In this document: one piece after another, positions 1 to 64,000 of the stretch
Numbering within the stretch: the first letter of the stretch is position 1
How the letters are laid out: every line of letters starts with the position of its first letter
Origin: a virus
Virus record (IMG/VR): IMGVR_UViG_3300021471_000006
Span: 45,486 to 109,485 of that record
Length of the DNA stretch: 64,000 bases
Direction: 5' to 3' (one strand)
The notes under the pieces: model-generated
Seen by the model: only the letters and a program-made list of their open reading frames with translations
What the model was told of the DNA's origin: nothing
Databases searched by the model: none
Position numbers and translations under genes: made by a program

Positions 1-1
1 A

Positions 2-154
2 GGATGCTTTACAGCTTTAGCTTATATAGATAATCATTGGACATTCTGGATTTTTTTACTATTAGAGCTTACAGTATTTTTGTTTGACGAGAGTCTAAGA
101 AAATTTTTAGAAGAAGGTGAGAATTTTGAAGTTAAAGAAAGGCAAAATAATTAA
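2..154 (+). CDS. C-terminal part of a membrane protein (partial)
   Basis: An open frame enters from the left edge and stops at TAA 152-154, giving 50 visible residues. It contains a hydrophobic stretch (FWIFLLLELTVFLF) followed by a charged tail, so the end of a membrane-anchored protein is likely. The next gene starts inside it, as is usual here. No family is recognised. Confidence 0.5.
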   Translation, partial: GCFTALAYIDNHWTFWIFLLLELTVFLFDESLRKFLEEGENFEVKERQNN

Positions 155-503
155 ATACTTGAAGTTTCTTAATAAATATAAAGAGCTAGTAGGTTTTGCT
201 GGATGGAAAGTATTTTTGTATAACAAAGTTGAGCCTAATGATTCTATAGCTAGAATCTGGGCAGATGCCGCCGAAAAGGAGCTAGAAATCTATCTGTTTG
301 AAAGTTTTCTAGAACTGTCTGACGACCAGCAAAAGAATGTCTTGTTTCATGAGTTAGTCCATGCGAGAGTTGCTTATTTTAGAGTATTATCTAACAGGGC
401 AACTGGCTTTCTTGAAGAAGACTTGGTCAATGATTTGGTTAGAGGATTTGAGAAATTTGGTGATTTTAAATGGCTAAAAACACGAAGGAGCAAGAGTACA
501 TAG
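126..503 (+). CDS. Small HExxH metallopeptidase-like protein
   Basis: The protein is about 125 residues with one clear zinc-peptidase signature, HELVH (His75, Glu76, His79 counted from the TTG start), inside a predicted helix (VLFHELVHARVAYF). The TTG at 126 is chosen because GGTGA (116-120) precedes it with good spacing; the GTG at 117 overlaps that site. It is far shorter than most secreted proteases and has no signal peptide, so a cytoplasmic peptidase-like role is inferred. Its end overlaps the nuclease gene that follows. A second, unrelated-looking HExxH protein lies at 28932-29312. The substrate is unknown. Confidence 0.5.
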   Translation: MKLKKGKIIKYLKFLNKYKELVGFAGWKVFLYNKVEPNDSIARIWADAAEKELEIYLFESFLELSDDQQKNVLFHELVHARVAYFRVLSNRATGFLEEDLVNDLVRGFEKFGDFKWLKTRRSKST

Positions 504-781
504 ACGACCTAGAAGCAAGAGTAGGCAGATTTTATACTGAAACAAAAAGAAATCTAAGATTTAGTGCAAGAGGCGAGTGTGGAGAGATAGACTTCATGGG
601 ACGTGCAGCAAACAACGGCTGGCATGTTTATGAGATAAAGGCTACAGGCCATTCCAGAGCTTTAAAAAGAGCCAGAAAGCAGCTGGAAAGAGCTAAAAGA
701 TGCCTGCCATATCAAGTCTCGGACTTGTTTATTTATATAGGGAGCTGTCAAGAGCTGATACCATATAGAGGACAAAAATGA
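470..781 (+). CDS. PD-(D/E)XK nuclease-like protein
   Basis: A 103-residue protein with the arrangement expected of a minimal PD-(D/E)XK nuclease: Glu39-Ile-Asp41 (GEIDF) followed after a short loop by VYEIKA, with Glu55 and Lys57 as the ExK pair, then a basic helix (SRALKRARKQLERAKR) suited to DNA contact. Families of this size include Holliday junction resolvases and VRR/NERD-like nucleases. The exact substrate cannot be told. It overlaps the metallopeptidase-like gene by 34 bases and the next gene by an ATGA, so the three are probably translated together. Confidence 0.6.
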   Translation: MAKNTKEQEYIDDLEARVGRFYTETKRNLRFSARGECGEIDFMGRAANNGWHVYEIKATGHSRALKRARKQLERAKRCLPYQVSDLFIYIGSCQELIPYRGQK

Positions 782-927
782 TTCGTTATTCTAGAGCAGG
801 CATCCCATATGGGCAGTATGAGAAAGCAGAGAAAAAATATATTGAGAAACCAAATTCGGTGGGCTGGACTAATATTCTTTTAGTTGGGCTCTTAGCTCTT
901 GTAATATTGTTGTATCTGTTAACATAG
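778..927 (+). CDS. Small single-span membrane protein
   Basis: A 49-residue ORF starting at the ATG of an ATGA overlap with the nuclease gene. A polar N-terminus is followed by one strong hydrophobic helix (NILLVGLLALVILLYLL) that reaches almost to the C-terminus. This is a tail-anchored topology. Function unknown. Confidence 0.55.
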   Translation: MIRYSRAGIPYGQYEKAEKKYIEKPNSVGWTNILLVGLLALVILLYLLT

Positions 928-1408
928 TCAATAAGCTGCAGCTCGTAACACCAAAAAACTGGCTTTTTTCTCCCGAACCCGGGAAACTAGAAGTATCTTC
1001 TATTTAGATTAACTTCTCATAACAAAAATGGTTCTCCAGGAGTACCGAGGACGGCGAAATGGCTAAAACTTCTCTCCAGCTACACACGGCGTACTATTCT
1101 TTATACGCCATAAAGCAGAATGACGCCACTTCAAGCAAGACTGTTACTACTATGTAGTGGTTGCGGCGGAGTCGCCATTATCTCGACAATTATCTGTAAA
1201 ATCTCGTGTCGCCATTTTATCGACACTCTAAAAACTGTTACTACTAATAAGTAATAAACTACTGTTACTACTGCCTAGTGAAACAAGCTTCTCTTTATAA
1301 ATCTTTTGGTTTTAAACGTCTTTTTTTGTCTTTACTTCCTAGTAGTAAAAAGTGCTTTTTCTCGTCTTAAAAAACCGTTTCACTATTAATAAGTAACAAC
1401 CCAAAAAC
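928..1408. other. Non-coding region with repeats and palindromes
   Basis: About 480 bases without a convincing gene. It holds a small hairpin (TCCCG/CGGGA near 971-984), three copies of CTGTTACTACT, two copies of a GTCGCCATT...TCGAC element, and a TATA-like CTTTATAAATC near 1294-1304. The density of short repeats just upstream of a promoter suggests a control or replication region (inference). Confidence 0.5.
1141..1272. repeat. Iterons and two hyphenated palindromes
   Basis: CTGTTACTACT occurs at 1141-1151, 1235-1245 and 1262-1272. Between them lie two related palindromes: 1171-1187 (arms GTCG/CGAC) and 1206-1226 (perfect arms GTGTCG/CGACAC around nine bases). They look like protein binding sites, either an operator for the promoter at 1409-1422 or iterons of an origin. 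Confidence 0.5.
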
Positions 1409-1422
1409 AAAACATTTAAATA
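1409..1422 (+). promoter_or_regulatory. Archaeal TATA promoter of the 1445 gene
   Basis: AAAACATTTAAATA matches the A-rich upstream plus TATA pattern seen through the window. The ATG lies about 30 bases downstream, where transcription should start, so the message is probably leaderless. Confidence 0.65.
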
Positions 1423-1444
1423 CTTACTAAAATACTATATACTT

Positions 1445-2026
1445 ATGGCAACAGCGAAAACAAACAAAAGCAAACAAGCCAGAACTAATAAAATAAATGT
1501 GGTGTTGTCAAAAATGACAAAACAAAATGACTTTAAGAAAGTTGAAACAAAAGACTTAAATTCTGGCAACGTGGCATATTTTGAAAATAGCCATACGCCA
1601 GCAATAGAAAATGGTGCATACGTACACCATAGACCAAGTGAAGCAGTTTGGTTCACTGTGGACGCAATGAAAAAAATACAAGACAAGCTTGGCGTGGACT
1701 TTATGACAGTAAGTCCAATGAGAGCCACAATACAAGCTTTTAGAAAGCTTGGTGTAGAACTAGAAACAGAAGACTTTAATCGTTCTGCAAAAGCTGGATT
1801 ACCAGCTGTGGCAAGTGATGACACAATAGAACTTAAAGAACTACAACTAGCAGTACAGAAACTTTATGCGCCAGATGGCAAAAGAAAACCACAAATAAGC
1901 AAAGAAGACTTAATACAGAAATTTAAAGAGAGTGGCTTAACAGATGAGCAGATAAGAAAAGTAATTCCAAGCTACAAAGAAGTAAGCGTATTAGATAAGC
2001 TTACTGAATTAATTAAAAATATTTAA
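1445..2026 (+). CDS. Unknown 193-residue basic protein
   Basis: A monocistronic gene with its own TATA box and a hairpin terminator, and no Shine-Dalgarno site, which fits a leaderless message. The protein has a Lys/Thr-rich N-terminus, a middle domain (about residues 40-110) with GAYVHHRPSEAVWFTVDAM, and a C-terminal part with two predicted helices, including LTDEQIRKVIPSY and KLTELIKNI. It carries no motif I recognise. The isolated promoter beneath a repeat-rich control region suggests a strongly or specially regulated gene, for example a regulator or DNA-binding protein (inference). Confidence 0.65.
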   Translation: MATAKTNKSKQARTNKINVVLSKMTKQNDFKKVETKDLNSGNVAYFENSHTPAIENGAYVHHRPSEAVWFTVDAMKKIQDKLGVDFMTVSPMRATIQAFRKLGVELETEDFNRSAKAGLPAVASDDTIELKELQLAVQKLYAPDGKRKPQISKEDLIQKFKESGLTDEQIRKVIPSYKEVSVLDKLTELIKNI

Positions 2027-2055
2027 GTGGCGAAAAGCCACTTTTTTATTTTTTT
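2027..2055 (+). terminator. Hairpin terminator with T-run
   Basis: GTGGC (2027-2031) pairs with GCCAC (2037-2041) around CGAAAA-type loop bases and is followed by a run of T. It starts directly after the stop codon of the 1445 gene. Confidence 0.7.
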
Positions 2056-2074
2056 AATGGAGAGTGAAGCAAAA

Positions 2075-2179
2075 ATGACATACACAATACAAGAGAACAA
2101 GATAATAAGCGAAAAGACCATAGAGCAAATCTCTTTAGAAGTTGGCTTAAGCTTAATAAATGGAGTGTGGAAAAAATGA
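2075..2179 (+). CDS. Small hypothetical protein (34 aa)
   Basis: The ATG at 2075 follows GGAGAGTGA. It encodes 34 residues (MTYTIQENKIISEKTIEQ...) with no recognised motif. It is the first of three tiny genes chained by ATGA overlaps, which supports translation. Confidence 0.45.
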   Translation: MTYTIQENKIISEKTIEQISLEVGLSLINGVWKK

Positions 2180-2307
2180 TTTTTTTTATTTTTAATTATA
2201 TTCGGAAACAGCTGACTTTTTACAGTTGGCAACACTTTAAGAGCGAAATAAAACAGCGTTTTAGAGAATGGAACTTAACTGATTTAATAGGAGCGTTTAT
2301 ACAATGA
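2176..2307 (+). CDS. Small hypothetical protein (43 aa)
   Basis: Starts in an ATGA overlap with the preceding gene. It encodes 43 residues: a short hydrophobic start (MIFFIFNYI) and then a basic, aromatic segment (FKSEIKQRFREWNL), possibly a membrane-surface peptide. Function unknown. Confidence 0.4.
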   Translation: MIFFIFNYIRKQLTFYSWQHFKSEIKQRFREWNLTDLIGAFIQ

Positions 2308-2444
2308 AACCACCAAGACCACCAAGACAGAATATAATAAACGTATGTTATCGTTACTTAGTACTATATTTATACTTAGTGAGTTTTATAATTGGTTACT
2401 TGATGGCTCACATCTACTACTCAGTTAAGAAACGTCTTAGCTGA
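2304..2444 (+). CDS. Small membrane protein (46 aa)
   Basis: The third member of the ATGA chain. A proline-rich basic N-terminus (MKPPRPPRQN) precedes one hydrophobic helix (YLVLYLYLVSFIIGYLMAHIYY). A T-rich tract follows the stop. Function unknown. Confidence 0.5.
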   Translation: MKPPRPPRQNIINVCYRYLVLYLYLVSFIIGYLMAHIYYSVKKRLS

Positions 2445-2480
2445 GCCCTTTTCTTTTTTACTACTGATAGATAGTGAACC

Positions 2481-2560
2481 GACGTCTCTCTGGAGCCGAG
2501 GGGAGGAGAGCAGTGGACATTATAGGCAGTCCAAACCTAGGCGACGCCTGTCCTAGATAG
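2481..2560. repeat. GC-rich repeat cluster
   Basis: This non-coding stretch contains a diverged reversed copy of the dispersed B repeat (CCGACGTCTCTCTGG) followed by GAGCCGAGGGGAGGAGAG, which resembles the A repeat GCCGAGGCGAGGAGAG, and a GGCGACGCCTGTCC element. Its GC content is far above that of the neighbours. Confidence 0.5.
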
Positions 2561-2593
2561 AGAGGCAGCACCACTAGAACCTTGTAATATATA

Positions 2594-2608
2594 GAAATAT
2601 TTATAAAC
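2594..2608 (+). promoter_or_regulatory. Archaeal TATA promoter of the acetyltransferase gene
   Basis: GAAATATTTATAAAC, about 30 bases before the ATG at 2630. There is no Shine-Dalgarno site, so a leaderless message is likely. Confidence 0.65.
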
Positions 2609-2629
2609 GCAAATGTATTAAACAGACAC

Positions 2630-3172
2630 ATGAAACTAATTAATGGCACTTTCAACGATTATAAAGTTCTTGCTAGTTATCACTATTTAGATAGACCATA
2701 TTATATCACTTCTGTTTATAGTCTTGTCAAAGATAATATTATAATTGGAGTACTTGTTGCTGGCTTGCCATATCCAAACTGCAGAGCCAGAGATAAGAGA
2801 ATTAACAAGATGAACATAACTTCTATTAAGAGAATAGTCATACTGCCAAAATATAGACATAATGGCTATGCTACACTTATGTTAAAAGAGTTTCTTAAAG
2901 TGGCAAAGACCAAATACGTTGAGATAATAGCAAAAGAACAGTTAGAGCCACTATTTAAGAACGCTGGTTTTAAGACCAAGAGATATATTAACTATAAGAA
3001 TGAAAAGAAAGTCTATGCCATCAGCAGTCGCCAGAATGACGCCTGTTCAAGACAAAACGGTATTTTCCGGGAGGTGTTAAGAGTGTATGATGAAAACGAG
3101 CCGGTAGAGTTTGGTGCTACATACTCAGAGGCATATCCAGATGACTGTGGACTAGACATCTACGGCGATTAA
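2630..3172 (+). CDS. GNAT-family N-acetyltransferase-like protein
   Basis: A 180-residue protein. The acetyl-CoA binding motif A is visible as IKRIVILPKYRHNGYATLMLKEFL (about residues 64-87, split here by the R/Q-x-x-G-x-A pattern), followed by the strand and helix order of GNAT enzymes (YVEIIAKEQLEPLFKNAGF). It resembles the C-terminal half of the COG2401-type fusion at 39523. The C-terminal 45 residues are acidic and outside the fold. A copy of the dispersed B repeat (3032-3043) lies within the coding sequence at the junction between fold and tail. The acceptor substrate is unknown. Confidence 0.65.
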   Translation: MKLINGTFNDYKVLASYHYLDRPYYITSVYSLVKDNIIIGVLVAGLPYPNCRARDKRINKMNITSIKRIVILPKYRHNGYATLMLKEFLKVAKTKYVEIIAKEQLEPLFKNAGFKTKRYINYKNEKKVYAISSRQNDACSRQNGIFREVLRVYDENEPVEFGATYSEAYPDDCGLDIYGD

Positions 3173-3202
3173 TTTTTTTTCAAATTATGATAGTCGCCTC
3201 GG

Positions 3203-3236
3203 TCCGGCGTCATTCTAGCCGAGCCGAGGAAAGCTA
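3203..3236. repeat. Dispersed repeat, reversed B copy plus A copy
   Basis: CCGGCGTCATTCTAG (reverse of CTAGAATGACGCCGG) is followed at once by CCGAGCCGAGGA, an A-type element. The same pair order is seen at 4733-4755. Confidence 0.6.
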
Positions 3237-3278
3237 CAAACACATATAGACAGGCAGAAAAGAAAGTTTGGCCGCTCG

Positions 3279-3311
3279 CGCCTCGGCAAGGTCGGTGCCA
3301 GTGCCGAGGCG
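3279..3311. terminator. GC-rich inverted repeat between convergent genes
   Basis: CGCCTCGGCA (3279-3288) and TGCCGAGGCG (3302-3311) form a perfect 10-bp stem with a 13-base loop. It lies just downstream of the minus-strand gene 3338-3619 and after the plus-strand acetyltransferase gene, so a two-way terminator is plausible. One arm matches the A repeat (GCCGAGGCGAGG). Confidence 0.5.
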
Positions 3312-3337
3312 AGGTTGGCACTTTTGGACAAAAAAAA

Positions 3338-3619
3338 TTATCGTTTTTTTGGGCGAATTATCCAAATGCCATCAACAGTCGTTGGTGCAGAGCCACTTTT
3401 ATTTAATCTAACTTCTGTATATGTTGGATATTGTGCTCTAAAACCAGCCCTTATACATCTTAATCGTTCTTTACTGTCTATTGCGTGTCTTGTAAACTGA
3501 TGTGGATTAAAGCAGATAACGTGATGACTTTCCACATATTGCTTTAGTCTTGTCAGTTTAGCTATTCGTTCATCTAATATATCCAATACAACGGACTTAT
3601 CTAATGTTCTCATTGCCAT
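3338..3619 (-). CDS. Unknown protein (about 93 aa) on the minus strand
   Basis: One of two minus-strand genes in the left half. A TATA box lies about 30 bases upstream, so the message is nearly leaderless and the ATG at 3619 is the likely start (upstream TTG and GTG codons are possible). The protein begins with a helix (VVLDILDERIAKLTRLKQYVESHHV) and has a basic second half ending IWIIRPKKR. No family is recognised. Confidence 0.55.
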   Translation of the reverse strand: MAMRTLDKSVVLDILDERIAKLTRLKQYVESHHVICFNPHQFTRHAIDSKERLRCIRAGFRAQYPTYTEVRLNKSGSAPTTVDGIWIIRPKKR

Positions 3620-3643
3620 CACCAATATAATATAATATTTTCC

Positions 3644-3660
3644 TATTTATAAACTTTTTG
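3644..3660 (-). promoter_or_regulatory. TATA promoter of the 3338-3619 gene
   Basis: Read on the minus strand the sequence is CAAAAAGTTTATAAATAGG, an A-rich BRE-like element plus TATA box, about 26 bases before the start codon. Confidence 0.6.
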
Positions 3661-3763
3661 TTTTTTTATTTAGGCGATTTCTGGACAGAAAACTTTGTTT
3701 GAGTCGGCGTCTTTCTGGCCTGCCCTGGGAGAGGGACTTTTGGCTAAATAAAAAAAATATGGG

Positions 3764-3934
3764 TCACATATTACAATAGGCGGCTATGATAGCTTCTATC
3801 TCTAGAGCCGTATTGTAATATTTTAGACAGTCTTTATCGCACCAGTGGCGCCCAGAACTATCTGTATAAGGCTCTGTAAGTTCTGTCTTACACCAGCCGC
3901 ATTTAATTACTTTCTCAGGCGTTAATAGTTCCAT
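3764..3934 (-). CDS. Small zinc-finger protein (56 aa)
   Basis: A minus-strand ORF of 56 residues starting at ATG 3934, with GGTGA five bases upstream. Cys pairs CGWC and CDKDC, about 20 residues apart, form a treble-clef or ribbon-like zinc site, followed by a helix (YYNTALEIEAIIAAY). It has its own strong promoter. It may bind nucleic acid or a host protein. Confidence 0.6.
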   Translation of the reverse strand: MELLTPEKVIKCGWCKTELTEPYTDSSGRHWCDKDCLKYYNTALEIEAIIAAYCNM

Positions 3935-3965
3935 TTTTATCACCAGCTTATATAAATACTTTAAG

Positions 3966-3981
3966 CTTTATAAATGTTTCG
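3966..3981 (-). promoter_or_regulatory. Consensus promoter (minus strand)
   Basis: Read on the minus strand this is CGAAACATTTATAAAG, the best match to the BRE/TATA consensus in the window. It is about 32 bases upstream of ATG 3934 and leaves a short leader that contains GGTGA. Confidence 0.7.
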
Positions 3982-4007
3982 AAAATTTGACGGCTTAAAA
4001 GGAATGG

Positions 4008-4021
4008 AAAATTTTATAAAT
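4008..4021 (+). promoter_or_regulatory. TATA promoter of the 4155 gene
   Basis: GAAAATTTTATAAAT directs transcription rightwards, back to back with the minus-strand promoter at 3966-3981. It gives a leader of roughly 115 bases. Confidence 0.55.
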
Positions 4022-4068
4022 GGTAATTGCTTAATCTCTCTTGTAGTTAAATAAATTAGTTTAACTAT

Positions 4069-4121
4069 GGCGGTGGAAATTTTACCCCCCAAAACACAAC
4101 AAAGTAATTCTTTCCACCGTC
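4069..4121 (+). promoter_or_regulatory. Leader hairpin
   Basis: CGGTGGAAA (4071-4079) pairs perfectly with TTTCCACCG (4111-4119), and two more outer pairs are possible. The loop contains a run of six C. It lies in the untranslated leader upstream of GGAGGTGA and could control translation or act as a protein site. Confidence 0.5.
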
Positions 4122-4154
4122 TTAAACTCTCATAAACTTATGGAGGTGAGAACA

Positions 4155-4430
4155 ATGGGAGCAGAAATAAAAGAAATACCCTACCAAAGGGGACCGAAAG
4201 CTGGACAAATGGCTCCGCCTAGATTATTTCTTTCTAGAGGAACCAAGACTCCAAGTGATACAGCATTTAGGCTGACACACAAGACAGCTAAATTAGTGTT
4301 AGCCAACATAGGCAACATAGAGAAATATGTTAGCTTTATGGAGAACCGTGGAACAAAAACAGTTGCGGCAGCTGACAGCAGTAAATCCGATATCGTTAGT
4401 GAGATAGTTGACCTAGTAAAACAACTTTAA
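4155..4430 (+). CDS. Unknown 91-residue protein
   Basis: The ATG at 4155 is preferred because GGAGGTGA (4142-4149) stands just before it; the ATG at 4140 overlaps that site. The protein has a basic start (YQRGPKAGQMAPPRLF), a middle part with LTHKTAKLVLANIGNIEKYVSFM, and an acidic-amphipathic C-terminal helix (SDIVSEIVDLVKQL) comparable in kind to the end of the 1445 protein. Function unknown. The structured leader suggests regulation. Confidence 0.6.
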   Translation: MGAEIKEIPYQRGPKAGQMAPPRLFLSRGTKTPSDTAFRLTHKTAKLVLANIGNIEKYVSFMENRGTKTVAAADSSKSDIVSEIVDLVKQL

Positions 4431-4431
4431 A

Positions 4432-4686
4432 ATGCCCAATAGAGTATATGTCAGAGACGGCAGATATTTGATTAGACTGTCTGAGGCGACGCCAGAGCAA
4501 CGCCGGACCTGTGACCGGGTCATCTTGGACAATAAATTTGAGGTCATTAAGGTGATACCCGCCAAGAAACTCAGGCTTATTGATGCAAACCTGAGCCTAG
4601 TTAATCCGGTAGATAGAAACAAGTTAACCATCGGAGATGTTACAGGTTTTAATAAGCCAGAAGATAGGCTAATACAACTTATTTAG
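4432..4686 (+). CDS. Unknown 84-residue protein
   Basis: Starts one base after the preceding stop, without a clear Shine-Dalgarno site, so re-initiation is likely. The sequence is strand-rich (RVYVRDGRYLIRL... VILDNKFEVIKVIPAKKLRLIDANLSLV). Its GC content in the middle is above that of its neighbours. No family is recognised. Confidence 0.5.
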   Translation: MPNRVYVRDGRYLIRLSEATPEQRRTCDRVILDNKFEVIKVIPAKKLRLIDANLSLVNPVDRNKLTIGDVTGFNKPEDRLIQLI

Positions 4687-5251
4687 TTTCTTTTTCTTTT
4701 TTTTTCAATTTTTTAGATGGGGCTACTGCCGTCCGGCGTCATTCTGGCCGAGGCAAGGTGAACCCATCCGCCTTACCGGCGGCTATACGCACGCCGTTAG
4801 AGAGCCTCAGGCATCCAGCCTTAGGCGCACAGTGGACGGCTGACGCCGGGCAACTATCTGTAACAGTAAGACATCTATCTAGGGTAGGTGGCTAGGTGGA
4901 TAGGGACAGTTTTCCAGCACCATTTAGCCGTACCAGCTGATAGTTATTTCACTACTTTCTAACCGTATCTTATTGTATAGACATACATAGTTGCCCGTGG
5001 GCTTCTATCTAGTCGCACTTACTCACACGCCGATAGGAATTCTTTATACATTTATTATATACTGATAGTTGCCCGAGGAGCGTGTGGAACGCAGGTAAAT
5101 ATGGCAAAAATCGAGGTTCTCTCCCACCCTAATAAAACTACTTGGGGCATATAAAACGCCAACCTACATATATAGGATTGCGTCAGGTTGAAATAGCTTT
5201 GATACCCTAGTTTAATATAGTTTTTGATATACTTTAGGCGACTTTTGAATA
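4687..5251. other. Long GC-rich non-coding region
   Basis: About 570 bases with no convincing ORF. It begins with T-runs, then a reversed B plus A repeat pair (4733-4755) and a partial B copy (4841-4849). It also holds CGGGCAACTAT (about 4847-4857) and its complement ATAGTTGCCCG twice (about 4989 and 5058). Its GC content stands out against the window average. In AT-rich genomes such islands may mark structured RNA (inference). Confidence 0.5.
4733..4755. repeat. Dispersed repeat, reversed B copy plus A copy
   Basis: CCGGCGTCATTCTGG is the reverse complement of CCAGAATGACGCCGG, and GCCGAGGCAAGG follows it. It is the same arrangement as at 3203-3236. Confidence 0.6.
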
Positions 5252-5266
5252 GAAAAATTTATAAAT
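5252..5266 (+). promoter_or_regulatory. TATA promoter of the 5344 gene
   Basis: GAAAAATTTATAAAT lies about 78 bases before the GTG start and leaves a leader that contains CGGAGGT. Confidence 0.6.
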
Positions 5267-5343
5267 GGTTTTTCACTATTAGCTACTGTCAGCAAGACAA
5301 CACCACTAAGTCGGGCTGAACAAGCTAACGGAGGTCGATATAA

Positions 5344-6105
5344 GTGGCAAAAGAAAAACCAGCACGTAAAATAGAGGTTAAAAGTTCCTCATTGGGAAAC
5401 TTTATCTACTATGCACGTGATACACCTAAAGAAACTACGTTTGGGCACAGTTTCTTTGGAACAATAGACGCAAGAGGACTTAATTTGCTACAAGCAAATA
5501 AAGTACCCGTATATAGTGCGAAAGAGTATTGCGACGCCCTAGCACAAGCACTAACATTGCTTATGCGACAACACAACAAGAACGCACCCGCATTTCCAAG
5601 AGAGTTCTTGGGTAGTAGAGGTCCGTCTTGGAAAACTTCTAGAGAGAGAGAGGGAAACGAAATCTATATAGACGGAGTAAGATTTTACCCTGAAATAAAA
5701 CAGAGATATGAAGAGGCAGAGAGATTGAAAGAACTTGCTAAACAGCAAAAAGCAGTAAAAGTAGAAACGCCTAAAGTAGTTGCACAACCACAAACAATAG
5801 AGGTAGAGATGCCTCAGGCAGTACCATCTGCTCCGACACAAGTAGTAACAGCAAAACCACAAGCAGTAAATACACCCGTTACAGCAGTTGCAGATAGCAC
5901 AAAAGACCCGGATGCTGAAGCCGTCAGAAAAATTCTAACAGCAAGAGATACAAAGAATTTTACCGACAAGCAGATACAAGAGGCTTTAGTAGCTAAATAC
6001 GGGAAACAAAGAGGAGCAGAATTGTGGAACAAGGCAATAGCTTCTCTAACACCGACAACACCAACAGTTCCAGAGATACCCGTGCCACCACAAATTGATT
6101 TATAA
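5344..6105 (+). CDS. Unknown 253-residue protein with Pro/Val-rich linker
   Basis: The start is GTG at 5344, eight bases after GGAGGT. Residues 1-130 form a compact domain (GNFIYYARDTPKETTFGHSFFGTIDARGLNLL... YIDGVRFYPEIKQRYEE). Residues 135-195 are a repetitive linker rich in Pro, Val, Gln and Thr. Residues 195-235 form a small helical domain (DAEAVRKILTARDTKNFTDKQIQEALVAKYG), and a proline-rich end follows. Own promoter and terminator. The two-domain plus flexible linker design suggests a scaffold or DNA-binding role, but no family is recognised. Confidence 0.65.
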   Translation: MAKEKPARKIEVKSSSLGNFIYYARDTPKETTFGHSFFGTIDARGLNLLQANKVPVYSAKEYCDALAQALTLLMRQHNKNAPAFPREFLGSRGPSWKTSREREGNEIYIDGVRFYPEIKQRYEEAERLKELAKQQKAVKVETPKVVAQPQTIEVEMPQAVPSAPTQVVTAKPQAVNTPVTAVADSTKDPDAEAVRKILTARDTKNFTDKQIQEALVAKYGKQRGAELWNKAIASLTPTTPTVPEIPVPPQIDL

Positions 6106-6106
6106 G

Positions 6107-6132
6107 AGGGGATTTTTCCCCTTTTTATTTTT
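6107..6132 (+). terminator. Hairpin terminator
   Basis: GGGGA (6108-6112) pairs with TCCCC (6117-6121) around TTTT, followed by T-runs, directly after the 5344 gene. Confidence 0.7.
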
Positions 6133-6148
6133 TTAAGAGGTAAACAAA

Positions 6149-6271
6149 ATGAACGAATATGGAATAAGACCCGAGTCTCAGCCCTATGTGTGTTCAAAAT
6201 GTGGAATAAGTTTTAATAGTAGAGGAGAATTATTTGAGCATAAACAATTAATACACAAAAGAGGCGATTAA
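6149..6271 (+). CDS. C2H2 zinc-finger protein (40 aa)
   Basis: The ATG at 6149 follows AGAGGT. Almost the whole protein is one classical C2H2 finger: CSKC, then FNSRGELFEH and a second His (QLIH), the spacing of DNA-binding fingers. Single-finger proteins of this kind are common in archaeal viruses and often act as regulators. First gene of a short operon. Confidence 0.65.
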   Translation: MNEYGIRPESQPYVCSKCGISFNSRGELFEHKQLIHKRGD

Positions 6272-6272
6272 A

Positions 6273-6368
6273 ATGAACTACTGTATTAAATGCGGAAAAA
6301 GAACAAGCACTTATAGGACTTTTTGTAGTGATAAATGTAGAGGTGAATTTTATGGTAACATTTGCTAA
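6273..6368 (+). CDS. Tiny zinc protein (31 aa)
   Basis: Starts one base after the preceding stop. CIKC and CSDKC pairs within 31 residues make a minimal zinc-binding unit. Function unknown. Confidence 0.5.
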   Translation: MNYCIKCGKRTSTYRTFCSDKCRGEFYGNIC

Positions 6369-6435
6369 AAAAGGACATCCTAAGGATTGTGAATGCCGAA
6401 TATGTGTATGGAATTTTTCAGATAGACGGAGGTAA
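6352..6435 (+). CDS. Tiny Cys-rich protein (27 aa)
   Basis: The ATG at 6352 follows AGGTGA and overlaps the previous gene by 17 bases. It encodes 27 residues with CECRIC and a basic end. It is plausible as a zinc-binding peptide, but very short. Confidence 0.35.
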   Translation: MVTFAKKGHPKDCECRICVWNFSDRRR

Positions 6436-6440
6436 GTAAA

Positions 6441-6626
6441 ATGTCTAGAAAGAAAATGAAAACAAGAACAAACCCTAAGAAGGAAAAATATAGGGCACTT
6501 AAAACCCCTGATAGTGAGAAAGGCAGATATAAGCCAAAAGTTCCAGAACTAACACCCGAGCAAAGAAAACAAAAACTCTGGAATGAGAGAAAAATAAATC
6601 GGTTCTTTAGAAGAAGGAGGAGATGA
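6441..6626 (+). CDS. Small, very basic protein (61 aa)
   Basis: The ATG at 6441 follows GGAGGTAAGT. The protein is about one third Lys/Arg and ends in FFRRRRR. It is probably disordered and nucleic-acid binding. It overlaps the RadC-like gene. Confidence 0.5.
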   Translation: MSRKKMKTRTNPKKEKYRALKTPDSEKGRYKPKVPELTPEQRKQKLWNERKINRFFRRRRR

Positions 6627-6628
6627 AA

Positions 6629-7042
6629 ATGAAAAGAGTTACGAAAAGTGAACTGATTATCTATGATAGTGGGTGTATTATGGGAGCCGATAATCTTTTT
6701 GAGAGAATTAAAAGGATTAATATTGATTATTCACAGGAGAACTTTTTAGTCTTTTATATGAACACCAAACACAAGATATTACATACCGAAATATTGTTTA
6801 AGGGCGGTTTAAATAGTAGCATAGTAGATTTAAGGACTTTATTTAGAAACACACTATTGCAAAACGCCCATAAAATTGTTGTTGCTCATAATCACCCGAG
6901 TGGAAATTTAACTCCTAGTGAAGAGGATTTAGATGTTTACAAGAATATGAAGGAAGCAGGTAAGATAATACAAATAGAGGTTCTTGATTTTGTAATTTTT
7001 AATAGGACCGAATTTTTTAGTTGTGGGAGGGAGTATGAATGA
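6629..7042 (+). CDS. RadC-like JAB/MPN-domain protein
   Basis: About 137 residues matching the JAB domain of RadC: a conserved Glu in LHTEILFKGGLNSS, then HNHPSGN (metal-ligand histidines) followed by TPSEED, which together form the JAMM zinc site. The helix-hairpin-helix of bacterial RadC is absent. The second ATG (6629) sits better behind the GGAGG at 6616-6620 than the first (6623). RadC-type JAB proteins are often encoded on mobile elements; their activity is unproven. A second, different JAB protein occurs in the ubiquitin-like cassette at 16901. Confidence 0.75.
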   Translation: MKRVTKSELIIYDSGCIMGADNLFERIKRINIDYSQENFLVFYMNTKHKILHTEILFKGGLNSSIVDLRTLFRNTLLQNAHKIVVAHNHPSGNLTPSEEDLDVYKNMKEAGKIIQIEVLDFVIFNRTEFFSCGREYE

Positions 7043-7347
7043 AAAACTATGAAATAAAATATTTAGCCCGTTTAAGTGGAACATTAAACGAGGAACAAGT
7101 AGCAGAACTAATGTTAGATATAGGGAACCCTAATGGACTAATTCTCAAAGGCATTAGAAAGATAGGAGTACATAAAAAGTGTTTATCTGTTTGTAAAAAC
7201 CCCTATTGTTCTAATCAAATATCCGAGAATAGAACATTTTGTAAAGTATGCGCATATATAAACAAAATAGGATATCAACGTGGATATATTATTGGAAAGA
7301 ACGGGTGGAGAAATAAATATGAGAAAAAGGCTAAAATTAAAATATGA
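7039..7347 (+). CDS. Zinc-finger protein (102 aa)
   Basis: ATGA overlap with the RadC-like gene. A helical N-terminal half (NEEQVAELMLDIGNP) is followed by a zinc site (CKNPYC... FCKVC) and a basic end. The N-terminal half suggests a regulator or adaptor; no family recognised. Confidence 0.55.
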   Translation: MKNYEIKYLARLSGTLNEEQVAELMLDIGNPNGLILKGIRKIGVHKKCLSVCKNPYCSNQISENRTFCKVCAYINKIGYQRGYIIGKNGWRNKYEKKAKIKI

Positions 7348-7540
7348 CCCACTCATTTCTTTTTTTTGTCCTGTATGTAAGAGCAAGACAAGACAGGCTA
7401 GAATAAACAATAAAAGAGTATGTGTGGGCTGTAATCTTTCTCTAACTCCCAATGAGTGTCTTATTATAGATAGGCGAGACAAGAATAAACATTTTAAACT
7501 AGGAACTGATTATATTTTACCTTCACATTATAAACTATAA
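7319..7540 (+). CDS. Zinc-ribbon protein (73 aa)
   Basis: The ATG at 7319 follows GGTGGAG. It contains CPVC and CVGC pairs 18 residues apart, a zinc ribbon, and a C-terminal extension rich in Lys and aromatics. It overlaps the preceding gene by 29 bases. Confidence 0.55.
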   Translation: MRKRLKLKYDPLISFFCPVCKSKTRQARINNKRVCVGCNLSLTPNECLIIDRRDKNKHFKLGTDYILPSHYKL

Positions 7541-7553
7541 GGAGGCGATAGAA

Positions 7554-7706
7554 ATGCAAATTGGAACATTTAAGGAAGGCAACATTGATTTAGACCCGTG
7601 GCAATTATTAAAGTTAATAGCACTCATTCTTATTCAGGCGGGACTAGTTGGTTTTGTCATATTCTTTACCTTAATGCTTTTGGGCGGCATCATAGGTGCC
7701 GTCTGA
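7554..7706 (+). CDS. Small membrane protein (50 aa)
   Basis: The ATG at 7554 follows AAGGAGGCGA, a strong Shine-Dalgarno site. An amphipathic start is followed by about 30 hydrophobic residues (LLKLIALILIQAGLVGFVIFFTLMLLGGIIGAV), probably one long or two short membrane helices. Last gene of its operon. A holin-like or virion membrane role is possible but not shown. Confidence 0.55.
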   Translation: MQIGTFKEGNIDLDPWQLLKLIALILIQAGLVGFVIFFTLMLLGGIIGAV

Positions 7707-7729
7707 TTTTTTTTTGTTAGGATTTCTAG

Positions 7730-7769
7730 GGGCCGAGGCGAGGAGAGGTAGCAGAGTGACGCCGGTTCG
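7730..7769 (+). repeat. Dispersed repeat, A plus B copy
   Basis: GCCGAGGCGAGGAGAG (A) is followed by GTAG and CAGAGTGACGCCGGTTCG (B, 7752-7769). The 18-base B copy is found without a mismatch on the other strand at 40081-40098. Confidence 0.65.
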
Positions 7770-7781
7770 TGATAGGCAGAA

Positions 7782-7852
7782 GGAGGCTTCTGAAAACCTA
7801 TTAGAAGGCTCGAGTTTAGTTAGGAGGCTCGAAGGAAATATGGAGGCTCAAT
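7782..7852 (+). repeat. Four spaced GGAGGCTC repeats
   Basis: AGGAGGCTTCTGA, AGAAGGCTCGAG, AGGAGGCTCGAAG and TGGAGGCTCAATG follow one another at intervals of about 18-25 bases. They look like iterons or a protein-binding array in an intergenic region. Confidence 0.5.
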
Positions 7853-8125
7853 GACGGAAGCATACGACCGTACTAGTTCCGTTATCTAGCCTGGCCTGTC
7901 CTAGACTGGGCAATGCTCGCCCACCAAAAGATTTATAAAACTATCTAATTTAATTTTTCGGCTAATTGAGGAATGTTTTCTCCCAAATCGTGCCTGTTTA
8001 TGCCCACCGATTTCCGAAATTATAGGACTTTTTATATACACACATCCGTGCGGAAGAACGTGCATCCTGTAGGTTTTCCGAAAATTGATTAAGTAACCGA
8101 CCATAAAGTCGCCCAGAAAAAAACC

Positions 8126-8166
8126 AAAAAATTTATAAATGAATTTGATTTATAAGAGAATAACAA
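8126..8166 (+). promoter_or_regulatory. Class A promoter of the 8.2-13.8 kb operon
   Basis: The TATA box ATTTATAAAT starts at 8131, and AGAGAATAACAA begins 24 bases later (8155). The same pair with identical spacing occurs at 13885/13909 and, as AGAGAATA, at 21350/21374. The downstream element probably marks the transcription start. Confidence 0.7.
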
Positions 8167-8201
8167 TATAAATTATTTAAAACTGTAAAGGTGAGGACAG
8201 T

Positions 8202-8402
8202 ATGGAAGAGATAGAAAAAGAAATTTTACAGGACGAACAAATTGAAGAAATGTTAGGATATTTCGAGTTTGATGAAAAAACTAAATCAATACCCGAAGAA
8301 TTGCCTAAGGAATTCTATGAGCAACTTGAAGCAGATATAATTAAGGAGCAAACAGGAGAGGCTTATTTTGAAAGAATGAAAGAACTAGGTGAGATGTTAT
8401 GA
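8202..8402 (+). CDS. Small acidic protein (66 aa)
   Basis: The ATG at 8202 follows AAAGGTGAG. A Glu-rich helical protein (EEIEKEILQDEQIEEMLGYFEFDEK...), first of the operon. Its acidity suggests a protein-binding or DNA-mimic role (inference). Confidence 0.55.
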   Translation: MEEIEKEILQDEQIEEMLGYFEFDEKTKSIPEELPKEFYEQLEADIIKEQTGEAYFERMKELGEML

Positions 8403-8806
8403 GAGTTCTTACTAAGGTAGGACAAACACCAAGAGAAGCATTAGAGGACGCATATCTTCAAGCATATAAAGAACTCGAAGTTACCGAACTAGATTTCTTA
8501 TTTGATAATCCTAGAGAGTGGCATAATGTAAAGCAAATAGTAGGAGATATTATGGGGTGCATAATGTTTGGAAGAACTGTGCCAAAGAGGGCGTCCAGAA
8601 TGACGCCGGTTCGAGAGGGAATGAAATTCCTAAGAGACCGACCAATTAGGACTTATCCCCGAAAGATAAAAAATAAAAGGCAGAAGCTAAATTATCTAAA
8701 AAATCTATTCCTAAATGGTGAAATTGACTTCGGAGTGTTCTGCGATTTAGCAGATATGATAGGAAACAGAACTAAAAAGAAAATATACCTTATGAAGGTG
8801 TTGTAA
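8399..8806 (+). CDS. Unknown 135-residue protein
   Basis: ATGA overlap with the preceding gene. A helical N-terminus (REALEDAYLQAYKELEVTELDFL) is followed by a basic middle and a helical end. Its middle (RASRMTPVRE) is encoded by an exact-phase copy of the dispersed B repeat (8596-8613), which looks inserted into the coding sequence. No family recognised. Confidence 0.55.
   Translation: MRVLTKVGQTPREALEDAYLQAYKELEVTELDFLFDNPREWHNVKQIVGDIMGCIMFGRTVPKRASRMTPVREGMKFLRDRPIRTYPRKIKNKRQKLNYLKNLFLNGEIDFGVFCDLADMIGNRTKKKIYLMKVL
8595..8613 (+). repeat. B repeat inside a gene
   Basis: CCAGAATGACGCCGGTTCG differs by one base from the copies at 7752 and 40081. Here it is preceded by GGCGTC, which can pair with GACGCC to form a six-base hairpin. 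Confidence 0.6.
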
Positions 8807-8808
8807 AA

Positions 8809-8997
8809 ATGTCCCCATATATGAGTTATATATTAACAAACGACCCGACTATGACAGATTTGAGAGAAAAATACTTAGGAGTTCCAGAAACCCAAAAGGA
8901 AAAGGAAGCTAGAATAATAGCTATGGTTACAGAGAGAGTTACCGAAGAAATAAGAAAGGAGTTAAAAACTGAAAAACTCCTAATGGAGTTGATTTAA
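8809..8997 (+). CDS. Unknown small protein (62 aa)
   Basis: The ATG at 8809 lies three bases after the preceding stop, behind AAGGTG. It is mostly helical and charged (EKEARIIAMVTERVTEEIRKELKTEKLLMELI). Function unknown. Confidence 0.5.
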   Translation: MSPYMSYILTNDPTMTDLREKYLGVPETQKEKEARIIAMVTERVTEEIRKELKTEKLLMELI

Positions 8998-8998
8998 C

Positions 8999-9112
8999 GT
9001 GAACGAAATCCAACTAACGGTGCTTGGAGAACTAACTCAAGAGATGAACTTATCTCCTAAAATAGTTGAAACAAGTATGAAACACCTTGAGAATCTAGAG
9101 GGACAAAAATGA
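8999..9112 (+). CDS. Tiny helical protein (37 aa)
   Basis: GTG start at 8999, two bases after the preceding stop, behind GGAG. The sequence (NEIQLTVLGELTQEMNLSPKIVETSMKHLENLEG) could form a helix-turn-helix-like pair of helices. It ends in an ATGA overlap. Confidence 0.45.
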   Translation: MNEIQLTVLGELTQEMNLSPKIVETSMKHLENLEGQK

Positions 9113-9213
9113 CAAAAGAAGAGGAATGGGAGAACAGATTTGACCTAACTGTCGGAGACAGAATGTTTTGGTGGGAGTTATGCTCACGAAATTTTTACAA
9201 GAGAGAGGTTTAG
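9109..9213 (+). CDS. Tiny protein (34 aa)
   Basis: Starts in the ATGA overlap. It is Glu- and Trp-rich (EEEWENRFDLTVGDRMFWWEL). Unknown. Confidence 0.4.
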   Translation: MTKEEEWENRFDLTVGDRMFWWELCSRNFYKREV

Positions 9214-9217
9214 AAAA

Positions 9218-9346
9218 ATGAAAGTAGGAGAATGTACTACACAAGAACAAATTGACGAAATTATAAGAATAAGAGCCGAAATATCCAAACTAAAAAGCCG
9301 AGTAAAAGAGTTGGAGGATAAAATTGTCCGACAAAATTATTGTTGA
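9218..9346 (+). CDS. Tiny coiled-coil protein (42 aa)
   Basis: The ATG at 9218 encodes 42 residues, mostly one heptad-patterned helix (EIIRIRAEISKLKSRVKELEDKI). A coiled coil is likely. It overlaps the next gene by 23 bases. Confidence 0.45.
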   Translation: MKVGECTTQEQIDEIIRIRAEISKLKSRVKELEDKIVRQNYC

Positions 9347-9539
9347 GGGATTACCGTTAGCAGAATTAGAAGAATTGCTTGCCCAAGTGGCAACACTTCA
9401 AAAGAAAAAAGAACGGTTAAATAGTTTAATTAATAAAATACTTGAAATTGCCGACGAGCAAATTCATATAATTCATTATGACAAGACATCAGCAAAAGTA
9501 AGAGGCTTAATAAGAGAATATAGACGAAAGACAATATAA
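9324..9539 (+). CDS. Small helical protein (71 aa)
   Basis: TTG start at 9324, six bases after GGAGG. Coiled-coil-like N-terminal half (AELEELLAQVATLQKKKERLNSLINKIL), basic C-terminus. Unknown. Confidence 0.5.
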   Translation: MSDKIIVEGLPLAELEELLAQVATLQKKKERLNSLINKILEIADEQIHIIHYDKTSAKVRGLIREYRRKTI

Positions 9540-9563
9540 AACATTGTGGAGGGAGAATGAAAA

Positions 9564-9728
9564 ATGAGTATTAAATGTCCGATATGTGGAGAAATTACAC
9601 CACCCAAACAACCCACACACAGAATAACTTATAAAGAGTTCACAAAAGAAGGCTCTAAAATTACAGGCGAGATAACTGTTTGTCAGAACTGTGGCAGTAG
9701 GCACAGAAAATTGGTTGAGGTGATTTAA
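9564..9728 (+). CDS. Zinc-ribbon protein (54 aa)
   Basis: The ATG at 9564 encodes CPIC and CQNC about 35 residues apart with strands between, a zinc ribbon. It is one of about 20 such small zinc proteins in the window. Confidence 0.5.
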   Translation: MSIKCPICGEITPPKQPTHRITYKEFTKEGSKITGEITVCQNCGSRHRKLVEVI

Positions 9729-9729
9729 A

Positions 9730-9855
9730 TTGAATAATACCCAAGTATACGAAAGGTGTCCCAAGTGTGGACATTTTGAAATAAAAAACATTCTTTTTAA
9801 TAACGGTTGTGAAGAATGTGGATATACAGGTGGAGAAATTGCTAGAACAGGATAG
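9730..9855 (+). CDS. Zinc-ribbon protein (41 aa)
   Basis: TTG start at 9730, after GAGGTGA (9718-9724). CPKC and CEEC form a minimal ribbon. A standard start would not be found here, so a TTG start is needed. Confidence 0.45.
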   Translation: MNNTQVYERCPKCGHFEIKNILFNNGCEECGYTGGEIARTG

Positions 9856-9940
9856 AAAATGCTACTTTGATGATATAGAGGTAGATGAAGATACCTATGA
9901 ACATTATTTAATGGAGGCTAGACTAGAAAATGGCATATAA
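9839..9940 (+). CDS. Tiny acidic protein (33 aa)
   Basis: TTG start at 9839 behind GGTGGAG, overlapping the zinc-ribbon gene. Acidic (YFDDIEVDEDTYEHYLMEARLENG). It overlaps the next gene by 11 bases. Plausible but unproven. Confidence 0.35.
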   Translation: MLEQDRKCYFDDIEVDEDTYEHYLMEARLENGI

Positions 9941-10169
9941 ATATCCGGAAGGCACAGAAATCCTTTGCATTAAAAATGGAGAGCCTTTTGTAGCAGGAAG
10001 AATATATACTGTCTATCATAGTGAGAGGTGGAGAGAGGCTCACGGCTATAGGTTTAAAGATGTTGAGTGGGAAGAAGACCCGGGCTGGTCTCAGTCCTTT
10101 ATTGAAAGTCCCGACTATTTTAAGAAAGTAGAGAAAAAGGTAACAAGTTGGAGAAAATTAATAGAATGA
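9930..10169 (+). CDS. SH3/KOW-like small protein with W-tail
   Basis: 79 residues. The first 60 have the strand pattern of a small SH3-like barrel (YPEGTEILCIKNGEPFVAGRIYTVYHS), and the protein ends KKVTSWRKLIE. That tail recurs at the very end of some 15 neighbouring proteins. The last codons form ATAGAATGA, so the next start overlaps the tail. Confidence 0.6.
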   Translation: MAYKYPEGTEILCIKNGEPFVAGRIYTVYHSERWREAHGYRFKDVEWEEDPGWSQSFIESPDYFKKVEKKVTSWRKLIE

Positions 10170-10252
10170 AATTCAAATTAGGATTTAAAGAGAGAGACCT
10201 AGAACTTAATAATATAAACTTCTGGAGGCGTCATTTAAATGGGGAGATTTAA
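10166..10252 (+). CDS. Remnant of a W-tail protein (28 aa)
   Basis: ATGA start. It encodes 28 residues: MKFKLGF resembles the first strand of the SH3-like family, and the end (LELNNINFWRRHLNGEI) resembles the W-tail. The barrel core is missing, so this is likely a decayed or internally deleted copy. Confidence 0.4.
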   Translation: MKFKLGFKERDLELNNINFWRRHLNGEI

Positions 10253-10466
10253 AGTGGGAGACAAAATTAGATTTATTGAAAACGGAGACTTTTTACATAA
10301 TGATTACGGTATTAGTGAAAGTTGTGCAGGTCATACGGGAACTATTGTTGCGGAATACAGGAACTCTGAATATAGTATCAGATGTTCCTGTGGAATATTA
10401 TGGTTGGCTTTTGAAAGACATTTTACGTCCCCGAGAATAGATAATTGGAAAAAGGTAATAGAATGA
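10239..10466 (+). CDS. SH3/KOW-like small protein with W-tail
   Basis: 75 residues: FKVGDKIRFIENG, a loop with two Cys, HTGTIVAEY as the KOW-like turn, then the tail PRIDNWKKVIE at the C-terminus. It is a paralogue of the proteins at 13384, 23055 and 25859. The stop overlaps the next ATG. Confidence 0.6.
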   Translation: MGRFKVGDKIRFIENGDFLHNDYGISESCAGHTGTIVAEYRNSEYSIRCSCGILWLAFERHFTSPRIDNWKKVIE

Positions 10467-10750
10467 CAATAGACCCAGAAACGAAAGAAGAACACATTAG
10501 TCCCGTTGGATTAGAACATCAGGGACCCCAAATTAGTAAAGGAGGCATTTATTATGCTAACATTAAACTTAGGCATTGGATTATCTGTCTTATTCAAGAC
10601 GCATACCCGGAACTAAAAGAACGTATGACTAACAACCCAAATGCCATTAACATCCTGTCGGCATTCATAGCTTTAGTTCCACTACAGACTAAGGGGAAAC
10701 TAACTCCCGAGTTAAAAAGAAAAATATTAAAAAATTATAAACTAATATAG
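10463..10750 (+). CDS. Unknown 95-residue protein
   Basis: ATGA start at 10463. Its middle is hydrophobic-aromatic (YYANIKLRHWIICLIQDAYPELKERM) and helical at the end. No tail motif and no family recognised. Confidence 0.5.
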   Translation: MTIDPETKEEHISPVGLEHQGPQISKGGIYYANIKLRHWIICLIQDAYPELKERMTNNPNAINILSAFIALVPLQTKGKLTPELKRKILKNYKLI

Positions 10751-10758
10751 GTGATAAA

Positions 10759-11028
10759 ATGACAACACTTTACAATAGTAGGTACGACCATTTTAGACGT
10801 GGTAGAGTAAGTATAGAAACTGCAGAAACAGGCAGAAGCAAGTGCCAGAAATGTAATAGAATAATAGGTAAGGGAGAGCCCCGACTTGTTTACGACGGAT
10901 ATAATTATAAATATTGGTGTAATGCCTGCACTTTAAGAGAGTTAAAAAGGGAATTTGAAAAATTAGAGAAAATCTTGAGTGTTTCTTGGAGAGCCCGAAT
11001 AGAGGCAGAGCCAGAGGTGGAAAGATGA
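10759..11028 (+). CDS. Zinc-finger protein with W-tail
   Basis: 89 residues. CQKCNRIIGKGEPRL and CNACT form a zinc site of the PARP-finger-like type, much like the protein at 21519. A helical linker leads to SVSWRARIEAEPEVER at the C-terminus, a W-tail with an extra acidic end. It shows that the tail is attached to a fold other than the SH3-like barrel. Confidence 0.55.
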   Translation: MTTLYNSRYDHFRRGRVSIETAETGRSKCQKCNRIIGKGEPRLVYDGYNYKYWCNACTLRELKREFEKLEKILSVSWRARIEAEPEVER

Positions 11029-11171
11029 AACTAATCTTTAATATGTATATAAAGAGAGAAGATATGGGAAAAGAAGAGGCTAAGAAACTTGCAATAGAAA
11101 CCGGTATAGCAATACAAGATTTTCAAATGAAATATCCTGTAGAGTTTGAAGGTGTTGAATTTGAAGATTGA
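11025..11171 (+). CDS. Small protein (48 aa)
   Basis: ATGA start. MKLIFNMYIKREDMGKEEAKKLAI is a strand followed by a helix, with an acidic end. Unknown. Confidence 0.45.
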   Translation: MKLIFNMYIKREDMGKEEAKKLAIETGIAIQDFQMKYPVEFEGVEFED

Positions 11172-11490
11172 CCTATCTGTTTACAGTTTAGTTTTTCGAG
11201 CAAAAGAACTTAACTCAAAGTTCTCCCTAAAAGAGGGAGACTTAATCGTAGCTAGAAAGGAATGTCATAATGATATGGAAAAGAAAGTTGTAGAGGTAAT
11301 ACAAGTAAATCACCCAATAGAAAAAAAAGGATATGTAGTTAAAGTTTTAGAGAATATGGACACACGCCTATTACCGAGATTTTCCTCTGGAACAATTTGG
11401 AATATGAGGCATATGAAAAACTCTATACATACGGACTGCGACATATATAGAAAAACTAAAATAAAAAGTTGGAGGGAGAAAATAAGATGA
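11161..11490 (+). CDS. SH3-like protein with W-tail
   Basis: TTG start at 11161 behind GAAGGTG; an upstream TTG at 11146 is possible. About 109 residues: strand-rich core (SLKEGDLIVARKECHN... KKVVEVIQVNHPIEKKGYVVKVL) and the tail TKIKSWREKIR. The TGGAGG codons of the tail double as the Shine-Dalgarno site of the next gene. Confidence 0.55.
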   Translation: MKIDLSVYSLVFRAKELNSKFSLKEGDLIVARKECHNDMEKKVVEVIQVNHPIEKKGYVVKVLENMDTRLLPRFSSGTIWNMRHMKNSIHTDCDIYRKTKIKSWREKIR

Positions 11491-12110
11491 AAATAACAAC
11501 CGTGAATGGTAAAGAAATTAAGAAAGATATGCTTGAGGAACTGTCCCCAAGGATAGAGGATATTAGAAAATGGTTTGAGAAACAAGAGTTTTATAAAACG
11601 GATGAATTATGTCCAGATTATTTTGAACTAATCTATTCTCCGGAATGTATTAAATTAATTAAATCCAGAGTAGACCTTACTATGCTAACAGAAATAAATC
11701 CTGAGGCTGTTAATTGGTATGACTTAATAAGACAAAACGAAAGGGAGGTAGAAGATATGAGTCCGGAAATACTAGAGAAACGATATGAATTTGAAGAAAC
11801 AGGCATTTGTGAAGAACACATATTAGTACCCACAACGCCGTTCAAGACAGCTGCCGGAGAATTTAAAGTAGAGAACTGTGCAATATGTAGACAGGCATGG
11901 GTAACAATAGGAGAAACAACTTACCAAGACGATTTACTTAAATTACTTAGGTGGATAGCATACATAAGCATTAAACAGGAGCAAAAAGAGAAGAATGTTA
12001 AAGACATTATGAACTTATTGGGGCTCGAAGAAGAAAAGAAACAACAAATAATAGTGGGCGATTTAATGACTACAACAAACCCGTCTAAAGAACTAATGGA
12101 GATAATTTAA
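11487..12110 (+). CDS. Unknown 207-residue protein
   Basis: ATGA start at 11487. Largest protein in this stretch: an acidic helical N-terminal half, a central cysteine and histidine pair of motifs (CEEH, CAIC, about residues 108-135) that may bind zinc, and a helical C-terminus. No tail motif. Function unknown. Confidence 0.55.
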   Translation: MKITTVNGKEIKKDMLEELSPRIEDIRKWFEKQEFYKTDELCPDYFELIYSPECIKLIKSRVDLTMLTEINPEAVNWYDLIRQNEREVEDMSPEILEKRYEFEETGICEEHILVPTTPFKTAAGEFKVENCAICRQAWVTIGETTYQDDLLKLLRWIAYISIKQEQKEKNVKDIMNLLGLEEEKKQQIIVGDLMTTTNPSKELMEII

Positions 12111-12335
12111 ATGGAAAATTTTACCTTTGGTGATATAGAAATAGGAGATAAGTTACTAATGGGAGAACGACAACGCAGAATTAGTTTTCCTGTTGTTGAA
12201 ATTCATAAAAAATCTAATAAGGTCTCAATTAGAAAGTTAAGCGGATATATATATAAAGTAAATCCTCTAAAATATTCGGCACTTAGAAAGTCCAAAAAGA
12301 AAAAAGTTAAATCTTGGAAAAGGTTAATAGAATGA
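12111..12335 (+). CDS. SH3-like small protein with W-tail
   Basis: 74 residues. IEIGDKLLMGERQRRISFPVVEIHKKSNKVSIRKL has the strand pattern of the family, and the end is KKVKSWKRLIE. The final codons overlap the next start (ATAGAATGA). Confidence 0.6.
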   Translation: MENFTFGDIEIGDKLLMGERQRRISFPVVEIHKKSNKVSIRKLSGYIYKVNPLKYSALRKSKKKKVKSWKRLIE

Positions 12336-12571
12336 AAAGTATTAAAGTCAAAAACTTTATAATAGAAGAAGGAGATATATTAGGAAATAACCATTATTGG
12401 TATAAGGTTTTGAAACTTTATCTTCCCAAGAAGAAAGGCTGTTTTATAGCACAGCTTGTTCAAATCGAAAATAACAAAGAGAAAGGGCTTCCATTTGATT
12501 ATGAGGACTTTGATTGGATTACAAAAATAAAGAAATCTAAAATTAAAAATTGGAGGGAGTACATTGAATAA
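12332..12571 (+). CDS. SH3-like small protein with W-tail
   Basis: ATGA start at 12332. 79 residues: VKNFIIEEGDILGNNHYWYKVLKLYLPKK barrel-like core and the tail SKIKNWREYIE. The TGGAGG of the tail serves as ribosome site for the next gene, which starts with TTG. Confidence 0.6.
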   Translation: MKSIKVKNFIIEEGDILGNNHYWYKVLKLYLPKKKGCFIAQLVQIENNKEKGLPFDYEDFDWITKIKKSKIKNWREYIE

Positions 12572-12833
12572 AGAAATTAAAATAGGCGATGAAGCAAGAA
12601 TAAATCCTGACATTACTTGTGAACTATGCGGAGCTAGAGAGGTACTTGTTAAAACTAATTTAGGAACTTGGGTGTCTAATCTAATTTACTATATGGGACA
12701 ACTTGTTTGTAAGGACAGAGCAGATTGTATTAGAGCTCGGGAACTTAATAGCATAGGAGTTTACGGTATTGATAACGGAATTATAGTTGAACAAAATGGA
12801 GAAACTATTTTTGAGGCGTTTAAAGAAAAATGA
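12564..12833 (+). CDS. Zinc-finger protein (89 aa)
   Basis: TTG start at 12564 behind GGAGG. CELC near the N-terminus and a second pair (CKDRADC) form a zinc site; the rest is strand-rich. No tail motif. Confidence 0.5.
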   Translation: MNKEIKIGDEARINPDITCELCGAREVLVKTNLGTWVSNLIYYMGQLVCKDRADCIRARELNSIGVYGIDNGIIVEQNGETIFEAFKEK

Positions 12834-13387
12834 TTAAACTAACGGCAGAACAAATCTATAATTTATTTGTCCACAGAAAGGATGTATTCGCAAGACAATA
12901 CAAAGGTGGCTTTTATATTCCCGTTAGAAGACCCATAACAGTTGCAGATATAGAAAAACATTTAAGAGGAGAGGCAACATATGGACTGTATTGTTTAGAT
13001 TTAGATAATACAATAAAGTGGGCTTGTATAGATTTAGACGCAGATATAAAGGGAGAGAATAAGGAAGCAGAGTTACGCCGGATGGAAAAAGACAGCAAAG
13101 TTATTTATGAATTATTCCACGATTTCCCTAGAATGAGAGAGTTTAGTGGTAGAAAAGGTTATCATATTTGGATATTTTTTAATCCGCCCGTAACAGCAGA
13201 ATTTGGGAGAACTTTAGTTCGTGCTAGACTAAATAGCATTCAGGCCCTAAAACACGAGGTATATCCGAAACAAACTGAACTAAATAAAAATCGAAAGTAT
13301 GGAAATTTAGTTAAAATTCCGCAAGCAGTTCATCAGGTTTCAGGAAAACGAAGTAAAATACTTGAAATGTGGGGTATAAGACTATGA
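12830..13387 (+). CDS. TOTE-type archaeo-eukaryotic primase-like protein
   Basis: 185 residues matching the catalytic part of AEP primases, closest in motif style to the primase of TOTE conflict systems: WACIDLDAD (acidic residues 68, 70, 72), FSGRKGYHIWIFF (the sGrKGyH motif, 106-112) and, near the end, VYPKQ...GNLVKIPQAVHQVSGKRS. The catalytic residues are intact. The helicase and nuclease domains of a full TOTE protein are absent, so it is a minimal, stand-alone form. It may prime viral DNA or act in conflict with other elements. A separate PriL-like primase lies at 44782. Confidence 0.7.
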   Translation: MIKLTAEQIYNLFVHRKDVFARQYKGGFYIPVRRPITVADIEKHLRGEATYGLYCLDLDNTIKWACIDLDADIKGENKEAELRRMEKDSKVIYELFHDFPRMREFSGRKGYHIWIFFNPPVTAEFGRTLVRARLNSIQALKHEVYPKQTELNKNRKYGNLVKIPQAVHQVSGKRSKILEMWGIRL

Positions 13388-13635
13388 GAAAGTTCAAGAT
13401 AGGAGATAGAGTAAAATTAATTAACAAAGATATGGTGTTTTTTAAAGTGGGAGAAACGGGTACTATAAGATGTTTTTACGAGGGTGCTAGACCAGATGTG
13501 GGAGTTGAATGGGATACTAAAAGTAATCATAGACACTCTTTACACGGAAACTGCAAAGAAGGATACGGCTATTATGTTTTTGAGGAAGATTTAGAACTAG
13601 AAAAGATAAAAAGCTGGAGGGAACTGTTAAAATGA
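13384..13635 (+). CDS. SH3/KOW-like small protein with W-tail
   Basis: ATGA start at 13384. 83 residues: KFKIGDRVKLINKDMVFFKVGETGTIRCFY is a clear KOW/SH3-like barrel; the tail is EKIKSWRELLK, again encoded with TGGAGG ahead of the next ATG. Confidence 0.6.
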   Translation: MRKFKIGDRVKLINKDMVFFKVGETGTIRCFYEGARPDVGVEWDTKSNHRHSLHGNCKEGYGYYVFEEDLELEKIKSWRELLK

Positions 13636-13841
13636 AATTTAAGGTTGGAGAGATAGTAAGACAAATAAAAAATCTATCGAAAAGTGAAGACCCGTTATGT
13701 GAGATAGTGGAAATAAGAAAAATCGGAAAAAAAACAGAAATAGTGCATAGGCACTTAAATAAGGATTTTACATCTAGTGCCCTTGAAGACAACTTTGAAA
13801 AAGTTGAAATTGATAATTGGAGGAAGATTATTGACGTTTGA
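13632..13841 (+). CDS. SH3-like small protein with W-tail
   Basis: ATGA start. 69 residues: FKVGEIVRQIKNLSK... CEIVEIRKIGKKTEIVHR and the tail VEIDNWRKIIDV. Last tail-motif gene before the ubiquitin-like region. Confidence 0.6.
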   Translation: MKFKVGEIVRQIKNLSKSEDPLCEIVEIRKIGKKTEIVHRHLNKDFTSSALEDNFEKVEIDNWRKIIDV

Positions 13842-13879
13842 AACGATTATTCGGAAAGAGGACTGTTCCCAAGAAAAGC

Positions 13880-13920
13880 AAAACATTTATAAATAAAACT
13901 GATTTACTAGAGAATAACAA
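13880..13920 (+). promoter_or_regulatory. Class A promoter of the 13958 gene
   Basis: CAAAACATTTATAAATA contains the TATA box (from 13885) and AGAGAATAACAA starts 24 bases later at 13909, identical in spacing to the promoter at 8126. It lies within an open frame that extends upstream to 13838, which decides for a start at 13958. Confidence 0.7.
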
Positions 13921-13957
13921 AAAATTAACTTATGGTAACAGCAAAACGGAGAATAAA

Positions 13958-14716
13958 ATGTTTAAGAAATTTGAATTAGCTAGACAAATGTATAATCAGT
14001 ATTGGGGCTATCTGACACCGTTCCAAAAACGAAACGTTGTACAGGCATTAAATAATAATAAAACTATTATTAAACCAAGAAAAACAGTTTCGTCGGTTAA
14101 AAAAACCAAATTAGCTGATAAATATAAGGCAATAAGAAAGAAAGATTGTCCTAATAAAATTCGTGTAAATAATTTAATTGCAGATTTAATAAAAAAGGAC
14201 TCACGCTTAAAAAAGGGAACTGCTCTAATTTTAGACGCAGAAACTACCCTTACTTTAAGAACTCTGTTAGCTATCGGGTATCCCAAGTATTTGATAGATA
14301 GTGTCAATTATATTGAGGACACCTATAAACAAATCAAGGCACATCACCGTCAAACCTATCATATGCTATTAGGCGACTATATAGATATGATAGGTAAGAT
14401 ACCCGAAAATAAACATTCAGTTACGGTTGCGTTTCCAGATTATTGTTGTAGTATTAAAGGAAATAAAGATATGAAACCAAGAGAGGACTTAATCAAGTTT
14501 TTCACTTATAAGTTATTAGCTAAACCTAGTTTATTAGCCATAACTTTCTCTTGGAGAGCAGGGAAGAAAGAGGTGAAAGAAGGGCATTTCGAGTCCCTAA
14601 CTAAATTAGATAATTTAATAACTCAAACTGCGAAAGATAACGGCTATCTAGCAGTTATTAAAGACGGACTATCTTATAAAGGTAGTATGTTTTTTAGAAT
14701 ATATAAAATACATTAG
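13958..14716 (+). CDS. LARQMY-domain protein with Rossmann-like C-terminal domain
   Basis: The ATG at 13958 follows CGGAG, downstream of a class A promoter; the frame is open further upstream. 252 residues. The first 33 (FELARQMYNQYWGYLTPFQKRNVVQALNN) match the start of the beta-grasp protein at 14930 (QLARQMYGKALYELSAGEKAAVTRAFN). A basic linker follows. From about residue 90 the alternating strands and helices (ALILDAETTLTLRTLLAIGYPKYLI... VTVAFPDYCCS... SLLAITFSWR) resemble a class I methyltransferase with a worn cofactor loop. That part is a weak assignment. Neighbour of the ubiquitin-like cassette and perhaps a partner or target of it. Confidence 0.5.
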   Translation: MFKKFELARQMYNQYWGYLTPFQKRNVVQALNNNKTIIKPRKTVSSVKKTKLADKYKAIRKKDCPNKIRVNNLIADLIKKDSRLKKGTALILDAETTLTLRTLLAIGYPKYLIDSVNYIEDTYKQIKAHHRQTYHMLLGDYIDMIGKIPENKHSVTVAFPDYCCSIKGNKDMKPREDLIKFFTYKLLAKPSLLAITFSWRAGKKEVKEGHFESLTKLDNLITQTAKDNGYLAVIKDGLSYKGSMFFRIYKIH

Positions 14717-14827
14717 TTATGTTTCTGGCACGAAAAGGTAAGCCCAGTTAGTAGGACGAAGAATAGTATCTCGTGTTTTTAACGAGAGAAGGTAGTAGTC
14801 TATTTGATACGTGTTTGGTACGGATCC

Positions 14828-14858
14828 GGGGGACATTTTAGTCCCCCTTCATTTTTAT
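14828..14858 (+). terminator. Hairpin terminator
   Basis: GGGGGAC (14828-14834) pairs perfectly with GTCCCCC (14841-14847) around ATTTTA and is followed by T-rich sequence. The stretch 14717-14827 before it holds no gene that I can support. Confidence 0.7.
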
Positions 14859-14929
14859 TTTCCCTTATCGGGGATTAGGGAAGTTAAAATATGTCCCCAC
14901 AAAAAAACAGTATTGGAGGTGTCCGCAAA

Positions 14930-15274
14930 ATGGCTACAAAAGGACAATTAGCTAGACAGATGTATGGTAAAGCACTATACGAGTTGTCAGCAGGAGAGAA
15001 AGCCGCAGTAACAAGAGCATTTAACTCACAAGGAGCTTCTAGCTCAAGTGCCACAGTTACAGCTGAAGTGGGAAGAATTGGTGTCAATGGCACCCAAAGA
15101 TGTATTTTATCCGAGGGTGAAACAGTTGGCGAGTTAATCGAGCAGTCAGGCTTCAAACTTGACAGCAAGAAAGAAGGAGTTGTTGCTCAATCAACCGGAA
15201 AGAGGGTTTTACTTTCTGAACCTGTTGTACACGGGGAAACCTATGTTATAACACCAGAAATAAAATCAGCTTAA
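14930..15274 (+). CDS. Ubiquitin-like beta-grasp protein with LARQMY N-terminal domain
   Basis: The ATG at 14930 follows GGAGGTG. 114 residues. Residues 1-33 are a small helical domain shared with the 13958 protein; residues 34-41 are a Ser-rich linker; residues 42-114 have the beta-grasp order of ThiS/MoaD and PRTRC-C-type Ubls: strand-strand (TVTAEVGRIGVNGTQRCI), the helix after GETVGELIEQSGF, then strands ending HGETYVITPEI. The end is PEIKSA, without the Gly-Gly of most conjugated Ubls. The genes that follow encode E2-like, JAB and E1-like proteins, which strongly supports the call. Whether it is processed or conjugated is not known. Confidence 0.7.
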   Translation: MATKGQLARQMYGKALYELSAGEKAAVTRAFNSQGASSSSATVTAEVGRIGVNGTQRCILSEGETVGELIEQSGFKLDSKKEGVVAQSTGKRVLLSEPVVHGETYVITPEIKSA

Positions 15275-15284
15275 ATAAATTTTT

Positions 15285-15306
15285 TGGGGCATTTGCCCCA
15301 CTTTTC
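15285..15306 (+). terminator. Small hairpin after the Ubl gene
   Basis: TGGGGC (15285-15290) pairs with GCCCCA (15295-15300) around ATTT, followed by CTTTT. It may end part of the transcripts, giving more Ubl than enzyme messages. Confidence 0.6.
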
Positions 15307-15337
15307 ATATTCATTATACAATAAACGGAGGATTAAA

Positions 15338-16885
15338 ATGATAAAAACATTTGATAAATTTGTATTGGAAAGCTTTATAAGGGAAACTATGAAAGCTTAT
15401 ACTTATAAATGGATAGACGACAACACCCTAGAATTTTATAAAAAAGACAAGGTTGTTGGAAAATATAAATTAGATAATACACGCATAGAAGCAAAAGGAA
15501 AAGTAATAGAGAAATTTCTTAAAAACTTAATTAAACAAAAAGAAGAGGCAGATAAGAACAAACTAACAAAACAGAAAGCCGCAAAAAGTGTATTCAAAAC
15601 AATTTATAACGATTTGAATAGCTACAACGGACTTGCAGATAATTATATTATGTTTGACCTTATGAATAAACAGTTTAAAAAAATAGGGGTTGAAGAGGTC
15701 ATAATTAGAAAAACAATAAATTCAAATAATCTAGCGCCTAAGAAAATAACTTTAAATATGGACGGAAATCCACAAGAAAGAATAAGCGTTTACAATGATG
15801 AAGGATATTATACTAGATTAAGGGATTTTCTGTTTGCAGAATACGAACACGACGTTAAGGAAAAATCTAGTTTTTATGTTTCTAACAAGCCGAAGTGGCT
15901 TTTTCAAGCCGAGAACGAGAAAATAAAAGATATTAAACTCCGAAATATGTTAGTTGGAAGATATTATCTGGAAAGAAACTTTATACATTTGTACTTTAAT
16001 CCGTTTTTAGTTAAAAAAATTCTTCCATTAGGGTCCGTTATGCCAAAGATATTTATAGAGTTATTTAAGGAGTTACAAAAACTAAATATTAAGGTACGAG
16101 ATACCTCAAGTTTCTCTAAAAAAATGTTTGTTGCAACATTTTTAGAAGGTTCCAGAAAAAGACTAAAAAGACTAATTCAGGATAAAAAAGATAATATAAA
16201 TAGAATAAGTGATAGAGAAACCCAAATTAGATTAGCCTTAGAAAGGCTTGCAGAGATAGAAGAAGAAACCGCTTTTATTGAAAAGAATATTCGTATGAAA
16301 GGAAAAGGAATGCTTAAGGAACTAGACACAGTTAGAAAGCTAAAATTCATAAAAGATTTAAAAATGGGCACAGATTACATAGAATTAAAATATGTTCCCA
16401 CAACTTTAACTTTCTCTGATTTTAAACGTTCAGATAGGGGAAAGGGATATGGGAAGAGAACAATTTATCTAGGAGAGATAACTGCAAGAATAACTCCCGG
16501 AAGTTTCACTATTAAAAACTCAATTAATATAGACAGAGGCGGACACGCACATTCTCACGCAGACGGAAATCCCGGAAGTCCCTGTTTTGGTAGTGGGGGT
16601 GGAAGAAATAAAATATATGAACTGCTTTCCCAAAACAAGTTTACCGAACTTGCCAAGATACTTTGGTTTTGGATTAAAACCCACAGAAACGAAGGTGCAT
16701 ATGTGAAGATGTGGACTATTTATGACTATATGTTGAGCAACGGTTATCCTGTTTGGGACGAAAAGGGCAACAGAATTAAAATTAATGACGCAAAGAGGCT
16801 GAAATCCAAAGAGCAAAGAAAGTTAGATAAGTCCTCAAAATATGCGACTAATATAAAGAAATTCGCCGATTTCAAATTGGTGTAA
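15338..16885 (+). CDS. Probable E2-like ubiquitin-conjugating protein
   Basis: The ATG at 15338 follows CGGAGG. 515 residues. About residues 1-350 are a helical and charged region of unknown role, including a coiled coil near 275-330. From about residue 380 the order strand-strand (TIYLGEITARITPGSFTIKN), then HAHSHADGNPGSPCFG (His403, His405, His407, Cys416), then a helix (KIYELLSQNKFTELAKILWFWI) matches prokaryotic E2-like proteins, whose active site reads H-x-H...G-x-x-C. Cys416 would carry the Ubl thioester. The position between Ubl and JAB/E1 genes agrees with the Ubl-E2-JAB-E1 order of PRTRC-type cassettes. The long N-terminal part may select targets (inference). Confidence 0.6.
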   Translation: MIKTFDKFVLESFIRETMKAYTYKWIDDNTLEFYKKDKVVGKYKLDNTRIEAKGKVIEKFLKNLIKQKEEADKNKLTKQKAAKSVFKTIYNDLNSYNGLADNYIMFDLMNKQFKKIGVEEVIIRKTINSNNLAPKKITLNMDGNPQERISVYNDEGYYTRLRDFLFAEYEHDVKEKSSFYVSNKPKWLFQAENEKIKDIKLRNMLVGRYYLERNFIHLYFNPFLVKKILPLGSVMPKIFIELFKELQKLNIKVRDTSSFSKKMFVATFLEGSRKRLKRLIQDKKDNINRISDRETQIRLALERLAEIEEETAFIEKNIRMKGKGMLKELDTVRKLKFIKDLKMGTDYIELKYVPTTLTFSDFKRSDRGKGYGKRTIYLGEITARITPGSFTIKNSINIDRGGHAHSHADGNPGSPCFGSGGGRNKIYELLSQNKFTELAKILWFWIKTHRNEGAYVKMWTIYDYMLSNGYPVWDEKGNRIKINDAKRLKSKEQRKLDKSSKYATNIKKFADFKLV

Positions 16886-16900
16886 ATGGAGGGAATTTAA

Positions 16901-18322
16901 ATGGAATATAAAGCAAAAGTAGTTTTGTCCTATGATGTATATAGGAGAATAAAGTGGCTAACTCACAATTTCGATAAGGAGATAGCTGCGGTGGGGACCG
17001 GAAAAATCCGAAAAAATGTCAATGACGAGGAGAAACATTTTTACATAAGTAAATTATATTTTCCAAATCAGAAAGTTACCGGAGCAAGTGTCCACATTAC
17101 ACAAGAAATGTGGGGAGATATTATCAAGAAAGTTCCTAAAGAAGAGTGGGGAGATATATGCTTCTATTGGCATAAACATCCCGGAAGTGCAAGTCATTCA
17201 TCCGTAGATGAAGAAGATACATTTGAAACTTTTATGTCTCCAGAGGCGGGACGTAAGTGGTTTGTTTTCTTGCAAACGGCGGCAAAAGGAGAAGATAGTA
17301 TGGATATAGAATTAAGAATAGAATTGAGAGAGCCCATTAGAGCAACTCTTTTAGGTAAATCTGTTACTAAATTAACTTATGAGATAACAAAAGAAGAACT
17401 TAAACTTAGGGACAAGATAGAGAAACTACAGGAGAAAATTGAGGAATTAAGAAACAAACCAAATGAAAGACTAAAGAAGGAGTTGGAAGAAATAATAGAG
17501 AATTGTGTAGAGAAGGACGATTTCTGGAATAAAGATAATTCATATAGAAGAGGCAACTATTATAATTCTTCAAGAGGTCCGCCACCGGAAGACTCCGATA
17601 TTATAGCATTAAGATTACTCTTTGAGAAAGGAGAACAAAATTCAGAGTATATGAACAACGATACTCTTATGGGAGTTCCAACTAGAGATGAAGAAAAGGT
17701 TAGTATAGAATTTAAGAGTGGAGGAGTTTTAATAAAGGCTGGAAAGATGTTTCGTTCAGTTTTACAAAACGCCCTTAAACCGAAAGAAGGTAAATTGGCT
17801 AGTGTAGTCAAGAGGTTTACAATAATAGAGCCAAAAGAAAGTAAAATATTTTACACATACAAACTACAACCAATGAAAAAGGCGTATAAAGTCTTAAAGA
17901 CAGTAATGAAAAGGCTATTTATAGCTTATAATGACGCCCTATTAGCTAAATGGGAGAATGAGGGAAGACTGGAGACCCCAAAGAGTGAGCCCCAGAAAAT
18001 AGAAACGAAAAAGAATTTTAAGAAGCCTTTAACTTTAACTCTAAAGAACACACCATTAATAAATGATGTTCTTTCCGAATTAGAAATGGTTGCGGACTTG
18101 GATTGGACAAGTAAAAGATATGCTATCGCATATCAGAGAGGAGAAAAGAAGAATAATAAGTTTGTTCTGGGGTCAGTCTTTAATACCGAACATACTTTGT
18201 TAATCTCGGGCGACGATATTGTTTCAATTACTAATGCTATAATAGCCGAGCTCTCCGAACAAAAAAATTATTCAGGTGATAAAGTTGAAGAAAAACCAAA
18301 AGCAAGAGCAAAAGCTTCCTGA
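16901..18322 (+). CDS. JAB/JAMM metallopeptidase (deubiquitinase-like)
   Basis: 473 residues. The N-terminal 150 form a JAB domain with a full JAMM set: Glu27 (DKEIAAVGTG), His91-x-His93-Pro (WHKHPG), Ser100 and Asp103 (SSVD). Residues about 165-200 are a coiled coil. The remaining 270 residues contain two basic-mixed regions of unknown fold. JAMM enzymes cut isopeptide bonds or trim Ubl precursors. In this cassette it is the expected deconjugating or maturing enzyme. The end of the gene overlaps the E1-like gene by 38 bases, which suggests coupled translation. Confidence 0.8.
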   Translation: MEYKAKVVLSYDVYRRIKWLTHNFDKEIAAVGTGKIRKNVNDEEKHFYISKLYFPNQKVTGASVHITQEMWGDIIKKVPKEEWGDICFYWHKHPGSASHSSVDEEDTFETFMSPEAGRKWFVFLQTAAKGEDSMDIELRIELREPIRATLLGKSVTKLTYEITKEELKLRDKIEKLQEKIEELRNKPNERLKKELEEIIENCVEKDDFWNKDNSYRRGNYYNSSRGPPPEDSDIIALRLLFEKGEQNSEYMNNDTLMGVPTRDEEKVSIEFKSGGVLIKAGKMFRSVLQNALKPKEGKLASVVKRFTIIEPKESKIFYTYKLQPMKKAYKVLKTVMKRLFIAYNDALLAKWENEGRLETPKSEPQKIETKKNFKKPLTLTLKNTPLINDVLSELEMVADLDWTSKRYAIAYQRGEKKNNKFVLGSVFNTEHTLLISGDDIVSITNAIIAELSEQKNYSGDKVEEKPKARAKAS

Positions 18323-19208
18323 AACAAACGAACAAAACGAATTAAATCTCTCAAGGCAAAGTAAACTAATTCCAAAAGATAAAATAACCCAATATACATT
18401 AAAAGTATTTGGTGTAGGAAGTATTGGTAGTCATTTTGTCAAAACGGCTGCAAAGACAGGATTTACTAATATTGAAGTCTTTGATACCGATATTGTGGAA
18501 GAAGAAAACATTGCCGCCCAAGCATTTGACTTTAGACATATTGGAATGAAGAAAGTTGAGGCTATGAAAGAGATAGTTCTTGAAGGAGCGGGAGTTGAGA
18601 TAATAGCAACTCACGGAACAGTAACAAAAGAAACAGATATAGTTCCGGAACCAAATACTATTTATTGTTGTTTCTTTGATAGTATGGAGGGAAGAAAAAT
18701 AGTATTTGAAAAAGTCAAAGATTTTCCTGTAGTCTTCGTGGACGGAAGAATAGGAAGATATGATATGCGACATTATCTAGTAGATTGTTCCGACAAAAAC
18801 GAGGTACAAATATATGGAGATACACTAAACGTTAAAGGCGTTTCAGATTTGGCTTGTGGAGAGAAAGCAAGTGCGCCCATAAATGTCCAGATAGCAGGAA
18901 TGATAGTAATGAATATAGTGAACTTTATTTCGGGTAAAGATTACACTAAAAGATTTATCGGCAATGCAGCCACTCCTAAAACATCAATCCATATTTTAGA
19001 AATTAAGGAGAAAAAAGAAGAACTATTATATGACGTATCTCAAGAAATAGAGGAAGAAATCTCATTAGAACTAGATGATGATGAATTCCCTTTAGCAGAA
19101 CTAGTAGCTGATAATACCGATGAAGTTAAAGAGGATGAAGATAATGAAACAGAAGACGAAGAAGAGGCTAATGAAATCGAAGAAGAACCTATCGAAGAAG
19201 AACATTGA
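18285..19208 (+). CDS. ThiF/E1-like adenylyltransferase
   Basis: TTG start at 18285 five bases after AGGTGA; a GTG at 18276 overlaps that site. About 307 residues. The Rossmann start GVGSIGSHF (43-51), the Asp pair in VFDTDIVEEEN (67, 69), Asn75 and Gln79 follow the E1/ThiF/MoeB pattern. The Arg that usually precedes Gln (N-x-x-R-Q) is Ala here. A Cys in SDLACGEKAS (191) sits where the Cys of such enzymes often lies. No CxxC zinc pair. The last 60 residues are a very acidic tail. It should adenylate the C-terminus of the Ubl at 14930. Confidence 0.75.
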   Translation: MKKNQKQEQKLPETNEQNELNLSRQSKLIPKDKITQYTLKVFGVGSIGSHFVKTAAKTGFTNIEVFDTDIVEEENIAAQAFDFRHIGMKKVEAMKEIVLEGAGVEIIATHGTVTKETDIVPEPNTIYCCFFDSMEGRKIVFEKVKDFPVVFVDGRIGRYDMRHYLVDCSDKNEVQIYGDTLNVKGVSDLACGEKASAPINVQIAGMIVMNIVNFISGKDYTKRFIGNAATPKTSIHILEIKEKKEELLYDVSQEIEEEISLELDDDEFPLAELVADNTDEVKEDEDNETEDEEEANEIEEEPIEEEH

Positions 19209-19215
19209 GGAAGAT

Positions 19216-19545
19216 ATGTTTTTACTTTCTGTTTGGGAAAAATATGAGAGCAAATATAAGGGACTCCATTGTCCGGAATGTGAGGCACAAATAAGTGAAA
19301 AACTAGTTAATGATTATGATATGTTCACCTGTCCAAAGTGCGATACTAGAATAGAGGTTGTAAACAGAGATACCGAACATTTAATTTCAATAAAAGATTT
19401 TAGTAATAAACCAATATCACAGTGCCTGCAATGTGAAAGACTTATAACAGAGGAAATGGCTATTCAAGACGTATTTTATTGTGTGTGTGGTGCCCAACTA
19501 CTTGTTGTTTCACGAGACCCTTTTGAGATAGCAACATACTTATAG
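19216..19545 (+). CDS. Double zinc-ribbon protein (109 aa)
   Basis: The ATG at 19216 follows TGAGGA, just after the E1-like stop; the upstream part of the frame is a shadow of the acidic tail. Two ribbons: CPEC/CPKC and CLQC/CVCG. Directly downstream of the cassette and possibly part of it, for example as a target adaptor (inference). Confidence 0.55.
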   Translation: MFLLSVWEKYESKYKGLHCPECEAQISEKLVNDYDMFTCPKCDTRIEVVNRDTEHLISIKDFSNKPISQCLQCERLITEEMAIQDVFYCVCGAQLLVVSRDPFEIATYL

Positions 19546-19554
19546 GTGATATGA

Positions 19555-19833
19555 ATGGAGAAAAAAGATTTTTTAAAGCTAGTTTCAAAAATATATGAGG
19601 ATAAATTTGAACAATTAAAAGTAATGTCAAAGGATGGCTCAAAAGTATTTAATGTTGCAGGAATAAAAGTGGGTTGCCCGAGATGTGGAGTTTCTATGTA
19701 TTGGAATAGTCCAAGACCGGGAGATGTTCAAGCCTGTAAACAATGTTATTTTGAATTTAAATGTATAAGTATTAATCCATTTAAAATTGAACTCACAGAA
19801 GAATGGGCAAGTTTCCAAAAATATTGGGAGTAG
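19555..19833 (+). CDS. Zinc-ribbon protein (92 aa)
   Basis: The ATG at 19555 follows AGGTGAT. A helical N-terminus (FLKLVSKIYEDKFEQLKVM) precedes a ribbon (CPRC...CKQC). It shares the ending style (INPFKIEL) with other ribbons here (DPFEIATYL at 19545), suggesting a paralogous family. Confidence 0.55.
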   Translation: MEKKDFLKLVSKIYEDKFEQLKVMSKDGSKVFNVAGIKVGCPRCGVSMYWNSPRPGDVQACKQCYFEFKCISINPFKIELTEEWASFQKYWE

Positions 19834-19845
19834 GTGAAAAACAAA

Positions 19846-20169
19846 ATGGCTTACTATTGTGAAAATTGTGATAATGCCGAAGAGTTTGAAGTGTGGGCAG
19901 AATTTACTGAGTGGGGAACAGAACAACTCTTTATAGATGGAGAGGGCTCTATCCAAGATTATGGAGAGAGAGAAACCTCGGACTCCGAGAGTGGAGAATG
20001 GGGTCCGGTGGAATGTAGTAGATGTGGAGAAGAGGCAGAAGAATTAACCGATGAGGAAATAATGGAGATTAGAAACAGGGGAAGAGAGCCAGAAGAAGAG
20101 GTGCCCAGAGTGACGCCGGATAAACGGAAAAATTGGAAAAATATAATAGAGGGTAATGAAAAATCGTAA
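19846..20169 (+). CDS. Acidic zinc-ribbon protein with W-tail
   Basis: The ATG at 19846 follows GGTGA. 107 residues: CENC and CSRC ribbon with an acidic insert, then a charged helix and DKRKNWKNIIEGNEKS, a W-tail variant. A B repeat copy (20105-20119) encodes the RVTPD segment just before the tail. Confidence 0.55.
   Translation: MAYYCENCDNAEEFEVWAEFTEWGTEQLFIDGEGSIQDYGERETSDSESGEWGPVECSRCGEEAEELTDEEIMEIRNRGREPEEEVPRVTPDKRKNWKNIIEGNEKS
20105..20119 (+). repeat. B repeat inside a gene
   Basis: CAGAGTGACGCCGGA, 14 of 15 bases as in the long copies. Confidence 0.55.
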
Positions 20170-20195
20170 AAAAACACTCTTCGGATAGAGAACTT

Positions 20196-20393
20196 TTGAA
20201 ATTAGTGGAAGATTTTTATATTTTGAGATTTTCGGATGACTGGGTAATTTGTCCCTTTTGTGAAACAGAGTTAGAATTTAAAAAGGAAGAATTGCCTATT
20301 GAGTTAGGCGACACATTTAATTGCCCGAGTTGTGGAATAGGTTTGGAAATTGTAGAACTGACACCATTAGAGGCTGAACCGATTTTTGATTAG
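20196..20393 (+). CDS. Zinc-ribbon protein (65 aa)
   Basis: TTG start at 20196. CPFC and CPSC pairs form a ribbon; the ending (VELTPLEAEPIFD) is like those of the neighbouring ribbons. Start choice is uncertain because no good Shine-Dalgarno site is seen. Confidence 0.5.
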   Translation: MKLVEDFYILRFSDDWVICPFCETELEFKKEELPIELGDTFNCPSCGIGLEIVELTPLEAEPIFD

Positions 20394-20411
20394 ATAATAA
20401 TACTTGAGATT

Positions 20412-20561
20412 ATGCAAAAAAACACCATATTAGGGTTAAAAAGAACAAAGCCTTGCTCTGATGGGTTTGTTTGCCGACACGAAAACATATTAGGGGAAGA
20501 AAATTTCAGAGCAATATGCCTAATGTGTGGATACGGAGCCTATTGTGTTTTTGCAAGATAA
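20412..20561 (+). CDS. Small zinc protein (49 aa)
   Basis: The ATG at 20412 encodes 49 residues with C-x6-C-x-H and CLMCG, a likely zinc site. Its start lacks a strong ribosome site. Confidence 0.45.
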   Translation: MQKNTILGLKRTKPCSDGFVCRHENILGEENFRAICLMCGYGAYCVFAR

Positions 20562-20590
20562 TTTCAGGTTAAAAATGTGGTGGTAATACT

Positions 20591-20833
20591 ATGAAAAAAA
20601 TAGAAATGAAAAATAAGGAAGATTTAGAACTCCTTTCAAGAGTTCTTGATGTGCCCATAAAAAGTTGTGTAATATTTGAGAATATAGTATTTACTCTGAC
20701 AGAGGAAGCAGAATTAGACAAGCAAATTTCTGAGGAAGACTTAGACGACCTAGTTGATAGACATTCTAAAATGTTAGACGAGTTTGAAGAGGAAGAAGAT
20801 TCCCAAAAAGAAATTAAAACCTTATCTATTTAA
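20591..20833 (+). CDS. Small acidic protein (80 aa)
   Basis: The ATG at 20591 follows GGTGGT. One likely globular N-terminal part (KEDLELLSRVLDVPIKSCVIFENIVFTL), then a very acidic helix. Unknown. Confidence 0.5.
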   Translation: MKKIEMKNKEDLELLSRVLDVPIKSCVIFENIVFTLTEEAELDKQISEEDLDDLVDRHSKMLDEFEEEEDSQKEIKTLSI

Positions 20834-20834
20834 A

Positions 20835-21077
20835 ATGCCACAGATAAATATACAGTTAGGAGAAATTACTGCTATAATTAATTTTGAAAGTGATAAGGAA
20901 TTAAATAAAGATGAGAAAATTAAGATAATTAAGATTTTAAGAGGGGAAATATTAACAATTTTGAAACTAAAGAGAGAGTTCCCCTATCTCACACTTAAAA
21001 GCAATGGAACATTAATATGGGACGGAGAAAAATATCTATCTAGACCGGGTGTCTTTGGAGGAATTTATTATGAATAA
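20835..21077 (+). CDS. Small unknown protein (80 aa)
   Basis: The ATG at 20835 comes one base after the preceding stop. Strand-helix pattern (INIQLGEITAIINFESDKELNKDEKIKIIKIL... YLTLKSNGTLIW). Function unknown. Confidence 0.5.
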   Translation: MPQINIQLGEITAIINFESDKELNKDEKIKIIKILRGEILTILKLKREFPYLTLKSNGTLIWDGEKYLSRPGVFGGIYYE

Positions 21078-21324
21078 AATAAATTGGAAAAAACAGTTAG
21101 AACTTCCGTCTGTAGGAGATATATATAGACTAAAAATAGCTATTGATATATCTGAATGGAGTTTTAATCCCGGAGAAGAAGGTTATTTTGAAAATTTGTG
21201 GATAGTACAAAGTACTAACGCTCCGGGCAAAGTTGCCCGTATTGAACTAACAGATATGAAAAATAAAGAAATAGTATGGTGGGTTTCATTAAAGTTTCTA
21301 AAGAAAAATTTTGTTAAAACATAA
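21070..21324 (+). CDS. SH3-like protein with the W motif at its N-terminus
   Basis: The ATG at 21070 follows GGAGG. 84 residues starting MNKINWKKQLELP: the W motif that ends some 15 other proteins is here at the beginning. A barrel-like core follows (VGDIYRLKIAIDISEWSFNPGEEGYFENLWIV). This swap argues that the motif is a real peptide module and not only a by-product of ribosome sites. Confidence 0.55.
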   Translation: MNKINWKKQLELPSVGDIYRLKIAIDISEWSFNPGEEGYFENLWIVQSTNAPGKVARIELTDMKNKEIVWWVSLKFLKKNFVKT

Positions 21325-21343
21325 CCTTTGTCCTATAAAAAAT

Positions 21344-21381
21344 CGAAACATTTATAAAGATTAATAGACTAAAAGAGAATA
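21344..21381 (+). promoter_or_regulatory. Class A promoter of the 21.4-26.1 kb operon
   Basis: CGAAACATTTATAAAG is the full BRE/TATA consensus (TATA from 21350), and AGAGAATA begins 24 bases later at 21374. Confidence 0.75.
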
Positions 21382-21391
21382 GAGATTAAAA

Positions 21392-21508
21392 ATGAAAACT
21401 TTAACAAAAGAGGAACTAGATAAAATGCTTGGACTAATACCTACACAATTCTGCGATAATGTTAAGCTTGCCGAATTGTGGCTACCTGTAATAGTAAAAT
21501 ACGCTTAA
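21392..21508 (+). CDS. Tiny protein (38 aa)
   Basis: First ORF after the promoter, ATG 21392. Helical (LTKEELDKMLGLIP... LAELWLPVIVKYA). Unknown. Confidence 0.5.
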   Translation: MKTLTKEELDKMLGLIPTQFCDNVKLAELWLPVIVKYA

Positions 21509-21518
21509 GGAGAACAAT

Positions 21519-21701
21519 ATGGTATCAATAGCACCCGCCAAAAGCAGTAGAACAACCTGCAAGATATGTAAAAAGAAAATTAAAAAAGGAGAATTAAGAG
21601 CAACTTATACAAGTTGGAGAGTTGGATATTATCCGTCTAATAGTTATAAATGTTATGAATGTTATAGAGGGCCGATTAGTTGGAAAGAAAGAATAGGTTA
21701 A
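21519..21701 (+). CDS. Zinc-finger protein with W-tail (60 aa)
   Basis: The ATG at 21519 follows AAGGAGAA. CKICKKKIKKGELRATYTS and CYECYRG make a PARP-finger-like zinc site like that of 10759, and the protein ends RGPISWKERIG with hardly any linker. Confidence 0.55.
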   Translation: MVSIAPAKSSRTTCKICKKKIKKGELRATYTSWRVGYYPSNSYKCYECYRGPISWKERIG

Positions 21702-21702
21702 A

Positions 21703-21945
21703 ATGAAAACTCCAAAATTTAAAGTAGGAGATTTGCTCAGATGTAAAAAAATTCGAATAAAAAATGACTATGCTGGAGAGGGATATGAAGAAGGTCTTAT
21801 TATTAAGGTTGAAGAAGTTGTTGTATATTCAGATGTGGTTGTATATTTTCCCGGGAAAAACGGTGACGGGGTTTTTGAACGTTTTTTAGAATATGATAAA
21901 ATAAATAATTGGAGGCAAGTAATATGTCAGAAGGAAAAGAATTGA
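21703..21945 (+). CDS. SH3-like small protein with W-tail
   Basis: 80 residues: KFKVGDLLRCKKIRIKNDYAGEGYEEGLIIKVEEVVVY and the tail KINNWRQVICQKEKN. The tail codons AATTGGAGGCAAGTAATATG contain both ribosome site and start of the next gene. Confidence 0.6.
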   Translation: MKTPKFKVGDLLRCKKIRIKNDYAGEGYEEGLIIKVEEVVVYSDVVVYFPGKNGDGVFERFLEYDKINNWRQVICQKEKN

Positions 21946-22868
21946 AAGTTGCTTTAAAGGAAGAGCCTTTAAAGCCACAGAAAAGATTAAGCCCCACAAG
22001 TATTAATACTTACTTTGAATGTCCTAGAAAGTATTTTTATACTTATATAGCTAAAATTAAGATAAAACCTAGTATTCACTTGGTAAAGGGAATGGTAGTG
22101 CATAAAGCACTAGAAGATTTCTTTAGAGGTTACAGAAAGAATTTAGAAGAACATATGGTTAAGAGGCTGGAAAACGCTTGGAAAAAACATTATAAAGACC
22201 TTAGAGATTTGGAATTACCAGCTGAGGAACTGGAAACGGCAAAAGAAGATTGTTTAGGAATGGTAACAGAATATTACATCGCCTTAGATAGAAAGATGAA
22301 GATGTTACAAAAAGTAGGAAAAGCAAGTAACGAGGCACACGCATATTACTTATTGAAGCCCAAGTTCAGAGAACTTTGGATAGAAGATAAGGACTTGCAT
22401 TTGTGTGGATATATAGACAGAGTACATCAGGACTATGACGGAATAGTAACACTTGGAGATTACAAAACAAGCAGTAAATACGGTGTGGGATTAGAAAGCA
22501 AATATAAAAGACAATTAGCCTTATACTCTCTTCTGTACGCAAATAAAGAGAAGAGTTTGCCCCACTATGTTGCAGTTATTTTTCTGCGATATGGAGAGGA
22601 ATACCTTCTCGAGGTGACACCATCGCTCCTAAAATTAGCACGTGAAACTGTTAGATATGTTTACGGGCATACTCGTTCTGTTGATATAGAAGACTATCCC
22701 CTTAAGGAGGGGAAGTTATGTCGGTGGTGCACCTTTAATAAGATTTGCTCTGGAGAGGAAGAATGGGAGAAAGTTCTGAGGGAGCAGAAACTAAAGAAAA
22801 TTGTAGAGGAACGAGAGAAAAAAGAAAAGAAAGAAAAATCTAAAAAGGTAGAGGAAGATGTTTTATGA
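21924..22868 (+). CDS. RecB/Cas4-like PD-(D/E)XK nuclease
   Basis: ATG 21924 behind GGAGG. 314 residues with the RecB-family nuclease pattern: SPTSINTYFECPRKYFY, GMVVHKALEDFF, GYIDRV...LGDYKTS (Asp and D-x-K), QLALYSLLY, and C-terminal CRWCTFNKIC. The first Cys plus the C-terminal three are the usual [4Fe-4S] ligands of Cas4 and AddB-type nucleases. Typical viral roles are exonuclease work in recombination or replication. The ending is a Lys/Glu-rich helix. Confidence 0.8.
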   Translation: MSEGKELKVALKEEPLKPQKRLSPTSINTYFECPRKYFYTYIAKIKIKPSIHLVKGMVVHKALEDFFRGYRKNLEEHMVKRLENAWKKHYKDLRDLELPAEELETAKEDCLGMVTEYYIALDRKMKMLQKVGKASNEAHAYYLLKPKFRELWIEDKDLHLCGYIDRVHQDYDGIVTLGDYKTSSKYGVGLESKYKRQLALYSLLYANKEKSLPHYVAVIFLRYGEEYLLEVTPSLLKLARETVRYVYGHTRSVDIEDYPLKEGKLCRWCTFNKICSGEEEWEKVLREQKLKKIVEEREKKEKKEKSKKVEEDVL

Positions 22869-23058
22869 CCAAATGACCATTACTGTAATGTGGTGGCTTA
22901 TCTTTTCAGGAATGATATTTTGGATATTAATACTTTCAGTATTAATAGAAGAATATAAATATGAATTAAAGGAATATTGGAATATCCTTTGTTCATTACT
23001 CAAACTTTGGAAGAAAAGACCCGAGAAAATTAAATCGTGGAGGAAGAGAATAGAATGA
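22858..23058 (+). CDS. Membrane protein with W-tail (66 aa)
   Basis: ATGTTTTATGA overlap start. One strong membrane helix (MWWLIFSGMIFWILILSVLI), a short linker, then the tail EKIKSWRKRIE. This is the third type of protein that carries the tail, and it would place the motif at a membrane. Confidence 0.6.
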   Translation: MFYDQMTITVMWWLIFSGMIFWILILSVLIEEYKYELKEYWNILCSLLKLWKKRPEKIKSWRKRIE

Positions 23059-23348
23059 AATTCAAAGTTGGAGATAAAGTAAATGTTATAGATTATATAA
23101 ATGTCGATATTTCAACGGGGAGAATAGAGAAAGTGCCTGTTGAAGATATAGAATACCCCTGGGCAAAAGTAATAGAGGAGAAAATTGAATGTGAAATAAA
23201 AAACATTGAGAAAGAGGAGAACTATCCATATATTGTTAAGGTTTATATTCCAGAGGATGACGACTATTATAGTGAGGGTTTTACAGAAACGGAACTAGAG
23301 CATATTAAGATTAAAAATTGGAAACTAAAATTGGAAGGGCGTTTGTAA
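23055..23348 (+). CDS. SH3/KOW-like protein with W-tail (97 aa)
   Basis: ATGA start at 23055. KFKVGDKVNVIDYINVDISTGRIEKV and a long strand-rich core, ending IKIKNWKLKLEGRL. No gene follows at once (tRNA genes do), so here the tail is not needed as a ribosome site. Confidence 0.6.
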   Translation: MKFKVGDKVNVIDYINVDISTGRIEKVPVEDIEYPWAKVIEEKIECEIKNIEKEENYPYIVKVYIPEDDDYYSEGFTETELEHIKIKNWKLKLEGRL

Positions 23349-23370
23349 TGCCCCAATAGTAAAATAAATG

Positions 23371-23439
23371 GGAGGAGTCTAGTTCAATAGGCAGAACATC
23401 TTGTTAGAAGGTTAAGGGTTCGAGTCCCTTGGCTCCTCG
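23371..23439 (+). tRNA. Unusual compact tRNA-like gene
   Basis: A helix GAGGAGTC/GGCTCCTC, a canonical D-arm (TA-GTTC-AATAGGCA-GAAC-A, with the GG pair and A14/A21) and a T-arm AAGGG-TTCGAGT-CCCTT are clear. Between D- and T-arms there are only 16 bases, folding as ATCTT-GTTAG-AAGGT, instead of about 22. The anticodon arm is short and a variable loop is missing, so the anticodon cannot be assigned. It is either a deleted tRNA or a tRNA-like RNA. No CCA is encoded. Confidence 0.5.
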
Positions 23440-23465
23440 CCTATCGATTTAGATTTTGGGGACAC

Positions 23466-23538
23466 GGGCTGTAGGTGAAGATGGCGTCACGCCCGCCTTG
23501 CAAGCGGGAGACGGGGAGTTCGAGTCTCCCACAGTCCA
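23466..23538 (+). tRNA. tRNA-Ala (anticodon TGC)
   Basis: A complete 73-base cloverleaf: acceptor GGGCTGT/ACAGTCC, D-arm GTGA/TCAC, anticodon stem CCCGC/GCGGG with loop CTTGCAA (anticodon TGC), variable AGACG, T-arm GGGAG/CTCCC with TTCGAGT, discriminator A. Position 3:70 is G:T, the G:U pair that identifies alanine tRNAs. Position 8 is A instead of the usual T. CCA is not encoded. Confidence 0.9.
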
Positions 23539-23555
23539 CTTTAGAGGTAAATAAA

Positions 23556-24083
23556 ATGATATGGTTCACCGCAGATTATCATCTCGGACACAAGAACATT
23601 ATAAAGTATTGTGAACGCCCTTTTAAGAATGTAAAGGAGATGGACAAAACTATTATAAGAAATCATAATTCACGAGTGAAACCAAACGATACGGTTTATT
23701 TTTTGGGAGACTTTTGTTTTAGAAACACTAATAAGGATAGAAAAGCAGAACGATACATTAAAAAACTTAACGGAAGATTTGTCTTTATAAGAGGTAACCA
23801 CGATAACAATAACTCTTTAAAGACTAGACTTTATGCCTGTATAATAAATATGGGGAATATGTCCATTTTTTTAGTTCATAATCCTATAAATTATATGAAG
23901 AACTATCATATGACGTTTCACGGGCACGTTCACGGATTATGGAAGTTCAAATACGAAAAAGATAATCACCCGTTGGTAAATGTAGGCGTAGATGTATGGA
24001 ACTTTATGCCTGTTACGTTTAATGAGATTATGAAAGAGTTTCAAAGGTGGAAGAAAATAGAAAACCAATATTTAAAAAAATAG
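23556..24083 (+). CDS. Calcineurin-like metallophosphoesterase
   Basis: The ATG at 23556 follows AGAGGTAA; the frame upstream runs through the tRNA gene. 175 residues with all metal motifs: TADYHLGH, LGDFCF, RGNHD, and HGHVHG near the C-terminus. Such compact phosphoesterases are frequent in phages and act on nucleotides or nucleic acid ends; the substrate here is unknown. Confidence 0.8.
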   Translation: MIWFTADYHLGHKNIIKYCERPFKNVKEMDKTIIRNHNSRVKPNDTVYFLGDFCFRNTNKDRKAERYIKKLNGRFVFIRGNHDNNNSLKTRLYACIINMGNMSIFLVHNPINYMKNYHMTFHGHVHGLWKFKYEKDNHPLVNVGVDVWNFMPVTFNEIMKEFQRWKKIENQYLKK

Positions 24084-24096
24084 AGGTGAAATACAA

Positions 24097-24426
24097 ATGA
24101 AAAAGAAACATAAAATACTAAAGTATGAACCCAGCAAATCTTGGAAATTTAGACAAGAGTGGGGACGAAAAGGCTATGAACTGATTAACATAACACCGCT
24201 TTGTGAAGCAAAATTAGGAGTCAGCGGAAGCTGTAACGACTTTAATGAACCCGATGAAAGCATACATCATATACAATTATGGTATAGGGACGAAGTAATA
24301 GCAAATATAGTAGATGGAATAGAAATTATAGACGAAGATAAATATTGTTACTTTCTAACCGACAAATGGAAAGGAGACAAGATTTCGGATTTTATAATAT
24401 TTAGAAAAGTGAGTAAACCAATATGA
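24097..24426 (+). CDS. Unknown 109-residue protein
   Basis: The ATG at 24097 follows GAGGTGA. Strand-rich with several Trp and Cys (GYELINITPLCEAKLG... IHHIQLWYRDEVIANIVDGIEII). No family recognised. Ends in an ATGA overlap. Confidence 0.5.
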   Translation: MKKKHKILKYEPSKSWKFRQEWGRKGYELINITPLCEAKLGVSGSCNDFNEPDESIHHIQLWYRDEVIANIVDGIEIIDEDKYCYFLTDKWKGDKISDFIIFRKVSKPI

Positions 24427-24623
24427 GAACAATTGAAGGATTTATGATAAAAGTTAGTTGCTCTAGATGTGGAACATATCTTTACACCCACGACGATATT
24501 AGAGGACTTAGACAAGAGTTAGAATTGTTTCCGCTTGTTTGTGGAAAATGTGGTTTTAATGAAAGAATAAAGGCAAGAACTGTTCATAGAAGAATACTAG
24601 ACGGTGCTATGGTGGAGGCGTAA
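24423..24623 (+). CDS. Zinc-ribbon protein (66 aa)
   Basis: ATGA start; CSRC and CGKC pairs about 28 residues apart. A later ATG at 24444 is also possible. Confidence 0.5.
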   Translation: MRTIEGFMIKVSCSRCGTYLYTHDDIRGLRQELELFPLVCGKCGFNERIKARTVHRRILDGAMVEA

Positions 24624-24624
24624 A

Positions 24625-25185
24625 ATGAAAACGTGGGAACAGAGAAGAGAGAAGGCAATAAGAGACGGCTGTTATTCTCTTAATGAGACCTCTAGAATAA
24701 AATTAGCATTATCTTTTAAAGAGATAAAAGAAAGGCTAAAAGATAAAGAGATATTTAGGGAGTCCACGTTTGAGGGCGTTGTACGACACTTAAAAAGTGA
24801 GGTCTATTTAAAGAGAATTAGAAACACTAAAAAGGATTTGACGGAAGGAATGTTTGACTATGAGATTAGTTTAAGAGAAATGTTCCAAAAATTATTTTGG
24901 GAAGAATATGTTTATAGCTACGACATTTGGGACGATACTGATTTAAAACAAGTTCAAAAACGGGCTGAAATCTTAACAAAGATAAAAAACTTTCTAGATA
25001 AGAACCCAAAGTATCTAGAATATTGTGGGAGCAGATACCAAAATTCGGAACTATGGAATAAAATTAAAAGATTAACGGGAATGACTCTCTCTATGAGAGC
25101 CTGGGGCGGTTTGATGGCAGCCTATATGAACTCTAAAATAGAAAAAAGAAAGTACGATTATATGAGTTACTATTATAATTGGTGA
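24625..25185 (+). CDS. Unknown 186-residue helical protein
   Basis: The ATG at 24625 follows GGAGGCG. It begins MKTWEQRREKAIRDG, which resembles the W motif placed at the N-terminus, and continues as a mainly helical, aromatic-rich protein (LREMFQKLFWEEYVYSYDIW). No family recognised. Confidence 0.5.
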   Translation: MKTWEQRREKAIRDGCYSLNETSRIKLALSFKEIKERLKDKEIFRESTFEGVVRHLKSEVYLKRIRNTKKDLTEGMFDYEISLREMFQKLFWEEYVYSYDIWDDTDLKQVQKRAEILTKIKNFLDKNPKYLEYCGSRYQNSELWNKIKRLTGMTLSMRAWGGLMAAYMNSKIEKRKYDYMSYYYNW

Positions 25186-25190
25186 ACGAA

Positions 25191-25394
25191 ATGGAAGATA
25201 AAATGAAAGAATTTTGGGACAAATATGTAGAGGACGAATTACATAAAGAGAAAACTCTTGAACCGATAATTAAGAATATAGAGAAAATATTTACAGTAAA
25301 GAACATAAAAACTAGAAGGCAAGCTCTAGCTCTTATTTTAAGAGGCTATTTTGATGATTTATTAGAATATTGTAATCAGTTTGAGGAAGAATGA
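25191..25394 (+). CDS. Small helical protein, paralogue of 34364 (67 aa)
   Basis: ATG 25191 behind GGTGA. FWDKYVEDELHKEKTLEPIIKNIEKIF... RQALALILRGYFDDLLEY aligns along its length with the protein at 34364-34576 (FWKEYYESDL... KPIVENIEKALYI... NALTTILNGYFEDLVNF). Function unknown. Confidence 0.55.
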   Translation: MEDKMKEFWDKYVEDELHKEKTLEPIIKNIEKIFTVKNIKTRRQALALILRGYFDDLLEYCNQFEEE

Positions 25395-25642
25395 AAACAA
25401 TTAAAGAAATTTTATTCTGTTGGTTATTGGGCTATCACAAGATAGAACAAAGGAGTCTTACAGTTAAAGAGAGAGAACAAGATATAAACATTAGTTGGTT
25501 TTTCTGTCCTATCTGTGAACATAATTTCTTTGCTTATGAAGAAGATGAAGAGGAGTATGAATTACAGATGAACGTAAGTGAGAAACTTACCGACCAATTA
25601 TTTATAGACAGGGTTTTAGGTGATAAAATATGGAGGAAGTAG
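25391..25642 (+). CDS. Small Cys-containing protein (83 aa)
   Basis: ATGA start. Hydrophobic start (ILFCWLLGYH), a single CPIC pair and an acidic middle. Resembles half of a zinc ribbon. It ends DKIWRK, which overlaps the ribosome site of the next gene. Confidence 0.5.
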   Translation: MKTIKEILFCWLLGYHKIEQRSLTVKEREQDINISWFFCPICEHNFFAYEEDEEEYELQMNVSEKLTDQLFIDRVLGDKIWRK

Positions 25643-25866
25643 TATTAGAATATATTGATGATACGGATAGAGTTGCTGTAGTTCCCGTTTATGATAAAGA
25701 AACCAAATCAATAGGAAGTCCCATAGAGGTTACAACAAAGTTTGACGCAGAAGAAAAGTATTCTGTGATAGGTTATATAATAGACGGCGAAGTACAGTTG
25801 CACGAAGAAACGGAAGACTACGAAATAGACTATTATTCGGAATTTGGAATAGAAGAAGATGACTAA
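25630..25866 (+). CDS. Small acidic protein (78 aa)
   Basis: ATG 25630 behind AGGTGATAA. Strand-rich and acidic (VVLEYIDDTDRVAVVPVYDKETKSIGSPIEV... EEDD). Unknown. Confidence 0.5.
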   Translation: MEEVVLEYIDDTDRVAVVPVYDKETKSIGSPIEVTTKFDAEEKYSVIGYIIDGEVQLHEETEDYEIDYYSEFGIEEDD

Positions 25867-26086
25867 AAAACCTAAGTTTAGAATCGGAGATAGAGTTGTC
25901 GTAGCCCGCAACAAGTTCAATGGGGGCGACTATCCAATAGGAACAGAACTAGTTGTAAAAGAGATTTTATCTGACTCAATAGCGGGTATTTACTGTTATT
26001 TCTTTATAAACAAATATATAGGAGTATATGAGCCCAATCTAGAGTTGGCAAAAATATCTTCTTGGAAAAAAGTTATTTGTCCTTAG
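25859..26086 (+). CDS. SH3-like small protein with W-tail (75 aa)
   Basis: KFRIGDRVVVARNKFNGGDYPIGTELVVKEIL is a clear member of the SH3/KOW-like family; the tail is AKISSWKKVICP. The next gene has its own promoter, so the tail is again not a ribosome site. Confidence 0.6.
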   Translation: MTKKPKFRIGDRVVVARNKFNGGDYPIGTELVVKEILSDSIAGIYCYFFINKYIGVYEPNLELAKISSWKKVICP

Positions 26087-26097
26087 TCCTATTCCTA

Positions 26098-26114
26098 AAC
26101 GAAACATTTATATA
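26098..26114 (+). promoter_or_regulatory. TATA promoter of the 26149 gene
   Basis: AACGAAACATTTATATA, BRE plus TATA, with a leader that contains GGTGAG before ATG 26149. Confidence 0.7.
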
Positions 26115-26148
26115 GTTAAAGATTTATTATTATTTCTATGGTGAGTTT

Positions 26149-26433
26149 ATGGCTAGACTTAAAGCACTTGATAAGGCATTTCTTTTAGTTAAAAATGAAA
26201 ATGTTTTTAACAGCAGTGAGACGCCTAACTACGAATATTGGATAGTGAAAGGCAATGGTAGACCCACTTATGATGTTATTTACCATAAGAGAAAAGACAT
26301 TTACACTTGCGGATGTAAGAATATGCGATTACTGCCCTGTAGTCATATATTAGCAGTTAAGATAGTTAAAGGGGAAATAAATGGAAAAAATAATAAGACC
26401 TATAAAAGAAATAGTTTGGAACTTGTTCTTTAG
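26149..26433 (+). CDS. SWIM zinc-finger protein (94 aa)
   Basis: YTCGCKNMRLLPCSHILAVKIV has the C-x-C-x(n)-C-x-H pattern of SWIM fingers. The N-terminal half is a strand-rich domain. SWIM proteins bind DNA or proteins and often work in recombination. Its end overlaps the next gene by 53 bases. Confidence 0.7.
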   Translation: MARLKALDKAFLLVKNENVFNSSETPNYEYWIVKGNGRPTYDVIYHKRKDIYTCGCKNMRLLPCSHILAVKIVKGEINGKNNKTYKRNSLELVL

Positions 26434-27196
26434 GAACGATATCGTATTTGTACAAAACCATTATGTTCCGGCACAACAATTACAGTTAATAGCAGAATTA
26501 GAAACTACCTTAGATATGGTAAAACAATTACAGAAAAATTCAGAAGAAGAAAACAAGGAACTAGAAAAGTATATTACAGAACTTGAGGAAAAAATTAGAG
26601 TACTTAAAAACGAAGAACGAACAGTTACCAAACCCGAGTGGCTAAAGTATGCTAGTGTTTTCATTCCGAAGGTTATAGTGCCTTCAAAATACGGAGACAG
26701 AACAGTTTCTATACAACCTAATGATATATATACAAGTTCTAACAGAATAAGAAATATAGTAGCACAAAATAAATGGAAGAAACTTTATATGTCCGACAAG
26801 AAAGCCTGTGCTTATGAAATTTGGAAATATGTAATAAAGGCTATAAAATACGAACTAGATAAGTCAGAGGATTGGAGATATAGTCCTACTACACTAGCAT
26901 ATGAGAAAGGTGATTGTGAAGACGGAACCATACTATTTCTAGACCTTGCTAAAGAAGCCGGTTTTAAGGCGGATGAAGTTTTTAATGGACTGGGGTGGGT
27001 AAAAACCAATAGTGGAAACTTTGGACACTCCTTTCCAATATTAAACTATGGAGAAGGCTGGTTTATTTATGAAACTACCATTGACTATGTGCCAAGCTCT
27101 CCTATGAAGTTCGACGGAAGTAACTATGACGCTTCTTTTGGAGTAGTGAATTGGAGATTTGCTGGAAAGATAAACAATTCCAAGCAACAAATATAG
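26381..27196 (+). CDS. Transglutaminase-like cysteine protein with coiled coil
   Basis: 271 residues. Residues 30-80 are a coiled coil; residues about 140-240 have the transglutaminase/BTLCP-type core: GDCEDGTILFLDLAKEAG (Cys179), GHSFPIL (His216), FIYETT (Glu231). The Cys-His-acid triad appears intact. These enzymes are cysteine peptidases or amide transferases. It might be virion-associated or could act on isopeptide bonds; the substrate is unknown. Confidence 0.65.
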   Translation: MEKIIRPIKEIVWNLFFRNDIVFVQNHYVPAQQLQLIAELETTLDMVKQLQKNSEEENKELEKYITELEEKIRVLKNEERTVTKPEWLKYASVFIPKVIVPSKYGDRTVSIQPNDIYTSSNRIRNIVAQNKWKKLYMSDKKACAYEIWKYVIKAIKYELDKSEDWRYSPTTLAYEKGDCEDGTILFLDLAKEAGFKADEVFNGLGWVKTNSGNFGHSFPILNYGEGWFIYETTIDYVPSSPMKFDGSNYDASFGVVNWRFAGKINNSKQQI

Positions 27197-27205
27197 GTGA
27201 GAAGA

Positions 27206-27340
27206 ATGGTTAAAGAAAAGATACACCGTGGAAAGGCTAAACAATCTGCTATAAACGAATTGTGGAAAGAACACGAAAAGAAAGAGAAAGAGAAACAACG
27301 AAAAATAAAGCGATTTAAAGCATATAAAATTTTAGACTAG
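27206..27340 (+). CDS. Small basic protein (44 aa)
   Basis: ATG 27206 behind AGGTGAG. Almost entirely Lys/Glu-rich helix (KEHEKKEKEKQRKIKRFKAYKIL). Unknown. Confidence 0.5.
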   Translation: MVKEKIHRGKAKQSAINELWKEHEKKEKEKQRKIKRFKAYKILD

Positions 27341-27600
27341 TATTTATACTAGAAAGAAAAAATAATTGAGTTTTGGTATGTTTACCTGCTCCCAGTGGCA
27401 AAATTATGAAACAGTTGATTACCAATGAGAAAAACACACCATTTAATAAACATCTTTAATAATATATGTATGTTGTTAATAGTAGTTATAACAGTATTAA
27501 GAATGTTTTAACAACCTATATATGTTTTAAGACTAGTTATATATTTTTAACGAACAGTTATATAACATCGTTGATGGCGTTATTCGTCATATAACTAAGG
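27341..27600. other. AT-rich non-coding region
   Basis: About 260 bases with no gene that I can support. It contains several (A)GTTATATA and TATATATG elements and several possible TATA boxes for the 27614 gene, none close to the consensus. Confidence 0.4.
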
Positions 27601-27613
27601 GAGGCGATTCATT

Positions 27614-27862
27614 TTGGGAATACCGGAAACATTTGAAGTCATTTGGAGCGGCTGTAACCATACAGAGAAAGAACGTGGCTCTGTCTTTGATGGTGATTAT
27701 AACCGTTTCTGTGCTAAATGTGGCAATCTATTGACAGGCACTTGGCAGTGTATTTTGTGTAATGTAAAGCCAATTAAGATAGACATAGATGTCGAAAAGA
27801 TAAAAGCACAACTAGAGATTTGTCCTAAGTGTGGAGAATTTTTTAATTATCAACTTAGATAG
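27614..27862 (+). CDS. Zinc-finger protein (82 aa)
   Basis: TTG start at 27614 behind GGGAGGCGA. Three Cys pairs: CAKC, CILC and CPKC plus a lone Cys-His, so one or two zinc sites. Unknown role. Confidence 0.5.
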   Translation: MGIPETFEVIWSGCNHTEKERGSVFDGDYNRFCAKCGNLLTGTWQCILCNVKPIKIDIDVEKIKAQLEICPKCGEFFNYQLR

Positions 27863-27866
27863 GACA

Positions 27867-28106
27867 ATGGACGAGATTTTAACATTAGAGGAAACAGTAC
27901 GGCTTCTTCTAGAAGAGAAAATAGAGTTTGTTGATTTTCTTAGCGGACCGCCCCAAATAAGACTTTTTGAGCACAATACGTGCCACTATTATAGACTTAA
28001 TCTGGACAGGAGACCATTGGTTTATGAACATTATGCTTCCCATTATGTAGGTGAGATGAATGAAAAAACAGGAAAGAATAAATCAGGCTATGAGATTATT
28101 GAATAG
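27867..28106 (+). CDS. Unknown small protein (79 aa)
   Basis: The ATG at 27867 lies shortly after the preceding stop, behind AGGACA. Helix then strands (ILTLEETVRLLLEEKIEFVDFLSGPPQIRLFEH). No family recognised. Confidence 0.45.
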   Translation: MDEILTLEETVRLLLEEKIEFVDFLSGPPQIRLFEHNTCHYYRLNLDRRPLVYEHYASHYVGEMNEKTGKNKSGYEIIE

Positions 28107-28419
28107 TTCTTTTAGGACCGACTTTAATTCTATTAGATTAAACACACACAACACTTTAGAACACGAAATAAGTAAACTTATAGAAGCTTATAGACTTATT
28201 AAAGATGATAAGAAGAAAGTTATTACAGAGGCGATATTCCATAATGGAACTAGAGCGGACATATTTATTCCAGAGGACTTTAGAGTGATAGAAATTCTAC
28301 ACTCTGAAAAGGAAGCAGAGGCTCTAGAAAAGACTGGAACATATCCTGAACAACTTGATATTACTCTTAAGACAAGTGAAGAGGTTTTAAAAAATGCCGG
28401 AAATTTATTTTACCAATGA
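28060..28419 (+). CDS. Unknown 119-residue protein
   Basis: ATG 28060 behind GGTGAG, overlapping the previous gene by 47 bases. Helical start, then strands (KVITEAIFHNGTRADIFIPEDFRVIEILHSE), in the style of a nuclease- or ferredoxin-like core, but no motif is clear. Confidence 0.45.
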   Translation: MKKQERINQAMRLLNSSFRTDFNSIRLNTHNTLEHEISKLIEAYRLIKDDKKKVITEAIFHNGTRADIFIPEDFRVIEILHSEKEAEALEKTGTYPEQLDITLKTSEEVLKNAGNLFYQ

Positions 28420-28747
28420 TAGAAGCATAATTGATACTTTTTATGACTTTTATTTAACGGACAATATTTCTTCTCAAGAAACAGCTGAAACTGATAATAT
28501 TTTAAGTAAATTAACAGAGAAATACGGGCTTGCAAACATATATATAGATTTTGATTTAACACAAGAGATAATCAATATTACTTGCGTATCAAAAGAGAAT
28601 ACCGCTTATAAGACTGGGATAACAATGCGATTATATAATGAGGCGATGGACAAGATACATTTAATTGAGAACAGTATTAAAAAAGCTGTGCATTTTTTAG
28701 ACATTTCTAAAAAAATCTCTTGGAGAGAAATAATAGAGAGGCGATGA
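28394..28747 (+). CDS. Unknown protein with W-tail (117 aa)
   Basis: Mixed strand-helix protein of unknown fold (ANIYIDFDLTQEIINITCVSKENTAYKTGITMRL) that ends DISKKISWREIIERR. Fourth type of protein with this tail. Confidence 0.5.
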   Translation: MPEIYFTNDRSIIDTFYDFYLTDNISSQETAETDNILSKLTEKYGLANIYIDFDLTQEIINITCVSKENTAYKTGITMRLYNEAMDKIHLIENSIKKAVHFLDISKKISWREIIERR

Positions 28748-28750
28748 AAA

Positions 28751-28939
28751 GTGAAAGAAATACAATGTAAACACTATAAGGGAGATGGTTATGGATATGA
28801 AATAAGTAAGGAAGAAAAGTTATTTCTATGTAATCAATGCCACTTAAATCTAGTAAAGGAACTGTTTGGACAGGTGGCTATAGAATATTTCATATCAGAT
28901 TTCTTTAAAAACAAAGAGGTGAGAGAAAATTCTGATTAG
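28751..28939 (+). CDS. Small zinc protein (62 aa)
   Basis: GTG start at 28751 behind GAGGCGATG. C-x-H and CNQCH sites suggest one zinc; the rest is helical. Confidence 0.45.
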   Translation: MKEIQCKHYKGDGYGYEISKEEKLFLCNQCHLNLVKELFGQVAIEYFISDFFKNKEVRENSD

Positions 28940-29312
28940 TTTTTTATTTAAACAAGATATAGAAAAGATATTAAACTGTGGATTTGTAAGATTTGAGGGG
29001 GACTTAGACTCGTCGAAGGGATTAACATTCGTTCTCGGTCAGTCCAAACCAATAAACCTTATAAATCTAGACGCTTTACAATGGAAAGGTCTTCTAACTC
29101 TTGGAGAAGATGTTTTTATTAACTCATTATCAAATACCATTATCCACGAGAACTGTCACGGAATAATAAAAACAAGTGAAATAGAGGGCAGAGTGACGTC
29201 GGATGGAGAAGAGAGAGTTTGTAGACTACTTGCAGAACAGGAAGAGATTAATGGGAACAAGGGCTCCGCCCATATAAAAGCGAAACATTTAAATAGTAGA
29301 AGTAACATTTAG
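28932..29312 (+). CDS. HExxH metallopeptidase-like protein with non-standard start
   Basis: The frame is open from 28923 to TAG 29310-29312 but has no ATG, GTG or TTG at its beginning. AGGTGAG (28916-28922) stands in front of ATT 28929 and CTG 28932, so one of these is the likely start. The protein (about 126 residues) contains NTIIHENCHGII, an HExxH zinc motif, after a strand-rich N-terminal half. A B repeat copy (29189-29203) and the next promoter lie inside its coding sequence. It could also be a pseudogene that lost its start. Confidence 0.45.
   Translation: MISFLFKQDIEKILNCGFVRFEGDLDSSKGLTFVLGQSKPINLINLDALQWKGLLTLGEDVFINSLSNTIIHENCHGIIKTSEIEGRVTSDGEERVCRLLAEQEEINGNKGSAHIKAKHLNSRSNI
29189..29203 (+). 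repeat. B repeat inside a gene
   Basis: CAGAGTGACGTCGGA, one change from the copy at 20105-20119. Confidence 0.5.
29280..29306 (+). promoter_or_regulatory. Class B promoter of the 29339 gene
   Basis: GCGAAACATTTAAATAG (TATA from 29287) is followed 11 bases downstream by AGAAGTAAC. The same combination with the same spacing is found at 48273 and 50309. Confidence 0.65.
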
Positions 29313-29338
29313 TTCTATATTATATTGGGTTTAGGGCA

Positions 29339-29680
29339 ATGAAAGTCATATTAAACGAAAGTGATGTAAGAGACCTTATCGAGAAGAGTTTCGAGGGCGT
29401 CAAGAAAGTAGAGTTTAAATTTTCTGATAAAGATTTTGAAGTACATTTAGAAGTGGAAAAAGAAAAATTCTCAACAATTTCCACTAAAACGGGAGTTATA
29501 GTAGATAAAACCGTGAATGTGTTAACGGTTCCACAATTAAAAACAGTTAAAAAACAAATGACTTCTAAAGAACAAGACGCAGCCTTGGATAGGGCTGAGC
29601 GAGCTAATTTAGCCCAAAAAAGAAAGAAGAACGTTATGGTGAGCCGAGGCGAGGATAGACCATTGATTAATGTGGGGTAA
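29339..29680 (+). CDS. Unknown 113-residue protein
   Basis: ATG 29339. Strand-rich N-terminal half (VEFKFSDKDFEVHLEVEKEKFSTIS), then a basic helical end (QDAALDRAERANLAQKRKK). The segment VSRGEDR near the end is encoded by a copy of the A repeat (29643-29658). Function unknown. Confidence 0.5.
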   Translation: MKVILNESDVRDLIEKSFEGVKKVEFKFSDKDFEVHLEVEKEKFSTISTKTGVIVDKTVNVLTVPQLKTVKKQMTSKEQDAALDRAERANLAQKRKKNVMVSRGEDRPLINVG

Positions 29681-29681
29681 A

Positions 29682-29993
29682 ATGGGTAGAAAACAAAAGC
29701 CAAGTACAAGAAAGAAGATTTCAAAGGCACTTATGGGTAAGAAGAATCCGGCTTATAAAGACGGTAGACGAAGCTATAGAAAGATAGCGAAAGCAAAACC
29801 CGGAGAGGCAGTACATCATAAAGACGGCGATAGACGAAATAATTCTCCGAGTAATTTGAAAAAATATAAAATAAAAGGAAAAAGCAGGTCTGAACACGAG
29901 AAGAAACATAACAGAGCCGCCAATTTTAGAGCTTCTGGCGGACGAAAAAAGAAACCCAGTGCATATAAAGCGAAACGTTTGAAGAAAAGGTGA
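29682..29993 (+). CDS. HNH endonuclease
   Basis: ATG 29682. 103 very basic residues. An N-terminal NUMOD-like segment (STRKKISKALMGKKNPAYKDG) precedes the HNH core VHHKDGDRRNNSPSNL with a later EHEKKH. Typical of a small homing endonuclease of phage type. Confidence 0.8.
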   Translation: MGRKQKPSTRKKISKALMGKKNPAYKDGRRSYRKIAKAKPGEAVHHKDGDRRNNSPSNLKKYKIKGKSRSEHEKKHNRAANFRASGGRKKKPSAYKAKRLKKR

Positions 29994-30123
29994 GAATTAA
30001 TTTTCTCAACTCAGTATATTACGGAAAAACATTTTAAATTATTTACAGTTCTACCCTCCGTATAAGCGTGGCTCTAGAAGTACTAATCTTCTGGGGTCAC
30101 GTTTTTTTAGAGGTGGTAAGATA
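29994..30123. other. Non-coding region with possible promoter
   Basis: GAAAAACATTTTAAATTA near 30018-30036 may be the promoter of the operon that starts at 30124. A weak inverted repeat (TGAGAA/TTCTCA) stands directly behind the HNH gene. Confidence 0.4.
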
Positions 30124-30435
30124 ATGGCAACAGATGAAGAAATTGAAAAACTAATAGAAGAGGAAATAAGATTGGCAAACGAAAAAGATATAACACAAGA
30201 AGATAGTATAGCAAAAGATATAGTAGAAGAACAGCTAGGTGGAATGGGATTTCTATGGGATACTGTTAATTCTAAACTAAAAAAAGACAGTATTTGTTAC
30301 TCTTGTAAGAAGCAAATAGACTTCTCAGGCAGTAAAGCCCATGTGAGAGAAGCCAGCGGAGTAGATAAAGGAGTTGTGGCATTTGTAAGCTTATGCGACG
30401 ACTGTCTAAAGAAATTGGAAAAAGGTGAGAAATAA
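30124..30435 (+). CDS. Zinc-finger protein (103 aa)
   Basis: ATG 30124 behind AGAGGTGG. An acidic helical first half, then CYSC and CDDC pairs 37 residues apart with strands between. First gene of the DNA-metabolism operon. Confidence 0.55.
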   Translation: MATDEEIEKLIEEEIRLANEKDITQEDSIAKDIVEEQLGGMGFLWDTVNSKLKKDSICYSCKKQIDFSGSKAHVREASGVDKGVVAFVSLCDDCLKKLEKGEK

Positions 30436-30436
30436 A

Positions 30437-30997
30437 ATGGCAGATGAACAAGAAGTTAATCCAACTTTAGTCTTTAAGGATTTGCCCTTGATGGGAGACC
30501 CAATAAAGATTAGATTAGATTGTTTCGAGCCCGTAAAGACCGGAGAAAATAAATTTGGTAACTGGTATTTATGGTTTGGATATGTGGAGAACGCAACTGT
30601 ATGGAAAGGACGCAGACCACATCAGGAAAAAATAGAGAATTACAGTGGAAAGGTAATATTTTTTCCATCAGAGAAACTGAATGAAGAATTGATTGCGGCG
30701 GCTAATGGAAAGCTAGATGTAGAAGTTACAGTACAAAGACGAGCAGAAGAGGGCAGAAGGGGTTTAATAACTAAATACAAAGTAGAAAAGTTATCAAATG
30801 GAAGAGAGCCGATGAGTAGTTTAACTCCGGGCGAAGTCAAGTTATTAGAGAGTGTACAAAATCTTATAAATAGTGGAGTAGTAATAACAGAAGAAGACTT
30901 CATTAAAGCGGCTCAAGAACCAGAGTACGGCGGAAATATTAGTATACTGAGAAGCAAGCAACTATATGAGTACTTAATGAGTGACTCAACCAGCTAA
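30437..30997 (+). CDS. Possible OB-fold single-strand-binding protein
   Basis: ATG 30437 behind GGTGAG. 186 residues. The N-terminal 120 are strand-rich with several Trp and aromatic residues (FGNWYLWFGYVENATVWKG), as in OB-fold binders, followed by a helical C-terminal domain (GEVKLLESVQNLINSG). The place at the head of the replication genes supports SSB-like function, but no signature motif is seen. Confidence 0.4.
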   Translation: MADEQEVNPTLVFKDLPLMGDPIKIRLDCFEPVKTGENKFGNWYLWFGYVENATVWKGRRPHQEKIENYSGKVIFFPSEKLNEELIAAANGKLDVEVTVQRRAEEGRRGLITKYKVEKLSNGREPMSSLTPGEVKLLESVQNLINSGVVITEEDFIKAAQEPEYGGNISILRSKQLYEYLMSDSTS

Positions 30998-31007
30998 GGT
31001 TGATACT

Positions 31008-31262
31008 ATGGGATATCTCGATGAGCTTAAGAAGAAATACGAGAGTGAACCCAAGACTGTTCCTCTGGAAAAAATCCTTAGAAAGGAGGGCTATATATGG
31101 GTTAATATGCTCATAAGATATGACCTCACCGGTAAAGCAGAAATTGTGAGAGTCTTCTCACAACCAGCAAAACAGTCAATGATTAAAACTGTTAAAAAAG
31201 AGAAAAAAACATCTAAAGTAATTAAAATTGAGAAACCAGAGGAGACAAAATCATTATTTTAA
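31008..31262 (+). CDS. Small protein with possible PCNA-binding end
   Basis: ATG 31008. 84 residues; helix-strand core (YLDELKKKYESEP... GYIWVNMLIRYDLTGKAEIVRVF), then a Lys-rich tail ending EETKSLF. Ends in -SLF(-) after a flexible basic tail are typical of archaeal PIP-like peptides, so binding to the PCNA at 34602 is possible (inference). Confidence 0.45.
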   Translation: MGYLDELKKKYESEPKTVPLEKILRKEGYIWVNMLIRYDLTGKAEIVRVFSQPAKQSMIKTVKKEKKTSKVIKIEKPEETKSLF

Positions 31263-31263
31263 A

Positions 31264-31779
31264 ATGAAAATTTACACAAGAACCGGAGATAGAGGAGTTA
31301 CATCAACATTGAGTGGACAGCGAATACCGAAAGATGATTGTCTAATAAAAGTAAACGGCGAACTAGACGAACTACAAACACAAATAGATAAAGTTATTTC
31401 TTATATGAAGAGGTCAGTTTCTTTTGCTGAAACATTAGTTCAGCTTGAAAGAATACGAACTCTTCTCTGGCAATTGGGTGGAGAGATTTCTTTTGGTGAG
31501 AGAAACAACCTAGTTAAGCAGCCGATAATGAAATACGATGTCAAAGATTTAGAAAACTGGATAGATAACTTTAATCTAGAAATTAAGGGTTTTCAGAGGT
31601 TCTATAATCCTATTGCAATAGAAATAAACGAAGCTAGAGTGCGTACAAGGCGTTTAGAACGCACACTCACCAAGTATCTTAGAAAGAGAATTCTAAGAAT
31701 AGAAGTTTATATGTATCTAAATAGACTTAGTGACTATTTCTTTACACTGGCTGTAGCAATAGAAAACATAACAAAATAA
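31264..31779 (+). CDS. Cob(I)alamin adenosyltransferase, PduO type
   Basis: ATG 31264. 171 residues with the PduO/MMAB signature at the start (YTRTGDRGVTSTLSGQRIPKDD), the central R-x-x-LWQLGGEI region and the C-terminal E-x-R-x-R-x-x-RRLERTL cofactor site. It transfers adenosyl from ATP to cob(I)alamin and so makes adenosylcobalamin, the cofactor of the ribonucleotide reductase encoded 5 kb downstream. The two genes together would let the virus activate host B12 for dNTP synthesis. Confidence 0.85.
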   Translation: MKIYTRTGDRGVTSTLSGQRIPKDDCLIKVNGELDELQTQIDKVISYMKRSVSFAETLVQLERIRTLLWQLGGEISFGERNNLVKQPIMKYDVKDLENWIDNFNLEIKGFQRFYNPIAIEINEARVRTRRLERTLTKYLRKRILRIEVYMYLNRLSDYFFTLAVAIENITK

Positions 31780-31790
31780 GAGGTGAGACA

Positions 31791-32960
31791 ATGGACGAAT
31801 TAGAATTTATCTTTCATAACGACTGTATGGCTAAATTTAATCAGAGATTGTATTCCGGCATATTTACTGATGAAAATATAGTCAGCCCCAAGAAAGCAAT
31901 TAAAGTAAATGGAAGCAAATATTACGGTTATTTTCTTGAAAAAGGTAAAGAGAAATTTTTTGCTTTAAGTGAATTGGTTGAACGCCTTCCATTTAGAGTT
32001 ATGAATTCTGTAGAGACAGATTATAGAAATGACGTATTTAAAATAATTTCAAAAGTTGACCCCATTTCAATTCCATCCGAAAAGAGAATGGAATTTAGAA
32101 AACTAATAGATGTTATGCCCAAATTTAGACACACTAACCCTACTCACTGGACTCTGTATAAAATAGTATCTACTGCGGCATATGTAGACAGAATAAACAC
32201 AAGAATTTCTACTGATGCGGGATTTGGAAAAGATTCTGTAATAGCAATAATAGGGGGACTCGTTGATTCGACGGCTAACTTATATGGTGCAACCTTTGCA
32301 AAATTAGAATATGTGCTTACCAATAAGTTAATAGTTCTAAACGAGTTAGGTAATCTAAAGAAGGACGAACTTATAAATATGCAGGAATTTCTGTTAGCTA
32401 CTGGAGCTTTCTTTAATACTTATTTAAAGCGGTCTAGAAAAACGAATACGACGCAAGAACAATACGATATTAGTAATTTAAGTTTGTTGCTTTTTTATAA
32501 TCTTCCTAGTTATTATGTTAACAAGGCACAAGAATATTTTGACCAGATGTTTACAAAAGCAGTTATCAATCGTTTCATTCCTTTTACTTTTGAAGGGCAA
32601 CTAACTACTAAATTTGAGACATTATTAGATATCGACTATCTTGTAGAAAAATATGAGTCTTTATATAAAGACTGTATTGCAACACTAAATTACTTTAGAG
32701 AGAACAAAGTTAAAGAAATAAAATATAATGTGGATAGGTCGACCATCTATTTTCCAAAAGAGTTAATGAGATATTCAAGAACTTTCAATGTAATACTTAA
32801 ATACATATCTGAGTATTCTAAAGACCAAAAGGAATTTGATGTCTTGTCTAAAGAACTTTACAAATGTTATCTAAAATATAATACTCTAATAGAGGATAAA
32901 ACACAAATAGATAAACTTGTTACAGCCTTAGAAAAGGGGGCGGAGATTGAAATAAAATGA
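31791..32960 (+). CDS. Possible P-loop ATPase (helicase-like)
   Basis: 389 residues. Around residues 140-285 the order resembles an ATPase core: DAGFGKDSVIAIIGG (a non-standard Walker A), NKLIVLNELGNL (Walker B with N-E), LSLLLFYNLP (sensor-like Asn) and VINRFIPF (Arg). The N-terminal 130 and C-terminal 100 residues are helical. Its place in the replication operon would fit a replicative helicase or loader, but the Walker A is unusual. Confidence 0.45.
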   Translation: MDELEFIFHNDCMAKFNQRLYSGIFTDENIVSPKKAIKVNGSKYYGYFLEKGKEKFFALSELVERLPFRVMNSVETDYRNDVFKIISKVDPISIPSEKRMEFRKLIDVMPKFRHTNPTHWTLYKIVSTAAYVDRINTRISTDAGFGKDSVIAIIGGLVDSTANLYGATFAKLEYVLTNKLIVLNELGNLKKDELINMQEFLLATGAFFNTYLKRSRKTNTTQEQYDISNLSLLLFYNLPSYYVNKAQEYFDQMFTKAVINRFIPFTFEGQLTTKFETLLDIDYLVEKYESLYKDCIATLNYFRENKVKEIKYNVDRSTIYFPKELMRYSRTFNVILKYISEYSKDQKEFDVLSKELYKCYLKYNTLIEDKTQIDKLVTALEKGAEIEIK

Positions 32961-33070
32961 CAAAGAAAACAACATACAGCCAAGTGGTCAAGGATATTAA
33001 GTCAGCAAAAGAGTTTTGTGATTTAAACAAGATAACGCCAGAGATGGTAATAGTTGTGTGGAATGAATGA
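32957..33070 (+). CDS. Tiny protein (37 aa)
   Basis: ATGA start. TTYSQVVKDIKSAKEFCDLNKITPEMVIVVW, helix-strand. It ends in another ATGA overlap. Confidence 0.4.
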   Translation: MTKKTTYSQVVKDIKSAKEFCDLNKITPEMVIVVWNE

Positions 33071-33195
33071 CAAAAAAAGAACTTAACGGAGTTGGGGTTA
33101 GAATGAACCTGAGACCTACGAGCATAACAGATTCAAACGGATTGGCGTATTTTGAAAGGTGCAAGAGTAATATATTCAAAGAAAGATGGCTGTAA
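33067..33195 (+). CDS. Tiny protein (42 aa)
   Basis: ATGA start; no recognised motif. Its reading relies on the overlap chain. Confidence 0.35.
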   Translation: MTKKELNGVGVRMNLRPTSITDSNGLAYFERCKSNIFKERWL

Positions 33196-33211
33196 CTGAT
33201 AAGAAAGAAAA

Positions 33212-33436
33212 ATGACAGAACTAAAAACATTGAAAGATTTGTATCTTGGCGCTATTGGTATAAATTTAAAAGAAGCAATAAGAAAAGAATTAAAACAAGA
33301 AGCGATAAAGTGGATAAAATATTATAGAGAAAGAAGCAAGAGGCACGATTTGCCTGTTTTTGAAAGACCCATTTGTAAAAGGGTTGCAGATGTTTTTGAA
33401 ACTTTTTTCAACATAACAGAGGAAGATTTGAAATGA
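33212..33436 (+). CDS. Small helical protein (74 aa)
   Basis: ATG 33212. Basic amphipathic helices (LKEAIRKELKQEAIKWIKYYRERSK... ADVFETFFNITEEDL). It overlaps the RadA gene by an ATGA. Unknown. Confidence 0.5.
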   Translation: MTELKTLKDLYLGAIGINLKEAIRKELKQEAIKWIKYYRERSKRHDLPVFERPICKRVADVFETFFNITEEDLK

Positions 33437-34362
33437 ATGAACTATTAGAATTAAAAGGGTTGGGCGAGGCAACCTTAAAAAAACTCGATGACGCTGGCAT
33501 ATCTACTCTTATGGCTCTAGCAGTAAGTAATCCAGCAGAGGTTGCAGTAACTGCAGGCATTAGTGAGAGTATAGCTAGAAAACTTATACGACAAGCTAGG
33601 GATGGACTTAAGTTAGGTTTTGAGAAGGCAAAAGAATTTGCAAAGAAACGAGATTTAATTAAGAAGATTGGAATTGGCTGTTCTGGCTTCGACAATATTT
33701 TAGATGGGGGATTTGAGTCGGGAGCAATTACTGAAGTTTCTGGAAGAGACGGAACAGGTAAGACACAACTAGCACATTTACTTGTAGTAAGGGCATTAAA
33801 AGAGAGTCCAGAGAACAAAGCTATTTTTTTGGATACTGAAAATACTTTTAGAGGCGACAGAATAGCAGATTTTGCAATAGCTAACGAACTAGACCCAAAT
33901 GAAGTAATGGAACGCATTTATGTGGCTAGAGCATACAATTCAGACCATCAGATATTATTAGTAGACGAGATAGAAAAAATGTTGCAAAAAGACGACACAT
34001 TCAGAGTTTTGGTGGTAGACTCACTTACTTCTCACTTCAGAGCAGAATATATAGGGAGAGGCACATTAGCAGGACGACAGCAACTTCTTAATAAGCACAT
34101 GCACCATTTACTTAGACTAGCAGACTTGTATAATTTAGTAGTGCTCTGTACTAATCAGGTCATGAGTGACCCAGGACAATTTTATGGAGACCCAATTAAG
34201 CCTATAGGTGGAAATATTGTAGGCCATAACGCAACATTCAGAATTTATCTAAGACCCGGAAAGGCTGGAAGCACTTACGCTAAACTTGTGGAAAGTCCAA
34301 ATCTGCCACAGGCCGATTGTAATTTTTTAATTACTAAAAACGGCTTTGAGAACGTGAAATAA
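33433..34362 (+). CDS. radA: RadA recombinase
   Basis: 309 residues, close to the usual archaeal length. N-terminal helix-hairpin-helix domain (LLELKGLGEATLKKLDDAGISTLMALA), polymerisation linker, Walker A GRDGTGKT (104-111), Walker B in FRVLVVDSLTSHFRAEY, loops and GGNIVGHNATFRIYLR as in RadA. It forms filaments on single-stranded DNA for strand exchange in viral recombination-dependent replication or repair. Confidence 0.93.
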   Translation: MNELLELKGLGEATLKKLDDAGISTLMALAVSNPAEVAVTAGISESIARKLIRQARDGLKLGFEKAKEFAKKRDLIKKIGIGCSGFDNILDGGFESGAITEVSGRDGTGKTQLAHLLVVRALKESPENKAIFLDTENTFRGDRIADFAIANELDPNEVMERIYVARAYNSDHQILLVDEIEKMLQKDDTFRVLVVDSLTSHFRAEYIGRGTLAGRQQLLNKHMHHLLRLADLYNLVVLCTNQVMSDPGQFYGDPIKPIGGNIVGHNATFRIYLRPGKAGSTYAKLVESPNLPQADCNFLITKNGFENVK

Positions 34363-34363
34363 A

Positions 34364-34576
34364 ATGGAACTTGATTATAAATTTTGGAAAGAATATTATG
34401 AATCTGATTTAATAGGAAGACTTAATAAAATAAAACCTATAGTAGAGAACATAGAGAAAGCTTTATACATTAAAGACAAGATACTCAGAAAAAACGCTTT
34501 AACTACAATACTAAATGGTTACTTTGAAGATTTAGTAAACTTTATGTTGGGCGAGGCAAGAAGAGAAACAAAATGA
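34364..34576 (+). CDS. Small helical protein, paralogue of 25191 (70 aa)
   Basis: Aligned with the protein at 25191-25394 over most of its length (FWKEYYESDL, NIEKALYI, NGYFEDLVNF). It sits between RadA and PCNA genes. Unknown. Confidence 0.55.
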   Translation: MELDYKFWKEYYESDLIGRLNKIKPIVENIEKALYIKDKILRKNALTTILNGYFEDLVNFMLGEARRETK

Positions 34577-34601
34577 AATGTAAAGTAAGAGGAGATGCGT
34601 A

Positions 34602-35309
34602 ATGAAAATAAAAAGAGAAATATTAGAAGCCTTCTTAACGAAAGCTAGTCTAAATAAAAGAATAAAAACAATAAACTTAGACTTTACTGAAGAGGGAGTA
34701 AAGTCAGCAGTAATGGACACCTCTCAGATAGCAGTAACCTTTACCAGTCTTTCTAAAGAGGCTTTTGAAGAATATAAGGCTTTTGGAGAGATATATATTA
34801 AGAACTCAGAGCAACTATTAAATTACGTTAAGAGTTTCGGTGATATAATAGCGATAGAGAGAATAGGAGATTATAAACTTAAGTTATCTGGAAACGGAAG
34901 AGAAGTGTTTCTTATGCTTGGAGCAAAGATAGTATGTGATAACAAGTATGAGAAACCAGAACCCAAACTAGACTGGAAGACAACATTAGCAATAGATAAG
35001 CAAGTGCTCTATCGGCCTATACAAGATATGAGAGTTCTGGAAACGAATTGGATTAACATAACTGTAAAAGATAAAGAACTAATCTTACAGGTTGGAGACA
35101 TTGATGAAGCAGATTACACTAAACAAACTACTGAGGCTCCAGAAGGAGAAGGACAAATTAAACTTGGTGAGCTAATAGTAGATTTTTACAATTCTGTAGA
35201 AGACAAATTCACTATGAGTATAGGAAACAATATACCTGTATTGTTAAAAGAATCAACTGAATTTATAGACTTCACTTGTGTGATTGCACCGATAGTATCG
35301 GTGGAGTAA
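34602..35309 (+). CDS. PCNA-like sliding clamp
   Basis: 235 residues, near the 245-250 of archaeal PCNA. The repeating strand-helix pattern and the end (FTMSIGNNIPVLLKESTEFIDFTCVIAP), which matches the final strands of PCNA with the A-P near the C-terminus, support the call, as does the RFC gene right behind it. It would tether the family B polymerase to DNA. Confidence 0.75.
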   Translation: MKIKREILEAFLTKASLNKRIKTINLDFTEEGVKSAVMDTSQIAVTFTSLSKEAFEEYKAFGEIYIKNSEQLLNYVKSFGDIIAIERIGDYKLKLSGNGREVFLMLGAKIVCDNKYEKPEPKLDWKTTLAIDKQVLYRPIQDMRVLETNWINITVKDKELILQVGDIDEADYTKQTTEAPEGEGQIKLGELIVDFYNSVEDKFTMSIGNNIPVLLKESTEFIDFTCVIAPIVSVE

Positions 35310-35311
35310 AA

Positions 35312-36244
35312 ATGAACATTCCGTGGATTGAAAAATATAGACCTAGAGAATTTAATGAGGTTGTGGGCTTAAACACCGAAATTCTCAAGTTCAATGAGAT
35401 AATCAAGAAGCCTATGGAAATGCCAAACTTGATGTTTGTCGGTCCCCAAGGAACTGGAAAGACTAGTGTAGTAAAGATTATACTAGATAAACTAGCTCCT
35501 ATAGACGTGAAGCGAATTAACGGCAGTGATACAACTGGAGTAGACACGATTAGAAATGTAGTCTACAACTTTATAACTTCGATGTCTACAGAGCCAGATA
35601 AGCCCAAAATAGTTTGGATAGAAGAGTTTGACTTTATGAGCGATTCGGCATTTGCGGCACTGAGAGCTATGATGGAACAGTACATCAAGAATGCAAGATT
35701 TATAGTGACTTGCAACTATCCAGATAAGATTCCTGAACCTATAAGGTCTAGATTTGCAGAATTTAAATTCAATCCAGTAGCTAGTCAAGATATGTATTTC
35801 AAACTTGAAGAAATAAAGAATGCAGAAAGGGTGACTATTAGCCACGAAGCTTTGCTGAAACTGGTTCAGAAAAGTAGAGGAGATTTAAGAAGAGCGATTA
35901 ATACTCTTCAAGAGCTGTCAGCTAATGAATTAAATATTGTAAGCGATAAAGCAGTAGAGGAACTAGAAAGTCTTGCTACAAGAATCTATAATCTTATACT
36001 AAATCATGACTGGAGTAAAATAAGGTACGAAATACCACAAGAGTATCCAGATTATGATAATTTACTTGTGGAACTAGATGAATTATTTTTTCAATCAGAC
36101 CTTCCAACATATGTTAAGGCAAACATTAATGAAATCATAGCAGAAGGACAGTTTGAAATGGCATTTAGTTTTAATAAAGATATTTGCTTTGCGGCTATAG
36201 CAAGTAGATTAATAAAAGAGTTAGGAAGAATGAAAAATGCTTAA
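35312..36244 (+). CDS. Replication factor C small subunit
   Basis: ATG 35312. 310 residues: IPWIEKYRPREFNEVVG (RFC box), Walker A GPQGTGKT (44-51), Walker B IVWIEEFD, and RSRFAEFKFNP in place of the SRC motif. No large subunit is visible, so it may form a homo-pentamer or use the host large subunit. Confidence 0.88.
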   Translation: MNIPWIEKYRPREFNEVVGLNTEILKFNEIIKKPMEMPNLMFVGPQGTGKTSVVKIILDKLAPIDVKRINGSDTTGVDTIRNVVYNFITSMSTEPDKPKIVWIEEFDFMSDSAFAALRAMMEQYIKNARFIVTCNYPDKIPEPIRSRFAEFKFNPVASQDMYFKLEEIKNAERVTISHEALLKLVQKSRGDLRRAINTLQELSANELNIVSDKAVEELESLATRIYNLILNHDWSKIRYEIPQEYPDYDNLLVELDELFFQSDLPTYVKANINEIIAEGQFEMAFSFNKDICFAAIASRLIKELGRMKNA

Positions 36245-36449
36245 AGACTTAGAGAAAAGAATAATTGAAATGCTAGAGGATGACACTTGTAACTTTAGAG
36301 CACAGTGTGTAGCACAAGAATATGTTACAGAAACGGGGTGTAAAATATACCATCCAACTTGTCCACTATTTAAAGAATATATAAACAGGTATATACAATC
36401 CCAGATGGATAATTACATACGGAGAATAACTAAGAATGGGGAGAAATAA
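36237..36449 (+). CDS. Small Cys-rich protein (70 aa)
   Basis: Overlaps the RFC gene. CNFRAQC and CKIYHPTC contain four Cys that could hold zinc or an iron-sulfur cluster; the rest is helical. It stands just before the reductase gene; unknown role. Confidence 0.5.
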   Translation: MLKDLEKRIIEMLEDDTCNFRAQCVAQEYVTETGCKIYHPTCPLFKEYINRYIQSQMDNYIRRITKNGEK

Positions 36450-36452
36450 AAA

Positions 36453-39400
36453 ATGATTAACGGAGATAATGGAGTAGACAAGATATTTTTTAAGCTAAAG
36501 GATAGCTTTATAGAGAATTACAAAGACAAACAACCAGAATGGGGATATGGTGGTCTGGGCTATACGGTTTACAAACGTACATATGCTCGTCGCTTGAATG
36601 GTTCTACAGAAGAGTTCTGGCAAACTCTTAGAAGAGTAGTAGAGGGAGTTTTTACTATTCAAAAAAGACACTGTATTAGGAATTTAGTTCCTTGGTCAGA
36701 GCTTAAAGCCCAAAATTCGGCACAGAAAATGTTTAAGCTTATGTGGGAATTTAAATTCTTACCGCCGGGAAGAGGATTGTGGATGATGGGAACAGACTAT
36801 GTATACAAACGAGGCGGAATGTCATTAAATAATTGTGGATTTGTAAGCACGCAGAACATTACTACTAACTTTGCTGAGCCATTCTGTTTTCTAATGGACG
36901 CTTGTATGCTTGGAGTGGGAGTTGGAGCAGATACAAAAGGAGCCGGAAAGATGACTGTTAGAGAGCCAAAGATTTCAAATGAAGCATTTCTCATTCCAGA
37001 CACAAGAGAAGGGTGGGTAGAGGCTCTACGAAAAGTACTAAATGCTTTCTCTGGAGAAGGAGAGCTGCCAGCTAGTTTTGATAGTTCTTTAATTAGACCA
37101 TATGGAGAGCCCATAAATGGTTTTGGAGGAACAGCCTCTGGACCGGGACCACTGCTTGAGATGTTAGCAGATGTAGAGAAAGTACTCAGAAAAAGAATTG
37201 GAGAAAAGATAACATCAACTGATATTGTAGATATTTTTAATTTAATAGGGAGATGTGTAGTTGCCGGAAATGTAAGGAGAACTGCAGAAATAATGTTTGG
37301 TGAACAAGATGATGAAGAGTTTCTTAATCTTAAAAATCCAGAGATGTTTAAAACTGAACTTCTGCACCATCGTTGGGCCAGCAACAATTCCATTTTTGCA
37401 AAAGTTGGGATGGACTACTCAAAAGTTGCAGAACTTACTGCAAAGAATGGAGAACCCGGATATGAATGGTTAGACAATGCTAGAGCATTTTCAAGGATGG
37501 GAAAAGAACCAGATAATAAAGATTATAGAGCCGGTGGAGGCAATCCATGTTTGGAACAAACGCTTGAACCATATGAACTTTGCTGCGTAACTGGTGATAC
37601 CAGAATTCAAACACGGTCAGGTTTACCGAAAATTAAAGATGTCGTCGGCAAAACAGTTGAAGTGTGGAATGGCGTATGCTGGTCAAAGGTAAAACCATTT
37701 AAAGCCGGTAAAAACAAAAAAATACTGAGGGTATACATATCAGATGGTTCATACTTGGATTGTGATAAAAAGCACGAATTTTTAGTAAGAGAAAGAACAA
37801 AGAGAAGATACGTTAAAAAATATGCTAAAAATTTAAAGCCCGGAGACACGTTACCAGAATATTCTTTAGAACCAGACATGGGGGGAAAACACGTTGAAAA
37901 CGCATATGAATATGGTTTATTTGCCGGAGATGGATGTGTAGATAAAAATAATCCAATATTATGTATTGGAGGAGATAAAAACAAGTTAAAGAACAAAATT
38001 AAAGGAAAGTGGTATAAACCAAGAACCAACGAATATAATAAACCAATGTACAGAGTCTCTATGAAAAATATTCTAGATTTAGAAATGTGTAGACAATTAA
38101 GACAAAAAGAATTACCAGAGGATATTTTTAGTTGGGATTCCAATTCAATAATGGAGTTTATAGCGGGTTACATTGATTCTGATGGAAGTGTTGGAAAATA
38201 TGGTAATACACATAATTATAGAATATTTGGCCTAGAACAAAAGATGCGAGACCTTCAAATTTTGTGTAGAAGAATAGGTATAAACCATGCTACAGTTAAC
38301 TTAATGTCAAAAAAAGGGACTAAAACTAATTTTGGTACTAGAAACGAAGATTTGTGGTTCTTATATATACCAACATATGAATGTGCGGGAATTCCAACAA
38401 GATTAAAAATAGCAACTAAATTTGGAAGTGGTTTAAAAAATAATAACGCGCATGTTAATGGAAGGCAAATTTCTTATAAACGAAGACAAAAGATTGTTGG
38501 TATAACTGAAAAATTACAAAGAGAAGACACATATTGTTTTACAGAGCCAATGTATAATATGGGCGTGTTTGGTAACGTTTTAACATTTCAATGTCTTGTT
38601 GAAACTTTTCCAGTTAAGCACAATACACTTGAAGAGTGGATAGAGACACTTAAATACGCATATTTATATGCGAAAACTGTCACACTTATTCCTACACATA
38701 ATAAGCTTACAAATGCTGTTATGTTAAGAAATAGGAGAATAGGTTGTTCAATATCTGGAATTACTCAAGCTTTCAAGAAGTTTGGCCGACGACATTTTTT
38801 TGAAAAAATAGACGAGGGCTATAAGAGAATCCAGGATTGGGACAAGACTTTTTCAGACTGGATGTGTATTCCCAGGAGCATCAAGATGACTTCTATAAAG
38901 CCGTCTGGCACCGTTTCGCTGTTGCCTGGTGTAACTCCTGGAATACATTATCCAATATCTGAATACTATATACGCAATGTGAGATTTATGAAAGGCAGTA
39001 AACTGCTTGAGAAACTAGAGAAAGCCGGATATCTAGTAGAGAAAGATAAATATACTGATAATACTTATGTAGTGAGCTTTCCAATAAAAGAAGAATACTT
39101 CGAAAGAAGTGTCAACGACGTTTCAATGTGGGAGCAATTAGAGAATGTAGCGCAAATTCAAGAGCATTGGGCAGACAATCAGGTAAGTGTCACTGTTAGC
39201 TTTAAAGATTACGAAGCTAAAGATATTAAATATGCTTTAGAACTTTACGAAACTAGACTGAAAGGTGTGAGTTTTTTGCCTATTAAAGACCATGGATATG
39301 AGCAAGCGCCTTATATACCCATAACAGAGAAGGAGTTTAAAAACTTAAGACGAAAAATAAAAGATAAAAATTTATTAGGCAAGATAACTAACTCAATACA

Positions 39401-39461
39401 CGAAATAGATGATAAGTTTTGTGATAGTACAACTTGTGAAATTGAGGTGGAATTAACATGA
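36453..39461 (+). CDS. Adenosylcobalamin-dependent ribonucleotide reductase with intein
   Basis: 1002 residues before splicing, about 666 after. The reductase parts match class II ribonucleoside-triphosphate reductases: NNCGFVST near 130, GNVRRTAEIMFG, NPCLEQTLEPYELCC (active-site region), and KPSGTVSLLPGVTPGIHYPISEYYIRNVR. The C-terminal CDSTTCEIE pair could serve as the redox Cys. An intein (residues 378-713) splits the NPCLEQ...ELC/CLVETFP motif, so splicing is needed for activity. It supplies dNTPs and needs adenosylcobalamin, which the enzyme at 31264 can make. Confidence 0.9.
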   Translation: MINGDNGVDKIFFKLKDSFIENYKDKQPEWGYGGLGYTVYKRTYARRLNGSTEEFWQTLRRVVEGVFTIQKRHCIRNLVPWSELKAQNSAQKMFKLMWEFKFLPPGRGLWMMGTDYVYKRGGMSLNNCGFVSTQNITTNFAEPFCFLMDACMLGVGVGADTKGAGKMTVREPKISNEAFLIPDTREGWVEALRKVLNAFSGEGELPASFDSSLIRPYGEPINGFGGTASGPGPLLEMLADVEKVLRKRIGEKITSTDIVDIFNLIGRCVVAGNVRRTAEIMFGEQDDEEFLNLKNPEMFKTELLHHRWASNNSIFAKVGMDYSKVAELTAKNGEPGYEWLDNARAFSRMGKEPDNKDYRAGGGNPCLEQTLEPYELCCVTGDTRIQTRSGLPKIKDVVGKTVEVWNGVCWSKVKPFKAGKNKKILRVYISDGSYLDCDKKHEFLVRERTKRRYVKKYAKNLKPGDTLPEYSLEPDMGGKHVENAYEYGLFAGDGCVDKNNPILCIGGDKNKLKNKIKGKWYKPRTNEYNKPMYRVSMKNILDLEMCRQLRQKELPEDIFSWDSNSIMEFIAGYIDSDGSVGKYGNTHNYRIFGLEQKMRDLQILCRRIGINHATVNLMSKKGTKTNFGTRNEDLWFLYIPTYECAGIPTRLKIATKFGSGLKNNNAHVNGRQISYKRRQKIVGITEKLQREDTYCFTEPMYNMGVFGNVLTFQCLVETFPVKHNTLEEWIETLKYAYLYAKTVTLIPTHNKLTNAVMLRNRRIGCSISGITQAFKKFGRRHFFEKIDEGYKRIQDWDKTFSDWMCIPRSIKMTSIKPSGTVSLLPGVTPGIHYPISEYYIRNVRFMKGSKLLEKLEKAGYLVEKDKYTDNTYVVSFPIKEEYFERSVNDVSMWEQLENVAQIQEHWADNQVSVTVSFKDYEAKDIKYALELYETRLKGVSFLPIKDHGYEQAPYIPITEKEFKNLRRKIKDKNLLGKITNSIHEIDDKFCDSTTCEIEVELT
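37584..38591 (+). mobile_element. Intein with LAGLIDADG endonuclease
   Basis: About 336 residues inserted between ELC and CLVETFP. It begins CVTGDTRI (Cys1 block A), has block B-like SDGSYLDCDKKHEFLV, two LAGLIDADG-type motifs (YGLFAGDGCV and FIAGYIDSDGSV) and ends GVFGNVLTFQ before Cys+1. The last residue is Gln, not the usual Asn, as known for some reductase inteins. Confidence 0.88.
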
Positions 39462-39526
39462 TATACTTTGAACTTCAAGAAGATGGAAGTGCATCTTTCG
39501 AATATACAATATTTATAGAAGAATGA
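39458..39526 (+). CDS. Micro-ORF (22 aa)
   Basis: ATG in an ATGA overlap with the reductase stop, and its own TGA overlaps the next ATG. 22 residues (MIYFELQEDGSASFEYTIF). It may act mainly to couple translation of the two large genes. Confidence 0.35.
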   Translation: MIYFELQEDGSASFEYTIFIEE

Positions 39527-41016
39527 AAATAAACAACTATGAAGAGTTTCAGAGAAAGTCTTATCATTTTAAGATAAACAAGAGTTTCAATACTAGAACT
39601 GAACTCTCTCCAAGAATTCTAGAGATATCTGAAGCCTTTGGATTGGGCGTCAGCGAGTTAAAAAAATTTTCAGTGTTTGAAGATTTCTATATTGGCTTTA
39701 ATAAAGGTGAAATTATTTATATTACTGGAGATTCTGGAGGCGGTAAGAGTATACTGCTTAAGGAACTAAACAAGAGACTTATGATGGAAGGGAGTAGAAT
39801 TTTTCTAAGTTCTATAATTCCTAATCCAGAAGATGTTATAGTAGAGTCAATAGGAAAGACTACTGAAGAGGCAGTCAGATTACTTTCTGTAATGGGACTT
39901 AATGATGCATTTATCTTTCTTAGAAAATATAAAGAACTTAGTGATGGTCAAAAATACAGATATAGGCTTGCTAAGATGTTAGAAACTGGCATGGACTTCT
40001 ATTTCATCGATGAATTTTGTGCTAAACTAGACCGCATAACTGCCAAAGTAATAGCATACAACTTACAGAAAGTTGTCAGGCGAACCGGCGTCACTCTGTT
40101 TATCGCTACTACTCACTTGGATTTGATTACTGACCTAAATCCAGACATATTAGTTACAAAAAACTATATGGATAAAGTAAAGATTGAATATTTAACTCAT
40201 GAAAAAAGAAAAATCAGCTTTTATAATAAAGTGAAAATCGAAAGAGGTGTTATAGATGACTATAAGAAACTGGCGAAATTTCATTACAAGAATCCCAGTA
40301 CAGACTTCCCGTACTCGAGAATATATTGTGCAAGAATGGGAACGGAACTTGTTGGAACTTGCGTCTATAGTCCTCCCTTTTTACAAACAAAAGGAAGAAC
40401 AATTAAATTTGATGGAAAATATAGCTTAATGAAGAAAGAAGTGGTAGCTGAAATCAATAAGCTTTTTATTAGATGTTCTAGAATAGTAATTTCTCCAAAG
40501 TTCAGAGGCTGTGGACTTGGACAGAAATTGCTGCTTGAGTCTATGAAACTACAGAAAGATAAAAAATATGTAGAACTTATCAATATTATGGGAAAATATA
40601 ATCCATTTGCGGACAGAGTCGGCATGGAGAAAATAGAGATTAGCGAGGAGACAGACGCACCCACAATTGCTCTGGATAAATGGTTATGTGAAAAAGGTCT
40701 TAAGACCGATGAAATTCACAATCCAGTCTACTGGAGACAGTTTGTGGAATCTCTATCTCCTGCCGACAAAATCACTCTAACTAGAATGACTGGCAAAGTA
40801 CTTCACCATCCTAAGATAGGTCTATCGAGCAAGGAAGGCAAGAGGGCTGAAGTCGTTAGAAAAGAAAAGATTTATAAAGAGGTAGATTTTAATACGGTAA
40901 AAGAAGAAATTATAGACTATGTTCCAAAACTATATTCGGGACATACTCTATATTATATCTGGATAAATCCAGATTACCAAGAGAAAAAAATGAAAACAAT
41001 TGAAGAGTGGTTTTAA
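39523..41016 (+). CDS. ABC-type ATPase fused to acetyltransferase (COG2401 type)
   Basis: 497 residues. The N-terminal half is an ABC ATPase: ITGDSGGGKSILL (Walker A), LSDGQKYRYRLAKML (signature), FYFIDEFCAKLD (Walker B), ATTHLDL (switch His). The C-terminal half is a GNAT domain with IVISPKFRGCGLGQKLLLESM. This fusion is known as COG2401 in archaea, with unknown function. No membrane partner is seen, so it is not a transporter. A perfect B repeat (40081-40098) lies within the ATPase part. Confidence 0.8.
   Translation: MKINNYEEFQRKSYHFKINKSFNTRTELSPRILEISEAFGLGVSELKKFSVFEDFYIGFNKGEIIYITGDSGGGKSILLKELNKRLMMEGSRIFLSSIIPNPEDVIVESIGKTTEEAVRLLSVMGLNDAFIFLRKYKELSDGQKYRYRLAKMLETGMDFYFIDEFCAKLDRITAKVIAYNLQKVVRRTGVTLFIATTHLDLITDLNPDILVTKNYMDKVKIEYLTHEKRKISFYNKVKIERGVIDDYKKLAKFHYKNPSTDFPYSRIYCARMGTELVGTCVYSPPFLQTKGRTIKFDGKYSLMKKEVVAEINKLFIRCSRIVISPKFRGCGLGQKLLLESMKLQKDKKYVELINIMGKYNPFADRVGMEKIEISEETDAPTIALDKWLCEKGLKTDEIHNPVYWRQFVESLSPADKITLTRMTGKVLHHPKIGLSSKEGKRAEVVRKEKIYKEVDFNTVKEEIIDYVPKLYSGHTLYYIWINPDYQEKKMKTIEEWF
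40081..40098 (-). repeat. B repeat inside a gene (exact copy)
   Basis: Read on the minus strand it is CAGAGTGACGCCGGTTCG, identical over 18 bases with 7752-7769. Confidence 0.65.
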
Positions 41017-41046
41017 AAATGAATCATGAAAACGGTGACAGCCAAA

Positions 41047-41571
41047 ATGAGTAATCTAACAGATGAGTTTAAGAAATTAGTATTTAAGAAAGAAATGCCA
41101 GATACTAATTTATTAGTTCCATTGATGATTTGGTTATCTGGAGACTACCTTAATATAGAAAACACGCAACTGGTGAATTTGAGATTTAAAAATATAGCGA
41201 AAAATATAAATATGAGAAGTTTATTACTAAAGAATAGAGTAAAACGCTTCCTTCGATACCCAAAGGTGAAGAAAGATAAAGACAGACTTAAATTCTTTTA
41301 TGACGACGTGTGTAAATACTTTGGGTGGTCAAGTCGTGAACTGCAGAAAAACAATCGTGTTTTGGAGTGGAACGAAGTTAAGATAGCAGTTTCCAAAGCG
41401 TTTGGATATGATAAAAAAGAACTGAAAATACTGGAGGGGTACAATGGGAAAAGATTTGGAAACAAGAGTAATAAAACTTCTAAAACAACGACGATGGACA
41501 AAAAAAGAGCTAGCCACAACATTAGAAATACCGCAAACGAAGATACTAGCAATATTAAGAATATTAGATAA
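41047..41571 (+). CDS. Unknown 174-residue protein
   Basis: The ATG at 41047 lies behind GGTGA (41034-41038); ATG 41026 is an alternative. Helical N-terminal domain (residues 1-110) with basic patches (LLLKNRVKRFLRYPKVKKDK), Lys/Asn/Thr-rich disordered end that overlaps the next gene by 128 bases. It could be a DNA-binding accessory of the polymerase (inference). Confidence 0.5.
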   Translation: MSNLTDEFKKLVFKKEMPDTNLLVPLMIWLSGDYLNIENTQLVNLRFKNIAKNINMRSLLLKNRVKRFLRYPKVKKDKDRLKFFYDDVCKYFGWSSRELQKNNRVLEWNEVKIAVSKAFGYDKKELKILEGYNGKRFGNKSNKTSKTTTMDKKRASHNIRNTANEDTSNIKNIR

Positions 41572-42382
41572 AAAAGGAGTCGATATATCAAAATTTGGAA
41601 AAGGAAAAGACAAAGAATTTTATTTATCTACCTCACCAGAAAGCTCGCAACCACAGTATGTGGTACTATCTGGTGTTAAATCGTCTCCACAAAAAATTAA
41701 ATTTGCGTTAACATCAGATTGGCATGTGGGAAGTATACAACACAACAGAAGCGGACTTGAGGACTGCATTCAAAGAGCAGTTGATGAGGGAGCTAAATTT
41801 GTCTTACATGCTGGAGATGTTCATGATGGATATAAAGTATATCGAGGACAACTTAACAATTTAACCGTGTGGAGAGCAGAAGACCAAACAGACTTAAGTG
41901 CGGATATTATAGATAGATTCCCTATACCAGTATACGGAATTGCAGGAAATCATGACTACAGTTATACTAAATTAGCAGGAATTAGACCTACCAAACTATT
42001 GGCATCTAAAACAGACAACTTTAAAGACCTTGGAGATGCCAGAGCAGATTTAGTAATTGGAGGAATTGAATTGAGATTATTACATGGAGCTGGAGGCAAT
42101 GCTTATGCAATAAGTTATCCGGCACAAAAATATCTTAGAAATATTGCAAGAGGTGACCCATCTGCAATACCTGAGATGTTGGGATTAGGACATTATCATA
42201 CTAACACTCAATTTGAAAGCCATGATTGTGTAGTAATTCATCCAGGTAACTTTCAGGGACCAAATGAGTTTACTGAAAGAAGAGGACTATTAGGTCCCAT
42301 GGGATTATATGTTGTAGAACTTACAACACAAGATGGAACTATTCTAAATTATAAAACTAAATTTTTAAAAGCAAGAAGTTGA
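41444..42382 (+). CDS. Winged-helix plus metallophosphoesterase fusion 1
   Basis: 312 residues. N-terminal winged helix (RVIKLLKQRRWTKKELATTLEIPQTKILAILRIL), then a calcineurin-like domain with LTSDWHVGS, HAGDVHDG, GIAGNHDY, LLHGAGG and GHYHTNT, all metal ligands in place. It lies just before the polymerase. A nuclease or phosphatase directed to DNA by the winged helix is inferred. A paralogue is encoded at 46092. Confidence 0.75.
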   Translation: MGKDLETRVIKLLKQRRWTKKELATTLEIPQTKILAILRILDKKGVDISKFGKGKDKEFYLSTSPESSQPQYVVLSGVKSSPQKIKFALTSDWHVGSIQHNRSGLEDCIQRAVDEGAKFVLHAGDVHDGYKVYRGQLNNLTVWRAEDQTDLSADIIDRFPIPVYGIAGNHDYSYTKLAGIRPTKLLASKTDNFKDLGDARADLVIGGIELRLLHGAGGNAYAISYPAQKYLRNIARGDPSAIPEMLGLGHYHTNTQFESHDCVVIHPGNFQGPNEFTERRGLLGPMGLYVVELTTQDGTILNYKTKFLKARS

Positions 42383-42406
42383 AATATATGATATGTTGGT
42401 GAGACA

Positions 42407-44779
42407 ATGGTTTTTTTAGTGGAATCTATTCAAAGAGACAAGTATACAGAACTAATTCTCTTTCAAAGAGATAAAGACGGCAAGAAGTCTTATAAGATAG
42501 TAAAGGACTTCAGACCTAGATTCTTTGTTCCAGAAAGTGACCCAGTACCAGAAGATAGGAGAATAACTGGTGTAAAGAGCGGCTATAAAGACATAGATAA
42601 TAATCCAGTAAAAAAAATCTATACGCAAAAGTCAGTACATGTGCCAGAACTAAGAGACAGATTTTCCAAACACTATGAGGCTGATATTTTGTTCACTCAT
42701 AGATATATAATAAATCGTATAGGTCCTATAGAGCCGTATCCACTGAAAATTCTCTATATAGATATTGAATTGAATACTGTGGATAGTTTTCCAGATATGT
42801 TTGACCCAGACCAAGAGATAGTAACTATTTCTATGGTTGATAGTTTTGATAACAGAGAGATTCTTCTTTATTATGAAAGTCCAGAATGTAAAAAACCAAT
42901 TAAAGAAACTGAAACTATTAAGAAATTTAAAACAGAAGAAGATTTACTCAATGCATTTATAGTCCAGATGCAGAAATATGACCCAGATGTGATAACAGGA
43001 TGGAACATAGAGAAATTTGACCTGACTTATTTGATTAGAAGAATGGAGAAACTTGGATTAAATTATAGAAAACTTTCTCCACTATATTCAGTTAGAATAG
43101 ATGAAAAGTGGGGCGACGTAATGATTAAAGGAAGAGTAATTCTGGACATGATGAAGGGCTACAAATATTTTAGAAAGATTTCAAATCAAGGACGAGCTGA
43201 AAGTTATTCATTAGAATACACTGCTCAAGAAGTATTAAAAAAGGGAAAGATACCACATAAAGATAATTTTCACGACATGTGGATAAATAGTCCAGAAAAA
43301 CTCATAGAATATAACAAAAGAGATACATTATTAGTTAAAGAAATAAATGATACTTTAAACATAATTGATTTCTTTAATTCTATTCGCTGTAAAGCATGCG
43401 CTCAGCTCAGAGATATATATTCAACTTCTAAACTTACAGACGGTTTTCTTCTCAGAAAATGTAGAGATAAATATGTTCTTCCAAGTGGAAATAGAAACAT
43501 ATCTGATATAGAAAAATACTCTGGAGCGATAGTAATCAAACCAACTCCGGGAATTTATAAAAATGTAATTGGATTGGATATTAGCAGTATGTATCCAAAT
43601 TTGATGAAAACTTTTAACATAGGTTATGAGACCTTTAATCCAGATGGAGAAATACAATTAGCCGACGGAATAGGTTTTAATAACGGCATAGGTCTTATTT
43701 CTGAGACTCTTAGAGAACTTGAGCAAGAGAGAAACTACTGGAAGAAAAAAATGAGAAAGGCTGCTATAGAGAAAGACGAAGACAAAAGACAGCTTTATTA
43801 TTTTAATCAATATGCTGTCAAGGTAATAACAAATGCAATATACGGATATCTTGGATATCCAAGGTCTAGATTATACAAGAAAGAAGTAGCAGGGGCCGTT
43901 ACTACTGCCGGAAGAGAATTAATTATGTACACGAAACGAAAAGTCGAAGAACTTGGTTATAAAGTTTTATATGGAGATACGGATAGTGTATATGTTCAGG
44001 CAAAGAGTAATGGACTAATTCCACTTTTAACTGAAGGAAAGAAATTGTGTGACATATTGAATAAAAGTTATAAAGATTTTGCAAAAGAAAGGGGTGCAAA
44101 AATATGTACATTAAGTATGAAATTTGAAAAAGCCTTAAAAAGTATTATGTTTGTTTCAAAACGTGGAGAGAATGTTGGAGCAAAAAAGAAATATGCTTAT
44201 TTACCTCTTTGGATAGATGGTAAAAACGTTGAAGATAAAGTAGAGTTTACGGGATTTGAAACGATTCGTTCAGATACTCCTAGAATAGGAAGACTAGTTC
44301 AGAAGAAAGTAGTAGATATGGTTCTACACGGAGTTGAGAAAGAAAAAGTACTGGAGTACTTGAGAGACCTAGATAGAAAAATTAGAAACAAAGAAATTCC
44401 AGATGAAGAAATAGGTTTTCCAAAAGGCATTTCAAGTCCATTAAGAACTTACGGAAAACAAAAACGACACGGTAAGACTAATATAAGAATCGGCATTCCT
44501 CCAGTAGTAAAAGGCGCTCTATATGCAAATAAATACTTAGGAAAACGATATGGACAGGGAAGTAAACCTAAGTGGATTTATGTGAAAAGAGTTTCTCCGG
44601 GATTTCCAGAAACAGATGTAATTACTTATGATGAATTTATTCCAGAAGGTTTCATACCAGATTATGACGCAATAAATAAAAGAATTTTCGATTTTAAATT
44701 ATCTGAAATATTTAGAGCTGCGGGGTGGGGAGATTTTCCAGAATTAAATCAAAATACTTTAAACAAGTGGGGGATGTAA
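42407..44779 (+). CDS. polB: Family B DNA polymerase
   Basis: 790 residues, usual for archaeal and viral PolB. Exonuclease motifs DIELN (Asp119, Glu121), GWNIEKFDLTYL and YNKRDTLLV; polymerase motif A DISSMYPN (from Asp391), motif B-like KVITNAIYGYLGYP, motif C YGDTDSVYV (Asp524, Asp526). The proofreading residues appear intact. It is the replicative polymerase of the virus. Confidence 0.95.
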   Translation: MVFLVESIQRDKYTELILFQRDKDGKKSYKIVKDFRPRFFVPESDPVPEDRRITGVKSGYKDIDNNPVKKIYTQKSVHVPELRDRFSKHYEADILFTHRYIINRIGPIEPYPLKILYIDIELNTVDSFPDMFDPDQEIVTISMVDSFDNREILLYYESPECKKPIKETETIKKFKTEEDLLNAFIVQMQKYDPDVITGWNIEKFDLTYLIRRMEKLGLNYRKLSPLYSVRIDEKWGDVMIKGRVILDMMKGYKYFRKISNQGRAESYSLEYTAQEVLKKGKIPHKDNFHDMWINSPEKLIEYNKRDTLLVKEINDTLNIIDFFNSIRCKACAQLRDIYSTSKLTDGFLLRKCRDKYVLPSGNRNISDIEKYSGAIVIKPTPGIYKNVIGLDISSMYPNLMKTFNIGYETFNPDGEIQLADGIGFNNGIGLISETLRELEQERNYWKKKMRKAAIEKDEDKRQLYYFNQYAVKVITNAIYGYLGYPRSRLYKKEVAGAVTTAGRELIMYTKRKVEELGYKVLYGDTDSVYVQAKSNGLIPLLTEGKKLCDILNKSYKDFAKERGAKICTLSMKFEKALKSIMFVSKRGENVGAKKKYAYLPLWIDGKNVEDKVEFTGFETIRSDTPRIGRLVQKKVVDMVLHGVEKEKVLEYLRDLDRKIRNKEIPDEEIGFPKGISSPLRTYGKQKRHGKTNIRIGIPPVVKGALYANKYLGKRYGQGSKPKWIYVKRVSPGFPETDVITYDEFIPEGFIPDYDAINKRIFDFKLSEIFRAAGWGDFPELNQNTLNKWGM

Positions 44780-44781
44780 AG

Positions 44782-45867
44782 GTGATACAATTAAAAACAA
44801 TTCAAGATTTTTGCAAAAACGCATCATATATTATGGTTAGATTTGAAAAAACAGAAAATGAAGAATTTGGAAAGATACTTACTAATAAGGAAATAATGAA
44901 TTTAGACCTATCAAAGAATGAAATAAGAAGAAGTATAACTAATGTTAATGATGACAGACTTTTCGTGTTTGACCTTCTTCCAGAAGAGGGAGGAGTAACA
45001 CATAATAGTCCACTACAATTAGTAAAGAGCAATCTAAAAGATGCAAGAATTATAGAGAAAGTTTATCCACAAATATTCTCTTGGGCATTCGATGGAGTGA
45101 GTATTAGATGTTATGCGATAATTCCTTCTGGAAATCCAAAGGCACATTCAACTATAAGTCGTTATGGTGGAACAGATATGTTTTATAAGATTTTAAGACA
45201 ACATCTTAAAAATATTGCAAACATGAGCAGGGGCAAGACACCAGATTATAATTTTCTACAATGTCAAGAGAGAGTTCCAGAGACAGAAATAGCAATAGGC
45301 TCTATAAATAGATTTAATAACATGTATGCAATAGGAATAGGCTTGAAAAGTTCATATATAGACATAATTAGTAACAGTATAAATAATAAAAATGCCTTGA
45401 GACCTTTAAAAACTTTAAATATGAAATATTGGGCTAGAGAAATTAATCCAGACTTCATAGTAGAAGCAAAATATGTGAAACTGAAAGAGCCGTTAGAGCT
45501 AGATTTAAAGGAAGCATACGAGCTTTATCCTAAAGCTATAAAAAATCTTATGGCTTTGCCTCACAAGGGCAACTATCAGAGATTTCTATTAACTCGGTTT
45601 CTTCTTTCAGTTCATAAACCAAGTGACGCAAAATTTATTTATTATTCAGTACTTGGCGATGAAGACTTAAAGCATGTAAAATATGGAAATTGTAAAACAC
45701 AATGGAACTATATACTTAACAATATGTATAGATATAGTTGTCCAACGTTTCAAGAATTAAGCCAATATGCGGACCCAGAGGATGAGGGTCTTTCTCATCC
45801 TCTTGAAAAAATTCAAAAATACATGGACGAGAAGAAAAATGGTGAGAACTCGAAAGATAAACTATAA
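44782..45867 (+). CDS. Primase with PriL-like C-terminal domain
   Basis: The start is uncertain: GTG 44782 overlaps AAAGGTGA, and ATT 44791 is possible. About 361 residues. The C-terminal part (ALPHKGNYQRFLLTRFLL... VKYGNCKTQWNYILNNMYRYSCPTFQELSQY) matches the iron-sulfur domain of the large primase subunit, including the LPH-x-x-RF-like segment and later Cys. The N-terminal part has an acidic strand (RLFVFDLLPEE) and PSGNPKAH, which may be a diverged AEP catalytic site, so a PriS-PriL fusion is possible. Confidence 0.6.
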   Translation: MIQLKTIQDFCKNASYIMVRFEKTENEEFGKILTNKEIMNLDLSKNEIRRSITNVNDDRLFVFDLLPEEGGVTHNSPLQLVKSNLKDARIIEKVYPQIFSWAFDGVSIRCYAIIPSGNPKAHSTISRYGGTDMFYKILRQHLKNIANMSRGKTPDYNFLQCQERVPETEIAIGSINRFNNMYAIGIGLKSSYIDIISNSINNKNALRPLKTLNMKYWAREINPDFIVEAKYVKLKEPLELDLKEAYELYPKAIKNLMALPHKGNYQRFLLTRFLLSVHKPSDAKFIYYSVLGDEDLKHVKYGNCKTQWNYILNNMYRYSCPTFQELSQYADPEDEGLSHPLEKIQKYMDEKKNGENSKDKL

Positions 45868-46153
45868 ATATGAGACATATAAACTCAGAAAACATACAAA
45901 AGTTTTAAATGACATTATAAAAAAATTAAATAACCAAACAAAAGTTATGCACGACAATATGATTTTTTTGAAAAAATATGCAGAAGAACAAGGTACAAAG
46001 ACATTTGAATACAAAAAAGAGAGAATAAAACTTTTGGAAAAAATAAAAGAATTAGAAACAGAACTTAAAAACTTAAAGGAGTTGAGAAAAAGTGAACGAA
46101 AAACCGTTAAGCGAAAGCCAGTTAAAAGTGCTTCTAACACTAGAAGAAAATGA
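45839..46153 (+). CDS. Coiled-coil protein (104 aa)
   Basis: ATG 45839, overlapping the primase gene. Basic, with a coiled coil from about residue 30 to 85 (LLEKIKELETELKNLKELRK) and a Lys/Arg-rich end. Unknown. Confidence 0.5.
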   Translation: MVRTRKINYKYETYKLRKHTKVLNDIIKKLNNQTKVMHDNMIFLKKYAEEQGTKTFEYKKERIKLLEKIKELETELKNLKELRKSERKTVKRKPVKSASNTRRK

Positions 46154-47246
46154 TGCACTAACTTACGAAGAATTGGCTATGGAATCTGGTCTTTCTTATG
46201 ATGGGGTACGTGGAAGAGTATCTGAATTAAGACAGAGGGGATTCAATATAGAAAGAGTTAAGGAAGGAAAAAATACTCTACTCTCTTTTTCTGGAAAATT
46301 AGAAAAAGAAAGAGATAAACTTTTACGACCACATACATATGGAGACATGATAAGTAGAAGAACAAGAAGTTTAGAAGACTTCTATGGAATTACTGACTTT
46401 TTAAATGAGATTAGAAAATCTAATCCAAAAGTAAAAAAGAAGGCAATTCATTTAAAAAATAAATGTGGACTACTAATGTTATCAGATATACATTTTGGTA
46501 GTATAGTGAGAGATGGAGAAAAGAAAATATACGATACAGAAATTGCACTCTCAAGAATGAGAGAACTTACAGAAAAAGTCATAGATAAAATAAAAGAAGA
46601 AAAACTAGATAGCATATATATTGCTGTTCTTGGAGATATAGTAGATGGAGACGCAGTTTATAGAAACCAGACTTACAATATTGAAAAGGCTGCTGTAGAA
46701 CAAGTCAAAGATGCAGTAACTGCAATATCTAATATGATAAAATCTTTAATTAATGCTGGCGTTAAAGTTGTTGTTGGCTGTGTTCGTGGAAATCATGGAG
46801 TAACTAACTATAAAAATCTAGAACAGGATAATTGGGACAATGTGGTTTATGATATGTTAAATCTGGTTTTCACAGATAATAAGAATGTAATTATAAATCA
46901 TTATGCAAACAGAGAGGCAAAAGTAAAAATACTAGATAAACAAGTAGTAATAACGCATGGAGACATTCTTGGAAATCAAATAAGAACCGCATCTGGAGCA
47001 CAGGCATTTAGAGGACTGATTGGAAAACATAAACTCTTTGATAATGACTTAATCTTAATTGGACATCTACATACATTTGAATTTATGGTAGACCAGAGCA
47101 AGATGTTAGTTAGAAATGGCGCTATGCAATCAACTTCAGATTATGCTCTAAGTAATAACTTTTATAATGTTCCAGAACAAACATTTATGGTATTGGAAGA
47201 GGGAATAGTATATCCCAAAATATTTCCAATAGAATTTAGTGGGTGA
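46092..47246 (+). CDS. Winged-helix plus metallophosphoesterase fusion 2
   Basis: GTG start 46092. 384 residues. Winged helix at the start (SQLKVLLTLEENDALTYEELAMESGLSYDGVRGRVSELRQRGF), linker, then MLSDIHFGS, VLGDIVDGD, CVRGNHG, ITHGD and GHLHTFE. Paralogue of the protein at 41444, with a longer linker. The domain order is reminiscent of small subunits of archaeal D-family polymerase and of Mre11, but neither is matched in full. Confidence 0.75.
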   Translation: MNEKPLSESQLKVLLTLEENDALTYEELAMESGLSYDGVRGRVSELRQRGFNIERVKEGKNTLLSFSGKLEKERDKLLRPHTYGDMISRRTRSLEDFYGITDFLNEIRKSNPKVKKKAIHLKNKCGLLMLSDIHFGSIVRDGEKKIYDTEIALSRMRELTEKVIDKIKEEKLDSIYIAVLGDIVDGDAVYRNQTYNIEKAAVEQVKDAVTAISNMIKSLINAGVKVVVGCVRGNHGVTNYKNLEQDNWDNVVYDMLNLVFTDNKNVIINHYANREAKVKILDKQVVITHGDILGNQIRTASGAQAFRGLIGKHKLFDNDLILIGHLHTFEFMVDQSKMLVRNGAMQSTSDYALSNNFYNVPEQTFMVLEEGIVYPKIFPIEFSG

Positions 47247-47252
47247 AAAAAA

Positions 47253-47648
47253 ATGACAATAGATAAATATATTGGTTATCTTGGAGCATTGGTTCTGGGA
47301 GCATATGGCACCTATCTTTATATGCTCATAGATAAAATAAGAATTGAAACTAGAGATAAATTATTTCTATTAGAACGCACTATAAGAAGTGAGTTGGAGA
47401 ATAGACTTCTATCTTTAGATGCCCAGATTAAAAAAATAGATGAACTAATTGCAGAATTTCCCACAGTTGAAGAAATTGCAAGAGAAGTGATGTCAATGAA
47501 AATTCCAATATCAAGTCTTCCTAAAAGTACACAAGATGCAATAGGAAGAGCACTTGGAGAAATGAAAAGACAAGATACTAAAAAAAATAAGAAAGACTCA
47601 GACCTTCCATTTACTACTAAAACAGATGAGGACACATATATAGGATAG
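47253..47648 (+). CDS. Membrane-anchored coiled-coil protein (131 aa)
   Basis: ATG 47253. N-terminal membrane helix (YIGYLGALVLGAYGTYLYMLI), then a long coiled coil (ETRDKLFLLERTIRSELENRLLSLDAQIKKIDELIAEF) and a polar end. Unknown role at the membrane. Confidence 0.6.
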   Translation: MTIDKYIGYLGALVLGAYGTYLYMLIDKIRIETRDKLFLLERTIRSELENRLLSLDAQIKKIDELIAEFPTVEEIAREVMSMKIPISSLPKSTQDAIGRALGEMKRQDTKKNKKDSDLPFTTKTDEDTYIG

Positions 47649-47658
47649 AGGTGAAAAA

Positions 47659-47913
47659 ATGGAGAGAGAAAAGTTAGTATCTAGTTGGGACGAGCTAGTG
47701 AAATTTGTAGATAACATAAACTATTTTCAAAAAACACTAGTTTTAACTGGATGGATTAGAGAGCCCAATAACGGGGATTTTTTTATTAGAAAACTGTCTT
47801 TTTCAACTATACCAGTTAAAATTATAAAAGAGCTGAAAAAAGATGTCGACAGTACAAAGCAGAAAACAAAAAGCAAGAAGACTACAACAAGAAGTCGTAA
47901 GAAAAATACTTGA
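47659..47913 (+). CDS. Small protein with basic tail (84 aa)
   Basis: ATG 47659 behind AGAGGTGA. Small domain (SSWDELVKFVDNINYFQKTLVLTGWI), then a Lys/Thr/Arg-rich tail that overlaps the next gene by 71 bases. Confidence 0.5.
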   Translation: MEREKLVSSWDELVKFVDNINYFQKTLVLTGWIREPNNGDFFIRKLSFSTIPVKIIKELKKDVDSTKQKTKSKKTTTRSRKKNT

Positions 47914-48184
47914 ACTATTTCCAGAAGAACTTACAGAACGAGATGTACGTTCAGCTCCTATGGGAACAACTGGAGAGGATGTAGTGCTTTCAGAAAAGGG
48001 AACAAAGAAATTTCCATTTGCTGTGGAATGTAAGAATAGGGAAAAATTGAATATTTGGGCAGCACTTGAACAAGCAGAGTTAAGAGATGGAAATCTGACT
48101 CCGTTAGTAGTATTTAAGAGAAATTTCTCTGAAATCTACTGTACTCTTAAATTTGATGATTTTCTGAAAATTTTAAAAAAATAG
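47843..48184 (+). CDS. PD-(D/E)XK resolvase-like nuclease
   Basis: 113 residues. GTTGEDVVLSEKGTKKFPFAVECKNREKLNIWAALEQAE carries the Asp, the E-x-K (ECK) and the W-x-x-x-EQA helix seen in phage nucleases of the Holliday-junction-resolvase type. It ends the replication operon. Confidence 0.7.
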   Translation: MSTVQSRKQKARRLQQEVVRKILELFPEELTERDVRSAPMGTTGEDVVLSEKGTKKFPFAVECKNREKLNIWAALEQAELRDGNLTPLVVFKRNFSEIYCTLKFDDFLKILKK

Positions 48185-48263
48185 GCTAGAAATAATGATT
48201 TTTTTAATAAAATTTGTGTTTTTAATATACTGAGGTATGTTTTACACAAAAAACAAGCTATAA

Positions 48264-48290
48264 AAGCGAAAAGTTTAAATATGAGAAGTG
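48264..48290 (+). promoter_or_regulatory. Class B promoter of the 48409 gene
   Basis: GCGAAAAGTTTAAATATG (TATA from 48273) followed by AGAAGTGAC 11 bases downstream. It gives a leader of about 110 bases. Confidence 0.65.
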
Positions 48291-48338
48291 ACTTAATTAT
48301 TATTAACCCGCTAATGAGGGTAAAATTTTAATACATTT

Positions 48339-48380
48339 TCTACAATTTTAACTAGATAGTATTGGATTGTAGAAGATGTC
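48339..48380 (+). promoter_or_regulatory. Leader hairpin
   Basis: TCTACAAT (from 48340) pairs with ATTGTAGA (to about 48374) in the leader of the 48409 gene, ahead of GAGAGGTG. It may protect or regulate an abundant message. Confidence 0.45.
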
Positions 48381-48408
48381 ATTTAAAAAATAGAGAGGTG
48401 TATACAAC

Positions 48409-50106
48409 ATGGCTAAGAAAACAGATGCATCTGCAGAAAAACTAAAAGCAGTCAAAAAGTACGGCCCTATGGCTTTGGCTTTGATTTTGGCAGCATTAGT
48501 ATTGTTTTTTGCTGGTGCGAACTCCGGTCTGAAAAACGACTTGGAAGTTGCTGAAGTAGAGATAGCTAATCTTGCAGAAGAGAGAGCAGCTCTAGTAGAA
48601 GTAAATGAAGAGTTGGATAGTAGGGTTGGAGCGTTGGAAGAGCAAGTGTCAGACCTTGAGTCCGTAAATGAAGCTCTAGAAACAGAGAAAAGTGAACTCG
48701 AGGAAATACGTACAGAACTTGAACAGGAACTGGCACAGATAGAACTTGGAGAGGTGGTTGAAGGGTATTTAATAGATGAAATAGACTTCGGAAGCGACCT
48801 TGAAGAAGTTATCGACGACGGAGAATACGATGTTCTACAGGATGGAAAAATCGAATTCGATGGAGATAAGTATGATGTCCACGAAGAGATATTACTATCT
48901 AGTGATGTAGTCTTAATGACAAGTGGATTCGGGTATGACGAAGAGTTGGCAGAAGCACCCTACCTAGGATTTTTATCCAAAGGTGCAATAGCTTATAGAT
49001 TTGTCTTTGATGATGATTTTGATATGACAGAAGTCAGTGAAGATGAACCATTAAAGATGGACTTCCTTGGAAGGCGCTTAGAGATTATAAGCATCGATGC
49101 CGACGAAATGGTAGTCAGAGATGCTAACAAGTATACATTACTTGAGAGCGAAGAGCAACTAGTAGAGGGATTATCAATAACTCTAATCGATGTTGGGTTA
49201 AACGAGGATGTAGCTATTCTAGAGATAGATGGTGAATTGTTCTATGTTGACCTAAATGAAGACATATCAGTTGGTGATAAAGAACTAATAGTTGACGAAA
49301 TTATAGCGACCAACTCAGAAGATAAAATAGATGTAGCTATAGTATATGTCGGTGACGGTGTTGCAGATGAATACGAGAATGGCGACTATTTACTAGAGAA
49401 ACCAGATTGGTATTTTTATTGGGATACTGCGAGCGACAATTTGAATTTCTTTGAACTATCGTACGAAGAAAAATCCGACGAATTAGATGACGACTATTCT
49501 CCACTGGCTATTGGAGAGAGTTTAATGTTCCCCTGGGAGTCATTTAAACTTGAATTCATGGGCTATGAGAGTGAAGTAAGTTACATGGACGTTGAAATGT
49601 TTTTCGATTGTGAAGACGCCAAAGACGATTTAACATCAGATACTTGTGGTGTCTGGTTAGAAACAAACGAAGAAATATTTTTAGTAGATGATGAAGAAGT
49701 GGACTCAGTATTCCTAGTGAGAACTGGTTCATTTAATTGGGATATCTACTATGAAAACGATGACGGCGATTTCACTGAAGCTGGTTCTGATTTAGATATC
49801 AAATTCGAAGATACTGAATTAGAAGTAGAACTAGAAACAAGTGGAGACGGAGATATCGTCATAGACGATGGATTTGGTGAAATAAGATTCGATGTGAGGC
49901 CGCTAGATGAAAAACTGGGGGACATCCAAGACGAATCTGAAGCTGATGAAATTAAATACGGTGGCAACTCATTTGGTACAAGTGAATTTGACGTATTAAC
50001 TGGATATGGAATTATTCTAGTGAGTCCAGATTCACATGGAGAAGATGACGAGGCATTGTTCAGAATTCCGTCAGAACAAGTACAAGGAAGAGTAAGAGTT
50101 ATTTAA
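48409..50106 (+). CDS. S-layer-like acidic surface or virion protein
   Basis: 565 residues. An N-terminal basic segment and a membrane helix (PMALALILAALVLFFAGANSG) are followed by a coiled coil (residues about 45-110) and a long, very acidic strand-rich region. Units such as FLGRRLEIISIDADEMVV resemble the repeating core of archaeal S-layer proteins, in which F-L-G-x-x-L/Y precedes a hydrophobic strand. It has its own class B promoter, long leader and terminator, so high expression is likely. It could be a virion protein that copies the host surface, or a protein that modifies the host envelope. Confidence 0.5.
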   Translation: MAKKTDASAEKLKAVKKYGPMALALILAALVLFFAGANSGLKNDLEVAEVEIANLAEERAALVEVNEELDSRVGALEEQVSDLESVNEALETEKSELEEIRTELEQELAQIELGEVVEGYLIDEIDFGSDLEEVIDDGEYDVLQDGKIEFDGDKYDVHEEILLSSDVVLMTSGFGYDEELAEAPYLGFLSKGAIAYRFVFDDDFDMTEVSEDEPLKMDFLGRRLEIISIDADEMVVRDANKYTLLESEEQLVEGLSITLIDVGLNEDVAILEIDGELFYVDLNEDISVGDKELIVDEIIATNSEDKIDVAIVYVGDGVADEYENGDYLLEKPDWYFYWDTASDNLNFFELSYEEKSDELDDDYSPLAIGESLMFPWESFKLEFMGYESEVSYMDVEMFFDCEDAKDDLTSDTCGVWLETNEEIFLVDDEEVDSVFLVRTGSFNWDIYYENDDGDFTEAGSDLDIKFEDTELEVELETSGDGDIVIDDGFGEIRFDVRPLDEKLGDIQDESEADEIKYGGNSFGTSEFDVLTGYGIILVSPDSHGEDDEALFRIPSEQVQGRVRVI

Positions 50107-50128
50107 CTCTTCCATTTTTTATTTTTTT
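50091..50128 (+). terminator. Hairpin terminator
   Basis: AAGAGTTATTTAACTCTT forms a stem over the stop codon of the 48409 gene and is followed by T-runs. Confidence 0.65.
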
Positions 50129-50153
50129 TAAATATAATATAGAGAGGTAAAAT

Positions 50154-50285
50154 ATGAATTTTGATTTAGAGATGCATAAAGCTGTTTGTTCAGAATGTGG
50201 TAAAGAATGTGAAGTTCCTTTTAAACCAGATGCAGATAGACCAGTTTATTGTCAAGAATGCTATAGAAATAAACGAAGATACTAG
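50154..50285 (+). CDS. CxxC zinc protein (43 aa)
   Basis: ATG 50154 behind AGAGGTAA. CSECGKECEVPFKPDADRPVYCQEC is the CxxC...PFKP...PVYCxxC zinc motif common in archaeal and viral small proteins. Confidence 0.65.
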   Translation: MNFDLEMHKAVCSECGKECEVPFKPDADRPVYCQECYRNKRRY

Positions 50286-50301
50286 TTCTTAGTTGAATTT
50301 T

Positions 50302-50329
50302 TAGAAACATTTATATATTAGAAGTAGCT
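50302..50329 (+). promoter_or_regulatory. Class B promoter of the 50341 gene
   Basis: TAGAAACATTTATATATT (TATA from 50309) with AGAAGTAGC 11 bases downstream. The ATG is about 32 bases from the TATA box, so the message is nearly leaderless. Confidence 0.7.
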
Positions 50330-50340
50330 TTAGCTATAAT

Positions 50341-50655
50341 ATGAGCCTAAATAAATCTCTAAAAACTGCTCTAAGAAAGCAATATAATTTACCAGAGAAA
50401 GCTCTAGAATTAATAGTAGAGCTTGAATATGACGAGTTTAGAAGAGAAATAGAAAATGTAGTAGATATGCATCTTTTAAAAATAGATGAGCATCAAAGCT
50501 CTATCGTATATGCAAAAAGAGCGTTTTACAGAGCTACCGATTATAGAAAAACTCATTTAGTAAAATATTATAAATTACCAGACGGCACTGTGGGATTTGT
50601 AGTTATTAGAAGAAAACCTAAAATTGGATACGAGTCTAAAAATGGAACAGAATGA
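50341..50655 (+). CDS. Unknown 104-residue basic protein
   Basis: Helical first half (SLKTALRKQYNLPEKALELIVELEYDEFRREIENVV), strands in the second (HLVKYYKLPDGTVGFVVIRRK). It could be DNA-binding; no family recognised. Confidence 0.5.
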   Translation: MSLNKSLKTALRKQYNLPEKALELIVELEYDEFRREIENVVDMHLLKIDEHQSSIVYAKRAFYRATDYRKTHLVKYYKLPDGTVGFVVIRRKPKIGYESKNGTE

Positions 50656-50941
50656 GATGCCCGAATATCTAGAAGATTTAGTAAACACTCTTATAGATAA
50701 ATATGTAGCATATATGTTTAAAAGAGGGACTAGTAAAAAAGAGGGCTGTGGCTGCAGAAGCTGTTATAATGATGCTGTTTCTATAGCAAACTGGTATTTA
50801 AGAAAAGAAAAAAGAGTTGCACAATTAGAAATTGATGACTTAGAATATGCTACTATAAAAGATTATTATAGGCACCATCCCGAAGAATTTCATGACGATG
50901 ATGATTTTAGAACAAGGGGCTTATACTCAAATTCTACTTGA
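50642..50941 (+). CDS. Unknown 99-residue protein with Cys cluster
   Basis: ATG 50642, overlapping the previous gene. EGCGCRSCYNDAVSIANWYL has three close Cys before a helix and weakly resembles ComFB-like proteins; acidic His/Asp-rich end. Last plus-strand gene. Confidence 0.4.
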   Translation: MEQNEMPEYLEDLVNTLIDKYVAYMFKRGTSKKEGCGCRSCYNDAVSIANWYLRKEKRVAQLEIDDLEYATIKDYYRHHPEEFHDDDDFRTRGLYSNST

Positions 50942-51062
50942 CGCAGGTAAATGCATCAAAAATCGATTATTTTCTGAACCATATTTTTATACTAGTTAGA
51001 AAAAAAGATTGAACCTATAGCCATTTACCGAACTCAGGTGGCAAATTTATACTATATTTCTA
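50942..51062. other. Gap between convergent gene blocks
   Basis: 120 bases where the plus-strand and minus-strand blocks meet. I see no strong hairpin; T-rich tracts on both strands may serve as terminators. Confidence 0.4.
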
Positions 51063-52343
51063 TTATACTATCAGACTTTTAATAAAGTCTACTACTTTCT
51101 TAATTTTATAAACAAGTTCTCCAAATGTTCCTGGAGATGTATTTCCAGAAACAGTCACACTCCAAGGATTTCCAGCACCACCAGCATCAGATAATGCCTT
51201 TCCAGTTGAACCGGCTGTGGTATGGTCTGAAGTAGGTTCGTCCCAAACAGCATCTGTAATATTGCTTGGATTAACTACGTTTTCACTAATTATTGTTGCT
51301 CCCATTGAATTATCATTTAAACCTGCTACTCCTCTTATGTAAATAGTTCCAGCTGTAACAGTACTATCTATAGTTACTTCGCCCGCATTCATATCTATTG
51401 TTGCTTTTTCTGTTCCTGTTTTGTTTATTAACTTAATATGACCATTATGTCCACTCAGACTGAGTTTCTGTCCACTTCCACCAAAATCTATAATTGGAGG
51501 ATTAGAATCAACTGCAGTCCAACAATTTAAAATATTAGCATCAGCACCATTTCCCAACTGTATTGTTCCCGGTTCAAATAAACAGTTACATATAAATCCA
51601 TCAAAATATATAATATCGGCAAGTCTGCTATTCGTAATTATATTACCACCGTCTAGAGTTCCAGTAAGTCTGCAATTTTGAAATATGGTATCTGTAACAT
51701 TTGCTCCTGTCTCTACTGTAACAGTGGTATGTACTTGGTCTTGTCCATGAATATTCATTCCAGATACGTTGTCTCCCGTGGTTAGAGTAATATCGTCTTT
51801 TATATATAAGTTATAAAAACCGCGCTCTGCTGCTATACTCATAGCATCAGAAATATTATTCACCGGCTGTAACGGCGTCCCTACTGGAAAGTCTGTTCCT
51901 GAATATGGACTTGAAATTTCCACAGTTACTCCATCATTAAATGAGGAGTGTTGTATAGAAGATAATTCTTGTAATGTTGCACTTGAAGAAGCAGTTAATG
52001 TAACTGTAACATAACTTGCTGGCTCTATGGGATTACCATAAGTCTCTGCTACTGTATCATATCTTACTAAGTTCCCTCCAGTAACATTACAAAGAGTATA
52101 ACTTGGTCCCGCACGGTCTTGAAACTTTAGTTTCCAATCTAATAAAGTTACAGTAATACCAACCAAGACTCCCCCACCAAGGTCTTGTTTTCCAGAAGCA
52201 TCAAGAACTTTATACATTTCCATATTATCTAATTCATCTTCCCAGTCTCTCACTAGGTTGACCAGTTCTTGCATAGTTATCTCTGTATCTGGTGCTAATA
52301 CTGTAATTATCTTATTGGGCTTGTCAAAACTAAGTGAAACCAT
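51063..52343 (-). CDS. Tail-fibre-like protein with beta-helix
   Basis: 426 residues. The first 60 (residues of the type LSFDKPNKIITVLAPDTEITMQELVNLVRDWEDE) recur as a start in phage tip proteins. A middle with short strands (NCRLTGTLDGGNIITNSRLADIIYFDGFICNCLF) looks like a parallel beta-helix. The end has VNPSNITDAVWDEPTSDHTTAGSTGKAL, a phrase typical of fibres, and a hydrophobic last helix. Probably distal tail or host recognition. Confidence 0.6.
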   Translation of the reverse strand: MVSLSFDKPNKIITVLAPDTEITMQELVNLVRDWEDELDNMEMYKVLDASGKQDLGGGVLVGITVTLLDWKLKFQDRAGPSYTLCNVTGGNLVRYDTVAETYGNPIEPASYVTVTLTASSSATLQELSSIQHSSFNDGVTVEISSPYSGTDFPVGTPLQPVNNISDAMSIAAERGFYNLYIKDDITLTTGDNVSGMNIHGQDQVHTTVTVETGANVTDTIFQNCRLTGTLDGGNIITNSRLADIIYFDGFICNCLFEPGTIQLGNGADANILNCWTAVDSNPPIIDFGGSGQKLSLSGHNGHIKLINKTGTEKATIDMNAGEVTIDSTVTAGTIYIRGVAGLNDNSMGATIISENVVNPSNITDAVWDEPTSDHTTAGSTGKALSDAGGAGNPWSVTVSGNTSPGTFGELVYKIKKVVDFIKSLIV

Positions 52344-52406
52344 TTATCTTCCTCGCTTCTTATTTGCTTCCCTCCCAAAAATAAAGAAGGAAAAAAAATA
52401 AAAAAT

Positions 52407-54824
52407 TTAAGACACAATACTGTCGGCTGTTCTAATTGCTGCTACAGACAATCCACTAGTATTAATTGTACCAGATGTTTCGAAAGGTAAGATACCTTTT
52501 AAACGCACTCTAATTAATACTGCTCTGTTAGAACTGTAAATAACAGTTTCTTCTGCAGATGTACCAGTTGCTGTAGTATCAATAAACGGTATATATATCG
52601 TATCAGTACTACCATAACCACCACTATGTGCAGTAGATAAGTTAATTGCACTTCCAGACCAAGAGTCATAAAATATTCTCTCTTCAGTCTCTGCAGATGT
52701 ATCAACAATTCTGACATATCCCGAGTCTGGTGTATCGCTATCTAAAGCTGTTGCAATCCACAGTGTAGTTCCAGCACCGGAATTATCGTCTGTTAGAGCA
52801 TACATAGCCTTATCTATACTTCCAGAACTTGTTCTAAATACAGAAACTCTATCTCCAGCCTGTATAGATGAAATTTTAACTGTAACACTAACAGGCGGCG
52901 TTCTTGTATTTCCATTAGAATCTATTAACTGGAAATTTTGACTGTCAGCACTAGCCATGTTTTGTAACCAGACACCCTGTGCACCGAATAATACTCCACC
53001 AGCGAATGTTCCAAGCGGACTCGCTTTTTTAGGCGTATAACTATTAGCCGGAGTGTCTTCATCGATGTAGGCTCTGATATATTCTTCACCATCTAAGGTA
53101 TTGAATGTTAAAGACGCACCAGAAAGTTTTAAACTATACATACTAAATGTACTGTCTTCTCTAGTTACATACTTAAAATATTCATACACTTGTGCCAAAG
53201 TTCTTCCTCTACATTCAACAACCACATCATAATCGTAAGCTGATTGCTGAGAGAAATTCTTTTGTACTGTGTGGTCAAGAGTTAATGCACTGTTTGTTGT
53301 AGCATATTCGCTTCCATCATCATTGAGCATTGTTTCGCCAGATTCCCATGTACCAGTAACGTTTCCTAAGAACACGGAACCACCACTTACTCCTGGGTCG
53401 TATAATACTACTCCAGTAGCTCCAGAATTTTGTCCAGTGACATTCATGCCCACATCTAGTGTATTATTAGAGTCTACTCCAATATGTCCATTCATAAACC
53501 AGATTCCAATATCGTCATATCCTGCTACTGCTCTTAAGTTTGTAACTCCATCTAAAGTGACTTTTCCTTCTGTAGAGCCATTAACTATTTCAGAAGACTG
53601 AAAAGCGGTATAATAACTTGAATCAGCTTGATAGTCTCCATTTGTATCCATAAGAAGTAATCCATCATTAGATAAATTAGACACGCCTCTAAGAATACCC
53701 TTAGCTCCAGATGCGCTGCCCACCATAACTTGTCCTAAAGTTGTGGGTTCTACTGTTTCTGTATCATAACTAACTAATATGCTTCCATCTGTACCATTAG
53801 TACTTCCATATGCACTCGATGTGTGTCCCCAAAATGTATCATTGTCACTTATAGTACCCTTTAATCCTCCAATTCCTACATATCCTGTGGAACCATTGTC
53901 CTGAACTGAAACTACTTCTGCGCTCCATGTTCCATTTAATTCTTGAACAATTTCTCCAGCTGAGAAAGTTAAGTCTGTACTATCAAATAACAAATATTTT
54001 TCTGGACTATCGTTATCGAGGTCAGTTGCTGTAGACAACGGTACCGCATTACGTCCACCATCTGTAAGGTCAATCTCAAAGTTATCATACAGGTCTCCAT
54101 ATTGTCGTGCGAAAACTGTAATGACTGCATTATCTATCTCTGTACCAGCCTCTTTGACTTGAATAAGCACATCTATATGTCCCCTTTCCCAATTTGTTAG
54201 GTCGCTCCACTCGCTTATAGCGGAACCGTTTTGGAATATATAGATTTGTGGTGATGGAGAACTCTCAATTGTACCAAGAGTATAAACGTTAGCAAACAGT
54301 TCTTCTCCAGAAGCAGATGCTCCATCTGCAGTTCCATCAGCTGAAGACCCTGTTATAGTCATAGCTGAAGAGTCAGCTATCTGTGCCGGGGTTTCTCTCT
54401 CATCCCTAACCCACCACGTTTGAGTTGTTCCAGACTTAGTAATAAAACCAAGTAACGGTCCTACCGTAGTACCATCATCTTTTACGTCTTTACCAACATC
54501 AGATGACTGTGCCTGAGTTGATTGTGAATCAACCTCTAACTTTTGGATGACCCAATTAGCATATCCACTAGTTTCGATTGCACCACCACTAAGATATTTG
54601 TGGGCATAGCTATCTTCACTAATGTCAAGCCACCAGCCATTAATCATGGTATAAGCGGTAGGAGTCTGTGCACTCATAGGTACTTCATCGTCCATTTGAT
54701 TTAATTCATCAAAAGTGTCTTGCAACCAAGAGTACAGAGCATTTACTGTATACACTGTGTCCCCTGTATTATGATAGATTCTCTTGTTTGTATAATCTAT
54801 TGCAAAGTCGTCTCCTATTGCCAT
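52407..54824 (-). CDS. Large tail/fibre protein, paralogue of next gene
   Basis: 805 residues, Ser/Thr/Gly-rich, few Lys, with many short strands. Begins IGDDFAIDYTNKRIYHNTGDTVYTVNALYSWLQDTFDELNQM. Contains repeating units of the type GEIVQELNGTWSAEVVSVQDNGSTGYVGIGGL that occur at least three times (about residues 290-510). It ends LKGILPFETSGTINTSGLSVAAIRTAD, matching the end of the 838-residue protein next to it. A virion structural role is likely. Confidence 0.6.
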   Translation of the reverse strand: MAIGDDFAIDYTNKRIYHNTGDTVYTVNALYSWLQDTFDELNQMDDEVPMSAQTPTAYTMINGWWLDISEDSYAHKYLSGGAIETSGYANWVIQKLEVDSQSTQAQSSDVGKDVKDDGTTVGPLLGFITKSGTTQTWWVRDERETPAQIADSSAMTITGSSADGTADGASASGEELFANVYTLGTIESSPSPQIYIFQNGSAISEWSDLTNWERGHIDVLIQVKEAGTEIDNAVITVFARQYGDLYDNFEIDLTDGGRNAVPLSTATDLDNDSPEKYLLFDSTDLTFSAGEIVQELNGTWSAEVVSVQDNGSTGYVGIGGLKGTISDNDTFWGHTSSAYGSTNGTDGSILVSYDTETVEPTTLGQVMVGSASGAKGILRGVSNLSNDGLLLMDTNGDYQADSSYYTAFQSSEIVNGSTEGKVTLDGVTNLRAVAGYDDIGIWFMNGHIGVDSNNTLDVGMNVTGQNSGATGVVLYDPGVSGGSVFLGNVTGTWESGETMLNDDGSEYATTNSALTLDHTVQKNFSQQSAYDYDVVVECRGRTLAQVYEYFKYVTREDSTFSMYSLKLSGASLTFNTLDGEEYIRAYIDEDTPANSYTPKKASPLGTFAGGVLFGAQGVWLQNMASADSQNFQLIDSNGNTRTPPVSVTVKISSIQAGDRVSVFRTSSGSIDKAMYALTDDNSGAGTTLWIATALDSDTPDSGYVRIVDTSAETEERIFYDSWSGSAINLSTAHSGGYGSTDTIYIPFIDTTATGTSAEETVIYSSNRAVLIRVRLKGILPFETSGTINTSGLSVAAIRTADSIVS

Positions 54825-54863
54825 TTTTCCCTCCTTTATATTTTATATTAATTATCTCTCACC

Positions 54864-57380
54864 CTATGGATTATAATTAGGGTCTGCCTGCCAAATTGCT
54901 TTGATAGTCAAGTCCCCTGTAATAGTAGCACTTGTTTCAAAAGGTAAATAACCTTTATATCTAGCCTTAACTGTAACTGGTTGTGGATTTGTATAACTAA
55001 ACTGTTGAGTCGCCTTATACTTTCCACCATCTGAAACACTTGCATAACTATTCATAAGTGTGTCTCCTTCTGCTAAATCTCCACCAGCTGCTGCCTCTAT
55101 ATAACATCTTACATAAGCAGTGGGCTCGTCTCCACTTACAACACTACCAATTGTAAGAGTAACTGTAACTGGAGGAGTATAGGTTGTTCCATAATCATCT
55201 GTCATATAGTCTATACTTCCGCCGCCTCTATTTGCTAAAAACACGCCTTCATTTAAATTCACGTTTCTTTCTGTATAATAGCCTTCGGGACCAGAATATA
55301 TTAACTGAGACTGTTCATCTTCTCCCCATTCCAAAACATTAATATATGTTCCGGTTGGAGATGTACTAGACATTCTTGCAGCTAAATAATCGTAAGTAAT
55401 AGCCATTGACTTATTACGACAATCAACCCACCAAGAGTACGAACGTTCGGTATTATCTGTATAAACTCCAGACCATGTAAACTCTGGATTAATAAGTGTT
55501 TCTCCATTACTAAATGTACTTGCGTTTCTATTCTTTAAAAATATTTTTCCATCACTTGCATCTCCTTCTTCAAAACTAACTACCACTCCCTCCGCTTTCG
55601 ATGTTGTACCTCTTACCGTACTTCCAATACTTAAAGTTCCACTTCCAGTACCAAATTCAATTAACGTCGCTGGATTTGTTTCTTTCCAAGTAATAATACC
55701 GCTTCCATTACTATATGCTGTATTCCAATCTGTTTGGGTAATTGCAGAATCTGGAACTAGTGTAATAGTAGATACTATACCGGCATTCACCGTTTGTGCA
55801 GCAACATATGGTGAATAAGTATATTTATAAACTTTAAGAGCAAAATCTCCATAAGCAGTTACTAATAATGAACCGCCAACATCACTGCTTGTATATTCTC
55901 TAGCTAATATGTTTGAACTTGCTACTCCACTTGAGTCAGTACTCTGTCTATTTGCACTTGGTAAATTTTGTCCAGTTGAGCCTTCATAAATATATGTTTG
56001 CGCAGTTCCTATGGCTGTTCCATCAGATTGCTGAACTGTTAAATCTAGCGAGTATTTCTCATTAACTATATTTCCACTAGTTCCTACAAAATTTAATTCT
56101 GTTGTTCCAGTGGGGTCTATAGTCCACGACGGATTAACAACATTCCATGTCTCATTATCTTCTAATGTAATATATGGAGTTGTAAAGTTATTAAAATTAT
56201 AATCTTTAAGTTCTATAGCCGCAGTTCCAGTACTACTTGACTGAAATCCTGGACCTTGAATAATATTCCATTCAGATGAATCCATATTAGCCATATCTTT
56301 AATGTCTATAGATTTAACACTATCTTTAGCAAAAGTAACTTGATTTCTTAAATAAAGAGGCGCATATGAACTGTCATCAACATCTAGTTCTACATAATTC
56401 ATATCGTTAAAAGTGCAATCAACTATTTTACAAGCAGTGCCAAGGACAGCAGCGCCCCCAATAACTGCTGCACTCCCCGCCGATAATGTAACTGAATATA
56501 AGTTAAAAACATCAATATCTTTATCTGAAACTTCCAATGTCCACGGTTTTCCAATGCTCTTTATAATGGATGGATTGGAGCCCAAAGTATTAGACCCGGT
56601 ACCAACACTATCTCCAAGTTGGAAACTTGTAGTTCCTGCTGAAGAGCCCACAACACTAATCTTATAATGAGTACTTGACACTTTCATGTCATCAAATATT
56701 ACAATTTGGTCTTTATCTTCAAAAAATAAATTATCATTTCCAGTAGTTCCAAACTGTACAGGTCCCACAAGAAAATAACTTCCTCCTCTTTTTCTAATAA
56801 AACCCGCTACAACTGCATCATCTGCTGTAACCAATGCATCAAAATCATCTGGAGCACCAAGTGTGCCGCCAGTAACAGTCATTGGGTCATTTCCATATCT
56901 AATATAATCTACATAACAGTTGTCTGCAAGCTTGCTTTTTGCCGTACATTTAAAACCTACTCCAATATTTGTAATTGAAGATAAATTTGCATTTGTTCCA
57001 TTGTTTGAATCTGGAGCCGCGCCCGTATGAATGGAAAAACACTGCCAGCCGCCCTTGTATGTATCACTTCCTCCCACATACCAATAGCTTTCATTTCCAG
57101 AATTATCTCTGAGACATATTTGCATACCACCAGCAGCTCTAGTATCCAATGTTGGAGCTGTCATAACCATCAACCAAGCGTATATGGCAGTATTACTGAG
57201 ATTTGTAGCAGTTTGTGATGCACCAAATACTCTTAAAGTCTCTATATCAACATCAAAGGCAATTGAGCCAGAGCCTTCTACATAAAAGTCTGTATCAACA
57301 CCAAGTGTTGCATCACCAGTCCAATTATCTGTTTCACAGTAATCCCATACAGTTGTTTTATCTAATGCTGTCAGTGCCAT
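54864..57380 (-). CDS. Large tail/fibre protein with lectin-like N-terminus
   Basis: 838 residues. The first 180 look like a jelly-roll lectin-type domain (WTGDATLGVDTDFYVEGSGSIAFDVD... YAWLMVMTAP), followed by strand repeats and a C-terminal third shared with the 805-residue protein (SGTLSIGSTVRGTTSKAEGVVVSFEEG; KARYKGYLPFETSATI). The lectin-like part suggests glycan binding on the host surface. Confidence 0.6.
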   Translation of the reverse strand: MALTALDKTTVWDYCETDNWTGDATLGVDTDFYVEGSGSIAFDVDIETLRVFGASQTATNLSNTAIYAWLMVMTAPTLDTRAAGGMQICLRDNSGNESYWYVGGSDTYKGGWQCFSIHTGAAPDSNNGTNANLSSITNIGVGFKCTAKSKLADNCYVDYIRYGNDPMTVTGGTLGAPDDFDALVTADDAVVAGFIRKRGGSYFLVGPVQFGTTGNDNLFFEDKDQIVIFDDMKVSSTHYKISVVGSSAGTTSFQLGDSVGTGSNTLGSNPSIIKSIGKPWTLEVSDKDIDVFNLYSVTLSAGSAAVIGGAAVLGTACKIVDCTFNDMNYVELDVDDSSYAPLYLRNQVTFAKDSVKSIDIKDMANMDSSEWNIIQGPGFQSSSTGTAAIELKDYNFNNFTTPYITLEDNETWNVVNPSWTIDPTGTTELNFVGTSGNIVNEKYSLDLTVQQSDGTAIGTAQTYIYEGSTGQNLPSANRQSTDSSGVASSNILAREYTSSDVGGSLLVTAYGDFALKVYKYTYSPYVAAQTVNAGIVSTITLVPDSAITQTDWNTAYSNGSGIITWKETNPATLIEFGTGSGTLSIGSTVRGTTSKAEGVVVSFEEGDASDGKIFLKNRNASTFSNGETLINPEFTWSGVYTDNTERSYSWWVDCRNKSMAITYDYLAARMSSTSPTGTYINVLEWGEDEQSQLIYSGPEGYYTERNVNLNEGVFLANRGGGSIDYMTDDYGTTYTPPVTVTLTIGSVVSGDEPTAYVRCYIEAAAGGDLAEGDTLMNSYASVSDGGKYKATQQFSYTNPQPVTVKARYKGYLPFETSATITGDLTIKAIWQADPNYNP

Positions 57381-57852
57381 ATTTTGTAAACCTATCGTAT
57401 AATATTATAGGGACCACTAAAACGTCCCACAATAAACCTTTTCTAGTTGTTGGAATATATACGTATTCACATTTTTTCAAGTTGTCAGTCTTTAAGTCTG
57501 TATAGTTGGGTCCTATAACATAAAAAACATTGTCTTTAGGATGTTTAAAATCTTTGAGTTTTGTCTTTTTAAAGTTCTTAGGAATGTTATGCTCTTGCAT
57601 CAATATAACAAATTTGTAATTCTCGTATTTTTTCATAACCTCTTCCAAAGAATTAAACTTTTGGAAATTGATTTCGGCGTCCCCATAATATGGGTCAGTA
57701 TTATCTAAATCTATAAGTATAAAATTTTTTACATTGAAAGACTTGAGTGCATAAGACCACATTCTTAGAATGTGCTTTTGAGCATATCCCGAAATCTTAT
57801 CATTCTTATAAATCCAATCTGGGTTTTCCCAATGTCCGACTACTCCTATCAT
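57358..57852 (-). CDS. Possible SPOUT-like protein
   Basis: 164 residues. Alternating strands and helices, and the late segment VFYVIGPNYTDL...EYVYIPTTRKGLLWDVLVVPIILYDRF is similar to the knotted C-terminal part of SPOUT RNA methyltransferases (IGPEG...IPM...LNV). It is an odd find in a structural block; the assignment is tentative. Confidence 0.4.
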   Translation of the reverse strand: MIGVVGHWENPDWIYKNDKISGYAQKHILRMWSYALKSFNVKNFILIDLDNTDPYYGDAEINFQKFNSLEEVMKKYENYKFVILMQEHNIPKNFKKTKLKDFKHPKDNVFYVIGPNYTDLKTDNLKKCEYVYIPTTRKGLLWDVLVVPIILYDRFTKYGTDSIR

Positions 57853-58052
57853 AGTTCCACCTCTGGATTCTCTTTTTTAAAATCTTCAAGAGGTATCCAT
57901 TTCTTCCAGTTCCAGTTTTTCCCTATTACCATAATTTCTACATATTCTTCGTCTACTATGTTTCCATAAATATCTGGAACTTGATGAATTATTTCTTTAA
58001 CATATTCTACCTTTCTTTCTTTTCCATCATCATTTATTTTCAATCTTCTCAC
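57849..58052 (-). CDS. Small unknown protein (67 aa)
   Basis: Overlaps the gene downstream of it by four bases. Charged, with strands and a WNWKKWIPLEDFKKENPE end. Unknown; part of the structural operon. Confidence 0.5.
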   Translation of the reverse strand: MRRLKINDDGKERKVEYVKEIIHQVPDIYGNIVDEEYVEIMVIGKNWNWKKWIPLEDFKKENPEVEL

Positions 58053-58054
58053 CT

Positions 58055-58381
58055 CTAATTTAGCACTGCGTCTACAGTGAATGATTTATACAACGAATAT
58101 GAAAGAGAAGTTCTATTGTCCCATATATTGTTGTATTTAGTGTCTCCATCGGCAAATACTACTGAAATTAAGTTGCCATCTGAATCATAAAAATATTTTC
58201 TAATTTGCCATACAGCCTCTGAAGTAGCTGAGCCCGCCACAGCAATTCCATAATATTCTAAATCTCCATCTGAATTGTAAGCAAATCTGGACGTATACTT
58301 AGCAGTAGCAGTATTTATACTACCATCTGCATTGACACCCATTTTATTCGACGGGTTGTTCCTATCTTCAATTTGAGCCAT
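58055..58381 (-). CDS. Small virion-like protein (108 aa)
   Basis: Gly/Ser/Asp-rich with short strands (YTSRFAYNSDGDLEYYGIAVAG... QIRKYFYDSDGNLISVVFADG). Phrases of this kind occur in phage tail-tip and fibre-associated proteins. Confidence 0.5.
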   Translation of the reverse strand: MAQIEDRNNPSNKMGVNADGSINTATAKYTSRFAYNSDGDLEYYGIAVAGSATSEAVWQIRKYFYDSDGNLISVVFADGDTKYNNIWDNRTSLSYSLYKSFTVDAVLN

Positions 58382-58727
58382 CTTGCTCTATTCCTTCTTT
58401 CTGTATGTCTACATTGGCCTTCTCATCACTCATTCTAATAGCCGGTAAAGGCGGGTTTATTGAAGTTGGCACCACTATTGTAGAGATATTTGTTGGCTCT
58501 GGTAATCTAAATGTCAATTGGATTGCTCCAATAAACGCTATATCGTCAAAGAATCTTTCTAAATTCTCTATCTGGTCTCTAAAAACAGTTGTCTTTACTA
58601 TGAGACCTTCTGATAAAAAATGTAGTTCCAGATAATTTTCTCCTTCATAGTAGTATATTCTTTTCTTGTTTTCTCTAGCCAACTTTAAAAAGTCGCTATA
58701 GTGTATTCCAATTATATTTCCTGCCAT
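58368..58727 (-). CDS. Unknown structural-block protein (119 aa)
   Basis: Strand-helix protein (YSDFLKLARENKKRIYYYEGENYLELHFLSEGLIVKTTVF) with a Pro-rich later part. It overlaps the next gene by 14 bases. No family recognised. Confidence 0.5.
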   Translation of the reverse strand: MAGNIIGIHYSDFLKLARENKKRIYYYEGENYLELHFLSEGLIVKTTVFRDQIENLERFFDDIAFIGAIQLTFRLPEPTNISTIVVPTSINPPLPAIRMSDEKANVDIQKEGIEQDGSN

Positions 58728-58739
58728 TTTATTCTACCA

Positions 58740-59078
58740 CTATTTTCTCCCGAATGCTGTAAGTACTGTCTCTTTCCCGTAAACAATTATTGAACTCCAT
58801 TTACGTAGCAAGTAAATTAAACCAGTAGATACCATAAAATCATACACATACGGAGCGTCATATCCAGTTCCATATTGTGCAAGACCACTTATGACACCAG
58901 CAGCTACTGCTACCAATAGTGTTGCTCCCATTTTTTTCCAATCAAAAGGAGCATCTGCATCTTCTTTTCTTTTCTCAACCCAGTACTTCCAATAGCCTGA
59001 AAGTGTATAGGCCAGACCACTAACTACAGACCTTCCTATTGTTTGTAATACGGGAACTAAAGCGTTCCAGTCTACCAT
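58740..59078 (-). CDS. Membrane protein, holin-like (112 aa)
   Basis: Two to three membrane helices (GATLLVAVAAGVISGLAQYG; FMVSTGLIYLLRKWSSIIVYG) and a charged middle. Size, topology and place next to a XhlA-like gene suggest a holin-type protein for release. Confidence 0.5.
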   Translation of the reverse strand: MVDWNALVPVLQTIGRSVVSGLAYTLSGYWKYWVEKRKEDADAPFDWKKMGATLLVAVAAGVISGLAQYGTGYDAPYVYDFMVSTGLIYLLRKWSSIIVYGKETVLTAFGRK

Positions 59079-59093
59079 TTTATTTCAACCTCC

Positions 59094-59405
59094 TTATCCA
59101 AAAAATTTTTTAAAATATGATATTACACCTATGAAACCACCAATGAAACCAGATACAAAACCTATAAGTCCAGACTTTACCTCAACTTTAGTAACTCTAT
59201 TTTCCATTTCTTTAACATAATTATAATTTAACTTGATTTGCTTCTCTATTAAGTTCTTGACTTCATCTAACTTTTTATAGTTTTGCTCAACTTTTTTTTC
59301 AACTGAAGCTATATAGCTTTCCTGGTCTTCCAGTTTAGCTCTAGTCCATCCCCAACGTTCCGCTTGAGTGGCTTTCCACGTGCCATTATTGTTGTTATTT
59401 GACAT
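59094..59405 (-). CDS. XhlA-like coiled-coil membrane protein (103 aa)
   Basis: The ATG at 59405 (MSNNNNNG) is preferred to 59417 because a promoter and GAGGGAT lie upstream. Polar start, coiled coil (YIASVEKKVEQNYKKLDEVKNLIEKQI), then a membrane helix at the end (LIGFVSGFIGGFIGVISYF). This is the layout of haemolysin XhlA, a holin partner. Confidence 0.55.
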   Translation of the reverse strand: MSNNNNNGTWKATQAERWGWTRAKLEDQESYIASVEKKVEQNYKKLDEVKNLIEKQIKLNYNYVKEMENRVTKVEVKSGLIGFVSGFIGGFIGVISYFKKFFG

Positions 59406-59455
59406 TCTATCCCTCAATTTACTTTTTTGTCTCCCTGTATATATTAAATATATTA

Positions 59456-59478
59456 ACTTCCTATATATAAATGTTTCT
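59456..59478 (-). promoter_or_regulatory. Class B-like promoter inside the structural block
   Basis: Read on the minus strand: GAAACATTTATATATAGG, then GGAAGTTAA 11 bases from the TATA start. It would drive the holin-like and fibre genes that follow towards 51063. Confidence 0.6.
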
Positions 59479-61072
59479 ATTTAAATAACACACAAATAGC
59501 ACCAAATTCCGGTGATATGTCGTCTGAAGTTGCTAAATTAATTCTTACTCTTAATTTTTTTCCACTTGAACTAAATGTATGTAACGTTCCAGGAGTAACA
59601 GTCTCCCACGTATTACCATCATTGTTACTAACTTCATATGTACAGTTTGTGTAATTATTTGCATCAATTCTGAGTTCACATTTAGTTATATTTTCATCTG
59701 CTTGTCCATCTGTAACTGTAGACACAATTCTACTTTCACATACTCCACTTGCCTGTCCAGAAGACAGTCTTAATATGCCTTCACTCAATTCACAATTTGA
59801 AAGCACTAATAAAGAGCCTTCATCATCATCAAAATCAAAATTCAAGCTATTACTCATATTGTTTAAGTTATTATAAGGAGTAAGTGCTTTTTCAATATCG
59901 TAAGCATCCTGAAACAAATCAGAAACTCTGTCTGTTTTTTTAGATACATTTACGGTTGTAAAACTTCCGCTATTTCTCCCATATTCTGTAGTAAAACTTG
60001 AAATCTTATAGTTTCCATCAATATCACAGTACGGAACTGTAATTCTAATAACTTCTCCGGGATTGAGAGTAGACAATACCAGTGAAGTTAATCTGCCTTT
60101 TTGTGTTGAAGTAGAGCTCTGTGATAATTCTGAAAGAGCCCTATTTGTTAACTCACTTACTTCACTAAGCGAGCTATCTGTGATTACCTTTGTTTTAATC
60201 CAAAAATTTGCTTGCGATGTGGCGTCCTCTTTGGTTTTTATTCTAATAATATTATTATTGTTCTGTCCATAGACTATTATTTTATTCTTTACTTCATTAT
60301 TATTATAGCCGAACTCACCCACAGTACTGAGATTTTCTCCATAAGATATATATTCGTCTGAATTTATTATACTTTCTTCCTCAAATACTCTGATTAACCA
60401 ATCATTTCCATCATAATGTATGTAAAAATCTAATCCTGCCTGTTTACAAATATCTCTCATAATTTCAAGATAACTTCTATTCTGATATGCCTGAGTTATA
60501 GTTGTGTCAACATCTCCTACAGTGATTGTGTTAGCTGGGTCCCATTTTAGTCCTGTTCCATAAAGTATTCCGTCATCCCAATTTCCTTGTGAATCTATAA
60601 GAGTGCCCCCAGAACTGCTTCCTTTTAGCGCATATATTGCGTTTTTATTTGAAAACTGAATTATAGTGACATCGTCAGCTATTTCTGGATAATCTCTTCC
60701 ATCAAGATACACTACCCAGCCTTCTGCAAATGTAAGTCCATATGTTACATTATCAACCTTTCCTCTAAATACTCTGGTAGTAGCATCTGTGAAATCTAAA
60801 AAAATATCTACTATTTCCCCTCCATTGAACTTTCTAAGAAACTGCCCATCTAAATTTGATAAAGTAATTCTAAAACTACCTAAACTATCTGTAGCAGTTC
60901 TTGTAAACTGTGCTGATAATGTTCGTGCTTCGTCTACTGCTCCACTATATGAGTTTAAAACAGTATGTGTCGTATTTAAATCGTCTATAATCTGTATTTT
61001 CCATAGAGGTTCATATCTAGATAAGGGAATAAATATTCCGCCTCTGCTAACAAATGTTGTTGGTCGTGGCAT
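59477..61072 (-). CDS. Baseplate hub-like tail protein
   Basis: 531 residues. The order of domains (WKIQIIDDLNTTHTVLNSYS; AQFTRTATDSLGSFRITLSNLDGQFLRKFNGGEIVDIFLDF; YLEIMRDICKQAGLDFYIHYDGNDWLIRVFEE; NPGEVIRITVPYCDIDGNYKISSFTTEYG) is typical of phage hub proteins of the gpD/gp27 type. The last 100 residues are a strand-rich extra domain with GxxTWETVTPGTLHTF-like sequence that may bind glycans. Confidence 0.65.
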   Translation of the reverse strand: MPRPTTFVSRGGIFIPLSRYEPLWKIQIIDDLNTTHTVLNSYSGAVDEARTLSAQFTRTATDSLGSFRITLSNLDGQFLRKFNGGEIVDIFLDFTDATTRVFRGKVDNVTYGLTFAEGWVVYLDGRDYPEIADDVTIIQFSNKNAIYALKGSSSGGTLIDSQGNWDDGILYGTGLKWDPANTITVGDVDTTITQAYQNRSYLEIMRDICKQAGLDFYIHYDGNDWLIRVFEEESIINSDEYISYGENLSTVGEFGYNNNEVKNKIIVYGQNNNNIIRIKTKEDATSQANFWIKTKVITDSSLSEVSELTNRALSELSQSSTSTQKGRLTSLVLSTLNPGEVIRITVPYCDIDGNYKISSFTTEYGRNSGSFTTVNVSKKTDRVSDLFQDAYDIEKALTPYNNLNNMSNSLNFDFDDDEGSLLVLSNCELSEGILRLSSGQASGVCESRIVSTVTDGQADENITKCELRIDANNYTNCTYEVSNNDGNTWETVTPGTLHTFSSSGKKLRVRINLATSDDISPEFGAICVLFK

Positions 61073-61074
61073 TT

Positions 61075-64000
61075 TTAACTACAATAGTCGCTCGTATTCA
61101 CACAATCTGTACATAATGAACTTATTAAAAATACTGGCTCATAATAAGCTAAACTGCTGGGGTCACACGAAGTTAAATTTACAAACCAATAAAGTTCTAT
61201 TTGTTCATCTCTAAATAACTGGTCTTCTATCTCAGTACAAGTATCTGATACACTAACTCTACTAGGAACATACGGAATGTTCCACCAAATTGCCTCCTCA
61301 TATAGTTTTCCAGAATGGGCATCGGAAGAACCATCATAAACTGTTTCCCACCCAGTAGAGTTTTTACAATACCAGGCTCCATAAGAGTTTGATACTGGAG
61401 TATTGGATATCTCTCTCAATTCTATTGGGTCTTGTGCAAAACAAGAACTTGAAATTGTCCAGTTGTTTCTGTCAGATGGATACCCCCCTCTTTTAACCTC
61501 CCATTTAGCTCCAGTAGCTCTAGACGGTTTACTATAGTTTAAATAAATATAGCTTGGGTTGCCACCAACTTCGTCCATAGAGTAAGTGCTCCAAATTCCA
61601 TCATAACCATTTGAACATGGATATGACCCATCGAAAGTTCCTGAACAGACAGTGCTGTTTGCATTCTCCTGATAAGTCCAGTCTACACTATCTGTCGAAT
61701 ATTTATCATATGCTATATTAAGACATGCCGGAACACTTGAATTCATTCTTATATTTATCTTTGCATTTTGATTAGGTCTTTGTAACATTGTAATAGTATG
61801 GAATGGTACTCCGGTTTTATTATCTTGACCAAATGGTTCTAAATTCTTTGAATTAACAGTTGTTGGAAAAATCCAAAAATCGTCAACATTGGGTGGTAAT
61901 GTTACATTGAATGGACTATATTTTGTATATATATATGTATTTACATTAGATGGAGTAATATTTATCTCTATTGTATCATTTCCATAGTGATTCAATTCCA
62001 TATTATCTATAGTCACACTTTGGTCACCAGTACCAGACCAAGATATGTTAATATCTATCTGGCAAGGATCCTTATCGCACTCGCTTGTAAATTTACTTAT
62101 ATTTAAATCTCGTTTATGGGCGTTAATGTTAAATGCTGTTATATTTATACTAAAATTTAATAATCCTGTAGAATCTGAATATATTCTAAAAGGCACCGGA
62201 CAGCTATCTACATAACTAAAATCACAATTATTATCTATATATATATTATATAGGCTCTTCCCAGTATCTTCATTGGTAGTGTTTTCAGATATGTCATATT
62301 TTCTCTCCGTATCAATTTGAGTATTATTAATCCAATCTAATATGCCATCATCTCCTATATCTATAGATATGTTGATAGGAAAAGAACTGGTAAAGCCTTT
62401 TATTATTGAAGTATTTATTATAGGAGTTATTTGCATATCACCAGTTTTAAGTCTCCATTTTAATTTTATTTTATTTCCAGTACTACTGAAATTATGCTGG
62501 TATTCGATATTATCATATATTATATTTTCCCAATTACTTCCATCGTCGGCACTAATATATGTGTCAGTTTCTCCATCTGTTCTATTGTCTAGTGTCACTT
62601 TAACTGTAACATTTGTAATTGTGTAGTTTGTCTCCAACAGTGTTTTGGTAATAGTGTCTTGCCACTCATCTGTTATAAATGCGTCAAATTCTACTTGTCC
62701 AGTTTCGTTGGGTTCAACTGTTCCGTGTAATATTACTTTAGCGTTGGGCTCAATACTATATCCGCCAGAAGAATATCCATATACATTTACATTAAGTACA
62801 ACAAATTTTGAACTATTAACATAATCTGCTCTATTTGTATCATTTATTTTAAAATTTGAGTTAAGCGAATCGCAGCTCTCATCATTATCTGTATTATCAT
62901 AACAAGAATCTATAATATCATATGTGTTGGTATTCCAATTATATACTGTTATATTTGAGTTAGCTATATCTCCGTCGTCATATATTTCAGCACTTACACG
63001 ATAGTTTATAGTCATATTTCTAGAGGAAGTTATATTAGGTATTTCCAAAGTATAGTATCCTTGGAATGTCTCTCCCGGGCTCATATCACCATATATACGT
63101 ATTCTTGTTTCACTATTAAAATCTTCATCAAAAGAATACCAAAAACGGTCCGTATATTTACCATCCGGTGCATCAGAATACAATGAATCAATATATACGC
63201 CAGGACATGTGGTAGTTTGTGAACAAAAGTCATACTTATGGAACCATGTAGTGGGCTCCATTTCTAGTACTTCTGATTGAACATTCCAATTTGACTCTGT
63301 GTTGTCAGAATCTTTATATAGAGTATTTGAAAAATCTATAGTAATATTGTCTTCTAATGTTTCACCAGACAGTGTAAGTGTAGTATAAAAATTAAAATCT
63401 TCCCCAATAGGGAAATTTACATATCTTAAAACTGAGGAGTCTTGTGTATAATACGGCAATTTCTCTGAAAATAAGCCGTTAGACAGTCTCTTCAATTTTA
63501 ATTCGTTGTTTCCCAAAAAACCAGGTAACATATAATCTATCACACCATCGTTTCCCACATCTAAAGTTACATTTTCTGGTTCGTTTTCTCCAGAAAGGGT
63601 TAAAGACATATTAATAAACTTCGAATAGTTGCTAGCTTCTATTGAAACAATTGACCCCTTGGAAGTAATAGTTTTGTTGTCAGTCAAATCATTAAATTTC
63701 CAGATAAATGGTATTACGCTAAAATTATAATAAAACGGTGCATTGGCACAATAATAGTTTTTCTTGTTATTAATGTCAAGACAAGTATATGTTGTTCCAT
63801 TTACATAAAGTTCTGCATTTGTCTCTACTTCGTATGTTCTGTTTTCAGATAAATTGTTTAAAAAGATTGTGGACAGATATTTCTCGTCTAATGTATATAT
63901 TGTATAACTAGTAATTTCAGGACTTATTCCTCCCGTATCATTAATTCGAATTTTATAATATAAGGGACTTCCACTTAAATTAACTACATTTGTCCCGTCT
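61075..64000 (-). CDS. Large sequon-rich surface protein (5' end cut off)
   Basis: The frame stays open to the right edge of the window, so the start is outside; at least 974 residues are visible. The upstream part has a fibronectin III-like segment (GISPEITSYTIYTLDEKYLSTIFLNNLSENRTYEV), then repeated units with DVGNDGVIDYMLPG-type loops (at least three), a Cys-rich C-terminal domain with about 20 Cys, and a very large number of N-x-S/T sites. Similar units are known from archaeal surface proteins. It lies next to the baseplate hub and is likely a glycosylated, disulfide-bonded tail or spike protein. Confidence 0.6.
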   Translation of the reverse strand, partial: DGTNVVNLSGSPLYYKIRINDTGGISPEITSYTIYTLDEKYLSTIFLNNLSENRTYEVETNAELYVNGTTYTCLDINNKKNYYCANAPFYYNFSVIPFIWKFNDLTDNKTITSKGSIVSIEASNYSKFINMSLTLSGENEPENVTLDVGNDGVIDYMLPGFLGNNELKLKRLSNGLFSEKLPYYTQDSSVLRYVNFPIGEDFNFYTTLTLSGETLEDNITIDFSNTLYKDSDNTESNWNVQSEVLEMEPTTWFHKYDFCSQTTTCPGVYIDSLYSDAPDGKYTDRFWYSFDEDFNSETRIRIYGDMSPGETFQGYYTLEIPNITSSRNMTINYRVSAEIYDDGDIANSNITVYNWNTNTYDIIDSCYDNTDNDESCDSLNSNFKINDTNRADYVNSSKFVVLNVNVYGYSSGGYSIEPNAKVILHGTVEPNETGQVEFDAFITDEWQDTITKTLLETNYTITNVTVKVTLDNRTDGETDTYISADDGSNWENIIYDNIEYQHNFSSTGNKIKLKWRLKTGDMQITPIINTSIIKGFTSSFPINISIDIGDDGILDWINNTQIDTERKYDISENTTNEDTGKSLYNIYIDNNCDFSYVDSCPVPFRIYSDSTGLLNFSINITAFNINAHKRDLNISKFTSECDKDPCQIDINISWSGTGDQSVTIDNMELNHYGNDTIEINITPSNVNTYIYTKYSPFNVTLPPNVDDFWIFPTTVNSKNLEPFGQDNKTGVPFHTITMLQRPNQNAKINIRMNSSVPACLNIAYDKYSTDSVDWTYQENANSTVCSGTFDGSYPCSNGYDGIWSTYSMDEVGGNPSYIYLNYSKPSRATGAKWEVKRGGYPSDRNNWTISSSCFAQDPIELREISNTPVSNSYGAWYCKNSTGWETVYDGSSDAHSGKLYEEAIWWNIPYVPSRVSVSDTCTEIEDQLFRDEQIELYWFVNLTSCDPSSLAYYEPVFLISSLCTDCVNTSDYCS

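What the first reader, a model, noticed from the sequence alone, without database searches (positions are those of the whole stretch)
31264..39461. Virus encodes both a B12-dependent ribonucleotide reductase and the enzyme that makes its cofactor
Seen: PduO-type adenosyltransferase and class II reductase in one operon with replication genes. Known: PduO makes adenosylcobalamin, which class II reductases need. Inference: the virus frees itself from the host's control of cofactor activation, the rate-limiting step being host cobalamin supply.
Basis: partly seen in the sequence, partly recalled or inferred. Interest (0 to 1): 0.6.

Follow-up and report, generated by a model that had tools for sequence, protein, structure and literature searches.

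The report
Archaeal virus makes its reductase's cofactor
A tailed virus, probably of an archaeon, carries a vitamin-B12-dependent enzyme that makes DNA building blocks together with an enzyme that turns B12 into the active form it needs; the idea is known from one ocean cyanophage, but this pair uses an unrelated activating enzyme that also turns up, mostly alongside a B12-type reductase, in several huge bacteriophages.

Summary
31264-31779 encodes a PduO-type ATP:corrinoid adenosyltransferase (ATR) that keeps every ATP- and cobalamin-contacting residue checked. 36453-39461 encodes a monomeric class II (AdoCbl-dependent, RTPR-type) ribonucleotide reductase interrupted by a 336-aa intein. Both lie on one strand in a replication gene cluster of a 109-kb tailed-virus record. 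Co-occurrence is real: two related viruses (G014, G019) carry the pair. A close relative (G004) has the same operon and reductase but lacks exactly the ATR gene, so the ATR is an accessory booster. The concept is precedented: cyanophage P-SS2 has class II nrd plus the non-homologous CobO, and haloarchaeal tailed viruses carry CobST. What is new is the PduO kind of ATR in viruses, possibly a single virus-borne lineage, with a shortened loop next to the cobalt-facing Phe. Verdict: new variant of a known kind, interest moderate.

The parts
31264..31779 (+). PduO-type ATP:corrinoid adenosyltransferase, 171 aa; active-site residues K23, D35, F113, R125, R129, E132, R133, N153, D157 (human MMAB K78, D90, F170, R186, R190, E193, R194, N214, D218)
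31600..31638 (+). shortened segment between the Co-facing Phe (F113) and the first ATP-site Arg (R125): 12 residues against 16 in nearly all cellular ATRs
36453..39461 (+). monomeric class II (RTPR/NrdJ) ribonucleotide reductase precursor, 1002 aa (666 aa after splicing); C128, C366, C377 and the C-terminal C654/C659 pair (spliced numbering) correspond to RTPR C119, C408, C419 and its terminal thiol pair
37584..38591 (+). in-frame intein (336 aa, LAGLIDADG_3 homing domain, starts Cys, ends Gln before +1 Cys) inserted right behind the active-site Cys that aligns with RTPR C419
   Evidence: the intein-free relative L018 reads ELCCLVETY across the site
30981..31262 (+). 93-aa gene directly upstream of the ATR (1-bp gap); in L008 its counterpart abuts the 389-aa gene with no ATR between
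31791..32960 (+). conserved 389-aa protein of unknown function with a P-loop-like GFGKDS motif, directly downstream of the ATR
   Evidence: no Pfam match; model unusable
33433..34362 (+). RadA/Rad51 recombinase
   Evidence: nearest cultured relatives are haloarchaeal tailed viruses, about 30% identity
34602..35309 (+). PCNA-like sliding clamp
35312..36244 (+). RFC-small-type clamp loader
39523..41016 (+). ABC-type ATPase fused to GNAT domain, kept next to the reductase in L006, L008, L018 and L022
42407..44779 (+). family B DNA polymerase

Best explanation
A tailed virus, probably of an archaeon, expresses its own monomeric class II reductase, which reduces NTPs to dNTPs for genome replication, and its own PduO-type ATR, which binds MgATP and host cob(II)alamin, forces it four-coordinate so that a host flavoprotein can reduce it to cob(I)alamin, and adenosylates it to AdoCbl. 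The ATR raises or restores the AdoCbl supply for the viral reductase during infection, both by charging inactive host cobalamin and by re-charging the cob(II)alamin that class II reductases lose through side reactions. Shown here: gene identities, intact catalytic residues, shared gene cluster, recurrent co-occurrence with a reductase, accessory status. Inferred: activity, cofactor hand-over to the reductase, benefit in infection.
For: ATR and RTPR identity. All human MMAB residues checked are present: K78, F170, R186, R190, E193, R194, N214, D218; roles of K78, R190, E193, R194 and F170 are from PMC8633584. 33 of 45 family-conserved columns are kept against 28 of 125 other columns (p 3e-9). 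The pair recurs in G014 (same gene order) and in G019, where the ATR lies between RadA and PolB and the reductase runs off both contig ends. ATR-bearing IMG/VR records of at least 43 kb: 12 of 14 fetched, plus the window, carry a reductase alpha gene, against 4 of 22 tRNA-sampled records of like size. By lineage 4 of 5 against 4 of 22, p 0.017. ATRs of the huge-phage group have dN/dS of about 0.05-0.10, so viral ATRs are kept functional.
Against: Nothing was assayed. Most class II reductase viruses have no ATR: 1 of 18 nearest IMG/VR records, and only contaminant-looking PduO hits in INPHARED against 1489 reductase-like records. L008/G004 has the gene cluster and reductase without the ATR (a 43-kb fragment). 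Sister huge phages without ATR also carry the reductase, so there the association comes from a reductase-rich background. The ATR-bearing phage G045/G046 shows no reductase in 74 kb. The window's ATR scores just under the TIGR00636 cut-off, and the archaeal-virus clade has a shortened loop and lost the Arg after NRLSDxxFxLA (V164).
Confidence: 0.72

Rival explanations
1. The ATR serves host B12 enzymes (for example mutases or other AdoCbl enzymes) to redirect host metabolism, and its presence beside the reductase is incidental.
For: G045/G046 carry an ATR without a detected reductase; in the huge phages the ATR is not next to the reductase (L032: ATR near 67 kb, reductase near 85-87 kb).
Against: No AdoCbl-dependent enzyme other than the reductase was seen in the window virus. 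Reductase co-occurrence is far above the comparison sample. In G014 and the window the ATR sits among DNA replication genes.
Confidence: 0.12
2. The ATR is mainly a cobalamin carrier or reloading chaperone: it binds AdoCbl or cob(II)alamin and hands it to the viral reductase, with catalysis secondary.
For: Human ATR is both enzyme and AdoCbl escort (PMC8633584). Viral ATRs share a shortened loop next to the Co-facing Phe: 11-13 residues against 16 in 105 of 107 cellular ATRs plus human MMAB.
Against: All catalytic ATP-site residues are conserved, which pure binding would not require. The loop is also short in one true bacterial ATR (L124).
Confidence: 0.1
3. The ATR is decaying or catalytically altered, a recently acquired passenger gene.
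For: Sub-threshold TIGR00636 score; long branches and shortened loop; absence in L008.
Against: Every checked catalytic residue is kept in three viruses whose ATRs are only 41-52% identical to the window's. Base composition matches neighbouring genes. The model is confident and folds as a PduO ATR.
Confidence: 0.06

Closest known systems
Cyanophage P-SS2 class II nrd (ORF 011) plus cobO (ORF 036), PMC2784084
   Same: One viral genome encodes a class II reductase and a corrinoid adenosyltransferase.
   Different: CobO/BtuR is a non-homologous ATR family; the two P-SS2 genes are about 14 kb apart, not in a replication cluster; the host is a cyanobacterium; the reductase is a cyanobacterial type of 857 aa.
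CobST cobaltochelatase genes of archaeal tailed viruses (Druskaviridae, Saparoviridae) and cyanophages, PMC8651126
   Same: Archaeal tailed viruses boosting cobalamin supply, suggested to help class II reductase.
   Different: They act at cobalt insertion in de novo synthesis, not at adenosylation, and need host CobN.
PduO-type ATRs: human MMAB (2IDX/6D5X), L. reuteri PduO (3CI1, 2NT8), B. cereus (3KE5)
   Same: Fold, ATP-site and Co-facing residues.
   Different: The window's ATR is about 28-33% identical to these structures, has 4 residues fewer between the F170 and R186 equivalents, and lacks the C-terminal Arg.
Lactobacillus leichmannii RTPR (1L1L), monomeric class II reductase
   Same: Catalytic cysteines, insertion domain, monomeric RTPR profile.
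   Different: The window's enzyme carries an intein behind the C419 equivalent and is remote in sequence.
RTPR-carrying virioplankton, PMC10547690
   Same: Viral B12-dependent monomeric reductases.
   Different: The passages I read there do not mention viral ATRs; most such viruses found here lack one.

Membership tests
PduO-type ATP:corrinoid adenosyltransferase | profile membership (PF01923 / TIGR00636) | tested here: met
   PF01923 116 bits, cut-off 24; TIGR00636 102.8 bits, slightly under the equivalog cut-off 108.45
PduO-type ATP:corrinoid adenosyltransferase | ATP-binding and Co-facing residues (human K78, R186, R190, E193, R194, F170, N214, D218; D90) | tested here: met
   all identical at the aligned positions; roles of K78, R190, E193, R194, F170 from PMC8633584
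PduO-type ATP:corrinoid adenosyltransferase | five-helix PduO fold | tested here: met
   AlphaFold pLDDT 90.7; top Foldseek hits all PduO ATRs, TM 0.79-0.84
PduO-type ATP:corrinoid adenosyltransferase | homotrimer with active site between subunits | not testable with these tools
   only single chains can be modelled
PduO-type ATP:corrinoid adenosyltransferase | FILPGG segment (16 residues from Phe to Arg) and the Arg after the NRLSD helix motif (common in the family, not known to be essential) | tested here: not met
   12 residues, no GG, V164 instead of Arg; shortening is shared by other viral ATRs, so read as clade-specific, not as loss of membership
class II ribonucleotide reductase, monomeric RTPR type | TIGR02505 equivalog and class II insertion domain PF21995 | tested here: met
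   352.9 bits > 340.05; PF21995 62 bits > 27
class II ribonucleotide reductase, monomeric RTPR type | catalytic cysteines and Glu (RTPR C119, C408, E410, C419) and terminal thiol pair | tested here: met
   LNNC, NPCLE, ELC align with 1L1L; KFCDSTTC gives a C-X4-C pair, though only its second Cys falls on C731 in the alignment
class II ribonucleotide reductase, monomeric RTPR type | no separate radical-generating small subunit | tested here: met
   no PF00268 match in the 109-kb record; record may be incomplete
class II ribonucleotide reductase, monomeric RTPR type | AdoCbl requirement and NTP substrate | not testable with these tools
   needs an assay of the spliced enzyme
CobA/CobO/BtuR adenosyltransferase (P-SS2 type) | PF02572 match | tested here: not met
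   no match in this record or in 19 related records

The most novel reading that the evidence does not exclude
There is a virus-specific lineage of PduO adenosyltransferases, shared by tailed viruses with archaeal replication genes and several groups of huge bacteriophages, that travels independently of its neighbours, has a trimmed loop at the cobalamin face, and has been adapted to load or reload AdoCbl into viral class II reductases.
Probability: 0.25. Interest if true: 0.62.

Novelty: new variant of a known kind. Interest (0 to 1): 0.45.

Why it matters
Viral B12-dependent reductases are common, and it is usually assumed that such viruses must infect hosts that supply finished B12. A viral ATR would loosen that rule for the final activation step and gives a clean natural comparison (G000/G014 with ATR, G004 without, same gene cluster) to test whether AdoCbl supply limits viral DNA synthesis. 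Two unrelated ATR families recruited by viruses with class II reductases (CobO in P-SS2, PduO here) argue that adenosylation is a real bottleneck for some viruses.

Tried and rejected
A single-sequence IMG/VR scan with the ATR found no relatives; the two-virus alignment did. INPHARED ATR hits were rejected as phage genes: the Acinetobacter record lies among trp, btuB and other chromosomal genes, and the Listeria and Enterococcus hits are unannotated records, several only 2-3 kb. PF02867 alone was too weak to type reductases, so phrog_367 and TIGR02505 were used. A literature search for viral PduO found none: PMC10507051 names pduO in a section on MAGs and isolates, PMC11671562 and PMC7678222 concern other adenosyltransferases. 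The idea that short loops are strictly viral was rejected: L124, a bacterial chromosomal contig with pur genes, has one too. Whether the archaeal-virus and huge-phage ATRs are one clade stays open: holding them together raises lnL by 11.9, p-AU 0.75, but long branches are in play. dN/dS for the window's own ATR clade was not attempted because the proteins are too diverged. Host assignment was not achieved; only one archaeal phylum could be sampled, through one genome handle. The structure of the 389-aa neighbour was unusable. Sigma-70 promoter scanning gave no excess over shuffles.

Full report
What is there. The window is bases 45486-109485 of a 109,485-base IMG/VR virus record. The rest of the record encodes a terminase with two inteins, portal, tail tube, tape-measure and putative capsid proteins and a sugar-modification cluster, so it is a tailed virus. 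RadA, PCNA, RFC-small and PolB, with haloarchaeal tailed viruses as the nearest cultured relatives of PolB and RadA, make an archaeal host likely; which one is unknown.

The adenosyltransferase. ATG 31264 to stop 31779, one base behind the stop of the upstream gene. PF01923 116 bits; TIGR00636 102.8 bits, a little under its cut-off. Against human MMAB, whose active site is described in PMC8633584, the residues that hold ATP (K78, R190, E193, R194), face the cobalt (F170) and the further conserved R186, N214, D218 and D90 are all present as K23, R129, E132, R133, F113, R125, N153, D157 and D35. Across 80 cellular ATRs, 45 columns are at least 90% conserved; the window keeps 33 of them against 28 of 125 other columns (p 3e-9). 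The AlphaFold model is confident and its best structural matches are PduO-type ATRs only.

The reductase. The precursor passes the curated cut-off for AdoCbl-dependent RTPR, carries the class II insertion domain and aligns with L. leichmannii RTPR through the catalytic cysteines. There is no class I small subunit in the record. A 336-aa intein with a LAGLIDADG domain sits directly behind the Cys that aligns with RTPR C419; it starts with Cys and ends with Gln before a Cys, as do the homologous inteins of G019 and L006. The intein-free relative L018 reads straight through the same site. So the enzyme needs splicing to be active; that is inferred, not shown.

Co-occurrence. In IMG/VR the reductase finds 18 relatives, of which one whole record (G014) also has a PF01923 gene. 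An alignment of the window and G014 ATRs finds 30 ATR-bearing viral records. G014 has the window's gene order, from the 103-aa gene through ATR, 389-aa gene, RadA, PCNA, RFC, reductase and ABC-GNAT to PolB. G019 (96.7 kb, reductase running off both contig ends) has the ATR between RadA and PolB, and there the ATR is the most window-like gene of those compared that have a known function (52% against 45% for RadA and 34% for PolB; only an HNH-like gene scores higher), which suggests that the ATR moves independently. Among ATR-bearing records of at least 43 kb, 12 of 14 carry a reductase alpha gene, all but G045/G046, which are 99.98% identical over the 20-kb stretch compared. Counting the window, that is 13 of 15 against 4 of 22 metagenomic viral contigs of like size sampled through a tRNA motif, which themselves have no ATR. 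Fisher p is 5e-5 by record and 0.017 by lineage, 4 of 5 against 4 of 22. Caveats: the lineage definition is mine and was made after seeing the data; the comparison sample was tested with the broader phrog_367 model only; and in the huge-phage group the reductase is also present in relatives without ATR.

Accessory status. L008/G004 has the same gene cluster and a reductase 64% identical to the window's, but the 93-aa-gene counterpart runs straight into the 389-aa-gene counterpart with no ATR between, and no PF01923 or PF02572 match in its 43 kb. The ATR is therefore a one-gene accessory. ATRs of the huge-phage group are under strong purifying selection, dN/dS about 0.05-0.10.

An unasked-for feature. 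The segment between the Co-facing Phe and the first ATP-site Arg is 16 residues in 105 of 107 cellular ATRs examined and in human MMAB, but 12 in the three archaeal-virus ATRs, 13 in the huge-phage group and L051, and 11 in L032. The exceptions are G045's ATR (16; it nests among bacterial ATRs, and its phage has no detected reductase) and one bacterial chromosomal ATR (12; L124). The viral ATRs may be one clade (lnL higher by 11.9 when held together, p-AU 0.75), but long branches prevent a firm claim.

How it most likely works. ATR + ATP + host cob(II)alamin + host flavoprotein electrons give AdoCbl, which the spliced viral reductase uses to make dNTPs; ATR may also re-adenosylate cobalamin lost by inactivation. 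The last step is inferred from known class II chemistry. The virus shows no corrinoid synthesis, transport or redoxin gene in the Pfam scans of most of its larger ORFs (only the 25 most-matched families of each scan are displayed), so independence from the host is partial.

Comparison. P-SS2 already combines class II nrd with CobO (PMC2784084; tblastn confirms a BtuR-like gene there), a review counts cobO in 37 of 153 cyanophages (PMC10452541), and archaeal tailed viruses carry CobST (PMC8651126). No paper found in the held library describes a viral PduO ATR, PHROGs v4 gives no match for it, and INPHARED shows no credible phage copy. Hence: new variant of a known kind.

Noticed in passing
window 14891-19545: A cluster that looks like a ubiquitin-like conjugation cassette: 473-aa protein with a JAMM-like motif (WHKHPGSASHSSVDEED, 16901-18322), a ThiF/E1-like protein (18276-19208; weak PRTRC_ThiF and Cap2/3-like matches), a 533-aa unknown and a small 127-aa protein whose end looks beta-grasp-like.
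   Followed up: no
window 37584-38591; L155, L156, L165: Inteins crowd the reductase active site in this virus group: one in the window, several in G019 and L006 (behind NNC, at NPC and ELC sites), none in L018 or L008. The ELC-site intein ends in Gln rather than Asn in all three viruses that have it.
   Followed up: partly
L004 990-5048 and L003 12317-14599 (record 40990-45051, 32317-34602): The terminase large subunit carries two inteins and a DegT-type sugar aminotransferase carries one, so this one virus has at least four inteins.
   Followed up: no
L003 9000-19200 (record about 29-39 kb): Sugar-modification cluster: glycosyltransferases, GDP-mannose dehydratase, DegT aminotransferase, SIS (GmhA-like), GHMP kinase, nucleotidyltransferase and HAD phosphatase, resembling a nucleotide-activated heptose pathway in an archaeal virus.
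   Followed up: no
window 39523-41016: ABC-type ATPase fused to a GNAT domain, kept immediately downstream of the reductase in all four related loci that show this region.
   Followed up: partly
window 31791-32960: 389-aa protein of unknown function with an invariant GFGKDS motif, 47-63% identical to its counterparts in three related viruses; beside the ATR site in the window, L026 and L008.
   Followed up: partly
window 2630-3172: GNAT-like ORF whose C-terminal end (ATYSEAYPDDCGLDIYGD) looks like the start of a dUTPase domain, then stops.
   Followed up: no
G035, G042 (L042, L049): Huge phages of 206-221 kb that carry two diverged class II reductases and two copies of the HAD gene, besides a PduO ATR.
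   Followed up: no
window 41444-42382 and 46092-47246: Two calcineurin-type phosphoesterases flanking PolB; the second resembles the small subunit of archaeal DNA polymerase D and phage exonuclease families.
   Followed up: no
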